IMG/VR virus record: IMGVR_UViG_3300042509_000837
Span: 1-40,921 of that record
Direction: 5' to 3' (one strand)
DNA from: a virus
DNA: 40,921 nucleotides
Shown one piece after another: positions 1 through 40,921 of the stretch. Position 1 is the first letter of the stretch. The number at the start of each line of letters is the position of its first letter. The notes below the pieces were generated by a model. The model did no database searches and was not told where the DNA came from. It worked only from the letters and a program-made list of their open reading frames with translations. The translations under genes and the position numbers were made by a program.

Positions 1-21
1 TTCGCTAAAACTGTCCATCTA

Positions 22-103
22 GCCCGAGTGGTGGAATTGGCAGACACGCACGACTCAAAATCGTGTTCCACAAGGAGTGTGGGTTCAAGTCCCACCTTGG
101 GCA
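22..103 (+). tRNA. tRNA-Leu (CAA)
   Basis: Class II tRNA with a perfect 7-bp acceptor stem (one G-T pair), a long variable arm and a GTGGG/CCCAC T-stem around TTCAAGT. The anticodon loop is CTCAAAA, giving anticodon CAA for UUG codons. The discriminator base is A103 and the 3' CCA is not fully encoded. It is the first of five tRNAs on the rightward arm. Confidence 0.95.
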
Positions 104-112
104 CATAAAGTC

Positions 113-142
113 TTGACTACTGTCAGAGCCTCATGATAGAGT
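113..142 (+). promoter_or_regulatory. Sigma70-like promoter of the left small-gene cluster
   Basis: TTGACT (113-118) and TAGAGT (137-142) are 18 bp apart. The spacer begins ACTGTCAGA, as in the promoter at 1818-1846, so the two belong to one family. The expected start of transcription near 149 supports translation from the ATG at 172 rather than from the upstream ATG at 133, which lies in the promoter. Confidence 0.55.
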
Positions 143-171
143 TTCACTACCTACTACAGATCGGAAGCATA

Positions 172-318
172 ATGATTACTGTTGGCTCACAGTTCACCAC
201 CGCCAAGAGCGGTGTCACAGGGACGGTGCAGGAGATTGTCAAGAATGACAATGGCACCACCCGCGTTCGCCTGGACGTTGCAGGTCAGCCCCGCTGGACT
301 ACCGTCAAGGAGGTCTGA
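172..318 (+). CDS. Small conserved phage-type protein, unknown function
   Basis: A 48-residue protein starting MITVGSQF. It is rich in Thr, Val and Gly and looks like a small beta-barrel or SH3-like fold (a GSQF start, alternating V-x-V strands, and a QPRW turn near the C-terminus). I do not recognise a family. The ATG at 172 is chosen because GGAAG lies 5 bases upstream and because the in-frame ATG at 133 falls inside the promoter -10 region. It is followed within 3 bases by the next gene, so the two are probably co-transcribed. Confidence 0.6.
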   Translation: MITVGSQFTTAKSGVTGTVQEIVKNDNGTTRVRLDVAGQPRWTTVKEV

Positions 319-320
319 TC

Positions 321-710
321 ATGGGTGACCGCGCTAACTTCGGATTGCGTCAGAACGACGGCAACATCATCTTCGTCTACGGACATTGGGCAGGCGAGGG
401 TATGCTTGCTAGGTTTGCTAATGCTCTTGACCATGTTCAGAATCTTGGTCGCATTGACGATCAGGCTTATGCTAATCGTATCATCATCTCGCAGTTGGTT
501 GGTGACTCATGGGAGGGTGAGTATGGCTGGGGTGTTACTGTGAACTACCTTGCAGACAACGAGCATAAGGTTCCTGTGTATGACTTTGCACTCCGCGAGG
601 TAACTCTCTATGACTATGATTGGAAGTCGGGAGTTCTGACTGATATCATTGTCACGTTCTCTCTGAACGAGTTCATCAACAAGTACGCTAAGACATTGAT
701 GGAGGTCTAA
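321..710 (+). CDS. Conserved hypothetical protein of actinobacteriophages
   Basis: A 129-residue protein opening MGDRANFGLRQNDG and containing a VYGHWAGEGM segment. A similar MGDRAN..THW.G pattern recurs in hypothetical proteins of many actinobacterial phages, to my recollection, but no function is known. It is soluble, with aromatic and acidic patches and no membrane segment. It sits 2 bases after the preceding stop and 1 base before the next start, in a co-transcribed trio. Confidence 0.75.
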   Translation: MGDRANFGLRQNDGNIIFVYGHWAGEGMLARFANALDHVQNLGRIDDQAYANRIIISQLVGDSWEGEYGWGVTVNYLADNEHKVPVYDFALREVTLYDYDWKSGVLTDIIVTFSLNEFINKYAKTLMEV

Positions 711-711
711 C

Positions 712-1155
712 ATGATTGACCCTAGCATGACTAACATTCATCCCTACCCGCCCACTATGCAGGAGTTGGAGCAGAGGTATCGTGATCTTGAGACTGAGAT
801 CAACCGTCTGAATTCAGAGTTGGAGACTATCACTACCGACCGTGATTTCTGGCGGGACAAGTACAATGTTCGTATGGGTCAGATTGACAGCCTTGAGGAA
901 TACATCAAGGATCAGTTCGACTACATTGATGAGAATATCTCTCAGAGCATTGTCGATATCTTTGGTTTCAATATCACCAAGGACTACGATGTGACAATTA
1001 CCGTCAGATTCTCTGGTATTGTTACTGCTCCTCTCAATTTCGACATGGATAGGCTTGAGGATTCTCTGAATGCTAGTCTTGAGGCATCCTACTACAGCGA
1101 TCTAGAGTCTGATTTCTCAGAGGATCATATGGAGATCGACTGGTCTGAGAATTAG
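712..1155 (+). CDS. Coiled-coil hypothetical protein
   Basis: A 147-residue acidic protein. Residues about 15-75 form a predicted coiled coil (LEQRYRDLETEINRLNSELE, then more heptads), followed by a beta-rich C-terminal half (VTITVRFSGIV) and an acidic tail. No enzymatic motif is visible. It is the last gene of the trio and is followed 7 bases later by tRNA-Glu, so the mRNA and the tRNA may share a transcript that needs processing. Confidence 0.75.
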   Translation: MIDPSMTNIHPYPPTMQELEQRYRDLETEINRLNSELETITTDRDFWRDKYNVRMGQIDSLEEYIKDQFDYIDENISQSIVDIFGFNITKDYDVTITVRFSGIVTAPLNFDMDRLEDSLNASLEASYYSDLESDFSEDHMEIDWSEN

Positions 1156-1162
1156 TTAGACC

Positions 1163-1235
1163 GCTCCCATCGTCTAGAGGCCAAGGACGCTGCCCTTTCA
1201 AGGCGGTAACACGGGTTCGAATCCCGTTGGGAGTA
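1163..1235 (+). tRNA. tRNA-Glu (UUC)
   Basis: The acceptor stem GCTCCCA/TGGGAGT pairs fully (one G-T), the anticodon loop is CTTTCAA (anticodon TTC) and the T-arm is CGGGT-TCGAATC-type. The 3' CCA is not encoded. It lies directly after the coiled-coil gene. Confidence 0.95.
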
Positions 1236-1237
1236 CT

Positions 1238-1272
1238 GGCGGGAGGAAGTGACGGAACTCCTTCCTCCTGCC
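1238..1272 (+). terminator. Long hairpin after tRNA-Glu
   Basis: A 12-bp stem, GGCGGGAGGAAG (1238-1249) with CTTCCTCCTGCC (1261-1272), around an 11-base loop. It follows the tRNA within 2 bases. The sequence after it is T-poor (CTCTATTACT), so it may be a 3'-end or processing hairpin rather than a strong intrinsic terminator. Confidence 0.55.
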
Positions 1273-1284
1273 CTCTATTACTGA

Positions 1285-1290
1285 TATAAT
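1285..1290 (+). promoter_or_regulatory. Possible -10 box for the DUF7455 gene
   Basis: A perfect TATAAT sits 26 bases before the TTG start at 1316. No good -35 is present at the right distance (TTCCTC at 1262-1267 lies inside the hairpin), so this is a weak call. Confidence 0.35.
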
Positions 1291-1315
1291 AAATATAACC
1301 TAACAAGGAGGACTG

Positions 1316-1549
1316 TTGCTAGATACAATGGAGCAAACAAGCGCATCAGCGACGGTACTATCTAAAGCAGATCGTTGTGATACAGCAGACTGTCCTGCCC
1401 AAGCATGGGTACTTGTTAAGTTTCTCAGCGGTGAGTTAACCTTCTGCTCTCACCATTTCGATAGATATGAAGCCGCACTAATTAAAGATGCCTATGAAGT
1501 TATAGATGAAAGGCATCGAATAAATGCAAAGTCTGAATCTTCTGCATAA
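1316..1549 (+). CDS. DUF7455-type small actinobacterial protein
   Basis: A 77-residue protein. The core ADRCDTADCPAQAWV followed by SGELTFCSHHFDRY matches the small actinobacterial DUF7455 pattern (ADRCD..C.A.A.V..L..GELLFC.HH), where paired Cys and His suggest metal binding; the function is unknown. It is normally a chromosomal actinobacterial family, so its presence points to the host. The TTG at 1316 is used because AAGGAGG ends 4 bases upstream; the ATG at 1328 is the alternative start. Confidence 0.75.
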   Translation: MLDTMEQTSASATVLSKADRCDTADCPAQAWVLVKFLSGELTFCSHHFDRYEAALIKDAYEVIDERHRINAKSESSA

Positions 1550-1561
1550 TTAAATAGTCTC

Positions 1562-1635
1562 GCGGCGGTGGCCAAGTTGGTTAAGGCGTCACTCTTATAA
1601 GGTGAAGATCGTGGGTTCAAGTCCCACCCGCCGTA
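1562..1635 (+). tRNA. tRNA-Ile (UAU)
   Basis: The acceptor stem GCGGCGG/CCGCCGT pairs fully (one G-T). The anticodon stem TCACT/GGTGA encloses loop CTTATAA, giving anticodon TAT at 1596-1598, which reads AUA. Most bacteria read AUA with a lysidine-modified CAU tRNA, so a direct UAU tRNA is notable; AUA is common in the AT-rich leftward genes of this phage. CCA is not encoded. Confidence 0.9.
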
Positions 1636-1639
1636 CTAG

Positions 1640-1715
1640 GTGCCTGTGGCGCAACGGATAGCGCAAATGGTTTCTACCCATTAGGTTGGGGGTTCGAATC
1701 CCTCCAGGCACACCA
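1640..1715 (+). tRNA. tRNA-Arg (UCU)
   Basis: The acceptor stem GTGCCTG/CAGGCAC is perfect and the anticodon loop TTTCTAC gives anticodon TCT, for AGA and AGG. Unlike the neighbouring tRNAs it encodes its own CCA (1713-1715). It starts 4 bases after tRNA-Ile. Confidence 0.95.
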
Positions 1716-1743
1716 AGCCCGGTCGCAAAATCTATTTTGTCAA
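1714..1743 (-). repeat. Copy of the TTGACAAA..CGGG intergenic element, inverted
   Basis: Read on the minus strand, this starts TTGACAAAATAG and ends near GACCGGGCTT. It is a diverged, inverted copy of the elements at 2920-2952 and 5686-5718. Like them it directly follows a gene (here tRNA-Arg) and borders TTACGA repeats. Confidence 0.45.
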
Positions 1744-1746
1744 GCA

Positions 1747-1779
1747 TTTACGATCACCTTTTACGAATCACGGAAATTT
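1747..1779 (+). repeat. TTACGA / GGAAATTT repeat units
   Basis: TTTACGATC (1747-1755) and TTTACGAATC followed by CACGGAAATTT (about 1760-1779). These match the compound repeats in the candidate origin at 5.7-6.3 kb and lie just upstream of the promoter at 1818. Confidence 0.6.
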
Positions 1780-1817
1780 GTTACCAGAAATTTATCTAAA
1801 TAATCTGCTAGATATCC

Positions 1818-1846
1818 TTGAGACTGTCAGACCTAGGGTGTATAGT
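1818..1846 (+). promoter_or_regulatory. Strong promoter of the DUF932 gene
   Basis: TTGAGA (1818-1823), a 17-bp spacer and TATAGT (1841-1846). The spacer block TGTCAGACCTAGGGTGTA (1825-1842) is repeated exactly at 3016-3033 in the next promoter. The predicted leader is about 28 bases and contains AAGGAGAT 5 bases before the ATG. Confidence 0.8.
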
Positions 1847-1880
1847 TCTTCTATAAGTTCAATCAACTAAGGAGATACAT

Positions 1881-2876
1881 ATGGCACACGCAGTAGAGGT
1901 TGGCGCTAACGGCGAGCAGGCTTTTGCTTCCTTCCGCGAACCCGCATGGCATGGTCTTGGCACCGTGTTCTTTGAGGAGAAGTCCACCCAGGAGATGCTG
2001 GATGCGGCTTACCTGTCCAACTGGAACGTTCGCCTGGAGTCCGTTCCTTACCCCAAGGCGTACAATGTCATCACGCCTTCCTACATGGTCCTTCGTGACA
2101 ATCCCTTCGACCAGGGTACTGATGTTCTCGCCACCGTTGGTGAGCGTTACCACGTTCTTCAGAACGAGGATCTTTTCGACTTTGGCGATGCGCTGCTTGA
2201 CGGTGGTCGCTGGGAGACTGCTGGCTCTATTCGTCAGGGTCGCGTTGTGTTCGGTTCGCTTGCGCTTGAGCGTGAGACTGTCCTTGATCCCAACGGCGTT
2301 TCGGATGTTGTGAAGTCTTACCTTCTCGTCCACACCTCGCATGACGGTTCTACCGCTGTGCAGGCTTCCATCACTCCCGTCCGCGTTGTGTGCCAGAACA
2401 CTCTGAACATGGCTCTTCAGGGTGTGAAGCAGTCCTTTAAGATTCGTCACACGCAGACTGTCGGTGGCAAGGTTATGGCTGCGCGCGAGGCTCTTGCTCT
2501 CGCAAACACCTACCTGGACGAGTTCGACAAGGAGGCTCAGGCTCTTATTCAGACTGAGATCACCAAGGCTAAGTTCGATGCCATTCTTGAGGCTGTCTAC
2601 CCGCGTCCCGACAAGGATGCCAAGGGTGCCGTCAAGAAGTGGGAGACCAAGGTCGATCTGCTGGAGGAGATTTACTCTTCCGATACCACCAACATGATCG
2701 CAGGCACCGCGTGGGGTGCGTTCAATGCTCTCACGGAGCGTCTGGACTGGTTCCGCAAGGGCCGTGGTGAGCGGGGTGCTGAGAATGTTGCAGCAGCCGC
2801 TAGCGGTTTCGATCCTGTCACCAATGCGGAGAAGGGTCGCATCCTGAAGGCGGTCAAGGAGATCGCTTTCGCGTAA
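1881..2876 (+). CDS. DUF932 (phage/plasmid-like TIGR03299) protein
   Basis: A 331-residue protein. The N-terminal PAWHGLGTVF, the VLRDNPFDQG and VGERYHVLQNEDLF segments, and the later VRVVCQNTLNMAL are the pattern of the DUF932/TIGR03299 phage and plasmid family. Its function is unknown; family members often sit near replication or recombination genes. It has a near-ideal Shine-Dalgarno and a consensus promoter. Its codon use is strongly C/G-ending, unlike the AT-rich leftward genes, which fits high early expression or separate ancestry. Full length for the family. Confidence 0.9.
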   Translation: MAHAVEVGANGEQAFASFREPAWHGLGTVFFEEKSTQEMLDAAYLSNWNVRLESVPYPKAYNVITPSYMVLRDNPFDQGTDVLATVGERYHVLQNEDLFDFGDALLDGGRWETAGSIRQGRVVFGSLALERETVLDPNGVSDVVKSYLLVHTSHDGSTAVQASITPVRVVCQNTLNMALQGVKQSFKIRHTQTVGGKVMAAREALALANTYLDEFDKEAQALIQTEITKAKFDAILEAVYPRPDKDAKGAVKKWETKVDLLEEIYSSDTTNMIAGTAWGAFNALTERLDWFRKGRGERGAENVAAAASGFDPVTNAEKGRILKAVKEIAFA

Positions 2877-2919
2877 TCAAACATCCTAGGCATGATGTAA
2901 AACTGCCCACCCGAAAGGG

Positions 2920-2952
2920 TTGACAAATCTAGAATTTCGGGCCGGGGGTTTT
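2920..2952 (+). repeat. TTGACAAA..GGGCCGGGG intergenic element, copy 2
   Basis: About 33 bp beginning TTGACAAAT and containing GGGCCGGGGGTTT. It closely matches copy 3 (5686-5718) at the TTGACAAA, GGGCCGGGG and TTT blocks. It lies just after the DUF932 gene. Although it begins like a -35 box, no -10 follows at 17 bp (CGGGGG instead). Confidence 0.6.
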
Positions 2953-2970
2953 AAGGATATTCCAAGACCT

Positions 2971-3015
2971 TTTACGAATGGTCTTACGAAAGTCACAGGA
3001 ATTTTCGCTGGAAAA
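2971..3015 (+). repeat. TTACGA / CTGGAA repeat units before the second promoter
   Basis: TTTACGAATGG, TTACGAA, TCACAGGAATTTT and CGCTGGAAAA follow one another. The last two are variants of the TCACTGGAATTTT unit of the candidate origin. The final unit supplies the -35-like TGGAAA of the next promoter. Confidence 0.6.
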
Positions 3016-3037
3016 TGTCAGACCTAGGGTGTAGCAT
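3009..3037 (+). promoter_or_regulatory. Promoter of the small acidic gene run
   Basis: TGGAAA (3009-3014), 17 bp, TAGCAT (3032-3037), with the exact 18-bp TGTCAGACCTAGGGTGTA block shared with the DUF932 promoter. The same TGGAAA -35 is paired with TATAAT at 40215-40243. Confidence 0.65.
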
Positions 3038-3061
3038 TTTCTTATACAGAGAGGATTGGCT

Positions 3062-3226
3062 ATGAAGTGGTACATGGTGCAGGGTCGTTTTGAGTTTCCT
3101 ATTCTCGCAGACGATGAGAGTGACGCCTATGAGAAGGCAGAGCAGGCATACAACGATGCTGGCTTTGGCTTTATTGACGATACATCAGATGTGTTTGAGA
3201 TTACTATTCCAGAAGATATGCTCTAG
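3062..3226 (+). CDS. Small acidic protein (54 aa), first of the run
   Basis: MKWYMVQGRF opens a 54-residue acidic protein with FPILADDESDAYEKAEQAY. The A-x-DES-x-A-x-x-K-x-E pattern is shared with the 42-residue protein at 3963-4091, so the two may be diverged paralogs. It is preceded by AGAGGA at good spacing and by the promoter at 3009. Function unknown. Confidence 0.7.
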   Translation: MKWYMVQGRFEFPILADDESDAYEKAEQAYNDAGFGFIDDTSDVFEITIPEDML

Positions 3227-3238
3227 GAGGTAACTGTC

Positions 3239-3463
3239 ATGGCTACTATAACTTTTAGCGTAGAACTTATCTACGAGGGAACTGGTCACTTTATGGACTT
3301 TGAGTATGAGTATGAGACTTGGGATGATATGACCCGCGAGGAGTTGGAGCAATTGGCTGACGATCTTTCTAGTGGTCGTGATCCTGAGTTGTATAACGAG
3401 ATCATGGCTAATCTTTCTATTGTCCCCACCGTTGAGAATGTGAGTGCTGATGAATCTGAGTGA
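3239..3463 (+). CDS. Small acidic hypothetical protein
   Basis: A 74-residue protein starting MATITFSVEL, very rich in Glu and Asp (FEYEYETWDDM, EELEQLADDL). A beta-type N-terminus is followed by an amphipathic helix. AGGAGG precedes the ATG by 7 bases. The 3' end overlaps the next gene. No recognisable family; the charge pattern resembles small DNA-mimic or host-takeover proteins, but that is only a guess. Confidence 0.75.
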   Translation: MATITFSVELIYEGTGHFMDFEYEYETWDDMTREELEQLADDLSSGRDPELYNEIMANLSIVPTVENVSADESE

Positions 3464-3770
3464 TGCTGAGACTGGTTGCTACATTGACGGCAGCCGTCGT
3501 GATGTTGTTGAGTTCTCTCTATTAGTTATCGAACTGGCTCATGATTATGGCTTTGAGTTGGATTGGGATAGATTCGTCAAAGATGCCGCCAACTTGCGTG
3601 AGCCTGGGTATGTGATGGACGATGATGAGATACAAGAAATTTTTGATGCTATTGACTGGACCTATGAGGATGCGCTAGAATATCTCAACACCAATACCCG
3701 CGAGGGATTGTATTGGGAAGTAATAGATCAGAGTCTTTATCTAACGGAGGATGCAGATGCTAGCCAGTAA
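3450..3770 (+). CDS. Acidic hypothetical protein
   Basis: A 106-residue acidic protein (MNLSDAETGCYIDGSRRDVV). The middle contains VMDDDEIQEIFDAIDW and the end EDADASQ. It overlaps the previous gene by 14 bases in another frame. A GTG at 3444 two codons upstream is the alternative start; neither has a strong Shine-Dalgarno, so translation is probably coupled. Family unknown. Confidence 0.7.
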   Translation: MNLSDAETGCYIDGSRRDVVEFSLLVIELAHDYGFELDWDRFVKDAANLREPGYVMDDDEIQEIFDAIDWTYEDALEYLNTNTREGLYWEVIDQSLYLTEDADASQ

Positions 3771-3963
3771 TATGCTTACCAAGGATCAGATGCTAGAGCA
3801 GTATGAGGTTCTAGGATTTGCTTATGGCATGTGTGTAGTCAAGCGTATGTCTGATGGTGTGAAGGGGACATTGGATTTTGGAGATCATCCTATCCTCCGT
3901 CCCGAGGATTCTTCCAACCCGCTTGGCTATACTCGTTATTACTACAACTTTGTGGAGGCGTGA
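3757..3963 (+). CDS. Hypothetical protein
   Basis: A 68-residue protein starting MLASNMLTKDQM, with a Gly/Tyr-rich middle and an aromatic end (GYTRYYYNFVEA). The ATG at 3757 is preferred because CGGAGG lies 6 bases upstream; the ATG at 3751 abuts that site. It overlaps the previous stop by 14 bases and its own stop overlaps the next start (TGATG). Family unknown. Confidence 0.65.
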   Translation: MLASNMLTKDQMLEQYEVLGFAYGMCVVKRMSDGVKGTLDFGDHPILRPEDSSNPLGYTRYYYNFVEA

Positions 3964-4091
3964 TGGATATTTCGGTAGAGGTTCAGAATGTTAGTTTCAT
4001 CATTGACGCAGAGGATGAGAGCGAGGCTATCGCTAAGGTAGAGGACTTTCTGCAAGAGTACGCTTGGGACTGGACCCAACCCTATGCCTGA
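3963..4091 (+). CDS. Small acidic protein (42 aa)
   Basis: A 42-residue protein MDISVEVQNVSFIIDAEDES, then a helix with AIAKVEDFLQEY and a WDW near the end. The IDAEDESEAIAKVE stretch resembles ILADDESDAYEKAE in the 54-residue protein at 3062-3226. TGATG coupling with the preceding gene and an 8-base overlap with the next support translation. Confidence 0.6.
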   Translation: MDISVEVQNVSFIIDAEDESEAIAKVEDFLQEYAWDWTQPYA

Positions 4092-4275
4092 GTATATCAA
4101 CGCTATCAAGACTGTTACTTATCATGTTCCCGCCATTGTTGAGAGCCTAGTGGAAATGGGTATGGAGGACATTGACTTTGATGTAGTCTTTGAGTTTATT
4201 CAGGAGTGGGTTTTTGAGGACTTTGGCGGGGACTCTGGAATTATCTTTCAGGATGAGAATGGGGATGAACTGTGA
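4084..4275 (+). CDS. Small acidic protein (63 aa)
   Basis: 63 residues, mostly helical and strongly acidic in the second half (DIDFDVVFEFIQEWVFEDFGGD). It overlaps its neighbours on both sides by a few bases, which implies coupled translation. No family recognised. Confidence 0.7.
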   Translation: MPEYINAIKTVTYHVPAIVESLVEMGMEDIDFDVVFEFIQEWVFEDFGGDSGIIFQDENGDEL

Positions 4276-4445
4276 AACAATATCGCATTGTCCTGCCCCT
4301 GGAAGTGTGGGGAGAGTTTGAAGATGACGAGGATCATGAGTTTATCAAGGAAGTCCTAGGAGATAAGTTGGACGGACTCTTGATTTCTACCGACTACCTG
4401 TGGGATTATTGGAAAGACGCCAAAGTCGAACCTATGGAGGGATAA
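4272..4445 (+). CDS. Small acidic protein (57 aa), GTG start
   Basis: 57 residues beginning (GTG) MKQYRIVLPLEVWGEF, followed by EDDEDHEFIKEVLGDKL. The GTG at 4272 overlaps the previous stop (GTGA) and the stop overlaps the next ATG (TAATG). The beta-strand plus acidic helix layout resembles the 3062 and 3963 proteins. Function unknown. Confidence 0.65.
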   Translation: MKQYRIVLPLEVWGEFEDDEDHEFIKEVLGDKLDGLLISTDYLWDYWKDAKVEPMEG

Positions 4446-4798
4446 TGCCTAATATCACCATGCACCTTACTGCTAACTTTTACCCGCCCATTCCTGCTGA
4501 CATTCAGATGCGCGTGCAGGAGATTTTCGATGAGTTGCAGGCTGACTCATATCCATTTATCTCAGGTTGGGCAGATATTCCCGAGGACTGGTGCTATGAG
4601 TATGAGGACTGGTCTGTATTCGACCGCGAGTATGAGTTGCCTAATGGTGCGGTGGTGACAGGTCGCTCTCTGTGTGATGACTTGCGTCTGTGGGATGCAC
4701 TTTTCTGGGAGTGCGATGAACCTATGGATACTCTTGAAGACTACGAGCGGGAACAGAAAGAATATGCAGGCCAACTATCATTCTGGACGGAGGAGTAA
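4445..4798 (+). CDS. Acidic, aromatic hypothetical protein
   Basis: 117 residues starting MPNITMHLTANFYPP. Rich in Trp, Asp and Glu (WADIPEDWCYEYEDW, LRLWDALFWECDEP). The ATG at 4445 is chosen because it forms a TAATG overlap with the upstream gene and removes a non-coding-like 15-residue extension. Family unknown. Confidence 0.75.
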   Translation: MPNITMHLTANFYPPIPADIQMRVQEIFDELQADSYPFISGWADIPEDWCYEYEDWSVFDREYELPNGAVVTGRSLCDDLRLWDALFWECDEPMDTLEDYEREQKEYAGQLSFWTEE

Positions 4799-5025
4799 TG
4801 CTAAAGTTTATAGAGATTGACTGTGGCCCAGGCGGGTATGTGTGGGAACTACACTCACAACATCATGACCATCTTAGGACATATGAGAGCGAGGCGGCTA
4901 TGCTGAATGATGCTGCCCTACTGAAGATGGTAGATGTAGATTATAGATTCTACACTCAGGCTGAATACAACCTAGAGATGCAAGTAGAGATCATGACGGA
5001 GAATGGGGCATGGAATGAACGATAG
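4798..5025 (+). CDS. Hypothetical protein
   Basis: 75 residues, MLKFIEIDCGPGGYVWELHS onward, a short alpha/beta protein without a recognised motif. The ATG overlaps the preceding stop (TAATG). The 3' end overlaps the Lsr2-like gene by 11 bases. Confidence 0.7.
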   Translation: MLKFIEIDCGPGGYVWELHSQHHDHLRTYESEAAMLNDAALLKMVDVDYRFYTQAEYNLEMQVEIMTENGAWNER

Positions 5026-5266
5026 AGAGTATCTAAGAAGTTTGGGATTTGAGGTAGGTGATCGTGGTCGGTACTCTAAGGAGATGAAGGCTGCCCTTGC
5101 TACCCGCGACGGAGTAGATCCTGATGCTCCTGCTTCTGAGTATGGTGCCAATGATAAATTCGCTGACGGAAGATATAAGATTGAGAGATCTAATGGGTTG
5201 CCGCGCACTCCTGATGTTCCAGGGATTGACTTCGGACCAGGGCTTGCTACTGTCAGACGTAAGTGA
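5015..5266 (+). CDS. Lsr2-like DNA-binding protein
   Basis: 83 residues. The N-terminal stretch NDREYLRSLGFEVGDRGRYS followed by KEMKAAL matches the C-terminal domain of Lsr2 (a short helix, G-x-x-V-x-x-RGR, then a second helix), where the RGR acts as an AT-hook-like minor-groove binder. The Lsr2 dimerisation domain is absent, so it should bind AT-rich DNA without bridging it by itself. The remaining C-terminus is charged and unstructured. Lsr2 silences AT-rich foreign DNA in actinobacteria; a phage copy may counter or mimic it (inference). The ATG at 5015 is used; 5003 is an alternative. Confidence 0.7.
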   Translation: MNDREYLRSLGFEVGDRGRYSKEMKAALATRDGVDPDAPASEYGANDKFADGRYKIERSNGLPRTPDVPGIDFGPGLATVRRK

Positions 5267-5289
5267 TACAATCGACGCGGAGGTGAAAG

Positions 5290-5568
5290 ATGGAGGATAA
5301 GATATCCAAGCAGATATTGTCAGGCTTCGCAGATAGTAGGCTCAACCCCTCACATCTTGCATGGCTTGTCAAGTTGCATACAACGCCAGAGATAGATAGA
5401 AAGATGAAGGAGTTCTTCTATTTCTATACCGTGTTCCGCAATCAGGATATTGACCAGAATGATATCGAATGGATGGGAGAAAAGTTGATGAATGACCTAC
5501 GCAACCCAGACTATGATGGTCTAAGCAATCCTCCTCCTCCTGGTACACGCATCATGTTCGCAGATTAG
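5290..5568 (+). CDS. Hypothetical protein, last rightward gene before tRNA-Tyr
   Basis: 92 residues (MEDKISKQILSGFADSRLNP), helical, with a Pro-rich end (NPPPPGTRIMFAD). GGAGGTGA precedes the ATG by 3-4 bases. The motif content is unremarkable and no family is recognised. Confidence 0.75.
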   Translation: MEDKISKQILSGFADSRLNPSHLAWLVKLHTTPEIDRKMKEFFYFYTVFRNQDIDQNDIEWMGEKLMNDLRNPDYDGLSNPPPPGTRIMFAD

Positions 5569-5604
5569 ACATATCTCCTGGGCATGAGTTTAAACTGACC
5601 TCAC

Positions 5605-5684
5605 GCCTCGTAGCCCCCAAGGTGGGGGAGCGGTCTGTAAAACCGTCGCCTTAGGCACGCTTGGTTCGATTCCAAGACGGGGCA
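5605..5684 (+). tRNA. tRNA-Tyr (GUA)
   Basis: The acceptor stem GCCTCGT/ACGGGGC pairs fully (one T-G), with D-stem CCCC/GGGG, anticodon loop CTGTAAA (GTA), a class II variable arm and T-stem CTTGG/CCAAG. A long variable arm is normal for bacterial tRNA-Tyr. Position 8 is A rather than U, which is unusual. CCA is not encoded. Confidence 0.85.
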
Positions 5685-5685
5685 C

Positions 5686-5718
5686 TTGACAAACTTGGAA
5701 AAGTGGGCCGGGGATTTC
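5686..5718 (+). repeat. TTGACAAA..GGGCCGGGG intergenic element, copy 3
   Basis: Starts TTGACAAACTT and contains GTGGGCCGGGGATTT, matching copy 2 at 2920-2952. It borders tRNA-Tyr on the left and the first DnaA-box-like site on the right. Confidence 0.6.
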
Positions 5719-5833
5719 CACAAGTTATCCACAATTGTATTACGAACCCATTACGAACGGTCACTAAAATTTCACTGGAATTTTTAAGATTACGAACCTT
5801 GAAAAATAATCGCTGGAAATGATAGGATAGGGT

Positions 5834-5941
5834 ATGGAATTTATTATCTTTATACTATTGGGAATGCTATGGCTTTCTCTTATTACTCCGCCATCAAATA
5901 AGAATGATGAGCCTATTGAGTATTGGAATAATGGTAGATAA
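5834..5941 (+). CDS. Small single-pass membrane protein (35 aa)
   Basis: 35 residues: MEFIIFILLGMLWLSLI forms one hydrophobic segment (about residues 2-18), followed by a polar tail with Asn, Asp and Glu. It lies inside the candidate origin. A TGGAAA (5814-5819) and a variant of the shared promoter block are just upstream, but a -10 at the normal distance would fall after the ATG, and the ribosome site (GGATAGGG) is poor. Translation is therefore uncertain. Confidence 0.4.
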   Translation: MEFIIFILLGMLWLSLITPPSNKNDEPIEYWNNGR

Positions 5942-5961
5942 TTAATATATTAAACATCACA

Positions 5962-5985
5962 CCGCCCCGCGATTCGCGGCGGCGG
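5962..5985. terminator. GC-rich hairpin within the origin region
   Basis: CCGCC (5962-5966) pairs with GGCGG (5981-5985) around an inner stem CCGCG/CGCGG (5967-5971 with 5975-5979). This is the only GC-rich block in several hundred AT-rich bases. It could end rightward transcription before the origin or be a structural origin element. There is no clear T-tract on either side. Confidence 0.45.
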
Positions 5986-6426
5986 TTAGTGAAGTGTATC
6001 CCTATTTACCTATATACATAACATATAAAGAATAGGATATATATCTTTCATTTCTGATAATATATCTTTATCTTTTGATAAGATTCCGGGCATTCTTGCC
6101 TATTTTTATAACAAATGTATTACGATCCCAACAAAAAAAATCACTGGAATTTTGGGCATATTCGCCCATATTTATCTAATTAGACATTACGATCGCGCCT
6201 AAAAAAATCACTGGAATATTTACCTTAAAATATTCTCATATACACGAAGTTATCCACATGTTATACACATATTACGAACGGCCTGTGGATATCTCTCAAT
6301 TTCTCAATAAAAATAACATTCTTATAACATCAATGTAAATCAATATATAATATACATGTCTTTTGGATTAGAATGGAATAATGTGGGGGAAAGTGGGGGA
6401 CTTCTTTTGATCTATTTTGATCCTAT

Positions 6427-6534
6427 TTAATACCATATCAAGGGAATAGGATTACCTTTCAGATGTACAGGATATCCTTCTTTTATGTTATCTCTATGTA
6501 TTATGTATATAGTAATTAGAGGAGGAAGAATCAT
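6427..6534 (-). CDS. Tiny hypothetical protein (35 aa)
   Basis: 35 residues MILPPLITIYIIHRDNIKEG and a Pro-rich end. The N-terminus is hydrophobic but short for a membrane span. AGGA lies 4 bases before the ATG. It is the last of four tiny leftward genes in the gap between the origin and the main leftward block. Function unknown. Confidence 0.45.
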   Translation of the reverse strand: MILPPLITIYIIHRDNIKEGYPVHLKGNPIPLIWY

Positions 6535-6562
6535 TATTCCTACCACCCCCGCCCAAAATAAT

Positions 6563-6658
6563 TTATCTTTTATCGTCATTGTTTAATATACAAGATAGAC
6601 ATATATCGCCATCCCAGGCAGGCCCATCTTGTAGGCAATCACATTCTTTATTTTCCAT
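6563..6658 (-). CDS. Tiny Cys-rich protein (31 aa)
   Basis: 31 residues with CDC near the start and CLSC near the end (ECDCLQDGPAWDGDICLSC), a zinc-ribbon-like arrangement. AAGGAGA precedes the ATG. It overlaps the upstream 45-residue gene by 11 bases, as expected for coupled translation. Confidence 0.55.
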   Translation of the reverse strand: MENKECDCLQDGPAWDGDICLSCILNNDDKR

Positions 6659-6785
6659 ATCTCTCCTTACAGGCTGCACACCATTTAGTGGAATCAAATT
6701 TACTTGTCACACTCCACTTAATCATGCACGAATACTCCGAGTGCTTGGCACTCGTACAGGTGCTTTTTGTATAGATCTTAGTCAC
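6648..6785 (-). CDS. Small Cys-containing protein (45 aa), GTG start
   Basis: 45 residues from GTG: MTKIYTKSTCTSAKHSEYSC, then KWCAACKERYGK at the end. Four Cys (with KWCAAC forming a knuckle) suggest zinc binding. It overlaps the upstream 16-residue frame by 8 bases and the downstream gene by 11. Confidence 0.5.
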   Translation of the reverse strand: MTKIYTKSTCTSAKHSEYSCMIKWSVTSKFDSTKWCAACKERYGK

Positions 6786-6828
6786 TTATGTTATCCATAT
6801 CTTCACAGATCTGTTCGAAATCATTCAT
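6778..6828 (-). CDS. Very short frame (16 aa), possible leader peptide
   Basis: MNDFEQICEDMDNISD, 16 codons, preceded by AAAGGAG at 6-base spacing and overlapping the next start. It may be a leader peptide whose translation delivers ribosomes to the GTG-started gene. Confidence 0.35.
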   Translation of the reverse strand: MNDFEQICEDMDNISD

Positions 6829-6853
6829 TTCATTCTCCTTTAGTAACCCAAAT

Positions 6854-6883
6854 CCCCCTCATGGCCGCTTGGCCAATTGGGGG
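6854..6883. terminator. Hairpin between the GT10 gene and the tiny-gene cluster
   Basis: CCCCC/GGGGG outer arms (6854-6858 with 6879-6883) and an inner TGGCC/GGCCA stem (6862-6866 with 6871-6875). It lies 64 bases beyond the stop of the leftward glycosyltransferase gene, where the long leftward transcript could end. There is no U-tract on the leftward side, so it is an imperfect intrinsic terminator. The rest of 6829-6946 shows no gene. Confidence 0.45.
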
Positions 6884-6946
6884 AGGAGGGGTTGCGTTGT
6901 GGGTGGGGTTCTATTTTTCGGCTCCCGTTTACTAATTCAACAATTT

Positions 6947-7759
6947 TCATTGTAAATAATTTAAATAAATGTAATCCTCTTTACATAAAAAATTATCTCT
7001 TACAATATTTAAATTATCTTGTATAGCATTTATTTTAGAATAATATAATTCTTTGTTAAGGTCATATAGATTAAAATCTTCTAGTAGTATTATACCGTCC
7101 ATATTAAATACGGACCCTATTTCTGGGTCGCCCCGATATATAGGGATAGTACCAGTAGCAAAACAATCTAAAATTTTTTCTGTAAAATAGCCAGGATAAA
7201 TTGAATTTTCCCAGCATATTGAAAACATATAATCTTTTAATCCATCTTCTCTGTATTTTATGGGGTTTCTTCCATTACCAAATAAATCTAGTGAGGTTTT
7301 TATAGACTCTGAAAAATTAAATCTTTTTCTAGATTCATCACCCCATATATTATCTCCAATGACTGCAGAAATCAATTTATTTTTTTCATAAATTTTTGGA
7401 TAGCGAACCCAAGTGCATTCTGCAGGCACCCATTTTATTTTTTCATGCAGATCTAACATTTTTTTGTTATGGGTAAATATATAAGTATAATTATCAATAA
7501 AATTTTTATATTCATTTATTAATAATGAATTACTTACAGGGTCTACTTCCTTAGATTCTGTAAGCCAGCCAATATTTTTTTTATTATCACTATCTACAAG
7601 GATGATATCCTCATTGAGCCAAAATATATAGTCCGCATTTTTTTTATCAAACACCAATGATAAAAATCTCGGCTGCGCTCCTGCATTAGAGTGCCAGGTC
7701 CAGTATGAAGTATACTCAGGTAGAAAATCATTAATAAAATATTTCTTTACATTACTCAT
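6947..7759 (-). CDS. GT10-family fucosyltransferase-like glycosyltransferase, copy 1
   Basis: 270 residues. The C-terminal half carries the GT10 (alpha-1,3/4-fucosyltransferase) signature: FSICWENSIYPGYFTEKILD followed by CFATGTIPIYRGDPEIG (about residues 175-215), in which the Glu-Lys pair and following residues bind GDP-fucose in the family. The N-terminal half (IFWLNEDIILVDSD) is the acceptor domain. It is closely related to the second GT10 at 15701-16531, which suggests duplication. A donor could come from the gmd/fcl genes at 18.9-20.8 kb. Sugar and acceptor are not proven. Confidence 0.85.
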   Translation of the reverse strand: MSNVKKYFINDFLPEYTSYWTWHSNAGAQPRFLSLVFDKKNADYIFWLNEDIILVDSDNKKNIGWLTESKEVDPVSNSLLINEYKNFIDNYTYIFTHNKKMLDLHEKIKWVPAECTWVRYPKIYEKNKLISAVIGDNIWGDESRKRFNFSESIKTSLDLFGNGRNPIKYREDGLKDYMFSICWENSIYPGYFTEKILDCFATGTIPIYRGDPEIGSVFNMDGIILLEDFNLYDLNKELYYSKINAIQDNLNIVRDNFLCKEDYIYLNYLQ

Positions 7760-7787
7760 TATTACATTCCATACATACTATATAAAT

Positions 7788-8078
7788 CTATATTTTATAG
7801 TCTATTGGACCGCTAATAATTCCACCCCAAGACTTGCCTGTAGGATTCTTTCTCCAATCCTCAGGAAGAATATCAGTCATACCTAATGCTCTTGCACGAC
7901 GGATGATGTGTCTTCTAGCAGCATCGTAATCTGATGCTCTGCCGACCGATTGAATTGCATTTCTTAAGTCTGCTTCATTAGCGATAGGGAAGGACCCATC
8001 TCTCATGGCTTCACCAGACTCCGCCATACGGCGTCGTGAGGCTGCAGAGTAATCTCTTTTGCTCATATCTAAATACAT
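7788..8078 (-). CDS. Virion-associated small domain protein
   Basis: 96 residues. The pattern YSAASRRRMAESGEAMRDGS, FPIANEADLRNAI, then HIIRRARALG and LPEDW is a module that, to my recollection, recurs in actinophage head-maturation or capsid-related proteins, sometimes as an extension. Here it stands alone. Function unknown. The ATG at 8078 is used because GGGAGGTGA lies 5 bases upstream; the ATG at 8093 overlaps that ribosome site. Confidence 0.65.
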   Translation of the reverse strand: MYLDMSKRDYSAASRRRMAESGEAMRDGSFPIANEADLRNAIQSVGRASDYDAARRHIIRRARALGMTDILPEDWRKNPTGKSWGGIISGPIDYKI

Positions 8079-8100
8079 GTTGTCACCTCCCATGAGACTA

Positions 8101-8694
8101 TTATACTACTCCCCAGCCCAAAGACATAGTTCTAAAATGATCTAATCTTACAGTAGTATCTAACATTATTTTTATATTGAGTTTAGACTTAACTCTAAGA
8201 CAGAAAGAAATATCTTCATTTAGATACTCTCCATACGGTTTCATTGGATCTTTAATAGATTCAATTATTCCTCTTTTCATGCAAACAAAACCAAAGCCAC
8301 ATGATCTTACTTCTTCAATATTTTTATAAAACAGAAGAGACTCTAGCGGTATTGAATACCCTTCATCATCCTGTGCTGCCAGAACACCAGCAGTAGTTAA
8401 ATAGCATCCAGAAACCATGTCGTGGTCTGATTCATATAATTTTATAAACTGGCTTTCATTCCAATGAATGTCAGAGTCTATCCAAAATAATTTATTGTAT
8501 GAATAATTCTTAAGATCATCTATTATTCTTTGCCGCGCCTGACCTACATGTGACGAGTAATTGTTAAGCCATAGCCAAGATATATTATTTTCCTCAAGGT
8601 ACTTAATTGTTTGTGTTATCGACCATACATAGTGCTGGTCAAATTTTTCTCCTGGACTAGCAATTATCACATCATAACATTTATTCATTTTCAC
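8101..8694 (-). CDS. GT-A fold glycosyltransferase (Anp1-like)
   Basis: 197 residues from GTG. It begins with a beta strand (DVIIASPGEKF), then GQARQRIIDDL and LFWIDSDIHWNESQFIKLY, where DSD is a classic metal-binding DxD motif of GT-A enzymes. MVSGCYLTT and a late HF pair also fit small mannan-polymerase-like (Anp1-type) phage transferases. No membrane segment. Its start overlaps the TAA of the upstream small gene. The donor sugar cannot be told. Confidence 0.75.
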   Translation of the reverse strand: MKMNKCYDVIIASPGEKFDQHYVWSITQTIKYLEENNISWLWLNNYSSHVGQARQRIIDDLKNYSYNKLFWIDSDIHWNESQFIKLYESDHDMVSGCYLTTAGVLAAQDDEGYSIPLESLLFYKNIEEVRSCGFGFVCMKRGIIESIKDPMKPYGEYLNEDISFCLRVKSKLNIKIMLDTTVRLDHFRTMSLGWGVV

Positions 8695-8871
8695 TTAGCC
8701 TGTTTTACGAGAGACAGCATCATACTTCTCTACCGCTGCAATAGCAGTTCTAGCAAGGTCATACCATGTCTTTGCCTCTGACTTATATGCATTCATTAAT
8801 ACATTTGCTATGTACTCTACTTTATCTATAGGCTCTTGTAAATAAATCTTAGCCTCTTCATGTATGCTCAT
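8695..8871 (-). CDS. Small helical hypothetical protein (58 aa)
   Basis: 58 residues, MSIHEEAKIYLQEPIDKVEY onward, all helical. AAAGGAG lies 6 bases before the ATG. Its start overlaps the end of the upstream 65-residue gene by 4 bases (ATGA). Family unknown. Confidence 0.7.
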   Translation of the reverse strand: MSIHEEAKIYLQEPIDKVEYIANVLMNAYKSEAKTWYDLARTAIAAVEKYDAVSRKTG

Positions 8872-9065
8872 AGTTTCTCCTTTAATTCTGCTATGAGTCC
8901 TTGCAAGGTATCACATGACTCATGCCGCCACCAAAGATCGCAATAATCATTATGTGTAGTTTGACACATACGACTACGAAGATCTATGATTAACCTATTA
9001 TACACCTCACGTTCAACAGATGATGTATCTAATTGCTCTGAGCATTGCCAGCATCTAATGTTCAT
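8868..9065 (-). CDS. Small Cys/His-containing protein
   Basis: 65 residues from MNIRCWQCSEQL. A CWQC knuckle near the start and a later YCDLWWRHESC suggest zinc binding. The start at 9065 overlaps the end of the upstream gene by 11 bases. Family unknown. Confidence 0.65.
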   Translation of the reverse strand: MNIRCWQCSEQLDTSSVEREVYNRLIIDLRSRMCQTTHNDYCDLWWRHESCDTLQGLIAELKEKL

Positions 9066-9234
9066 ACTTTTGATCCAGAAACTCCTTGTAGGCATTAATT
9101 GCTATCTCTGCATCAAGAAGGGCGATCTCAGCCCAGTTCTTTCCGTCTTCACTATTTAGCCAATCTGAGTCTGAGTGAGATCGGGGAAACCAGGCTTTCA
9201 TCAAAGCCTCCGCTACATATGTTAAACCTGGCAT
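9055..9234 (-). CDS. Small hypothetical protein (59 aa)
   Basis: 59 residues: MPGLTYVAEALMKAWFPRSH, then an acidic middle and an amphipathic helix. The ATG overlaps the previous stop (TAATG). Family unknown, but both ends are framed by coupled genes. Confidence 0.65.
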   Translation of the reverse strand: MPGLTYVAEALMKAWFPRSHSDSDWLNSEDGKNWAEIALLDAEIAINAYKEFLDQKYEH

Positions 9235-9572
9235 TAGATTTCCTTTATCCCCTTTAAGGGTCTTCCTGCTTTAATCTTAGCCATATTAGAAAGAGTATTT
9301 GTAACAACTTCTAGCGTGGTAAGAACATTAATGTACATATCTTCTGGGTGCCAGGGGGTACCTGTGCCGCCTCCATAGGTATCGTCAAATGCCACACGAA
9401 GAACCTCAAAGAATTCATCGGCAGTAACGTAGTATGCCGTCCAGGGGTGATCTACAGTTGATGTATTTGATACGTTATTAGATGCATATACCGCAGTATG
9501 CTGAATATTACTAGGATCTACGCGCTCTTGGCTAGGAGCGGTGGAGGTAGTGACTCTGACGTTATTAGACAA
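9234..9572 (-). CDS. Hypothetical protein
   Basis: 112 residues with a Ser/Thr/Asn-rich N-terminus (MSNNVRVTTSTAPSQ) and a helical C-terminus (DEFFEVLRVAF). The start is a TTG at 9572 with AAGGAG 5 bases upstream. That start lies 55 bases inside the 3' end of the next gene, an unusually long overlap here. Family unknown. Confidence 0.65.
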   Translation of the reverse strand: MSNNVRVTTSTAPSQERVDPSNIQHTAVYASNNVSNTSTVDHPWTAYYVTADEFFEVLRVAFDDTYGGGTGTPWHPEDMYINVLTTLEVVTNTLSNMAKIKAGRPLKGIKEI

Positions 9573-10054
9573 TTTTTCTCCTTCTTAGGGTGTGTGGGCC
9601 AGTAGTAATTACATTTGTCACAGCATACTAGATCGCGGTACGTCTTAGACTCCCACTCATACTGTGGATACAATTCTGGCGCTTTTTCATACAGTCTACC
9701 ACGATGGGTAGTGATTAGTCTATGATTTTCTGGATGCCCAGGCTTAAGATAATCTGGATCTTTAAATTCATCATCACGGAAGTTTCTATTAAACGTGTCA
9801 ATAATAATTGACCAGTTGTTTTCCCACTTGTACTTCCGCTGCTCCATCTCATTCTTAATGGCATAGAGGTATCTAACGAGTTCATCTTCCGCGCCAGCAA
9901 ACATGCGTGTAGCAGGATGATTTACCCATCCCTTAGTTTCACCAGCGAGAGCGGATAGAATCTGCCGCCCTTCTAGAAGTTGTTTAACTAAGCGTTTTTG
10001 ATCAAGCACTTTAGCGCAAGCCTTGTATGATTGTTCTGGTAGAAATACTTGCAT
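9518..10054 (-). CDS. MSMEG_6728-like / pyrimidine-dimer DNA glycosylase-related protein
   Basis: 178 residues. MQVFLPEQSYKACAKVLDQK, RLVKQLLEGRQIL, GWVNHPATRMFAG and a later HR-x-x-L (THRGRLYEKAPELY) follow the actinobacterial MSMEG_6728 pattern (MQTFLP..F..SA..LD..RL.KQRVE..QIL; GW..HPAVRMW.GY), which is annotated as related to T4 endonuclease V. A C-terminal CCDKCNYYWP may bind zinc. A role in repair of UV damage is inferred. The last 18 codons overlap the TTG-started gene at 9572. Confidence 0.75.
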   Translation of the reverse strand: MQVFLPEQSYKACAKVLDQKRLVKQLLEGRQILSALAGETKGWVNHPATRMFAGAEDELVRYLYAIKNEMEQRKYKWENNWSIIIDTFNRNFRDDEFKDPDYLKPGHPENHRLITTHRGRLYEKAPELYPQYEWESKTYRDLVCCDKCNYYWPTHPKKEKNCLITSESLPPPLLAKSA

Positions 10055-10055
10055 A

Positions 10056-10271
10056 TTACTTACCTTTCGCTATCTCTGCAGCATAATTATAGGCAGCAAC
10101 TATATCGCATCTCTGACATACAATTCCAGAATTATGTGGAGGATGTGTGTCTTGACCGTACTTAATTATTTTAGACGCTATGTCCTCACGAACCCTCTCA
10201 ATTAGTGAGCAGTTACACTCTCTCTTACTGTAATGTTGGTTATAACAAAATTTATCATGAGTTTCTGACAT
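10056..10271 (-). CDS. Small Cys-rich hypothetical protein
   Basis: 71 residues with CNC near residue 20 and a later CQRC, plus several His (KFCYNQHY, THPPH): a likely zinc-binding small protein followed by a helical end (AAYNYAAEIAKGK). It overlaps the upstream gene by 17 bases and ends 1 base before the next start. Family unknown. Confidence 0.7.
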   Translation of the reverse strand: MSETHDKFCYNQHYSKRECNCSLIERVREDIASKIIKYGQDTHPPHNSGIVCQRCDIVAAYNYAAEIAKGK

Positions 10272-10386
10272 TTTGACTCCTAGTTGCTGCCGCCAATGCT
10301 AGTGTGGCAAATACTTGAGCGGCTGTATACATTCCAATTTCAGCAAAGTGCAATGCCTTCTTCTCATATTCAGTACTGAGATTCAT
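10255..10386 (-). CDS. Small helical protein (43 aa)
   Basis: 43 residues from MNLSTEYEKKALHFAE, with an Ala-rich helix (AAQVFATLALAAATRS). The ATG at 10386 overlaps the stop of the upstream gene (ATGA), which decides the start. Family unknown. Confidence 0.6.
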   Translation of the reverse strand: MNLSTEYEKKALHFAEIGMYTAAQVFATLALAAATRSQNVRNS

Positions 10387-10574
10387 CTTGTGGCTCTGCA
10401 TACCTTCAATGGGTACTGAACTAGACCCATTCGATAGCACTTCTTATATACCTCTGCGTACCTATTTTCTGCTGACTCTCCTGCCTTACCTCCTGGGCAC
10501 TTCTTAATGGCATCCATCGCGGAACGTAGGTCGCGGAGAGCAGCCTCCTGCTCTTCTGTAAGATTATTATTCAT
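10383..10574 (-). CDS. Small helical hypothetical protein (63 aa)
   Basis: 63 residues starting MNNNLTEEQEAALRDLRSAM, with a KKCPGGKAG turn. The ATG at 10574 sits 4 bases after GGGAAA and overlaps the end of the HAD gene by 8 bases. A longer upstream start would run deep into that gene and is unlikely. Confidence 0.6.
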   Translation of the reverse strand: MNNNLTEEQEAALRDLRSAMDAIKKCPGGKAGESAENRYAEVYKKCYRMGLVQYPLKVCRATR

Positions 10575-11028
10575 TTTCCCATCCTGGCACAATAGTAGTT
10601 GGTATGTTATTTTCTTTCCAAAGTCTAATAATATTAGGGTTATCATCCCATGCATGAATTATATCGTATGCCTTACGGAGTGTGTCAAGCATATCTTTCT
10701 TGACTTCATAGTCTTTACGATTGTCTTCATCCCCGCGCATCATTAGCATATCACTAGGAACATCGTGCATGGCTAACCACCATGCAGTATGATTTCTCCA
10801 CATATGCTTTCTTGCTGTAACAATAAGTACTGAATGTCCTAGCATGTGTGCAATTTGAGAAGCATTGACTACATAGTCATGGGGTGGAACATTGACAGAT
10901 TCGGCATGAAAGTTATTAAAATGCTTTATAACCCTACGCCTACCCTTATCATATTTTGTTAAGTGATGACGAATGGACGACACGTTTGCTAACGTGCCGT
11001 CCATGTCAAAGATGACTGCTGTTTGCAT
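10567..11028 (-). CDS. HAD-superfamily phosphatase
   Basis: 153 residues. Motif I is VIFDMDGTLANV (nucleophile Asp and acid/base Asp), motif II is SVLIVTARK, and motif III/IV is the WDDNPNII segment near the end. This resembles the phosphatase half of T4 polynucleotide kinase and phage 5'-nucleotidase-like HAD proteins (nucleic-acid end repair or nucleotide recycling). No kinase P-loop is present. The ATG at 11028 is chosen because AGGA precedes it and it starts right before the nucleophile strand. Confidence 0.85.
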   Translation of the reverse strand: MQTAVIFDMDGTLANVSSIRHHLTKYDKGRRRVIKHFNNFHAESVNVPPHDYVVNASQIAHMLGHSVLIVTARKHMWRNHTAWWLAMHDVPSDMLMMRGDEDNRKDYEVKKDMLDTLRKAYDIIHAWDDNPNIIRLWKENNIPTTIVPGWENE

Positions 11029-11039
11029 CTTTAATCCTA

Positions 11040-11204
11040 TCAAATTTGTCGGCTAAAAATGGCATCAATCTCGGCAACATGACTAGGGCCGAATTGGGCA
11101 GCCCTGTTACGCTCTACCTGCCAGATGCTGTTGATATTCATATTTCTATTTTCACTACCTCGCACCAGAGTTGACATAATCTGGCTGATGGATAGAATCT
11201 TCAT
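11040..11204 (-). CDS. Small hypothetical protein (54 aa)
   Basis: 54 residues, MKILSISQIMSTLVRGSENR onward, with a basic middle (WQVERNRAAQFG). AAGGAGA precedes the ATG. It is the first gene after the promoter and operator at 11225-11286, so it heads the leftward transcript that includes the HAD phosphatase and the small genes down to 8.7 kb. It could be a small regulator, but no helix-turn-helix is obvious. Confidence 0.65.
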   Translation of the reverse strand: MKILSISQIMSTLVRGSENRNMNINSIWQVERNRAAQFGPSHVAEIDAIFSRQI

Positions 11205-11224
11205 CTTATCTCCTTGTGGGTTTT

Positions 11225-11259
11225 ATAAATATAGGCACCTTTTGAGCGCCTATATTTAT
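11225..11259. promoter_or_regulatory. 12-bp perfect inverted repeat, likely operator
   Basis: ATAAATATAGGC (11225-11236) and GCCTATATTTAT (11248-11259), 11 bases apart. The right arm overlaps the -10 box of the leftward promoter and the repeat covers the expected start of transcription. That position suits a repressor site better than a terminator; there is only a short A-run after it on the coding strand. Confidence 0.6.
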
Positions 11260-11286
11260 AGTATCATATGTAAACGTTTTCTTCAA
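11258..11286 (-). promoter_or_regulatory. Leftward promoter
   Basis: On the minus strand, TTGAAG (11286-11281), 17 bp, TACTAT (11263-11258). It drives the 54-residue gene at 11040-11204 and the genes downstream. The adjacent palindrome implies regulation. Confidence 0.65.
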
Positions 11287-11307
11287 ACTCAATGAGTGAT
11301 ATCTACG

Positions 11308-11460
11308 TCACACTTCTCCCTCTAAGGCATCTGCATGTCCATCTTTATATCCAGAGTTATATCCATTAATTCTTGCATTTAACAAGATTGAACAATAAAA
11401 GCAAATGGTTGGGGAAGTGTCACTATCTTTATCTGGACACAGTTTGTCGTGGCCCGACAT
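11308..11460 (-). CDS. Small Cys-containing protein (50 aa)
   Basis: 50 residues from MSGHDKLCPDKDS, with CFYC in the middle and GYNSGYKDGHADALEG at the end. CPxx and CFYC suggest a zinc site. It overlaps the end of the 26-residue gene upstream in another frame; longer starts exist at 11505. Family unknown. Confidence 0.55.
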   Translation of the reverse strand: MSGHDKLCPDKDSDTSPTICFYCSILLNARINGYNSGYKDGHADALEGEV

Positions 11461-11509
11461 TACTATCTCTAAACATCTTCTCAAAGTAATCATCGATAGA
11501 ATCATTCAT
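11429..11509 (-). CDS. Tiny protein (26 aa)
   Basis: MNDSIDDYFEKMFRDSNVGP and six more residues. The ATG overlaps the upstream stop (ATGA) and lies 5 bases after AGGAG, both good signs, but the product is short and overlaps the next gene by 32 bases. Confidence 0.4.
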   Translation of the reverse strand: MNDSIDDYFEKMFRDSNVGPRQTVSR

Positions 11510-11697
11510 AGCATCTCCTGATAATCTGGATGGTCCAACGGCGTTGGTACAGTAAGAAGTGTACCACACATAGCACACTCCCCGTCAAGCAAGTAGCCAG
11601 CGATATTATATTCTTCATCAAAATGCAGAGTTACTTTAAACAGCCAACTGCCACAAGAAGGGCACTCTGGCGTAGGAATTCCCCTAGCATTAAGCAT
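11506..11697 (-). CDS. Zinc-ribbon protein
   Basis: 63 residues with CPSCGSWLF near residue 12 and CAMCGTLL near residue 41: a two-knuckle zinc ribbon. Strands lie between the knuckles (FKVTLHFDEEYNIAGYLLDG). Similar small ribbons are widespread in actinophages, with no known function. It starts 2 bases after the upstream gene's stop. Confidence 0.75.
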   Translation of the reverse strand: MLNARGIPTPECPSCGSWLFKVTLHFDEEYNIAGYLLDGECAMCGTLLTVPTPLDHPDYQEML

Positions 11698-11699
11698 GT

Positions 11700-11834
11700 C
11701 TACTTCTTTCTAATGTTAATTATACGGACACGATTAATTGATGTGCGTGAGCGATCTTCATCGTCCCACAGCCATTCCCATGGATTAATCTCATCTCCAT
11801 TGTTCCAGTCGAACTGAGGAAGATATGATTGCAT
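11700..11834 (-). CDS. Small acidic/aromatic protein (44 aa)
   Basis: MQSYLPQFDWNNGDEINPWE with WLWDDEDRSR following and a basic end (RIINIRKK). GGAGGTG lies 4 bases upstream. Between two clear genes with short spacers; family unknown. Confidence 0.6.
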   Translation of the reverse strand: MQSYLPQFDWNNGDEINPWEWLWDDEDRSRTSINRVRIINIRKK

Positions 11835-11846
11835 GGCACCTCCAGA

Positions 11847-11951
11847 TTAATATGATCTTTTGTTCTGGACCTGTCTTTTTCTTTTTATAAGATCAACTAT
11901 TTCTTCATCTAGTTCATCTTCTTCATCATCGTAATAGTATTCTAATTTCAT
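11847..11951 (-). CDS. Small charged protein (34 aa)
   Basis: MKLEYYYDDEEDELDEEIVD then a basic tail (KRKRQVQNKRSY). The ATG overlaps the stop of the epimerase gene (ATGA), so it is probably translated by coupling. The split acidic and basic halves are striking; function unknown. Confidence 0.55.
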   Translation of the reverse strand: MKLEYYYDDEEDELDEEIVDLIKRKRQVQNKRSY

Positions 11952-12958
11952 AGTCTTAGCCACTCTGGTCTATCCAGAGTCCATCTTACCGTTCTTTCTA
12001 GTGATTGTTCAAGTGAAAGGGGTGCCTTCCATCCTGTACTAGCAATTTTATCACCATCGAGGGCATAACGCAAGTCATGTCCTGGCCTGGATGAGTGGAA
12101 ATCTACCAGTTCATATTTTAATGGCTTTCCAACATAGTCTGCGACCATCTGAGCCATCTCTAAATTATTGACCTCTCTCTCGCCCACAACATGAAATTTC
12201 TGTGGTGCCTGTGACTCTCCGTATGCTGGTGTAGGCTGAGTGAGAGCATGTAGGAGGGCATCTGCCTGGTTCCTAGCATGTAAATAAAATCTACTTCCGA
12301 TCTCACCAGTAGGTGAGGCATGGATCGTCATGGTATCTCCAGCCAGCACCTTCTTAATAATCATGGGTACAAACTTTTCTGTGTCCTGCATCTCACCAAT
12401 AATGTTCATAGTATTAGTAATGATCAGCGGCACTCCGTATGTCCTCCAGTATGAATAAGCAATAGACTCCTGTGCCGCCTTGGACGCAGAGTATGGGTTG
12501 CTGGGAAAGTATTGGTCCATCCATTCACGGTGAGCATGTCCATGTGGAGCGGGTCCATATACTTCATCTGTGGATACATGAATAAACTTTTTGATATTAG
12601 AGAATCTAGCCCACTCTAGAATATTACAAACCAGAGATACATTGTTCTCAATAAACGGTACTGGTTCCTCAATTGAGCGATCTACATGGGACTCGCTAGC
12701 GACGTTGATTACATAATCAATATCTCCAATTTCATATGTTAGTACTGGAGAGAATGGGGCAGTAAGATCATGCTTGATTACTCTAACTCTTTCAAGGTTG
12801 TCATCATATCCATCTACTGCTAGGCGAATTCTATCTGTAATTCCACGGTGTCGAAAACTTACCAAACAAACTACATTCCAGTCTGTATTAGCAAGAATGT
12901 GACGCAATACATGGCTGCCAACGAAACCGCTAGCACCAGTCAATAAAACTGTTGTCAT
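11948..12958 (-). CDS. NAD-dependent sugar-nucleotide epimerase/dehydratase (dTDP-glucose 4,6-dehydratase-like)
   Basis: 336 residues, extended SDR. The Rossmann motif is GASGFVGS (8-15), the active-site Thr/Asp/Glu region is HVSTDEVYG, and the Tyr-Lys pair is in NPYSASKAAQE. The STDEVYG plus YSASKA combination is typical of RmlB-like dTDP-D-glucose 4,6-dehydratases, which make dTDP-4-keto-6-deoxyglucose. No rmlA, rmlC or rmlD is in the window, so the substrate would have to come from the host, or the enzyme acts on a related nucleotide sugar. Leftmost large gene of the core glycan island; its start overlaps the stop of the GT2 gene. Confidence 0.85.
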   Translation of the reverse strand: MTTVLLTGASGFVGSHVLRHILANTDWNVVCLVSFRHRGITDRIRLAVDGYDDNLERVRVIKHDLTAPFSPVLTYEIGDIDYVINVASESHVDRSIEEPVPFIENNVSLVCNILEWARFSNIKKFIHVSTDEVYGPAPHGHAHREWMDQYFPSNPYSASKAAQESIAYSYWRTYGVPLIITNTMNIIGEMQDTEKFVPMIIKKVLAGDTMTIHASPTGEIGSRFYLHARNQADALLHALTQPTPAYGESQAPQKFHVVGEREVNNLEMAQMVADYVGKPLKYELVDFHSSRPGHDLRYALDGDKIASTGWKAPLSLEQSLERTVRWTLDRPEWLRL

Positions 12959-13719
12959 TAGTATCCTAACTTCTTCTTTTCATTCTCCGTAGAGGACCAA
13001 GTATGTGTATTTTTATAGAAGTCATACTCTTCTTCTGTTAGAGGTTGGTCTGCCCACCAGCCCATGTGACGGCAGGTAAATCTTCCTGCAATTCTAATTG
13101 CACTAGTGTTGCAAGTCATTCTACCAGCAACACCATCTATCTCCAAAAGAAATTTATCACGGTCATACAGGCAAAATGTTGTGTCAATCGGGGCCGCATA
13201 AAGATCATCCCTTTCTGGGTACTGCTCCACCTTCCGCGACCAATAATTTCTCTCCCAAAGATCCACCTGACGAGCGTTAAAGAATCTCTTTCTCTCATCT
13301 GGGGAGTCTATATCTATTGCAAGACCAGCCTTAGATATACCATATGTCTCTATAATTCTTTTCATTTTATCTATTGCTCTTTTTGGCATCTCTGGATTAA
13401 ACAAAAGATCTGGATCTGTAACAATAAAATTCTTTGGCATCTTAGAGCATATATCTTTATCTTCTGTATAAACTCTTGGCCCCATGTTTTTACCCCACTT
13501 TACAACATGATACTTATTCGACAATTCATCAAGTAGTTGTAGCATCGGTGGGTAGGTAGATCCATTATCACAAATGATAATATTAGTAAGGTTAAGTTTT
13601 TCAAGTTGCTCTACCATAGAACTTAAATATGTTGCTGTGTTAAATACTGGAATTATAATTGGAATATCATCATCTTTCTGGTACTCCAAAGCAACTCTTA
13701 TATCTTCATATACTGGCAT
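12958..13719 (-). CDS. GT2-like glycosyltransferase
   Basis: 253 residues. IPIIIPVFNTATYL (about 19-32) is the nucleotide-binding start of a GT-A enzyme; IIICDNGST and FIVTDPDLLF follow, with DPD acting as the metal-binding DxD. The C-terminal RHMGWWADQPLTEEEYDFY is typical of small phage GT-A transferases. It starts right at the stop of the neighbour at 13719 (1-base overlap). Donor and acceptor unknown. Confidence 0.8.
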   Translation of the reverse strand: MPVYEDIRVALEYQKDDDIPIIIPVFNTATYLSSMVEQLEKLNLTNIIICDNGSTYPPMLQLLDELSNKYHVVKWGKNMGPRVYTEDKDICSKMPKNFIVTDPDLLFNPEMPKRAIDKMKRIIETYGISKAGLAIDIDSPDERKRFFNARQVDLWERNYWSRKVEQYPERDDLYAAPIDTTFCLYDRDKFLLEIDGVAGRMTCNTSAIRIAGRFTCRHMGWWADQPLTEEEYDFYKNTHTWSSTENEKKKLGY

Positions 13720-14330
13720 TATCTATTCTCCCCTAAAACTTCTGGTATATGGTTATACCCATACTTACTTATAATTTCTTCAAACAAGTATCCGTCAGAG
13801 GAGTGGTCGTATCTGTGCCACCCTCCGATTGACTCCCATGCCTTCTTGCTAATAACACATTGTAGTAAATCTATCTTTCCCATAACTGGTGGCACTCCAG
13901 AAAAATAGTTAACGCCAAACTTCTCATGCTTGCAGGCAAAGATTACTACATCTGCTTTTGTCTTATCGATGCGATCTGAAATAATCTGTAAGGCATCTGG
14001 GTATAGAATATTATCTATATTAAAATGAAGAATGTATTCTCCAGAAGCATTTTTAATTCCAAGATCTCTAGAGTGGTGCCCCCACCCATACCCTGCCCAG
14101 AATTCTTCTAAACCATATATGCCATAATGTTTTTCTGTTTGCATAAAGCCAGTATTCTCTGGCATCTCATCTATTTCGCTATCATATGAGCCTTCTCTTG
14201 GTCCATCATGGATAATGAGAAGTTCAAAATCCTTAAATATTTGATTATTTAGTGACTCTATTCCCTGTTTCATTTTGTCTCTAGGTACATGATTTTCTGC
14301 ATCAGTAGCAATAATTGTAAATTTAGGCAT
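13719..14330 (-). CDS. GT2 family glycosyltransferase
   Basis: 203 residues: MPKFTIIATDAENHVPRDKM, QIFKDFELLIIHDGPREG, RDLGIKNASGEYILHFNIDN (the DN pair in place of DxD at about 110-113) and WESIGGWHRYDHSSDGYLFE. This is a shortened GT2 fold whose usual DxD is DNI-like. It ends abruptly after GENR, so it lacks the usual C-terminal region. It belongs to the leftward glycan operon. Confidence 0.75.
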   Translation of the reverse strand: MPKFTIIATDAENHVPRDKMKQGIESLNNQIFKDFELLIIHDGPREGSYDSEIDEMPENTGFMQTEKHYGIYGLEEFWAGYGWGHHSRDLGIKNASGEYILHFNIDNILYPDALQIISDRIDKTKADVVIFACKHEKFGVNYFSGVPPVMGKIDLLQCVISKKAWESIGGWHRYDHSSDGYLFEEIISKYGYNHIPEVLGENR

Positions 14331-14341
14331 CCTTCATCCTA

Positions 14342-14944
14342 TCATCGTAAAAACTCATAGTCAACATATTCCTGATTAATATCAGAAAAACTTTTTCTTT
14401 GTGAAGCAAGCGGTGGTTTCAGGCAGTACGCCGTATGGTTTATTTGTAGTTGACCATACTGAACATCTACTGGGTATATCAACGCAGCACTCAAAGAATT
14501 GATAACGTCATCATAGCATGGCTCCTTAAATACTACACAATGGGCAGCGTAGGCATTCATTATTCTAAATACTCCTGGGGCTACCTCACTCTTACTGCCA
14601 GTATGTGGATTAATTCCAAGGTATAACATTTCATATGAAGGGATAGATTTTTCTATCTGATTAAACCTATCATTGAAACCTTCAGCAAATTCAACATCAT
14701 CTTCTAGCATGAGAAAAGATTTTAGACCACGTTGTTTTGCAATTTGAAATACTTTTAAGTGAGACTTCAAGCATCCAACTTCTCCTGGTCTAATATTGGC
14801 AGGAGGCTCTAAGAAACCATCAATACCTGAGACTCTTTCTACTTTTATATCAATAGATTCAAACTGTTTTTTAGCACCATTCCATTTGTCTTTTCTTTTG
14901 TCTAGGTTTATACAAAAGGCTTGTTCAAAATGGTCTGTAAACAT
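14342..14944 (-). CDS. GT25 family glycosyltransferase
   Basis: 200 residues. AFCINLDKRKDKWNGAKKQF, RVSGIDG, EVGCLKSHLKVFQIA and FLMLEDDVEF are the GT25 (LPS beta-galactosyltransferase, LgtB/LpsA) pattern: the INL.R start, the G.GC..SH helix and the LEDDV metal site. The ATG at 14944 forms a TAATG overlap with the GT11 gene and is preferred over the ATG at 14959. It probably extends the same oligosaccharide as its neighbours. Confidence 0.85.
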   Translation of the reverse strand: MFTDHFEQAFCINLDKRKDKWNGAKKQFESIDIKVERVSGIDGFLEPPANIRPGEVGCLKSHLKVFQIAKQRGLKSFLMLEDDVEFAEGFNDRFNQIEKSIPSYEMLYLGINPHTGSKSEVAPGVFRIMNAYAAHCVVFKEPCYDDVINSLSAALIYPVDVQYGQLQINHTAYCLKPPLASQRKSFSDINQEYVDYEFLR

Positions 14945-15720
14945 TAAATAACTGTCCATTCTGGTAGATAGTATCCACTAGGATCGTGATCTGGTAGAGC
15001 GGGTCCGAACCAATTTCTTGGAGCAATGACCTTGTTGCTACTAGAAAGATATGCTCCCCACCAACTAAATGATGAGTTAGCAATAATATGCATATCACAT
15101 AGACTCATAAGTTGTAAGTCTTCGTAGGCACTTCGTTGACTAAATTGAAAACCTTTAAATATATCTAAATTTTTGCACCAATTAATATCGTCTGAAAACA
15201 CAATAGCATCAGTAAATCCTACAGATGCTTCTATTGCATCTAGGTAGTAGGCTTCTGCTAGCATTGGATGATATGACGATAGTTCTAAATAGTCAGTCCT
15301 TCTTATATGAATCGCTAAAGTATTTTCTTTTTTAGACGGAGCAATACTTGTTGGCCTAAAGGTAAAGTCTCTCTTAATTTTATTTTTAATATCATCAAAG
15401 TATTTATACGACTGAAAATATCCAGACAGATTTATATTATCGGGACAGGTGTTAAATAACTCTTCATCAAACCCGTGCTTTCTTTCCAGAAATGATTCTC
15501 CATCGGAAATTCCTACATGCTCTTCAATATTCACATCTAAATAAAAGCAATCATATATATTGCTTCTTAACGATGGATAGTTCTTGCCGAAATGACTTTT
15601 GGGCGGAACGCTCCAAGAAAATCCCCTCTTGTGTGCTATTCCTTGCAAGGATGCATACTGAAACATTTGATTTCCCAAATGACCCAGATTACCTAGTTCA
15701 TTATAGTAAATCGTCACCAT
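14944..15720 (-). CDS. GT11 alpha-1,2-fucosyltransferase-like protein
   Basis: 258 residues. GNLGHLGNQMFQYASLQGIA near the start, LAIHIRRTDYL in the middle (motif I, GDP-fucose binding) and IIANSSFSWWGAYLSS near the end are the three GT11 signatures. The family transfers L-fucose from GDP-L-fucose in alpha-1,2 linkage. With gmd and fcl 3-5 kb upstream in the same direction, donor supply and use are linked. No membrane anchor. Its start overlaps the second GT10 gene by 20 bases. Confidence 0.9.
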   Translation of the reverse strand: MVTIYYNELGNLGHLGNQMFQYASLQGIAHKRGFSWSVPPKSHFGKNYPSLRSNIYDCFYLDVNIEEHVGISDGESFLERKHGFDEELFNTCPDNINLSGYFQSYKYFDDIKNKIKRDFTFRPTSIAPSKKENTLAIHIRRTDYLELSSYHPMLAEAYYLDAIEASVGFTDAIVFSDDINWCKNLDIFKGFQFSQRSAYEDLQLMSLCDMHIIANSSFSWWGAYLSSSNKVIAPRNWFGPALPDHDPSGYYLPEWTVI

Positions 15721-16531
15721 GTTCCTTAAAGTAGTTATCGTAGATGTAATCTTCTACCATCATAAAATTATCTTTAACAATGCGACAATTTTCTTTCACG
15801 GCATCTATTTTAGAATAATATAGTTCTGGAGTCAAGGAGTCGGGGGTAAAGTTTTCATCTAGCGTTATTACTCCATCTATATTAAATACCCTGCCTATCT
15901 CTGGATCACCCCAGTAAATAGGTATAGTTCCTGTGGCAAAACAGTCTAATATTTTTTCAGTAAAGTACCCAGGGTAGTAGGCGTTTTCATGTGCAACAGA
16001 AAACATATAGGTTGCTAGACCATCTTCCTTAAACTCAATTTCATTGAATCCCCTACCATATAGATCTACCTTTCCGCGCAATTCATTAGCCAGCATAGTC
16101 CTTCTTCTATGACCATCACAATATCCTTTAGATGAGGTGATCATAGAAACTAGATTTACCTTATGCTCGTATACTTTGGGATTTCTAATCCATGTTCCAT
16201 TGGCAGGAATCCATTTAATATTCTTATGCCTGCCAATTAGATCATAACTATGTGTAAATACATACTTAAAAGAATCCATTATAGATGGAATGGATGACTC
16301 AAATCTGTCATATACTGCTGGAGTTATGGCTCTTGACTCTGTAAGACAGCCATAATTAATATTTGAATCTCCATCGGCTGCAAACATGTCCCCATCCCGC
16401 CAAAATATTGCATCCACGTTAGCCCTAGTATTGTATCTAATGTTAAAATTCTTAGGCTTTCTATCTATTTTTTTATAGATAGATTCATCATAGTCGGCCT
16501 GAGAGTCACCAATAACTGTATAGTTTATCAT
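15701..16531 (-). CDS. GT10-family fucosyltransferase-like glycosyltransferase, copy 2
   Basis: 276 residues, clearly paralogous to the enzyme at 6947-7759. The shared core includes YYPGYFTEKILDCFATGTIP, IYWGDPEIGRVFNIDGV and ELYYSKIDAV. The N-terminal part has IFWRDGDMFAADGDSN where the other copy has IFWLNEDIILVDSD. The C-terminal EDYIYDNY is common to both. The GT10 family uses GDP-fucose. The two copies may add the same sugar to different acceptors. It overlaps its neighbours at both ends, so it belongs to the operon. Confidence 0.88.
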   Translation of the reverse strand: MINYTVIGDSQADYDESIYKKIDRKPKNFNIRYNTRANVDAIFWRDGDMFAADGDSNINYGCLTESRAITPAVYDRFESSIPSIMDSFKYVFTHSYDLIGRHKNIKWIPANGTWIRNPKVYEHKVNLVSMITSSKGYCDGHRRRTMLANELRGKVDLYGRGFNEIEFKEDGLATYMFSVAHENAYYPGYFTEKILDCFATGTIPIYWGDPEIGRVFNIDGVITLDENFTPDSLTPELYYSKIDAVKENCRIVKDNFMMVEDYIYDNYFKEHGDDLL

Positions 16532-17358
16532 TTTACTATATCCAATATATCTGTAATATTACTGTCATGAACAAAGTTATACTCTGCCTTTACTGGAATG
16601 TTGTAAATGAATGAATCTTTTTCATTATTACCAATAGAAATAATCTTTTTATTTGCATTGTTTAATATTTGTTTTGTATTCATAAAGCAGAATGGTCCAG
16701 AATTTCTACCTATAATGTATTCGCACTTACTGGCTAGCCAAGAGATTTCATTAAGATCCCCACCACTTGTTGCAATTATATTATTTGTAAAAGAAATTCT
16801 TTCAGAATTAAATGGTGCAAAGTGTGTAAGAATTATATTCCTATCTGTCTCTTGAAGTAATTTCTCTATTAAACCATTAAGATTTTCTAACTCAGACTGC
16901 CCTGAGAGAACAGGCCCATTAGAAATAATAATGCTACGATCAGGAACTTTTACATCTGGGATATCAAAGTACTCATACTTTATTTCTGGTATATAATATT
17001 CTGCTGGACCAACCTCTATCTTTTTATCTGTTTCATCCTCTATGAAACTGTAGATTTTCCTAAACATTTTCTGGTAGGTAATCCAGTTTATTCCGTTTCC
17101 AAGTTCTAGATAATTTGCTATCCATGTATTAATAAATATTGTATCTTTATCTACTAGAAATGGAGTTCTGTCTGTGACTGGGCCAAGGGGTACTTCTAAA
17201 GACCTGAACTCTATATTAACATCTCTTAATAGTTTAGATGAATTGAAGTGTTGATAATAGAATTCGTATCCTGGAAACTCTCTAATTATATCTTCTACAT
17301 AAGCCTTAGATGCAAAGATATCTCCATTATGGTAGTGGTTATAAAATACAATTTTCAT
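16528..17358 (-). CDS. GT-B (GT9-like) glycosyltransferase-related protein
   Basis: 276 residues: MKIVFYNHYHNGDIFASKAY at the N-terminus resembles the G-D-x-x heptosyltransferase start, and the C-terminal SGGDLNEISWLASKCEYIIG followed by RNSGPFCF resembles the nucleotide-sugar-binding region of GT9/GT-B folds. RSIIISNGPVLSGQS lies between. Distant enough that the family call is tentative. It is coupled to DUF6165 upstream and GT10 downstream by stop/start overlaps. Confidence 0.6.
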   Translation of the reverse strand: MKIVFYNHYHNGDIFASKAYVEDIIREFPGYEFYYQHFNSSKLLRDVNIEFRSLEVPLGPVTDRTPFLVDKDTIFINTWIANYLELGNGINWITYQKMFRKIYSFIEDETDKKIEVGPAEYYIPEIKYEYFDIPDVKVPDRSIIISNGPVLSGQSELENLNGLIEKLLQETDRNIILTHFAPFNSERISFTNNIIATSGGDLNEISWLASKCEYIIGRNSGPFCFMNTKQILNNANKKIISIGNNEKDSFIYNIPVKAEYNFVHDSNITDILDIVK

Positions 17359-17723
17359 TATGAAAAGATCTTTTCCTCTATGATTTCTGATCCAGTAAGT
17401 TCATTGATTTTTCGTTTAATAGAAGCACGGCTATCATTATACATATAGATCATTCTTGCGTATAGTATAAAGTCCTTATCAAATTCTCCAGACTTTTCTT
17501 TTAACCTAATGCAGTCTTCCATTTCCCAGAGTCGTTCATTTACATGCACTAGCATTTCGTAGTAGCCGCGAGGGACATTAATATTAGATAATATTTCTAA
17601 TAAAGCAGACTTTTCTTTTTCTATATTTTCTTTAGCGCTGCCGCTAGATCTGCTTAATTTAATATCCAGGATAGTAACCTTGTCTACGAGTTCTCCAATA
17701 GAAACTGGGACATTAACAATCAT
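17358..17723 (-). CDS. DUF6165 family protein
   Basis: 121 residues. The start IVNVPVSIGELVDKVTILDI followed by KLSR, and later LWEMEDCIRLKEKSGEF and YNDSRASIKRKINELTGS, follow the DUF6165 pattern (VPVSVGELVDKITILEIK...R..IKR.IN...GS.I.EEK). Helical and of unknown function; family members are usually found beside glycosyltransferases, as here. It overlaps the ColD-like gene by 11 bases. Confidence 0.8.
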   Translation of the reverse strand: MIVNVPVSIGELVDKVTILDIKLSRSSGSAKENIEKEKSALLEILSNINVPRGYYEMLVHVNERLWEMEDCIRLKEKSGEFDKDFILYARMIYMYNDSRASIKRKINELTGSEIIEEKIFS

Positions 17724-18873
17724 TTATAATACCGCCTAACTTCTTTATATCATTACTACTAATAAACTGACTATTGCCAATGTATAATCCCAAGTCATTT
17801 AGAATATCTGCATTAGGAATATCATTAACAGATATTAAACTATATCTATATAGGAATGGATGCTTTAGAAGATTCCCTCCGACTATCGGACGGTATTCTA
17901 TTCTATATTCATTCAGCATCTCTTCAAGCCTGACTTTTGTTTCCTTAGATTTTGATATTATCGGAAAACAAAAACTACTATTGCCAGGATTTTCTGAAAT
18001 AGAGTAGAACTTATCATTATTATTTATGTAATCTCTAAAAATTTCATAGTTATTTTTTCTAATAGCAATTGATTTATCTAATTTGGATAGTTGGCTTCTT
18101 CCTATTACAGCAGGAATTTCATGATTTCTAAAGTTATACCCATCAGTTACAAATAAAAACTGCGGGGAAAGATGTGGACTCTTGGCAGCATACTCATTAA
18201 AGAATAGTGATTCTCTTGCCATTCCATGGCTTCTTTTCATTTTCATTATGTCATACAGTTCTGGGTCATTGGTGCTTACCATTCCCCCCTCAATAGTGGT
18301 CATATGGTGACCAAAGTAAAAACTATATGTAGCACCTACACTATTAACACCTATCTTATTTTTGTTTTCATCTACTGCCCCATGAGACTCACAAACATCA
18401 TCTATCATGATAGCGTTAGGAAATAGTTGTTTTAAATATTCTGTTTCTGCTGGAAATCCAAGCAGATGGGTTACAAATATAACCTTAATATCTGAATGCA
18501 TTTCAGATACATACTTTACAGAGTCCTTATCGAATGAGAAGTCTTCTAGATTAATGTCACAGAAGATAGGCTCTAAGCCTAACTGTATCACGGGGGCTAC
18601 ATTGGTAACCCAAGTACATGCTGGTAGAAGAACTTTATCTCCCTGCCTAAGACCGTACTTTTCAATTACGGCTGCTAACAGAAGAAAGTTTGCCGTGCTT
18701 CCAGAGGAAACAAACAAAGAGTGCTTTGACCCAAGCCAATCATTCCACTCATTTTCAAATGCCTCACATTGCTCACCCTTTGTAAATCTTTTAGCAGTAA
18801 GCGCAAACTTGGCAATCTTTAATCTTTCACGCACCGTTATAGCGTCGTGCATAAGAGGCCAGTCATAGTTCAT
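17713..18873 (-). CDS. colD: ColD-like GDP-4-keto-6-deoxymannose 3-dehydratase (DegT/DnrJ fold)
   Basis: 386 residues from the ATG at 18873 (GGAG 7 bases upstream). PLP-binding features of the DegT family are present: SSGSTANFLLL, PACTWVTNVAP, IDDVCESHGA (Asp for the PLP pyridine N) and SFYFGHHMTTIEGG. The residue that should be the Schiff-base Lys is His189. This Lys-to-His change is known for ColD, the PLP enzyme that removes O3 from GDP-4-keto-6-deoxymannose to make colitose precursors. The Fe-S cysteines of RfbH/E1 are absent. With gmd and fcl/colC-like genes upstream, it points to GDP-colitose or a related 3,6-dideoxyhexose. Confidence 0.82.
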   Translation of the reverse strand: MNYDWPLMHDAITVRERLKIAKFALTAKRFTKGEQCEAFENEWNDWLGSKHSLFVSSGSTANFLLLAAVIEKYGLRQGDKVLLPACTWVTNVAPVIQLGLEPIFCDINLEDFSFDKDSVKYVSEMHSDIKVIFVTHLLGFPAETEYLKQLFPNAIMIDDVCESHGAVDENKNKIGVNSVGATYSFYFGHHMTTIEGGMVSTNDPELYDIMKMKRSHGMARESLFFNEYAAKSPHLSPQFLFVTDGYNFRNHEIPAVIGRSQLSKLDKSIAIRKNNYEIFRDYINNNDKFYSISENPGNSSFCFPIISKSKETKVRLEEMLNEYRIEYRPIVGGNLLKHPFLYRYSLISVNDIPNADILNDLGLYIGNSQFISSNDIKKLGGIINDC

Positions 18874-19804
18874 TTGTATTCTCCAAAAACCATTCATATG
18901 TATTTCTAACACCAGACTCTAAACTTATACTTGACTTCCATCCAAGGTTATGGAGTTTAGAACTATCAAGTTGTCTCAATGGGGTTCCGTTTGGCTTAGA
19001 TGTATCCCAAACAATATTACCACGCCAGCCCACGATAGACGAAACAATTTCTGCAAGTTCTTTTATTGAATATGGTCTAGCAGCACCAATATTTATATGG
19101 CTATTTTCATCATAGTTATTCATTAAAAAGATTAGCGAGTCGGCAAGATCATCTACATGTAGGAACTCTCTTGTTGGAGAGCCATCACCAAATAGTGTGA
19201 CCTCATCGACATTATTCTTTTTTGCATTATGAAACTTCCAGATCATTGCTGGTATTACATGGCATTGATCAATGTTGAAGTTGTCTCTGGGTCCATATAG
19301 ATTTGTTGGCATAACTGATACAGCATTGAATCCGTACTGCTCACGATACTTCTGACACATCTTCAGGCCAGCAATCTTTGCTATCGCGTAGCCTTCATTA
19401 GTTTCTTCAAGGGGCGCTGTAAGTAGGTGATCTTCCACTATAGGTTGCGGAATTATTTTTGGATAAATGCAGGCAGAGCCAAGGAACATTAATTTCTTTA
19501 CCCCACTTTTATGTGCAGAGTCTATAACATTACTCTGTATCATCAGGTTTTCATACATGAAGTCTGCTGGATAAGATTTATTGTAGTTGATTCCACCTAC
19601 TTTTGCGGCTGCCAAAAATACATACTCTGGCATTTGAATATTAAAGAATCTTCTGACTTGAGATTGATTAGTTAAGTCTAGTCTATGTTTGTCTACAGTA
19701 ATTATATTTCTATACCCAGCGTTGTTTAATTTTTTTACAAGAGCCGAGCCAACTAAACCATTATGACCAGCAACATAGATTGATGAATCAAACTCCATTT
19801 TCAC
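18863..19804 (-). CDS. fcl: GDP-L-fucose synthase (Fcl/WcaG) or ColC-like epimerase/reductase
   Basis: 313 residues, extended SDR. Rossmann motif [13 protein letters not shown] (11-23), [21 protein letters not shown] (catalytic Ser/Cys), [12 protein letters not shown] (Tyr-Lys) and [17 protein letters not shown] are the Fcl signature. The enzyme epimerises C3/C5 and reduces C4 of GDP-4-keto-6-deoxymannose to give GDP-L-fucose; the related ColC does the last step to GDP-L-colitose. A GTG start at 19804 fits AAGGA 5 bases upstream; ATG at 19798 is possible. Overlaps gmd by 17 bases. Confidence 0.9.
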
Positions 19805-20795
19805 ACATATCCTTAACTAGATCATCGAACGTGAACTTAGGACTCCAGCCTAATTCCAACCTGGCTTTAGATGGATCTCCAATTAAACGATCTACTTCTG
19901 CAGGTCTAAAGTATCTCTCATCAACTTCAACTACCTTCTTACCAGTAATCTTATCGTATCCACATTCATGCATAAGCCTACCACGCCACTCTATATCCAT
20001 TCCAAAATATGGAGCGCACTTTTCTACAAATTGCTTAACAGTATATTCTTCACCCGTCGCTATCACATAGTCATTTGGACGCTCTTGCTGCATCATAAGC
20101 CACATAGCATACACATAATCTTTTGCATGGCCCCAGTCTCTTAATGCATTTAGGTTTCCTAATTTTAAAGTCTCTTTCTTTCCGCGTGCAACAGCGTCTA
20201 ATCCAAGAACAATCTTTCTCGTTACAAATGTTTCTCCGCGCCTGGGAGACTCATGGTTAAACAGGATACCGTTACAGGCAAACATTCCGTAAGCCTCACG
20301 GTAGTTTTTAGTTATCCAATATGCATATAGTTTAGCAACACCATATGGTGAGCGGGGGTAGAATGGAGTAGTTTCAGTTTGAGGAATTTCTTGTACAAGT
20401 CCGTATAACTCTGATGTTGCAGCCTGATAAAATTTTGTTTTTCTAATTAGACCCAATGTTTTTATTGACTCTAAAATTCTTAATGATCCTAGAGCATCTG
20501 AGTTCGCAGTATTTTCAGGTGTCTCAAACGATACCTGTACATGTGACTGTGCGCCTAGATTATACACCTCGTCTGGTCTGACACTATCAACAATATTCAT
20601 CATTGACAGAGAATCGGTAAGGTCACCATAATGTAGTTTAAGATACGGATTATCGTATAAGTGATCTATTCTTTGTGTATTAAGAGATGATGCACGACGT
20701 TTAATTCCATGAACCATGTATCCTTTTTCTAATAAAAGTTCAGCAAGATATGAGCCATCTTGTCCAGTTATTCCAGTAATTAATGCAGTTTTCAT
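19788..20795 (-). CDS. gmd: GDP-mannose 4,6-dehydratase
   Basis: 335 residues, full length. [19 protein letters not shown] (N-terminal Rossmann), [16 protein letters not shown] (NADP and GDP-binding), [16 protein letters not shown] (catalytic Thr/Ser-Glu), [10 protein letters not shown] (Tyr-Lys), [16 protein letters not shown] and [10 protein letters not shown] are all diagnostic of Gmd. It converts GDP-D-mannose, drawn from host metabolism, to GDP-4-keto-6-deoxymannose, the branch point to GDP-fucose or GDP-colitose. It heads the gmd-fcl-colD block. Confidence 0.95.
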
Positions 20796-20838
20796 TTTTC
20801 CTCAATCCATTAATTTTACTCATCAAGCAGTTTAACAG

Positions 20839-21582
20839 TTACCTTAGAATCCAATTGGGATTTCTATACACCCAGGCAACTTGAGAAAGCCATTGTCTAT
20901 AAGAATTCTTATCTTCAATCTCTTTAGGTATACGGTCGTATAAATAAATTTTATTCTTATTGCAGTATTTATCTACTAAATATCCTAATGCACTTTCAAC
21001 GACATGTATTTCTTTTGCATTCTGCATAGCCAGAATCCAGTCAAATATGTGGAATCCATTATCTCTATCCCTATCTGCATACATGTAGTGTACTGGTAAA
21101 TCAGATTTTATGTCTAATTCAATCTGATTTATGTGAGAGAAGATATCATTCGCAAGAATATAATCCCCCTTTAACCCATAGGTTTCAATCAAATCTTTCT
21201 CTCTGTCTAGATTTCTATTTATTTTTACGTTTCTTCTGAAGTCCCCGAACTCTATCCCCAACTTCTCTCTGGCCCAAAAGTGTCTTTTTGCCATCCAAAG
21301 ATGAGAGGGCATAGCATCTGCTTCTGGCATTAATGCTAGGTATTTATCCCCGTTAGGCATGTCAACGCTTTTTTCTTGTTTATAGTATTCTGCCATCGGA
21401 TAGTTTCCATCTTCTGGGCACCACACTAAGCCGTCCATTTTAATATACTCGTTAAGAAGTTCATAGTCTCCAACAATAGGCCAGTATACCTTATAGCCTC
21501 TGTCTATTAAATGCTTGGCTATACTTGATGTGTATATTAAATCCCCCAGACAACAATGATGATAAATTAAACAATTTTTCAT
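20839..21582 (-). CDS. GT9-like (heptosyltransferase-related) protein
   Basis: 247 residues. The start MKNCLIYHHCCLGDLIYTSS, then IAKHLIDRGYKVYW, is the N-terminal Rossmann strand and GD-loop seen in GT9-like proteins. The later HIFDWILAMQNAKEIHVVES followed by ALGYLVD occupies the place of the sugar-nucleotide site. Short for GT9, so family and activity are tentative. It shares its NH..GD start style with the protein at 16528. About 40 bases separate it from gmd, the longest gap in the island. Confidence 0.6.
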   Translation of the reverse strand: MKNCLIYHHCCLGDLIYTSSIAKHLIDRGYKVYWPIVGDYELLNEYIKMDGLVWCPEDGNYPMAEYYKQEKSVDMPNGDKYLALMPEADAMPSHLWMAKRHFWAREKLGIEFGDFRRNVKINRNLDREKDLIETYGLKGDYILANDIFSHINQIELDIKSDLPVHYMYADRDRDNGFHIFDWILAMQNAKEIHVVESALGYLVDKYCNKNKIYLYDRIPKEIEDKNSYRQWLSQVAWVYRNPNWILR

Positions 21583-22355
21583 AGAGGACCCTCGCTTTTA
21601 ATTAAAACGTTTACTGGTCCAGTTCTTGGATATTCATCCTCCACTACGCTGTTTTTAAATTTATCATAGGGATCTGAAGTATTCCATAAAAGATAATAAT
21701 TATAGTCATTTCCAAGAATGCTGGTATAGAATTCCCTAGTGTCCTTATCAAACTCGCTTAGTGCATAGATGCTTATTAGATAATTAAAACTATCTAGTAC
21801 CTGGCTAGAGTCTTTTAGATGTTCAAACTGCTGATAATAAATATTATCTACATACCCAAGAGAAGTTAAATACTTCTCCTGCAATTTACTTGGATAATAT
21901 AAATCTACCATAGTGTAAGATTTTATTTTTATCTTAAAGAGTCCAGCAAGGTCAAAGAGGATCTTGCATTGTCCTCCATAGCCTGCGCCTATTTCTAAAA
22001 CTTTTGCTTCCTTTATCTTTAAAGAATCCATATGCCTTAAAATATCTAACGCCTTAAAAGTATATGCAATAGTAGATGGAGAAAACATTTTATTTTCTGT
22101 AGGAATGTCTGGATAATTTACTAAATGAGGAGATCCAGTTAAATCGTTCTCAGAAATCCTATCCCAATCTATTTCATTGAATAGTTCTGAAAATTCATTT
22201 TTAATTCTTTCTAAGAAGATAAAAGAATATCCTTCATTAGTATGTTCTAATATTGTAGTGAATGAACTATTTGATTTAAAAGTATTAAAAGTATCATCAT
22301 TTAGCAACGCTTCTTGGCATACAGGAACATGAACATATGGCCCTAAACTAGACAT
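21579..22355 (-). CDS. Putative sugar O-methyltransferase
   Basis: 258 residues. KVLEIGAGYGGQCKILFDLA (about 119-138) is the SAM-binding motif I, followed by SYTMVDLY (motif II Asp) and LISIYALSEFD. The overall layout (N-terminal helical cap, FSPSTIAYTFKALDILRHM before motif I, and a late YYLLWNTSDPYD) matches the putative sugar O-methyltransferase family TIGR04371. It may cap the phage oligosaccharide by methylation (inference). Overlaps the neighbours on both sides. Confidence 0.75.
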   Translation of the reverse strand: MSSLGPYVHVPVCQEALLNDDTFNTFKSNSSFTTILEHTNEGYSFIFLERIKNEFSELFNEIDWDRISENDLTGSPHLVNYPDIPTENKMFSPSTIAYTFKALDILRHMDSLKIKEAKVLEIGAGYGGQCKILFDLAGLFKIKIKSYTMVDLYYPSKLQEKYLTSLGYVDNIYYQQFEHLKDSSQVLDSFNYLISIYALSEFDKDTREFYTSILGNDYNYYLLWNTSDPYDKFKNSVVEDEYPRTGPVNVLIKSEGPL

Positions 22356-22545
22356 GGTACCTCTCTTCTGTGATACAGTTCATGCAAAAGAAGTCGGCAT
22401 AATTGTTATATGCATCATCTGTCAACAGACTCTCCTGACCACTAAATAAAGCAACAATATTTAAACAATTAGTGTTTGAACAATAATATTCTTGCGGTTG
22501 CTTTAGTTTGGCTGGATTTTTTTTAAATCTAGATATCAGATTCAT
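22348..22545 (-). CDS. Small zinc-binding-like protein
   Basis: 65 residues: a basic start (MNLISRFKKNPAKLK), then YYCSNTNCLN and FFCMNCITEE, giving two Cys knuckles. The 3' end overlaps the methyltransferase gene by 8 bases. Possibly a small adaptor; family unknown. Confidence 0.65.
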   Translation of the reverse strand: MNLISRFKKNPAKLKQPQEYYCSNTNCLNIVALFSGQESLLTDDAYNNYADFFCMNCITEERYHV

Positions 22546-22702
22546 AGTCTATGCCCATTTCTTTTACGTCTATCAGATCTTCATTCTCAATAATCTCTTC
22601 ATGATCTAGTCCGTCTTTATTATATTTAACCATACAAAAGTCGCTGTAGTATTTTACTACCCTACCCCAACATTTTTCAGATTCTATCCAGACTAAACCC
22701 AT
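22529..22702 (-). CDS. Small acidic hypothetical protein (57 aa)
   Basis: 57 residues MGLVWIESEKCWGRVVKYYS, then an acidic helix (DHEEIIENEDLIDV). TGATG overlap with the upstream gene and GGAG 8 bases before the ATG support it. Family unknown. Confidence 0.65.
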   Translation of the reverse strand: MGLVWIESEKCWGRVVKYYSDFCMVKYNKDGLDHEEIIENEDLIDVKEMGIDYESDI

Positions 22703-22947
22703 CAGATGCTCCTTGGCGGATCTCCTGGTCGTCCCTGAAAATCACACTTCATGCCAAACTTATGAACAACTTCTCGTAATTTAATAAGATATTCCATTAT
22801 CATTATTCTTTTATCTTCTGAGAAGGCCATAATTTCATTCTCATATACTCTAAGTGCGATGTGATCGGGCATTTCTATAACGTCAACGACAATGTTGTAT
22901 GGCGGCTTATGCTCTTTAAGCATTTTATAAAGAAGTTTATCAACCAT
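22702..22947 (-). CDS. Hypothetical protein (81 aa)
   Basis: 81 residues of alpha/beta character (MVDKLLYKMLKEHKPPYNIV, then VIEMPDHIALRVYENEIMAF) with a Pro/Gly/Arg-rich tail. It overlaps the end of the WhiB-like gene by 8 bases. Family unknown. Confidence 0.7.
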   Translation of the reverse strand: MVDKLLYKMLKEHKPPYNIVVDVIEMPDHIALRVYENEIMAFSEDKRIMIMEYLIKLREVVHKFGMKCDFQGRPGDPPRSI

Positions 22948-23248
22948 TTATGCTTTCCCCATCTGTGACCAGACTAAGTATAGCACTCCACGTTACCTGA
23001 TTCTTATGAGAATTTCTCATATTGTCAAGCCTGCCTTCGTTTAGGTAGATGCCTCCCCACACACCGTAGGATTCTGTGTTGACACCCTCTTTAAAACATT
23101 CTTTTATTACTGGGCAAGATAAACACATTCGGTCAACTTCTCTAGCAACATCCTGGTCTGCTTCGTACTGATCAAAGTATTTATTTGTGTCTACTCCAGC
23201 GCATAGCGCTTCACTTACCCACATATTTTGCAGGTACTTTCCATCCAT
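22940..23248 (-). CDS. WhiB-like Fe-S transcription factor
   Basis: 102 residues. Four conserved Cys (C16, C42, C45, C51, with CLSCPVIKEC) ligate the 4Fe-4S cluster of the Wbl family, followed by the GVWGG turn (62-66) that contacts the sigma factor. The usual basic AT-hook region after the turn is weak (only RLDNMRNSHK). Wbl proteins bind region 4 of the primary sigma factor in actinobacteria, so this is expected to redirect host RNA polymerase. The ATG at 23248 is chosen (AGG 5 bases upstream); 23224 is an alternative. Overlaps the upstream gene by 38 bases. Confidence 0.88.
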   Translation of the reverse strand: MDGKYLQNMWVSEALCAGVDTNKYFDQYEADQDVAREVDRMCLSCPVIKECFKEGVNTESYGVWGGIYLNEGRLDNMRNSHKNQVTWSAILSLVTDGESING

Positions 23249-23429
23249 TACTACCTGGGTTGTATCTGCGTGCAATACCCCAACGACCATCACGAAAGAC
23301 ACCGTTCTTCTTATAGAAGGCATCTCTTGACGGCTTCCAGTCTACAATAGTCCAACCATCCCAATAAAGATTGTTGTTATTATCAACAACAGTATGGGCG
23401 GTGTCATAGTCAATAAATTCCTGAGTCAT
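23211..23429 (-). CDS. Hypothetical protein (72 aa)
   Basis: 72 residues: MTQEFIDYDTAHTVVDNNNN, then a Trp-rich middle (LYWDGWTIVDW) and RDAFYKKNGVFRDGRWGIAR. It reads as a small beta-rich protein with many aromatics and turns. Stop/start overlap with the deaminase gene (ATGA). Family unknown. Confidence 0.7.
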   Translation of the reverse strand: MTQEFIDYDTAHTVVDNNNNLYWDGWTIVDWKPSRDAFYKKNGVFRDGRWGIARRYNPGSNGWKVPAKYVGK

Positions 23430-23813
23430 TGTTCCTCACTAGTTGTATATACTATTTTTCTTATTCCATTATTTCTAAGTGTAGAATAGCATCTATTGCA
23501 TGGCCTGCTATCTCTAGCCTGCCCTCTCCTATTTACCCTAGCAACATATACAGTTGCCCCAGCAGCATCTTTTACCTTCTTGAGAGCATCTATCTCTGCG
23601 TGTACAGAGCAATCAGTCTTAATATGCTCACTAGAAACTACAGTAGGGTGATTTCTTTCTTTATTAACTCCAGTTCCGATCACTCTTCCACCCTTTACAA
23701 TAACAGATCCATGCTTCATTCTGCATGAAGACTGCGATGCAAGATAGAGTGCGACGGAAAGATATGCTTGGTCGCGCTTAGATGTGGCGACCTGCTCCTT
23801 TGATAGCCTTCAT
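23426..23813 (-). CDS. Deoxycytidylate/cytidine deaminase-like protein, frame interrupted near the start
   Basis: The main frame from the ATG at 23719 codes 97 residues with the zinc-dependent deaminase motifs CSVHAEIDA and RPCNRC, plus HGSVIVKGGRVIGTGVN. Upstream in the same frame lies AYLSVALYLASQSSCR, the usual first helix of this fold, but no start codon precedes it. A good start (GGAGAGAG then ATG at 23813, just after the upstream stop) opens an 11-codon frame, MKAIKGAGRHI, ending at TAA 23778-23780. Skipping one base at ATC-TAA joins the two. So either a +1 shift or a sequence error. The enzyme makes dUMP from dCMP in this family. Confidence 0.7.
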
Positions 23814-23821
23814 TCTCTCTC

Positions 23822-24196
23822 CTATACCTTGTAGATACTTACGGGAATATTGCTATTCTCTGCTTCAGATATTACAACATCGAATATCTCTGACCTATCA
23901 TTCTTCGTTGATAAATATACTACACTATCAATGTCGTACTTGTCAAAGTTTTCTACAACATCATTTTTGAGAACACGGTAGAACCTTGACTTTATCCCTT
24001 TTTGCTTAAAGAATCCTTCGGTTTTATTAACAAACTCGGCAGTAAACTGGTTTATTTTATAGGGTCCTGCTGTATAAATATCTAAACGGCCATCACTAGT
24101 AGTTGCATCGACTGCCTTATCTATAGCAACAACTACTGCCCTAGTAAAAGTATCGTAGTCGGCAAATTTTTGATTGCCGTAAACAAGGATTCTCAT
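23822..24196 (-). CDS. Rossmann-like (SLOG/YspA-type) protein
   Basis: 124 residues from MRILVYGNQKFADYDTF. The MRILVYGN start, the TAGPYKINQFTAEF middle and VVYLSTKNDRSEIFDVVISE followed by AENSNIPVSIY resemble small Rossmann-like SLOG/DUF2493-type proteins that bind nucleotides or nucleotide sugars. Tentative. The ATG at 24196 is used (AGGAG 4 bases upstream). It sits between a virion-type gene and the deaminase. Confidence 0.55.
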   Translation of the reverse strand: MRILVYGNQKFADYDTFTRAVVVAIDKAVDATTSDGRLDIYTAGPYKINQFTAEFVNKTEGFFKQKGIKSRFYRVLKNDVVENFDKYDIDSVVYLSTKNDRSEIFDVVISEAENSNIPVSIYKV

Positions 24197-24203
24197 TATT
24201 CTC

Positions 24204-24683
24204 CTAATATATGTTGGGAAATTCTCCAGCAACTAACCATTCATTTGTTGCTATCTTAATTAATTCTAGGCTAGTCCATTGGGCAGTAAGATAGTTTGAG
24301 TCTGCCTGCCTTAATGTAACTCCAGACTCTTCAGTAAATTGTACAGTACCAGAGCCTGCTCGCGCAACCTTTATTGATGAGCCAACCTCTATTTCTTCTG
24401 TAGAATTATTTGGAACAATGAGGGTTGTGGCAGATGCTGAGTTTACTAATAGTATAGAGTTCTGCTCACTAGACATAATCATATAGGAGCCACCAGTAGT
24501 TATAGAAGAAACTTCTCTTAAAAATGATGTTTCTAGATTCGTGGTGTTAATCATGTTAATCCATGCACCATCTGAGGCTAATCGTACTGTTTTTTCTACA
24601 GTATTAAAATATACTTCTCCGTCATTAAATATCTGCGGGTCAGATGCAAGGCTTGCCATCTTTAATGTAGATACTAATCTCAT
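24204..24683 (-). CDS. Virion protein-like, tail-fibre or head-fibre type domain
   Basis: 159 residues. The N-terminal part, VSTLKMASLASDPQIFNDGE, then VYFNTVEKTVRLASDGAWIN, is the DP..AN.G..YYN...K..R...DG.W.. pattern found at the foot of phage fibre and decoration proteins. The C-terminal part (VNSASATTLIVPNNSTEEIE, then VGSSIKVARAGSGTVQFTE) is a repetitive beta domain common in phage fibres. Likely a small surface or fibre protein. Start chosen by ATGA overlap with the upstream gene. Confidence 0.65.
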   Translation of the reverse strand: MRLVSTLKMASLASDPQIFNDGEVYFNTVEKTVRLASDGAWINMINTTNLETSFLREVSSITTGGSYMIMSSEQNSILLVNSASATTLIVPNNSTEEIEVGSSIKVARAGSGTVQFTEESGVTLRQADSNYLTAQWTSLELIKIATNEWLVAGEFPNIY

Positions 24684-25165
24684 GCAAATCTTCCGCCCCA
24701 AATGCTTTTATTAACATTAACGTATCCAGGCGGAATTACTGCTAAACGACACTTTCCCATCTCTTCAATTTCATAAGAAAGAATAGAGCATCCTATACCA
24801 CCATCTTCTTTTTCATAATGAAGAGAGCAGTTACCACACATGACGCCAATAGATGCATCTGAATTCTGCGCCGCAGATTCATAACCAATCCAGATCCCTG
24901 TCTCCTCTGCATTAAGGGGTCCATAATTATCTGCTATAGACACAAGAGAGTCATGAAACTGTTTCTCTGCATCAGAAAGTTGTTCGTATAAATTATGTTC
25001 AGCCTTAGAGATATCCTTTTTGGATCTCGCTTCAGCAGCGTACAGAGCACGCTGCTGCTCTATAGCCTCTCGTCTTGTTCCGTGAGTACCACGAACAGTT
25101 CCATCTGGACTAACTACAGAATATCCAGACTTACCACGGTAGTTCTGTCTAATATCGTATGGCAT
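24680..25165 (-). CDS. Phage protein with Cys-rich C-terminal module
   Basis: 161 residues. The N-terminal module YSVVSPDGTVRGTHGTRREA, then IEQQRALYAAE, is a short conserved phage segment, often fused to head-maturation proteins in actinophages. A helical linker follows, then a C-terminal module with four Cys (MCGNCSLHY, GIGCSILSYE, MGKCRLAVIPPGYV) that could hold a metal or Fe-S cluster. Standing alone it is of unknown function. GGGAGG lies 5 bases before the ATG. Confidence 0.7.
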   Translation of the reverse strand: MPYDIRQNYRGKSGYSVVSPDGTVRGTHGTRREAIEQQRALYAAEARSKKDISKAEHNLYEQLSDAEKQFHDSLVSIADNYGPLNAEETGIWIGYESAAQNSDASIGVMCGNCSLHYEKEDGGIGCSILSYEIEEMGKCRLAVIPPGYVNVNKSIWGGRFA

Positions 25166-25191
25166 ATCGGCCTCCCAAGCATTTGTATCTA

Positions 25192-26346
25192 TTATACCTT
25201 AGATAGCAAAGTAATTTTTCTACTCTTTTTTGCCTCTATATTAATAAGTTCTATTGCCTCAGACCACTTATACTTAACCATATTTATATTAAATTGATTT
25301 GCTGCGACAATATAATTTCTTTCACGCTCTTCATTTCTAATATCTGGATCTAGTAGTTTGGTTAGATGCTTCATCCAATCCTTTGAAGACTTTGCTATTC
25401 TTCCAGCACCTAAATCCGCTAGATCCTGATACTCTTGTGTGTCAGATGCAATAAATGGTATACCTGACAAGGCATATTCAAGACCCTTTAAATTACTCTT
25501 GGCCTCGTTAAATTGATTCTTTGTCAGAGGAACTATTCCAATGTCAATAGGCATGAAGATATTAGAATAATACTGAGGTCTGGCACCCGTAAAGACACTT
25601 ACTCTTTCTGGATCAATATTCAACGCCTCTGCGATCCAGTAGGGTTTATCTAGCATGACTCCAGAATGATGAAACTTTAAATCGTATCTTTCTATAATTG
25701 TTTTGATTGGTCCTGAAAAATCTTTAAGATCATTTACGCGCCACATCATCATTCCGACCCATCCTATTGTGGGTTTATTTCCAGCGGTATCAAGTCTGTA
25801 GGTAAATGTTTTTGGGTCTAGAGAGTTTGGAACACGGTATACATTTTTATTATATCTACGCATTCTTTCTTCTAAGAATTTTGTACTTGCAATAATTCCA
25901 TCTGCGGCAGAATAAGTTGAAATAAGATGATCTCTATTATTCTCTGGATTTCTTTGTGGATCAGTAGTTATAAAGGCTAGGTTGTCTTCTGGAAGTTGTT
26001 CGAAATGGTCGTCTGTATCGACAATAACAGTCTGACCGTAACTCTTAGCAAGTTCTATATATTTAACTGCATCGTGGTGCATAAAAAGTTTAAGTACTAC
26101 TACATCTAGTTTATCAAAGCACTCGTCGTAGGTCTTAATGACCCCAGTCTTTCTATACTTTAATCTTTCTAAAGGCTTTACTGCAACAAAACCCTCGCCA
26201 TCCTTCCAGCCAATCTCACCCACCATTACCTGATGACCTATGCTTGTTAACAACATACCTGGCATAAGCATTCTTACGTTGGTGCATCCACCTGGCAGCG
26301 CCTCATAGTGGTCGCCCCAATCTGTAGAAAGAAATCCAATCCTCAT
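25192..26346 (-). CDS. GT4-like GT-B glycosyltransferase
   Basis: 384 residues, two Rossmann halves. The N-terminal MRIGFLSTDWGDHYEALPGG, then CTNVRMLMPGMLL, is the acceptor half; VIVDTDDHFEQLP and IIASTKFLEERMR lead into PTIGWVGMMMWRVNDL. The C-terminal donor half has VFTGARPQYYSNIFMPIDIG and EAKSNLKGLEYALSGIPFIA, the Glu-rich GT4 motif (E.....LE.....P.I). It lies away from the main glycan island, next to virion-type genes. Donor unknown. Confidence 0.85.
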   Translation of the reverse strand: MRIGFLSTDWGDHYEALPGGCTNVRMLMPGMLLTSIGHQVMVGEIGWKDGEGFVAVKPLERLKYRKTGVIKTYDECFDKLDVVVLKLFMHHDAVKYIELAKSYGQTVIVDTDDHFEQLPEDNLAFITTDPQRNPENNRDHLISTYSAADGIIASTKFLEERMRRYNKNVYRVPNSLDPKTFTYRLDTAGNKPTIGWVGMMMWRVNDLKDFSGPIKTIIERYDLKFHHSGVMLDKPYWIAEALNIDPERVSVFTGARPQYYSNIFMPIDIGIVPLTKNQFNEAKSNLKGLEYALSGIPFIASDTQEYQDLADLGAGRIAKSSKDWMKHLTKLLDPDIRNEERERNYIVAANQFNINMVKYKWSEAIELINIEAKKSRKITLLSKV

Positions 26347-26364
26347 TTATTCTCCATTATGTAG

Positions 26365-26411
26365 ATATGGCGGGGGCTGTTGCCGCAATGGTTTGTTTAC
26401 CCCCGCCATAT
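26365..26411. terminator. Long GC-rich inverted repeat between lysin-like and GT4 genes
   Basis: ATATGGCGGGGG (26365-26376) and CCCCCGCCATAT (26400-26411), perfect over 12 bp, around 23 bases. It lies 11 bases after the lytic transglycosylase stop and fits a transcription terminator or an mRNA-protecting hairpin; the T-tract is absent on the leftward side. Confidence 0.6.
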
Positions 26412-26422
26412 ATATTACTACG

Positions 26423-27043
26423 TTAAATCTTTTCTGGGGTACATTTCTTTGGGAATAAAGACCACCCAGTATTGAATGGTGCAATGACCCATGAATATGT
26501 TAATCCAGATCCCCAGAGGGAATAATACATTCCTGCATTCTCGTACCATGAGTCATTCTTAAATGAATATCCATAGCCCCAATTATGCATTCCATCATTA
26601 AGGAAGTGCTTCCTTACAATTTCTGATTGCTTTTCCTTGTCTAGCATATTATCTCTAGACCACCAGGATCTTCCTGACCAGGCGCTTGTCTGAATTTGCC
26701 AAGTACCTAAAGCACCTGAATACCATAAACTTGACTCATCAAGTGCTTCATGCTTTGATTCGCGCCAGGTAATTGCCCAGGCTCCTCTAAGCATTCCAGG
26801 TCTATTAAAACCCGCCTTGAACAGTATCTTTGCTTGCTTATCATTACAATTAGATGGCAACGTCCAGTTTCTATCTGTTATTGCCCTTCTTTCTAATGTA
26901 TCAGCGGTGGCAAGGTTTCCTGTACCTTCCGCCAAGGGCGAAGACTTAGCATACGCCATACTTGATGCAGCAATAAATGTAATTGCTAATACTACAACAG
27001 CAATCCAACCTACTGCCAAACCAATTTGGTTTTTTTTCGTCAT
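26423..27043 (-). CDS. Membrane-anchored or secreted lytic transglycosylase-like protein
   Basis: 206 residues. Residues 8-30 form a hydrophobic segment followed by AYAKSS, a possible signal-peptidase site. The globular part carries AWAITWRESKHEA (Glu95 the likely catalytic acid), then SSLWYSGALGTWQIQTSAWS, the SLT/lysozyme-like layout (ES...A.S..GA.G..Q). Such enzymes cleave peptidoglycan glycan strands. It is probably a lysis or envelope-remodelling factor. The ATG at 27043 follows AAAGGAGG by 5 bases. It has its own promoter and operator and a hairpin after its stop, so it is a separate unit. Confidence 0.75.
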   Translation of the reverse strand: MTKKNQIGLAVGWIAVVVLAITFIAASSMAYAKSSPLAEGTGNLATADTLERRAITDRNWTLPSNCNDKQAKILFKAGFNRPGMLRGAWAITWRESKHEALDESSLWYSGALGTWQIQTSAWSGRSWWSRDNMLDKEKQSEIVRKHFLNDGMHNWGYGYSFKNDSWYENAGMYYSLWGSGLTYSWVIAPFNTGWSLFPKKCTPEKI

Positions 27044-27073
27044 ATTGACCTCCTTTGGCGGCAACATCATTCT

Positions 27074-27102
27074 ACTTTACAGTAAAGTTTTATAGAAGTC
27101 AA
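27074..27102 (-). promoter_or_regulatory. Promoter with palindromic operator for the lytic transglycosylase gene
   Basis: On the minus strand TTGACT (27102-27097), 17 bp, TAAAGT (27079-27074). A perfect 15-bp palindrome, ACTTTACAGTAAAGT (27074-27088), covers the -10 box and the end of the spacer, the classic place for a repressor. This fits timing control of a lysis-type gene. Confidence 0.65.
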
Positions 27103-27124
27103 GAATCGCATAGCATAGAGATTT

Positions 27125-27238
27125 TTATTTTTTGGCCCAATCAATAATTTCTATCATATCTGGGTAGATAGTAACATGTGGAAGAAAGTTATAGTTAGCA
27201 CTATCTTTTACAAGACAGTAAAATGTAAAGTATCTCAT
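27125..27238 (-). CDS. Small hypothetical protein (37 aa)
   Basis: 37 residues: MRYFTFYCLVKDSANYNFLP and more. It follows the stop of the 55-residue gene by 2 bases; the ribosome site (GAGTAGG) is weak. Unknown function. Confidence 0.5.
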   Translation of the reverse strand: MRYFTFYCLVKDSANYNFLPHVTIYPDMIEIIDWAKK

Positions 27239-27240
27239 AC

Positions 27241-27408
27241 CTACTCGTCATAGTCCCATCGTATTATCATCATTGCATACTTTAATCCCTGGGCAAACCA
27301 TTGACCCTGCTGAGAGTATTCTTCTGCAAATGGAGGATTAATACATTCCTCAATTTGTTCTGAGAATCTATCTCGCCAATACTTTTGACATTCATCACTA
27401 GTATGCAT
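27241..27408 (-). CDS. Small hypothetical protein (55 aa)
   Basis: 55 residues from MHTSDECQKYWRDRFSEQIE, helical, ending IRWDYDE. It begins 8 bases after the 3' end of tRNA-Asn; a longer frame upstream would be a translation of the tRNA and is rejected. Family unknown. Confidence 0.6.
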   Translation of the reverse strand: MHTSDECQKYWRDRFSEQIEECINPPFAEEYSQQGQWFAQGLKYAMMIIRWDYDE

Positions 27409-27415
27409 TTCCACG

Positions 27416-27487
27416 CTGGCCTGGTAGGATTCGAACCTACAACCCATCGGTTAACAGCCGATTGCGCTGCCATTGCGCCACAGACCA
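27416..27487 (-). tRNA. tRNA-Asn (GUU)
   Basis: The minus strand gives acceptor stem TGGTCTG/CAGGCCA, anticodon loop CTGTTAA (GTT) and T-stem GTAGG/CCTAC around TTCGAAT. The discriminator is G, as usual for tRNA-Asn. CCA is not encoded. Confidence 0.93.
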
Positions 27488-27499
27488 CTATATAAATCG

Positions 27500-27570
27500 C
27501 TGGAGAATCAGGGGTCGAACCTAAACTAAATGTTCCAAAGACATTTGTGCTGCCATTACACCATTCTCCA
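27500..27570 (-). tRNA. tRNA-Gln (UUG)
   Basis: The minus strand gives a perfect acceptor stem TGGAGAA/TTCTCCA, anticodon loop CTTTGGA (TTG) and T-stem TTAGG/CCTGA. It is 12 bases upstream of tRNA-Asn, and the 101-nt inverted-repeat element ends 3 bases before it. CCA is not encoded. Confidence 0.92.
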
Positions 27571-27573
27571 TAA

Positions 27574-27674
27574 CCGATATGCCAGCGGGTAACTACACCA
27601 TCCCAAGGTATCTGCACGTTTGACTAACTTCATGCTGGTATCAACCGCGTAACTCGGCATTGCTGGCATATCGG
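27574..27674 (-). ncRNA. Candidate structured RNA: 101-nt element closed by a 13-bp stem
   Basis: CCGATATGCCAGC (27574-27586) is the exact inverse of 27662-27674. The 75 bases between hold smaller stems (for example GGT/ACC around TGAT, and GGG/CCC around the GGTGTAG segment) and no credible gene. It directly abuts tRNA-Gln and starts 3 bases after the stop of the gene at 27678. It resembles no tRNA I can fold (no T-arm or U33-type anticodon loop). Candidate small RNA or processing element. Confidence 0.45.
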
Positions 27675-27677
27675 AGT

Positions 27678-28037
27678 CTATTTAGTTATATCGAAGGGGG
27701 AACCTTCCCAAACCTTCTTCATTCTGTTAACTATTGCTTTAGACCAGGAAAACCCTGCGTCACCGCCCCAGGCTTCCCACATAATTCTTCCATTAGATGG
27801 AAAGCCTTCTTCTCCAGAATTAAAACCCTTACCTTTCTTATCTACTTCATGTCTAGAAAAATAAGAGTACATTCTTTTTACTGTATCTAAAGATAGATTT
27901 TCTTTGTTTGCAAGTTGACTTGCTCTAGTCCATCCAACAGATGTACCAGCGCCTTTTGCTTTTCCTTCTTCTTTCCATTTTAAAGCACGGCGTGCCGCTG
28001 CTGCCATAGAATCTGTAGGTTTGTATGTCTCAGCCAT
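27678..28037 (-). CDS. Conserved phage module protein
   Basis: 119 residues. RRALKWKEEGKAKGAGTSVG, WTRASQLANKENLSLDTVKR, MYSYFSRHEVDKKGKGF and MWEAWGGDAGFSWSKAIV form a module that, to my recollection, recurs in phage head-maturation and other structural proteins (helix, then S-x-DTVKRM..FF.RHEVDK, then GD.G..W). Standing alone here, its role is unknown. Its 5' end overlaps the 43-residue gene by 8 bases. Confidence 0.7.
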   Translation of the reverse strand: MAETYKPTDSMAAAARRALKWKEEGKAKGAGTSVGWTRASQLANKENLSLDTVKRMYSYFSRHEVDKKGKGFNSGEEGFPSNGRIMWEAWGGDAGFSWSKAIVNRMKKVWEGSPFDITK

Positions 28038-28161
28038 CGTATTTCTCCCATCTCCAAAAACTTATGTAGTATGCATGAAAATGTGTGTTGCAAGCATAGG
28101 TCTTAGTTTCATTTCTTTCTCCAACCCATTCCGCTGGCTGACCACAAAATTTGCATTCCAT
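28030..28161 (-). CDS. Small zinc-finger-like protein (43 aa)
   Basis: 43 residues MECKFCGQPAEWVGERNETK, then CNTHFHAYY. A CKFC knuckle and a C-x-x-H pair imply a zinc site. The C-terminus (SFWRWEKYDG) is aromatic. Overlaps the next gene by 8 bases. Confidence 0.65.
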   Translation of the reverse strand: MECKFCGQPAEWVGERNETKTYACNTHFHAYYISFWRWEKYDG

Positions 28162-28165
28162 AGTA

Positions 28166-28693
28166 TTATAGCATTCCAAGTTTGCTTGCATAGTCATACA
28201 TCATAATGCCGCTTGCGACACTAACATTAAGACTTCTTACACTACCAAGTTGTGGAATCATTACAATATCATCAGCCATACCCAAGCCCATTGGACTTAC
28301 ACCTCTAGCCTCTTCTCCGAAAATCATAAAGGTATTTGGAGTCCATTCGTATTGAGTGATAGGAATTGCTCCAGGAACATTATCTACTGCCACCCAGCGC
28401 ATATCTCTAATATTTGGCTCGTTAAGATAGATGTGGTCAAGAGATGGGGCATACTTCAAATGGATATAGTTATGAGTTCCTACGGCACCGCGACGGTCCC
28501 ATTTTTTATTTCCAATAATCCAAGATTCTTTAGCAAGAAATGCATTGCTATTACGAATTCCAGAAGCCTTATTAAAGTCTCCAGAGATGTTCTCAAATCC
28601 CACAACAAAGGGAAGACGTTTTGTATCTAGATCAGCCTTAACCTGATCTGTTTCCCACTCTTTGTAGTAGTCAATAACATTATGACTCTTCAT
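28166..28693 (-). CDS. SpoU/TrmH-family RNA 2'-O-methyltransferase
   Basis: 175 residues, the catalytic SPOUT domain only. Motif 1 is GDFNKASGIRNSNAF, motif 2 is FMIFGEEARGVS and motif 3 is VMIPQLGSVRSLNVSVASGI: the N/R, GxExxG and P..G...SLNVS..A knot motifs that bind SAM. The size is close to that of TrmL, which modifies tRNA wobble nucleotides, rather than larger rRNA enzymes. The substrate is unknown; the tRNA-Asn/Gln pair lies 0.6 kb downstream in the same transcript direction. Confidence 0.9.
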   Translation of the reverse strand: MKSHNVIDYYKEWETDQVKADLDTKRLPFVVGFENISGDFNKASGIRNSNAFLAKESWIIGNKKWDRRGAVGTHNYIHLKYAPSLDHIYLNEPNIRDMRWVAVDNVPGAIPITQYEWTPNTFMIFGEEARGVSPMGLGMADDIVMIPQLGSVRSLNVSVASGIMMYDYASKLGML

Positions 28694-29021
28694 TAGAATA
28701 TGCTCCAGTACTGTAGATAAGATACATCATTGACTTTTCATCATCAGTTAGATCATCTGACTCAGGCCAGGTATCTGACCTATCTGTTAAGTATATATAA
28801 GACTTACCATCATTGTCCATCATTAAATCAATGAATCCTTTAAACCACAGACTGCTCATAATATCTGAGTCTTGCTCTTTCATCCATTGGGCCAATTCTT
28901 TTTGCTCTTTATAAAATAACTCTGTTAGTTTATATATAGGGTCGCCAGCAACATTATATGAAACGACCTCTACATAGCCGTATTCAACGAACATCTTTAA
29001 TATCTCTTCATTCATGTCCAT
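28680..29021 (-). CDS. Acidic hypothetical protein
   Basis: 113 residues. The first part (EEILKMFVEYGYVEVVSYNV, then GDPIYKLTE) looks like a small winged-helix domain; the rest is acidic (SDTWPESDDLTDDEKSM) and helical. AGGA lies 5 bases upstream of the ATG. It directly follows the terminase large subunit gene (8 bases). Confidence 0.65.
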   Translation of the reverse strand: MDMNEEILKMFVEYGYVEVVSYNVAGDPIYKLTELFYKEQKELAQWMKEQDSDIMSSLWFKGFIDLMMDNDGKSYIYLTDRSDTWPESDDLTDDEKSMMYLIYSTGAYSNEES

Positions 29022-29029
29022 ATAAATCC

Positions 29030-30799
29030 TTAAACTAGGCCAATCGACCAGTCGCTCATGCCATCATTTTGTTGTGGAGGCTGGATAACATTCTTCTCAG
29101 CCTCTTCTTTTCGCCTGTCTCTTATAAATTGTTTATAGGTATGCACTTCTATTTCAACTTCTTGGGATTGCTTTTTACTGTTTGCAATGGAGTTGTAAAT
29201 AGATCCACATACAGCATCTGACAAGTCTTTACTGCCTTTTCTTGGGTGATCTACTTTATCACGAATAATTCTTAACTGCAATAATTCATCTATAAGAAGT
29301 GGTATTGAAGGTCCGACAATTCTTTCCTCCCCAACAAGCATTGCCATGTCATCGTAATGTTTTTTGGCAACAGAAAGAGTTTCTGTTTCTATTCCTATCA
29401 TTCTTAATTCTGCCATAATATCGTGAGAGTTCCATCTATCGAATGTTACCTTTTTAATATTAAATCCACGCGATCTTAAGTCCACAATAAACTGCTTAAC
29501 CTCTGAAAAATCTACAGATTTATCTGAGGTAGGGGTCCACCATCTTACACAATCTACTACAACTAAAGGACTCACAACATTATGGTTAAGAAAACTTTTT
29601 AGTTGCACCCATCTGTCAACATGCGCCATAGATACAGCACAATGATCATGCTTCTGGGCCAAGTCAACGTGTACATAGTACTCTTTACCCTCCTGAGGAA
29701 TAAACCAGTCTCTAAACCTACCATCATCGTCTACTCCATTGAGTGGCTGATTAAAGCATGATGTAATTTTTTCACGAGACTTAAAGAACGCATCTACTGC
29801 ATCTGCTGGCATACAAGCAAATCTTCCAAGAGCATCTACAGGGTTGTTAAAAAATGCAATCTTAAAGTCATCTATAGATCTTGTTGGATTCACTTCCCAT
29901 GTGGGTCGGCGTAGGGCAAAAACCTTTGGATATCTATAGGCATTAATATTATCTTCCTCCCACTCAATGGTGAACTCATTCTCTGGAACTCCTTCTAGTT
30001 CATCATCTAGTTTAAAGGTATGAGTTTTTATCTCAATGTCTTTGTCCGCAATTACCGATTCATAGCGCTGCTGAATAAAGTCATTCTTATATCTGGGGAA
30101 TGATAAAAGAATAACTTTTCCAAAATCTGGAAATCGTGAATCTACGGAGGCTCTATACATATCATAGATCGCTTGACCCGTCTTAGATTGCTCATTTCCA
30201 CTTGTCGATACTGTGCTAAATCCAGATATCTCGTCAAGGATAACGCATATAACGTTGTATCCCTCCCAAGATTCTCTTTCTGAGTGACCAGAGTGGCATG
30301 TAATTGATTTGTCAAACGAAACACTCTGTGCTGTAATGTTATATTTTCCTACGAACCATGGAGAGTCTTCAATTCTTTTACGGAACCCTTTGAAGAATAC
30401 ATTTTTTGCCTGCTCAGAGTTAATGGCGATATTGATAATGTCAATGGAGTCTCCTGGAGGCTTGCCAAAATATTTTGCGGGATCTTTTAGGCAAAGCAAT
30501 AAATATACAAGATATGTCACGGAGATAGTAGATAGGTAGTCTTTGCCACTACCTTTTCCAAGTTGTAAAATAACTTCATTGCAGGTTTGACGGTATCTTT
30601 TATTACCCTCTTCTTCTCCAAGAATTTTTACTAAAGTTTCTTTCTTATAAATTTGAGTCATGGCTCTAATAGACTGATACTGATATGATGAAAGTGGTGG
30701 AAGTTTTAGATACTGCTCACTTGTAACAAACTCTTCAATGGATACGGGGTACTCTTCAAACTCGTCGTCCTCCAATGCCGACAAAAAATCATCGAACAT
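29030..30799 (-). CDS. terL: Terminase large subunit
   Basis: 589 residues, full length. The ATPase half has Walker A LGKGSGKD (80-87) and Walker B VICVILDEIS (183-192). The nuclease half has HVDLAQKHDHCAVS (377-390, first catalytic Asp) and a C-terminal HPRKGSKDLSDAV (518-530, last catalytic Asp). The protein cuts and translocates phage DNA into procapsids. It starts by overlapping the stop of the small subunit (TGATG). No downstream portal or head genes appear in the window, which is unusual. Confidence 0.95.
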   Translation of the reverse strand: MFDDFLSALEDDEFEEYPVSIEEFVTSEQYLKLPPLSSYQYQSIRAMTQIYKKETLVKILGEEEGNKRYRQTCNEVILQLGKGSGKDYLSTISVTYLVYLLLCLKDPAKYFGKPPGDSIDIINIAINSEQAKNVFFKGFRKRIEDSPWFVGKYNITAQSVSFDKSITCHSGHSERESWEGYNVICVILDEISGFSTVSTSGNEQSKTGQAIYDMYRASVDSRFPDFGKVILLSFPRYKNDFIQQRYESVIADKDIEIKTHTFKLDDELEGVPENEFTIEWEEDNINAYRYPKVFALRRPTWEVNPTRSIDDFKIAFFNNPVDALGRFACMPADAVDAFFKSREKITSCFNQPLNGVDDDGRFRDWFIPQEGKEYYVHVDLAQKHDHCAVSMAHVDRWVQLKSFLNHNVVSPLVVVDCVRWWTPTSDKSVDFSEVKQFIVDLRSRGFNIKKVTFDRWNSHDIMAELRMIGIETETLSVAKKHYDDMAMLVGEERIVGPSIPLLIDELLQLRIIRDKVDHPRKGSKDLSDAVCGSIYNSIANSKKQSQEVEIEVHTYKQFIRDRRKEEAEKNVIQPPQQNDGMSDWSIGLV

Positions 30800-31314
30800 C
30801 AGAAGCCTTCTGCCTTTCCAGTAACCTGTTCCAGCCTAGTAAACACTTCCTTCTTGCAATGGCTGCAATCTGACACCACTTCTTTTAAAATTTTTACAAG
30901 AATCTCCTGCTTACGTTCGGTTTCTATTATCTGTTCTGCAACCTCACTATCTTCAATGAGGCCAGCCTTCTGAAGCATATCTATTTGTTTTTGCTGTATG
31001 TCTGCGACTAGTTTAATCCCAGCAGTCTTTTTAGAAAGATCTCCTTGAGTCCCAGATTGACTAATAACATCCCAGCCTTCCTCTATAAGCATAGAGTAAT
31101 GTTTATCCGCACCAGCCAAAGCCTCTCTAGCACGCATCTGGATCTGCCTATCACTCTGAATAACTGAACGCCATTCATTTAAATAGTCCTGAACATCTGT
31201 TCTTTTAAAACCTGTTACTCTTGCTATCTGGTTAGGATTAGTTGTTCCTTTTAAGAATAGGTCAACAACTTTATTGATTCGTTCCCAGCGATCCGCAAGT
31301 TCTAATTCAGACAT
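30799..31314 (-). CDS. terS: Terminase small subunit-like protein
   Basis: 171 residues. The N-terminal DRWERINKVVDLFLKGTTNP, then NQIARVTGFKRTDVQDYLNE, is a helix-turn-helix that fits DNA recognition by TerS; a long helical oligomerisation region follows (ERKQEILVKILKEVV) with a C-terminal CSHC. Position directly upstream of terL supports the call. Sequence alone cannot exclude another HTH role. Confidence 0.8.
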   Translation of the reverse strand: MSELELADRWERINKVVDLFLKGTTNPNQIARVTGFKRTDVQDYLNEWRSVIQSDRQIQMRAREALAGADKHYSMLIEEGWDVISQSGTQGDLSKKTAGIKLVADIQQKQIDMLQKAGLIEDSEVAEQIIETERKQEILVKILKEVVSDCSHCKKEVFTRLEQVTGKAEGF

Positions 31315-31606
31315 CCATCTTCTTTCTTATGCTCTTTTTAGCGCGAACAATTCCTTTTAGTTTATCAACATAGAAGGAACGATATTCCCCAGTAGCAGGA
31401 GAAAAACAATCTATCCAGGTAACATCTTTTTTAATATTATGCGCCAATTGTATGAACCTAAATGTACCACGAATATCTTTAAACTTAAGCATATCCCCTG
31501 GCTTGATAACTTCTTTGCCAAACTTAAGTTCATAGAATACTGAGATATCTGGGTTTACTAGATACTTAGGTCGATCTTCTGGATTGGAATTGTTTTTTCT
31601 AGCCAT
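31307..31606 (-). CDS. Conserved actinophage small protein
   Basis: 99 residues from MARKNNSNPEDRPKY. The centre (KPGDMLKFKDIRGTFRFIQL, then AHNIKKDVTWIDCFS) and the end (GEYRSFYVDKLKGIVRAKK) form a small beta-barrel-like fold that I have seen in many actinophages near terminase or replication genes; no function known. The ATG at 31606 is preferred over a longer start. Overlaps terS by 8 bases. Confidence 0.7.
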   Translation of the reverse strand: MARKNNSNPEDRPKYLVNPDISVFYELKFGKEVIKPGDMLKFKDIRGTFRFIQLAHNIKKDVTWIDCFSPATGEYRSFYVDKLKGIVRAKKSIRKKMDV

Positions 31607-31619
31607 GACTCTCCTGTCA

Positions 31620-31796
31620 TCAGGTAGCGAATCCGCTACCACCGCGAGTTGGTGCCCAAACCATTCCTGGACTATCTATGTTCCTAATCATCCTAATTCC
31701 ACAGCCTGGACAGATGGCGCTGTCCCTTTCATCAATCTTTAGCATGAGTTCAGTAGATGACTCACACTCTATGCATGTAAATGTATATAGAGGCAT
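31620..31796 (-). CDS. FmdB-family zinc-ribbon protein
   Basis: 58 residues. MPLYTFTCIECESSTELML, then CPGCGIRMIR, is the FmdB/CxxC regulatory zinc ribbon (MP.Y.F.C..C...E, then C..CG). The role is unknown; the ribbon may bind nucleic acid or protein. The start is set by the 1-base overlap with the upstream gene (MPLYT is the conserved start). A Gly/Ser end completes it. Confidence 0.85.
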   Translation of the reverse strand: MPLYTFTCIECESSTELMLKIDERDSAICPGCGIRMIRNIDSPGMVWAPTRGGSGFAT

Positions 31797-32125
31797 TACT
31801 TCCATGTCTCCTTCTTTGCTATACTCAATAATACCAGATAGCCCATTAGGTCGTCAAGATCATTGTCTCCTTGATATTCTCTACCGCGAGCGAATCTACT
31901 TAATTTATCATCAATTCTTACTTTTAGTTGTTCTGCATTATCTGCCTGTGAAAAAATTCTTACTGGGTCAAGTGCTGAGTTTCCATATGCTCTATTTTTT
32001 TCAATCAGCATATTAGAAAGTCTATTGCATTCATCTAGAATAGCCATCTCTGTTTTATTTACTGGATGGAATTGAGCATCTGGATTTGTTGTCCTAAACA
32101 TTTCATCTAAGTCTTTTTCTATCAT
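31796..32125 (-). CDS. Nmad1-like (DUF1599) protein
   Basis: 109 residues. LIEKNRAYGNSALDPVRIFS, then RIDDKLSRFARGREY and DDLMGYLVLL, follow the pattern of the nucleotide-modification-associated domain 1 family (K..YG.SA.....F......E....RI.DKL.R......D.....D..GY..L). It is commonly found in phages, and its role is unproven. Coupled with the HTH gene upstream by ATGA overlap. Confidence 0.75.
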   Translation of the reverse strand: MIEKDLDEMFRTTNPDAQFHPVNKTEMAILDECNRLSNMLIEKNRAYGNSALDPVRIFSQADNAEQLKVRIDDKLSRFARGREYQGDNDLDDLMGYLVLLSIAKKETWK

Positions 32126-32289
32126 CGCTTACCAAACTTTCTTTGATCTCTTATTAACCCGAATTTTACCAAATATCTGTAAATAGTTTGATGACTTACA
32201 TTACATTCTTTTGCTATTTCCTCTAAGCCTTTTTTTTCTACGACATATCTTTTTGTCAGATACGTTTTACTTTCATATAATTTAGCCAC
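32122..32289 (-). CDS. Small helix-turn-helix protein, GTG start
   Basis: 55 residues from a GTG at 32289. The segment KKGLEEIAKECNVSHQTIYR is a textbook helix-turn-helix (recognition helix SHQTIYRYL), followed by a basic tail (RDQRKFGKR). No other domain. It could be a small phage repressor or a homing-endonuclease-like DNA-binding remnant. It overlaps the RuvC-like gene by 8 bases and the Nmad1 gene by 4 bases. Confidence 0.75.
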   Translation of the reverse strand: MAKLYESKTYLTKRYVVEKKGLEEIAKECNVSHQTIYRYLVKFGLIRDQRKFGKR

Positions 32290-32848
32290 GATTCACCAAG
32301 TTCATGTATGCGTAATATGCCAAGCCGAATGAATCCCCAACATCATGGTCGTCTACTTCTATTCCAAACTTGTTATTAAAATAATCTAAAGTTCTTTGTT
32401 TTCTTAAATTTCTTGCGTAGTTTCTGTACCATGTGTCTGTTCTATCTGGATGCTGTAGTTTAATTTCTGCCTTCTCCTGCTTTGTTAAATTTTTATTTCC
32501 AATGTAGTTTTGCCATGAAGATGGAGGTACTGTAATAATTCTACCAGGCTCATCGGCTAACTCTGAAACTAAAACCCCAACCATCATAGCCATGTGGATG
32601 GCTACTGCCTGAGACTTAACCATAATTGCGGACTCAATACATATGTAGTCTGGGTTAACTTCTTTTTTTATAAACTGTATTTTATTTCTACAGTCAATTA
32701 CCTTTTCATATATATTGTTGCCATTAAAAACTATCTTCCCCCACTTTATTGGCTCTTCTCCCACTATAGAAAAGGCAAAAGAGTTGGTGGATGAATCTAC
32801 ACCCATTACAGTTTTAGCGTTTTGCTTTATTAGTTTTTTTAACGACAT
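32282..32848 (-). CDS. RuvC-like Holliday-junction resolvase
   Basis: 188 residues. VMGVDSSTNSFAFSIVGEE (first catalytic Asp), PDYICIESAIMVKSQ (Glu), HPDRTD and the C-terminal DDHDVGDSFGLAYYAY (two Asp) are the RNase-H-fold RuvC motif set used for Holliday-junction cutting. The DHDVGDSFGLA block is the usual end motif of phage RuvC-like enzymes. The ATG at 32848 is used; a TTG at 32854 with closer spacing to AGAGG is possible. Overlaps the Cys-rich gene by 35 bases. Confidence 0.88.
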   Translation of the reverse strand: MSLKKLIKQNAKTVMGVDSSTNSFAFSIVGEEPIKWGKIVFNGNNIYEKVIDCRNKIQFIKKEVNPDYICIESAIMVKSQAVAIHMAMMVGVLVSELADEPGRIITVPPSSWQNYIGNKNLTKQEKAEIKLQHPDRTDTWYRNYARNLRKQRTLDYFNNKFGIEVDDHDVGDSFGLAYYAYMNLVNRG

Positions 32849-33110
32849 TGGCAATTACCTCTAATATATTCTCTCTACTATTATCTTTCTCAGATTTTTC
32901 ACATTGGTAGCAAATTAAATTTTCATTATATCTACTCAGCAGTTGTCCGCAGTAGCAATATCTTTTTTCTCCACTCAGCCTCTTTTTATTCTCGTAGTAC
33001 TTTTCCATAATCTTTTTATTTGTTGCAAGTCTACAACAACTAGGAGTACAGTACTTTTGGTTCTTTTTATTAGACTCAAATGGGTTACCACAGTTGATGC
33101 AATTTTTCAC
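32814..33110 (-). CDS. Zinc-finger protein
   Basis: 98 residues. A CINCGNPFESNKKNQKYCTP and SCCR finger (about 4-26) is the C..CG..F....K.Q.YC...C treble-clef style used in phage and mobile-element DNA-binding proteins; a second pair lies in CYCGQLLS and CYQCEK. The rest is basic, so nucleic-acid binding is likely. It lies between the Cas4-like nuclease and the RuvC-like resolvase. Confidence 0.75.
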   Translation of the reverse strand: MKNCINCGNPFESNKKNQKYCTPSCCRLATNKKIMEKYYENKKRLSGEKRYCYCGQLLSRYNENLICYQCEKSEKDNSRENILEVIANVVKKTNKAKR

Positions 33111-33883
33111 TCAACACCGACTTTTAGATTAGGAACTTTCTCCACGCCTTCTTCTCTTTCTAGGCAGGCTTCCGATACGGGGCAACCTTTACATGTCCAG
33201 GTAGATTTTGTATACCCTCTTTTTGGAGGAGTATTATTCTCATACATTCCATAAACTTTTTTCATCCAGTCAAAAACGTACTCAATGTACTCACTATTTT
33301 TTTCAGTCATCTTTATTGGGATGCATAAAAGTTCATTATCATTCTTATTTTCGTAAAGGACAAAGCCCTCTTCTGCTCCTTCAATTTTCATGTATATTAA
33401 TAATTGAAGAAGATGACTTGGAGAAGGAACTCCCTCGCCCTTTCTCTGAATAAAGTATTGGTCTTTAATGGTTTTGATTTCACCGATAATTTCTTCATCG
33501 TCAATCTCCAAAACTAGGTCAGCAAATCCACGAACGGGTGGACTAACGTTTTTTATTTCTCGCTCATTTTGTTTTAATAGCCCAGTTTCTTCTATTAATT
33601 TTTCTATTCTTTCATGAGCCGCTGTCCCTGAATTCATAGACGCTATATTGGCTGCTGGAATATTCTCTGTAAACTCTGCACCATTAAATGCTATCCACCA
33701 GTATCTAGCGCATGTCCCGTGACCATAGCCTACTGTACTAGGAGCGAAACTAACTTTTTTCTTAAACTCTTTATCCTTATTATTTTTTTGATATGCTGAA
33801 TTTATCATCTTAATAAACTTTTTAGAGTTTAACTTTGTATCCCTGGGTTGCGTTAACAATGACGCTATTAGATTCTTAGCCAT
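33107..33883 (-). CDS. PD-(D/E)XK (Cas4/RecB-like) nuclease
   Basis: 258 residues. The catalytic core is RGFADLVLEI (Asp), IIGEIKTIKD (E-x-K) and HLLQLLIYM, with a first helix GTAAHERIEKLI, the standard RecB/Cas4 layout. A CARYWW near residue 57 and a C-terminal CKGCPVSEAC (about 232-241) supply the four Cys of a 4Fe-4S cluster, typical of Cas4-type 5'-3' exonucleases. Expected to process DNA ends for RecA-driven recombination or replication. Confidence 0.9.
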   Translation of the reverse strand: MAKNLIASLLTQPRDTKLNSKKFIKMINSAYQKNNKDKEFKKKVSFAPSTVGYGHGTCARYWWIAFNGAEFTENIPAANIASMNSGTAAHERIEKLIEETGLLKQNEREIKNVSPPVRGFADLVLEIDDEEIIGEIKTIKDQYFIQRKGEGVPSPSHLLQLLIYMKIEGAEEGFVLYENKNDNELLCIPIKMTEKNSEYIEYVFDWMKKVYGMYENNTPPKRGYTKSTWTCKGCPVSEACLEREEGVEKVPNLKVGVE

Positions 33884-33885
33884 AA

Positions 33886-34218
33886 TTAACCTAAATTATA
33901 CCTTACTATATACTTAAGAGAGTCTACAAGTTTATCAAGCGAGTCCTTTGTTGAGTAGTAAACATTCTTCTTAATATTATTTGGAGAACCTGTTGGACCT
34001 TTTGCGGCTGTAGAATACCAGGCTGCTAGAATTCCAAACTTTGCTGATAGAGCCTGCAGTTTAGCAATAAGAGTTAGTGCCTGGGTTGGAGGTATGTCTG
34101 GCTTAGAAATAATTTTTACAATAGCCGCCATTGCTTCATCAAGACCGTCATCTCTGACAAAATCATGAATGTCAGCGAACTCTGACACCTGATTAATCAA
34201 GTCGATTGTGTTGTCCAT
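33886..34218 (-). CDS. Conserved phage protein, unknown function
   Basis: 110 residues, mostly helical (MDNTIDLINQVSEFADIHDF), with TLIAKLQALSAKFGILAAWY and a final KDSLDKLVDSLKYIVRYNLG. No catalytic motif. It lies between the nuclease and the 105-residue gene, with a 26-base overlap at its start. Confidence 0.7.
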   Translation of the reverse strand: MDNTIDLINQVSEFADIHDFVRDDGLDEAMAAIVKIISKPDIPPTQALTLIAKLQALSAKFGILAAWYSTAAKGPTGSPNNIKKNVYYSTKDSLDKLVDSLKYIVRYNLG

Positions 34219-34510
34219 CTAACTCCTCCAATAGTTCTTCCAGTATCCCCCACTCTATTACTGCCAGCCTAGTCTTACGATTTCCAGATCCTAAAACTAG
34301 CATGAGTAAAGGGTTTTTTGTGTTATCTGTTTTTAGGCAATCGGTAACGATCTTAGCCCAAATATCTTCATTGATAGATATAGACTTTGAATATTCTTTT
34401 ACGTCTACAATAAATCTTTCCGTGCTTCCATCTGCCTTTTGATATTTCCCGCGACCACTATTTTTATGAGCCTTAGCACCCATTCTTTTAAGTTCTGATC
34501 TCTCACTCAT
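34193..34510 (-). CDS. Putative small nuclease/resolvase-like protein
   Basis: 105 residues. The region RGKYQKADGSTERFIVDVKE, then YSKSISINEDIWAKI, with the late LLMLVLGSGNRKTRLAVIEW, has the D...E.K-like look of a minimal PD-(D/E)XK fold (DVKEY as catalytic strand). Small proteins of this shape occur near recA in actinophages. Tentative: no family named with confidence. Confidence 0.55.
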   Translation of the reverse strand: MSERSELKRMGAKAHKNSGRGKYQKADGSTERFIVDVKEYSKSISINEDIWAKIVTDCLKTDNTKNPLLMLVLGSGNRKTRLAVIEWGILEELLEELDGQHNRLD

Positions 34511-34697
34511 ATGACAGCCTTGCGCTGTTCATATGGTTGTTCGGGCACTTCCAAAATACTTTTTTATTCTGAGAGTCGTACTTTCCTGATGTTACTGTTT
34601 CAAAGCATCCTGGCTCTGAACAAGTAAATGATCCATCGATATCTTTTAATGACCTAGAATCTTCTGAGTTTCTGATAAATTGTTTTGGATCTATCAT
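34503..34697 (-). CDS. Small zinc-binding protein
   Basis: 64 residues: a helical start, then SFTCSEPGCFETVTSGKYDS, and FWKCPNNHMNSARL. CSEPGC and CPNNH form a zinc ribbon-like site. It starts 4 bases before the end of recA (overlap). Function unknown. Confidence 0.7.
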   Translation of the reverse strand: MIDPKQFIRNSEDSRSLKDIDGSFTCSEPGCFETVTSGKYDSQNKKVFWKCPNNHMNSARLSYE

Positions 34698-35701
34698 ATC
34701 TTCTCATATACCAAACGGCTTAATTCTTCCTGCATATCAAGGTCTTCTCTAACCCTTGCAATAACATTGGCACGGCCCTGGATTCTTTCTTCCAACACGG
34801 TATACCAGGCTCCGCCACGCTCAATCACTCCAAGCATTTCTGCCGTATCAACAAGGTCTGCGATCCAATCGACACCGACATGACTTCCCTGGAAATAAAA
34901 ATCGTAAGACCCTGTGATAAACTGTGGCCCCGTTTTATTATAGTCAATTGTCCAGTTTACTGGCCTACCTACCTTCTGCTCAATAAGTTTATCCCCAACT
35001 GCGATCTTATCTTTAATAGATGACGCTTCTGCTTCACTAGACCATAGTTTAATAATGGTACTAGAAAAGAATTTTACAGCCATTCCGCCAGTAGGAATAT
35101 GGCTAGCGTGCATAGAGCCAAACTGATTGCGCTGCTGTGAGATAAGTATGAGCAATGTTTTATCATTAACATAGTTAAGCATTTTGACTGCATGTGTCAT
35201 GTCTTTTGCTTCTGCGCCAATCTGCTTAGTGTCTTGTAGTTGCTTTAACTCTGAGCCATCTTTTTCAAAGTAGATTGCAGGAAGCAAGGCAGATATTGAG
35301 TCTACTACTAGTAGATCGACACCAGAATGAATCAACTGCGTGCCCACATCTACCATATCATTTATTGTTTTTGCTGATGAGTAGATCAAAGATTGTGAGT
35401 CTACCCCTAGTTTTTCTGCCCATTCTGGGGAATATGATTGTTCTGAATCTATCCACGCGCAGAGTTTACCCTCTTTTTGTGCCTCCGCTATTAGTTGAAG
35501 GCAGAAGGAAGACTTGCCTGCACTTTTATTACCCCATATAAGTACTTGACGACCATATGCTAGGCCACCCTTTAGAGCAACATTGAGCGATAAACTTGGG
35601 GTCTTCTGTTTCTGTATTTCTACATTAGCGGCGCTGCCGACCATCTTTCTTATTTTTGGATCTAGCCTTGACAATACTTCTTCCATCATCATATCGCTCA
35701 T
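34694..35701 (-). CDS. recA: RecA recombinase
   Basis: 335 residues. LIWGNKSAGKSSFCLQLIAE (55-74) is the Walker A P-loop, LLVVDSISALL (about 130) is Walker B, LILISQQRNQFG is the motif with the catalytic Gln-Gln region, and GGMAVKFFSST is the L2/oligomerisation region. It is a phage-type RecA that lacks the acidic C-tail of bacterial RecA. It promotes strand exchange on ssDNA. It lies in a set with Cas4-like nuclease, RuvC-like resolvase and ssDNA-binding protein. The start overlaps the upstream gene by 77 bases; a shorter start at the ATG of residue 20 would cut that to 20. Confidence 0.93.
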   Translation of the reverse strand: MSDMMMEEVLSRLDPKIRKMVGSAANVEIQKQKTPSLSLNVALKGGLAYGRQVLIWGNKSAGKSSFCLQLIAEAQKEGKLCAWIDSEQSYSPEWAEKLGVDSQSLIYSSAKTINDMVDVGTQLIHSGVDLLVVDSISALLPAIYFEKDGSELKQLQDTKQIGAEAKDMTHAVKMLNYVNDKTLLILISQQRNQFGSMHASHIPTGGMAVKFFSSTIIKLWSSEAEASSIKDKIAVGDKLIEQKVGRPVNWTIDYNKTGPQFITGSYDFYFQGSHVGVDWIADLVDTAEMLGVIERGGAWYTVLEERIQGRANVIARVREDLDMQEELSRLVYEKI

Positions 35702-35867
35702 TAAAATGACTCTCCAATACTTCAGCGATCTCTTTAATTCTATCGTTTCTAGAACGACTTAACGTATCAATTATTTTTTGCATTAGTTCCTCATCGTGAC
35801 CACGAATAACTAATAACTTTTCATTATCCGCTCCATGAAGAAAGTATGCATTCATTATATCATCCAC
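35625..35867 (-). CDS. Small charged hypothetical protein
   Basis: 80 residues (MDDIMNAYFLHGADNEKLLV, then basic KARSKNKKDGRQRR at the end), helical. It overlaps the start of recA by 77 bases in another frame and the MazG-like gene by 8. The in-frame ATG at 35855 is an alternative start. Unknown function. Confidence 0.6.
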   Translation of the reverse strand: MDDIMNAYFLHGADNEKLLVIRGHDEELMQKIIDTLSRSRNDRIKEIAEVLESHFNERYDDGRSIVKARSKNKKDGRQRR

Positions 35868-36192
35868 GAACGCCGTGCAGTCTTGGACGACCCTTATTAA
35901 TTTTAGCCTTGCTTCTGACAGTTTTTTCTAATGAATGAACAACTTCACCGTTTTCTCGCAAACCTTCATACAGATCGCATACGCGGATAATAATATCTGC
36001 AAGTTCTTCTACTACTTGGTCATGGCCCTTCGATTTTCTTAGAGCCTCTAATACCTCAGTAGCCTCTGAATGAATCATGGCAATTTGCTTTGCAAAAAAT
36101 ATAAACTTGTCGTCAATAGATCCTAGTGGGTCCCAGAATCCTTTTTCTACTGCAGTTTCGTGCAAGTGGGTAGATAATCTATCTAAATTCAT
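35860..36192 (-). CDS. MazG-like nucleotide pyrophosphohydrolase
   Basis: 110 residues, a single all-helical MazG-type domain. KQIAMIHSEATEVLEALRKS gives the first E-x-x-E-x-x-E metal helix and VVEELADIIIRVCDLYE the second (E-E-x-x-D). Such enzymes hydrolyse (d)NTPs to monophosphates and clear non-canonical or alarmone nucleotides. Its start overlaps the stop of the polymerase gene by 4 bases. Confidence 0.85.
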   Translation of the reverse strand: MNLDRLSTHLHETAVEKGFWDPLGSIDDKFIFFAKQIAMIHSEATEVLEALRKSKGHDQVVEELADIIIRVCDLYEGLRENGEVVHSLEKTVRSKAKINKGRPRLHGVRG

Positions 36193-39100
36193 TTAGTAAA
36201 ACCTTTCAATGATAGAGCGCCAGAATTTGTTTCTGAGAAAACTGGGCTGCAATGTGTTCCTGGCCTCATTCTGACTAGTGATTCAGCGTATACTGATGGG
36301 AAGACAATAACAGAGAATAACTCTTTATCTTCATTAGCGAGTACCGCATGGGCCATCTTATCGCCCTTCTTTGTTTTTCTTGGTTCAACGTCTACTACAA
36401 AGTATTCGTCTGGCCCAAGCACCATAGTCTTAGCCTTGAGAAATTGTACAAAAGATGATGCATTATTGTCAAGACTATCTGGGGTGAGGTAGGATGCTAT
36501 CCTATTATCGGATACAAGGAAGATATATATCTTACCAGGCTCAATCTGGGTATCCTGACTATGGAAGACTCCAACACTAGCAGTCTTATCTACAATCTCA
36601 ACACGGCTCCACCCCTCACCACGCTTGATAGATTTAACCATAGCCATGACTATAAAGGCACCGTCCTCCTCATACTCTTCTAATGGCTTGAAGTATGACT
36701 CTACCCATCTTGGAATATTAGTTACAAACTCAGGAATGTTAAGGTACTCATACAAGAACTCTCTTTCGTTTCCTGTTCGCGGGTTATCTGTAAAGGCTGC
36801 TGCCCCAATTTTATTCAAGGCATCTACGGCCCTACTATTTACCCCAGACCCCTTCTTACTTGTAAACTCAATAAAGTCTTCGTATGAAGAGAATGGCTTA
36901 TTGGCAAGAATCTTTTTAGCAATGCCTTCTGAAATATACTTTACATTCCCCAGACCGAATCTGATTGCATCACCCTCTAGGGTAAAGTCCTCCCCAGACT
37001 CATTAATGTGTGGGAGCCTAATCTTAATATTCATACGCTTTGCTTCAATTAGGTAGTCTGTTCTCTTATCCTTGTCATTCTCGTTTTTAAGTAAAGAGAA
37101 CATAAACTCTACTGGGTAGTATTTCTTTAACCATGCAGTCCAGTATGACAAAGTAGAGTACGCTACAGCATGGCTTTTATTAAATGAATATCCTGCGTGA
37201 GCCTCAAATGTGTGCCATAGTTTCTCTGCTGATTCCTCAGAGATGTGCTTCTTGGCACCAGAGATAAACTTATCTTTAAACTGGTCGAATTCCTTTGCAT
37301 CCTTCTTCTTACCAATAATTTTACGGACCTTATCGGCCTCTGCCATCGTCATACCGCCAAGACCAACACAAGCCTGCATGACCTGTTCCTGGTAAAGAAC
37401 ACACCCATAGGTATCCTGTGTAAATTCTTTCATGATGGGGTGGATGTATGAGACTGCTTGACGCCCCTTCTTCCTTTTAATATAGTCTGTGCCAATAGTA
37501 TTCATTGCACCAGGACGAACAAGGGCATTAGATGCAGCAAGTTCATCAAGGTTACTAACACCCATTTTTACTAGTAGGTTTGTGTATGGAACTGCTTCTG
37601 CCTGGAATACACCCTTTGTATATCCAGCAGATAGATCTGCGTAAACCTCATAGTCATCCAGAGGAATCGAATTAAGATCAATACTGATGCCCTTTCGCTC
37701 CTTAACATTATTAATTGTGTCCTTAATTACTGTTAAAGTTTTAAGACCTAGTGCATCAATTTTAATAAGGCCAATCTCAGCAGCCTGATCCATGTCTACA
37801 GCAACGACAGGAATTCTGCTATCACTTTGAGTATCTTTTCTTGTCTCCATTGGAGCATACAAAGAGATGTCAGTCTTAGCGGTTACGATTCCAGCAGCGT
37901 GCAAACCAGTACCACGAATTCTTCCACGGAGTCTGTCTGCATATTCTACTACTTCTGGATATTTGTCTCTGAATTCCTTGGCCCCTGGAGTACGGATAAA
38001 TTCTTCCCATGTCTCAATACCTTTCAATGCTTTATTTACTTCTGACAAAGGGATGTTAAAGGCTCTAGCAACGTCCCTGACAACACCCTTGTCCCTAAAA
38101 GTATTAAACGTTGCAATTGATGCAACATGCTTATACTCATCAATAAGATACTCTTTTACCTCACCGCGACGGCGGTCCTCATAGTCTGTATCGATATCTG
38201 GAAAGTCATTTCTCTCTGGATTAATAAACCTAAAGAATAGTAGACCCCACTTAATTGGATCTACCTCAGTAATTCCTAGTGCGTAACAGACTAGGCTTCC
38301 TGCTGCAGAGCCTCTTCCTGGGCCAACGAGAATTCCCTCACCCTTAGCCCATGAAATCATGTTCGCTACAACAAGGAAGTATGAAGCAAAGTTCTTTTCT
38401 TTAATAATCTTTAGTTCTTCATTTATTCTTTCAAGATACTCTGGCTCAATCAGATCTCTGCTTCTTAGCCCATCCATAGCAAGTTGACGTAGTTCCTGAT
38501 CTGGGTCTTTATGGCTTACAGGAAGTAGATCAACATCCTTCTTAATGTCATACTTAGAGATCTTTTCAGAAATCTCTACAGTATTTTCATAGATATCCTC
38601 ACGGTCAATACCTTGAGAAATCATTCTTTCTTTAAGGTCTGTGTAATTCATTAGCCAAATATCAAGATCCTTGAATGACATTTGACGATCCCCATAGAGA
38701 TAGTCCAGCCTCTCCATAAGATCCTTAATCTTACGACTCTTACCGAAATCTGATTCCTTATCTATCTTTGGATGTGTTCCAAGGATAAGCATGATCTCTT
38801 CTGCTATACGATCCTCTGGTGCAGCATAGTGGCAGTCCAGGGTTACCGCTGATTTAATGCCCCCGCTATCAGCAAGACTAAGCAGAGCGAGATTGAGAGA
38901 TGCAGGGTTGTGTGGCTGTATTTCGATGTAAAAATCTTCCCCAAAAACATCTCTAAACCATCCAGCGTATTGTTTCGCAAGTGTTTCATTATTATTCTCC
39001 AATGCCTTTGCGATAATCCCATTCATGCAGCCAGACAGTACAACTAGACCCTCGCCATACTTTTCTAGCATGTCAAAGTCTGTCCTGGGCTTAACAAAAA

Positions 39101-39446
39101 ACCCTTCCTCCCAGGCATTCTCTGAAAGCCTGTTAAGATTATCTAACCCAGTATCGTCCTTAGCAAGAACAATAAGGTGGTTATAGATTTGATCATCTGG
39201 GGTGCGCTCCTTTTTAGAGCGCTTGTCTAGTCTGTCTGTAGTAAAGTATGCCTCTAGACCTAGAATCGGCTTTACACCGTGATCATTAGCCGCCTTTACA
39301 AGTTCCCTATGCCCACTAAGAGATCCATGATCAGTAATACTGAGTGCCGACATTCCAATGTCAGAAGCCCTCTTTATTAGTTCTTCTGGCGAGGAGTATC
39401 CATCTAGGAGACTATAGTATGAGTGTGAATGATGATTATGAAACAT
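36189..39446 (-). CDS. dnaE: DNA polymerase III alpha subunit (DnaE-type)
   Basis: 1085 residues. N-terminal PHP domain (HHSHSYYSLLDGY at 4-17, ALSITDHGSLSG, KPILGLEAYF, DCHYAAPEDR) keeps several metal-binding His/Asp residues. The polymerase core has GPGRGSAAGSLVCYAL (375-390), FPDIDTDYEDRRRGEV (415-430, catalytic Asp pair), LIKIDALGLKTLTV (third Asp) and LVRPGAMN. The C-terminal region holds an OB-fold (about 930-1010). It is somewhat shorter than cellular DnaE. Full length; GGAG 4 bases upstream. The phage should replicate with its own polymerase, borrowing the host clamp. Confidence 0.95.
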   Translation of the reverse strand: MFHNHHSHSYYSLLDGYSSPEELIKRASDIGMSALSITDHGSLSGHRELVKAANDHGVKPILGLEAYFTTDRLDKRSKKERTPDDQIYNHLIVLAKDDTGLDNLNRLSENAWEEGFFVKPRTDFDMLEKYGEGLVVLSGCMNGIIAKALENNNETLAKQYAGWFRDVFGEDFYIEIQPHNPASLNLALLSLADSGGIKSAVTLDCHYAAPEDRIAEEIMLILGTHPKIDKESDFGKSRKIKDLMERLDYLYGDRQMSFKDLDIWLMNYTDLKERMISQGIDREDIYENTVEISEKISKYDIKKDVDLLPVSHKDPDQELRQLAMDGLRSRDLIEPEYLERINEELKIIKEKNFASYFLVVANMISWAKGEGILVGPGRGSAAGSLVCYALGITEVDPIKWGLLFFRFINPERNDFPDIDTDYEDRRRGEVKEYLIDEYKHVASIATFNTFRDKGVVRDVARAFNIPLSEVNKALKGIETWEEFIRTPGAKEFRDKYPEVVEYADRLRGRIRGTGLHAAGIVTAKTDISLYAPMETRKDTQSDSRIPVVAVDMDQAAEIGLIKIDALGLKTLTVIKDTINNVKERKGISIDLNSIPLDDYEVYADLSAGYTKGVFQAEAVPYTNLLVKMGVSNLDELAASNALVRPGAMNTIGTDYIKRKKGRQAVSYIHPIMKEFTQDTYGCVLYQEQVMQACVGLGGMTMAEADKVRKIIGKKKDAKEFDQFKDKFISGAKKHISEESAEKLWHTFEAHAGYSFNKSHAVAYSTLSYWTAWLKKYYPVEFMFSLLKNENDKDKRTDYLIEAKRMNIKIRLPHINESGEDFTLEGDAIRFGLGNVKYISEGIAKKILANKPFSSYEDFIEFTSKKGSGVNSRAVDALNKIGAAAFTDNPRTGNEREFLYEYLNIPEFVTNIPRWVESYFKPLEEYEEDGAFIVMAMVKSIKRGEGWSRVEIVDKTASVGVFHSQDTQIEPGKIYIFLVSDNRIASYLTPDSLDNNASSFVQFLKAKTMVLGPDEYFVVDVEPRKTKKGDKMAHAVLANEDKELFSVIVFPSVYAESLVRMRPGTHCSPVFSETNSGALSLKGFTK

Positions 39447-39467
39447 TTTTCTCCAATAAATGAGTAA

Positions 39468-39491
39468 GCACTAGGAAGTATATCCTAGTGC
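39468..39491. terminator. Intrinsic-terminator-like hairpin between ssDNA-binding protein and polymerase genes
   Basis: GCACTAGGA (39468-39476) pairs exactly with TCCTAGTGC (39483-39491) around 6 bases. On the leftward strand it lies 20 bases after the stop of the ssDNA-binding protein gene and is followed by TTACTCATTTATT, a weak T-tract. It could reduce read-through into the polymerase gene. Confidence 0.7.
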
Positions 39492-39510
39492 CACTCAACG
39501 ATCAAGTATT

Positions 39511-40164
39511 TTACCAGTCAACTGCTGTGCTGGATGAAGTGTCAACATCTACACCCATGTAGAATGCTTCCTGATCTGGGTACTTAACCTGACGAACAGC
39601 AACCTTCTCAAGTTCGAATGGCTCAATTCCAGCCCAATCAAAAGCCTCTGAGTCTGTAGCCAATGGAATCAAAGTGTAACTTGTCTGAGTTCCTGTGCCG
39701 CTTCTCTTAAGACGCCATTGAAGGTTTGAAATAGACTGAGTATCGCCTGCGTACTCAATAAGAATATTCGTTGCTGCAGACTTAGGGCCAACACCCTGGG
39801 ACCAAACTGCTACATACTCCTCATTACCGTCGTCCACAATTACATTAGTGTAAAAACGGAGGCGTGCCTTCCAGCCTGCCTTGGGGTCCTTACGATGCAT
39901 CTCACAGCCAAAGCAGCGACCCTCATCATCTAGGCTACAAAGCCCCTTGCGTCGATAATCTCTTGGATTAGTATGTTCTGCCACAACAATGGCAAGGCCG
40001 CGACTCTTATCATAATTTGGTGAGTCTGGGTCAAGTTCGTTAACGAATCGAATCTTTACGCTCTGACCATCTTCCAACTTTAGCCAGCGTGCGCGAGCGC
40101 CTTCATCCATCTGGGGGCGCTCCATCTTACTCTTGATATTCTTTAATCCTGTAATAACTGACAT
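39511..40164 (-). CDS. Single-stranded DNA-binding protein, T4 gp32-like
   Basis: 217 residues. ARWLKLEDGQSVKIRFV near the start is the OB-fold entry seen in phage gp32-like proteins; CSLDDEGRCFGCEMHRKDPK (about 76-95) is the zinc subdomain, and WKARLRFYTNVIVDDG the next strand. The C-terminus is acidic (VDVDTSSSTAVDW), as in ssDNA-binding proteins that recruit partners. It has its own promoter (40215-40243), fitting the high amounts such proteins need, and lies upstream of dnaE. Confidence 0.85.
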   Translation of the reverse strand: MSVITGLKNIKSKMERPQMDEGARARWLKLEDGQSVKIRFVNELDPDSPNYDKSRGLAIVVAEHTNPRDYRRKGLCSLDDEGRCFGCEMHRKDPKAGWKARLRFYTNVIVDDGNEEYVAVWSQGVGPKSAATNILIEYAGDTQSISNLQWRLKRSGTGTQTSYTLIPLATDSEAFDWAGIEPFELEKVAVRQVKYPDQEAFYMGVDVDTSSSTAVDW

Positions 40165-40214
40165 ATTATATATCTCCTAAAAATATTTGACCCTATGCAT
40201 GGGCCTATGTGAAT

Positions 40215-40243
40215 ATTATACAGCCAATACCAACTTATTTCCA
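40215..40243 (-). promoter_or_regulatory. Promoter of the ssDNA-binding protein gene
   Basis: On the minus strand TGGAAA (40243-40238), 17 bp, TATAAT (40220-40215). The TGGAAA -35 is the same as at 3009-3014. It lies in the 3' end of the primase gene and gives a leader of about 45 bases with AGGAGA before the ATG. Confidence 0.65.
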
Positions 40244-40921
40244 GCGTTATTGAATAGATTTATAATTTCGCTATCCTCTAAATCTCCAATATCCTTACCT
40301 TTATTAAGGTGTACTACATCAACTTCTTTATTCAAGAACTTATTAATTTTATCTACTAGCGCTCTTCCCGCCTCATCGTTATCTGGACAAACTATAACAC
40401 TAGAAGAATACTTTTGCAATAAAAATATTTGAGTCTTACTTACTGTAGCCCCCAATGTAGCGACAGCGGGAATGCCAAGTTGCCAGAGTCTAATAGCATC
40501 GAAAGACGACTCAACCACCACCACCCTCTTGTGCTTAGATCTATTAAGGTTAAACAAAACCTTGCTTTTAGGCAGCCCCGTACTGTTCTTAAAAGACTTA
40601 CCTTCTATAGATCTTCCAACAAAGCCCACACATTTAGATTCAATATCAAATACTGGGACAGTAACCATGTCCTGTTTTTCCGAATAGCCAAGCATTAATT
40701 CTTTCTGTGCGTGCTGTGAGATTTTACGGGATAGAAAGTATTGTTGTGCCCTAGTATTTGATAGAAGGTTGTTGTTTAATTTAGAAATAAGATCTGCATC
40801 GAACTCTTTTAGTTCAGTCGGTTTATCAATAACTTCATCAATCTGCTCTACTATGTTAGCCTGACTACGCTTTGAATTTATCAGTCTTGTTGCCTCAAAG
40901 TAGTTACGCTTAGTTGAATGC
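40216..40921 (-). CDS. DNA primase-like TOPRIM protein, partial (5' end outside the window)
   Basis: The reading frame runs open to the window edge (about 235 codons present, 5' end missing). Visible parts: RAQQYFLSRKISQHAQKELM, then LGYSEKQDMVTVPVFD (the primase insert region), a K-rich FLFNL-like LFNLNRSK, and the TOPRIM domain with VVVVESSFDAIRLWQLG (Glu) and VIVCPDNDEAGR (the DxD pair). The CHC2 zinc finger and any helicase part are not in view. It would lay RNA primers for the phage polymerase. Confidence 0.82.
   Translation of the reverse strand, partial: HSTKRNYFEATRLINSKRSQANIVEQIDEVIDKPTELKEFDADLISKLNNNLLSNTRAQQYFLSRKISQHAQKELMLGYSEKQDMVTVPVFDIESKCVGFVGRSIEGKSFKNSTGLPKSKVLFNLNRSKHKRVVVVESSFDAIRLWQLGIPAVATLGATVSKTQIFLLQKYSSSVIVCPDNDEAGRALVDKINKFLNKEVDVVHLNKGKDIGDLEDSEIINLFNNAGNKLVLAV

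Follow-up and report, generated by a model that had tools for sequence, protein, structure and literature searches.

Does the intergenic repeat region at which the two gene blocks of this phage fragment converge act as a replication origin? The window, that is, the whole stretch of DNA analysed here, is the entire IMG/VR fragment of 40,921 bases. It encodes its own DnaE, primase, SSB and UvsX-type protein (recombinase), and DNA searches of the phage collection, with the whole window and locally, returned no matches. A sequence-only reading had proposed a candidate origin in which DnaA boxes surround two kinds of iteron. The convergence that it described is present, with tRNA-Tyr (+) on the left and leftward genes on the right, as are all four boxes (two TTATCCACA, one TTATACACA and an inverted ATATCCACA), the six TTACGA(A/T)C repeats and the second type of repeat, of which at least three had been claimed. 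A tandem element pair at 2972-3023 and a degenerate box at 5715 had been missed. The features are as follows.

2972..3023, + strand: tandem element pair, directly upstream of the promoter-like TGTCAGACC...TAGCAT (3016)
5605..5685, + strand: tRNA-Tyr(gta), last gene in the rightward block and left edge of the region
5715..5723, + strand: degenerate DnaA box ATTTCCACA, which reads ATATCCACA in L016; 10 bp ahead of the next box
5725..5733, + strand: DnaA box TTATCCACA, invariant in 4 relatives
5739..5758, + strand: two ATTACGAAC half-sites, 11 bp apart
5751..5780, + strand: bipartite element TTACGAACGGTCACTAAAATTTCACTGGAA
5790..5820, + strand: bipartite element TTACGAAC...TCGCTGGAAAT, upstream of TAGGAT (-10-like) and a 35-aa reading frame
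5834..5941, + strand: putative small reading frame MEFIIFILLGMLWLSLITPPSNKNDEPIEYWNNGR, read by eye; start kept in L007 and L016
5961..5988: GC-rich, terminator-like hairpin ACCGCCCCGCG-ATT-CGCGGCGGCGGT, kept in 4 relatives
5990..6110: AT-rich candidate unwinding element of 26% GC, containing a 21-bp tandem repeat (6039, 6060)
6104..6321: conserved island of non-coding DNA that shares 89% identity with G003 (92% within 6117-6300)
6120..6150, + strand: bipartite element TTACGATC-N13-TCACTGGAAT
6187..6217, + strand: bipartite element TTACGATC-N13-TCACTGGAAT
6250..6258, + strand: DnaA box TTATCCACA
6261..6269, + strand: DnaA box TTATACACA, 11 bp past the preceding box; TTATCCACC in L007
6271..6279, + strand: ATTACGAAC half-site
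6284..6292, - strand: inverted DnaA box ATATCCACA (TGTGGATAT), invariant in 4 relatives

All six copies of ATTACGAWC in the window lie on the + strand at 5739-6279 (5739, 5750, 5789, 6119, 6186 and 6271), with none elsewhere; 0.6 copies are expected, and six were reached in none of 100 shuffles. TCACTGGAAT is exact at 5772, 6141 and 6208 and takes the form TCGCTGGAAAT at 5810. The compound repeat noticed earlier at 6120 and 6187, TTACGATC-N13-TCACTGGAAT, is real, and further compound matches occur at 5740 and 5751 and, under another pattern of the element, at 5790. What had been described as two kinds of iteron are instead the two halves of a single bipartite element, TTACGA-N13-15-TCACNGGAA. 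Pattern scans of IMG/VR for this element yielded 18 and 29 contigs, part of the matches being due to chance, and the refined pattern has no match in 4 of the first 18. The consensus of 68 distinct copies is ATTACGAAC-N-AAAAAATCACNGGAATTT, with TTACGA separated from TCAC by 14 bases in 42 copies, 15 in 14, 13 in 11 and 12 in one, which places the two halves about two helical turns apart. Each of 15 long relatives carries 1-6 copies per record, all on one strand of that record, and the reversed control gives none. The search in relatives proposed with the original claim thus found the repeats present. Same-orientation direct repeats of this kind (six TTACGA half-sites and several bipartite units) are what an iteron replicon would have.

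Several other leads from the element were set aside. In the genome collection the element gave 38 single hits dispersed over unrelated taxa, which we read as chance, with no host or prophage lead. A CRP/GlxR site was considered because TGTGA-N6-TCACA is found in several elements, but it has no occurrence in the window, G003, G006, G008 and others, and a search of these phages for a Crp-type HTH found none. Palindromes TGTGA-N6-TCAC(A/T) lie in or beside elements and promoters of some relatives (L051 5695, L056 806, G021 95433, G015 20539 and 21617, and the G025 and G024 block) and are a lead only. The orientation of dispersed element copies is constant relative to dnaE; the comparison covers just two groups, too few for the copies to be used as polarity markers.

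Both TTATCCACA boxes and the only TTATACACA of the window fall at 5725-6269. The number of such boxes is not in excess (3 observed, 2.35 expected), and it is their clustering within 545 bp that is unusual (P about 5e-4). Every TTATCCACA of the window, of G003 (106 kb) and of G010 (82 kb) sits in this locus. Across the 15 relatives TTATCCACA occurs 82 times compared with 9 for the reversed control, and in a set of 12 genomes or fragments 30 of 68 boxes have an element no more than 600 bp away, where 3.3 would be expected and permuted 9-mers average 0.4, with a maximum of 4. Boxes on the same strand are spaced by 11 (15 times), 12 (7 times), 13 (twice), 21 (7 times) or 43 bp (twice); some sources are near-identical or the same contig (G000/G010, L059/G024), so that these spacing and co-occurrence counts are somewhat inflated, while the pattern is independent of them. 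The DnaA boxes are therefore helically phased (11-13, 21 and 43 bp) as well as clustered and co-oriented, as in a DnaA-dependent origin. In G015 (27269-27404) and in G017, five TTATCCACA follow one another on one strand with an exact 21-bp period; the terminal array of G019 has seven boxes within about 110 bp. In L008 and L020, no perfect box accompanies the elements.

A Bac_DnaA domain was looked for in the 15 relatives and found in none, so the boxes imply the DnaA of the host, and the combination noted earlier of host-type boxes with the phage's own DnaE and primase holds. A DnaB-type helicase is found in 11 of the 15. No initiator (rep) gene was seen among the selected neighbours of the locus in the window and relatives, which match glycosyltransferase, proteasome-like, carbamoyltransferase, epimerase or unassigned families; a remote or unrecognised initiator may still exist. 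An HslV/proteasome-like gene follows the cluster in several relatives (L008 3290-5599, L012 8994-9542, L051 8085-8603), accompanied in L008 (3290-5599) by a carbamoyltransferase gene. The window itself carries nucleotide-sugar epimerase and glycosyltransferase genes (6947-7759, 11948-12958, 18863-20795 and 25192-26346), which suggest surface or DNA glycosylation, and a Pyr_excise (pyrimidine-dimer DNA glycosylase) gene at 9518-10054.

Between the window and G003, the island at 6104-6321 stands alone: the flanks at 5801-6100 and 6322-6678 fail to align, as does most of 6322-8719. Coding genes elsewhere are 75-99% identical, and the identity of the island is by itself unexceptional; what matters is its isolation within unalignable non-coding DNA. 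A coding origin of the conservation was ruled out by single-base indels in A-tracts and by the lack of a long common frame. Boxes, elements, hairpin and AT-rich repeat are all kept in the window and three close relatives. The description of the region as very AT-rich applies only in part, the repeat region being moderately so (34% GC compared with 39% for the window); the stretch at 5990-6110 reaches 26% GC, yet the AT-richest DNA of the window lies within a gene, at 6950 and 7430.

The uncultured relatives are all fragments. Among cultured phages, each of the eight Streptomyces isolates checked, which belong to Stanwilliamsviridae and kin, has a DnaA-box constellation: in six, a pair of boxes spaced by 12-13 bp is joined by a third at a distance of about 250 bp, and the other two have an inverted pair 22 bp apart. 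In the three inspected (Wakanda, NootNoot and Annadreamy) the constellation is found within an unannotated 1.3-1.5-kb gap, with variants of the TTACGA element alongside. By this distribution, the locus is ancient. A matrix trained solely on metagenomic element copies finds seven copies in Wakanda, all on the strand opposite dnaE, with scores of 22-34 bits, where ten shuffles reach no more than 9.3; the strongest of these are dispersed, outside the DnaA gap. Single elements in NootNoot and Annadreamy score no higher than the shuffle range; the best-scoring places in NootNoot and two of the best in Annadreamy fall in the DnaA gap.

The chief rival to an origin is a transcriptional control hub, in which the element would be an early-promoter operator and the boxes would serve host DnaA as a transcription factor or for titration. 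We consider this reading a serious possibility, if a distinctly less probable one than the origin. It draws on a strand-biased family, TGTCAG[AC]CC-N4-TG-N-TANNNT, which over 13 sequences occurs about 100 times on the block strand, compared with 6 times on the opposite strand and 8 times for a control. Typically 6-14 copies are found per long relative, mostly within the block of small genes (window 1825 and 3016; G003 25805-34199; also G006, G008, G021, G025 and others), and TGTCAGACC-N4-TG-N-TANNNT is a newly seen putative phage promoter. A promoter-like motif lies within 135 bp downstream of 20 of 43 element copies, as for a phage promoter operator, and the first cluster of the window (5739-5820) precedes the -10-like TAGGAT and the small reading frame. 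The element is not origin-specific and, being also placed before promoters elsewhere, is not an origin-only iteron. The 68 boxes divide into 21 within 300 bp upstream of a promoter of this kind, 29 in promoter-less element clusters and 18 elsewhere. Unlike the block copies, however, those at 6120 and 6187 are followed by no promoter-like motif, and the same holds for the terminal copies in most relatives. These promoter-less copies face the converging block and carry the densest DnaA arrays (the five of G015 and the seven of G019) together with the conserved island, and the Wakanda elements are antisense to the flanking genes, all of which speaks against a hub devoted to transcription.

Alternatively, the true origin may lie at the divergent end of the rightward block, at the skew minimum, leaving the present region accessory or secondary; this seems improbable to us. 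A minimum of cumulative GC skew is the classic sign of an origin and a maximum that of a terminus. The inflection predicted for the window exists, but it is a maximum (at 5494) because the gene blocks converge here, and the minimum, a supporting rather than strictly defining sign of DnaA origins in phages, does not fall at this locus. Genes run co-directionally through the gap in Wakanda and Annadreamy, where the skew does not turn; they converge at the gap in NootNoot, where it does. The skew therefore reports gene direction, and we discarded it as evidence on the origin. In G006 (23040-23170) and G008 (24330-24490) a second repeat region with TTCACCCTA units, AAGAGCTCTTTT palindromes and TGTGGATAA boxes occupies the divergent junction, DnaA boxes and TTCACCCTA direct repeats lying within about 100 bp of the skew minima (23229 and 24552, respectively). 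With DnaA boxes and direct repeats of its own, this minimum could be a second or alternative origin, as in P1. G021, G022, G023 and G025 also have DnaA clusters at that end, clear ones in G021, G022 and G025, which counts against an origin at the convergent locus. On the other hand, G003 has no TTATCCACA there, the skew again tracks gene direction, and the window excludes that end.

A physical genome end, in the form of a packaging or terminal-repeat boundary, is less probable still. In NootNoot (MF347636, 120207-120964) the terminal repeat of 10,787 bp opens at 120300, 29 bp past the last DnaA-like box, and holds the elements. Five of 20 contigs (G010, G006, G021, G026 and G014) terminate no further than 1.2 kb from the cluster, compared with 0.94 expected; a physical end, a recombination boundary and an assembly break are possible readings. 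However, the recorded repeats of Wakanda and Annadreamy (1,773 and 789 bp, respectively) start about 5.5-6 kb away, and contigs may also break at the adjoining variable genes. Least likely of all is an attachment, partition or structural RNA site, which the intergenic position beside a tRNA gene and an RNA fold z-score of -1.9 might suggest: neither tyrosine integrase nor ParB_N, either of which would mark a temperate phage or phage-plasmid, was found in 12 relatives (fragments, so incomplete), only tRNAs match Rfam, and the fold is matched by 8 of 200 shuffles.

The best explanation, to which we give about even chances, is a DnaA-assisted origin-like region whose repeat is shared with an early-promoter regulon. 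The candidate-origin proposal thus survives as a conserved non-coding DnaA-box repeat region and loses its exclusivity, the element standing before promoters as well. The observed anatomy, conservation, phasing, co-occurrence, lack of a phage DnaA and promoter association point to a composite cis-acting hub that most likely serves a lineage of lytic actinophages as a replication origin. Host DnaA would bind the phased box set, while a putative sequence-specific DNA-binding protein of phage or host, whose existence we infer, would bind TTACGA-N13-15-TCACNGGAA with both halves on one helical face. Together they might open the adjacent AT-rich DNA, on which the DnaB-type helicase, primase and DnaE of the phage could then start. 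As the element, often accompanied by DnaA boxes, also lies upstream of promoters, the same factors would serve both initiation and early transcription. Binding and initiation are what we infer throughout, and both can be tested in culturable relatives.

Less probably, an entire lytic actinophage lineage with its own DnaE, primase and helicase may base its early programme on host DnaA, phased DnaA boxes and a shared bipartite operator driving both the origin and a family of early promoters; if true, phage takeover would be tied to the replication initiator of the host. In actinophages, little has been mapped of the way in which large phages that bring their own replisome select and open an origin. 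The DnaA constellation common to uncultured freshwater and cultured Streptomyces phages provides a concrete, testable candidate for an origin in phages that can be cultured, and it suggests that such phages still depend on host DnaA, and the bipartite element with its promoter family provides a first handle on their early regulon.

Among the closest known systems are the Stanwilliamsviridae (Wakanda, NootNoot, Annadreamy and kin), which share DnaE at 54-56% identity, the DnaA constellation in a large gap and related elements; the uncultured relatives differ in AT-richer sequence and in having small genes in an inverted block next to the gap. Cluster K mycobacteriophages reportedly carry start-associated sequences, a repeated intergenic motif near gene starts, whereas the element described here is bipartite and longer, lies in clusters with DnaA boxes and, in Wakanda, is antisense to genes. 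With P1 oriR and RK2 oriV the locus shares phased repeats of the initiator type and host DnaA boxes, next to which its AT-rich stretch is a candidate counterpart of their unwinding element; of the two DnaA-box arrays of P1, the second is a compensating origin (PMC4980987). In contrast to these replicons, no linked rep gene, ParB or integrase was found here, the repeat also occurs at promoters, and the lineage looks lytic, with its own polymerase, primase and helicase. Some extrachromosomal mycobacteriophage prophages use a RepA-like initiator, with origins linked to repA and parABS and no mention of DnaA in the text (PMC7157519); theirs too are actinophage origin elements, but of prophages. 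Finally, in alphaproteobacterial phages the sites of host CtrA are concentrated in part of the phage genome and DnaA sites have no asymmetric distribution (PMC9437464), whereas here it is the DnaA boxes that cluster; common to both is the concentration of sites for a host cell-cycle regulator in one part of the genome.
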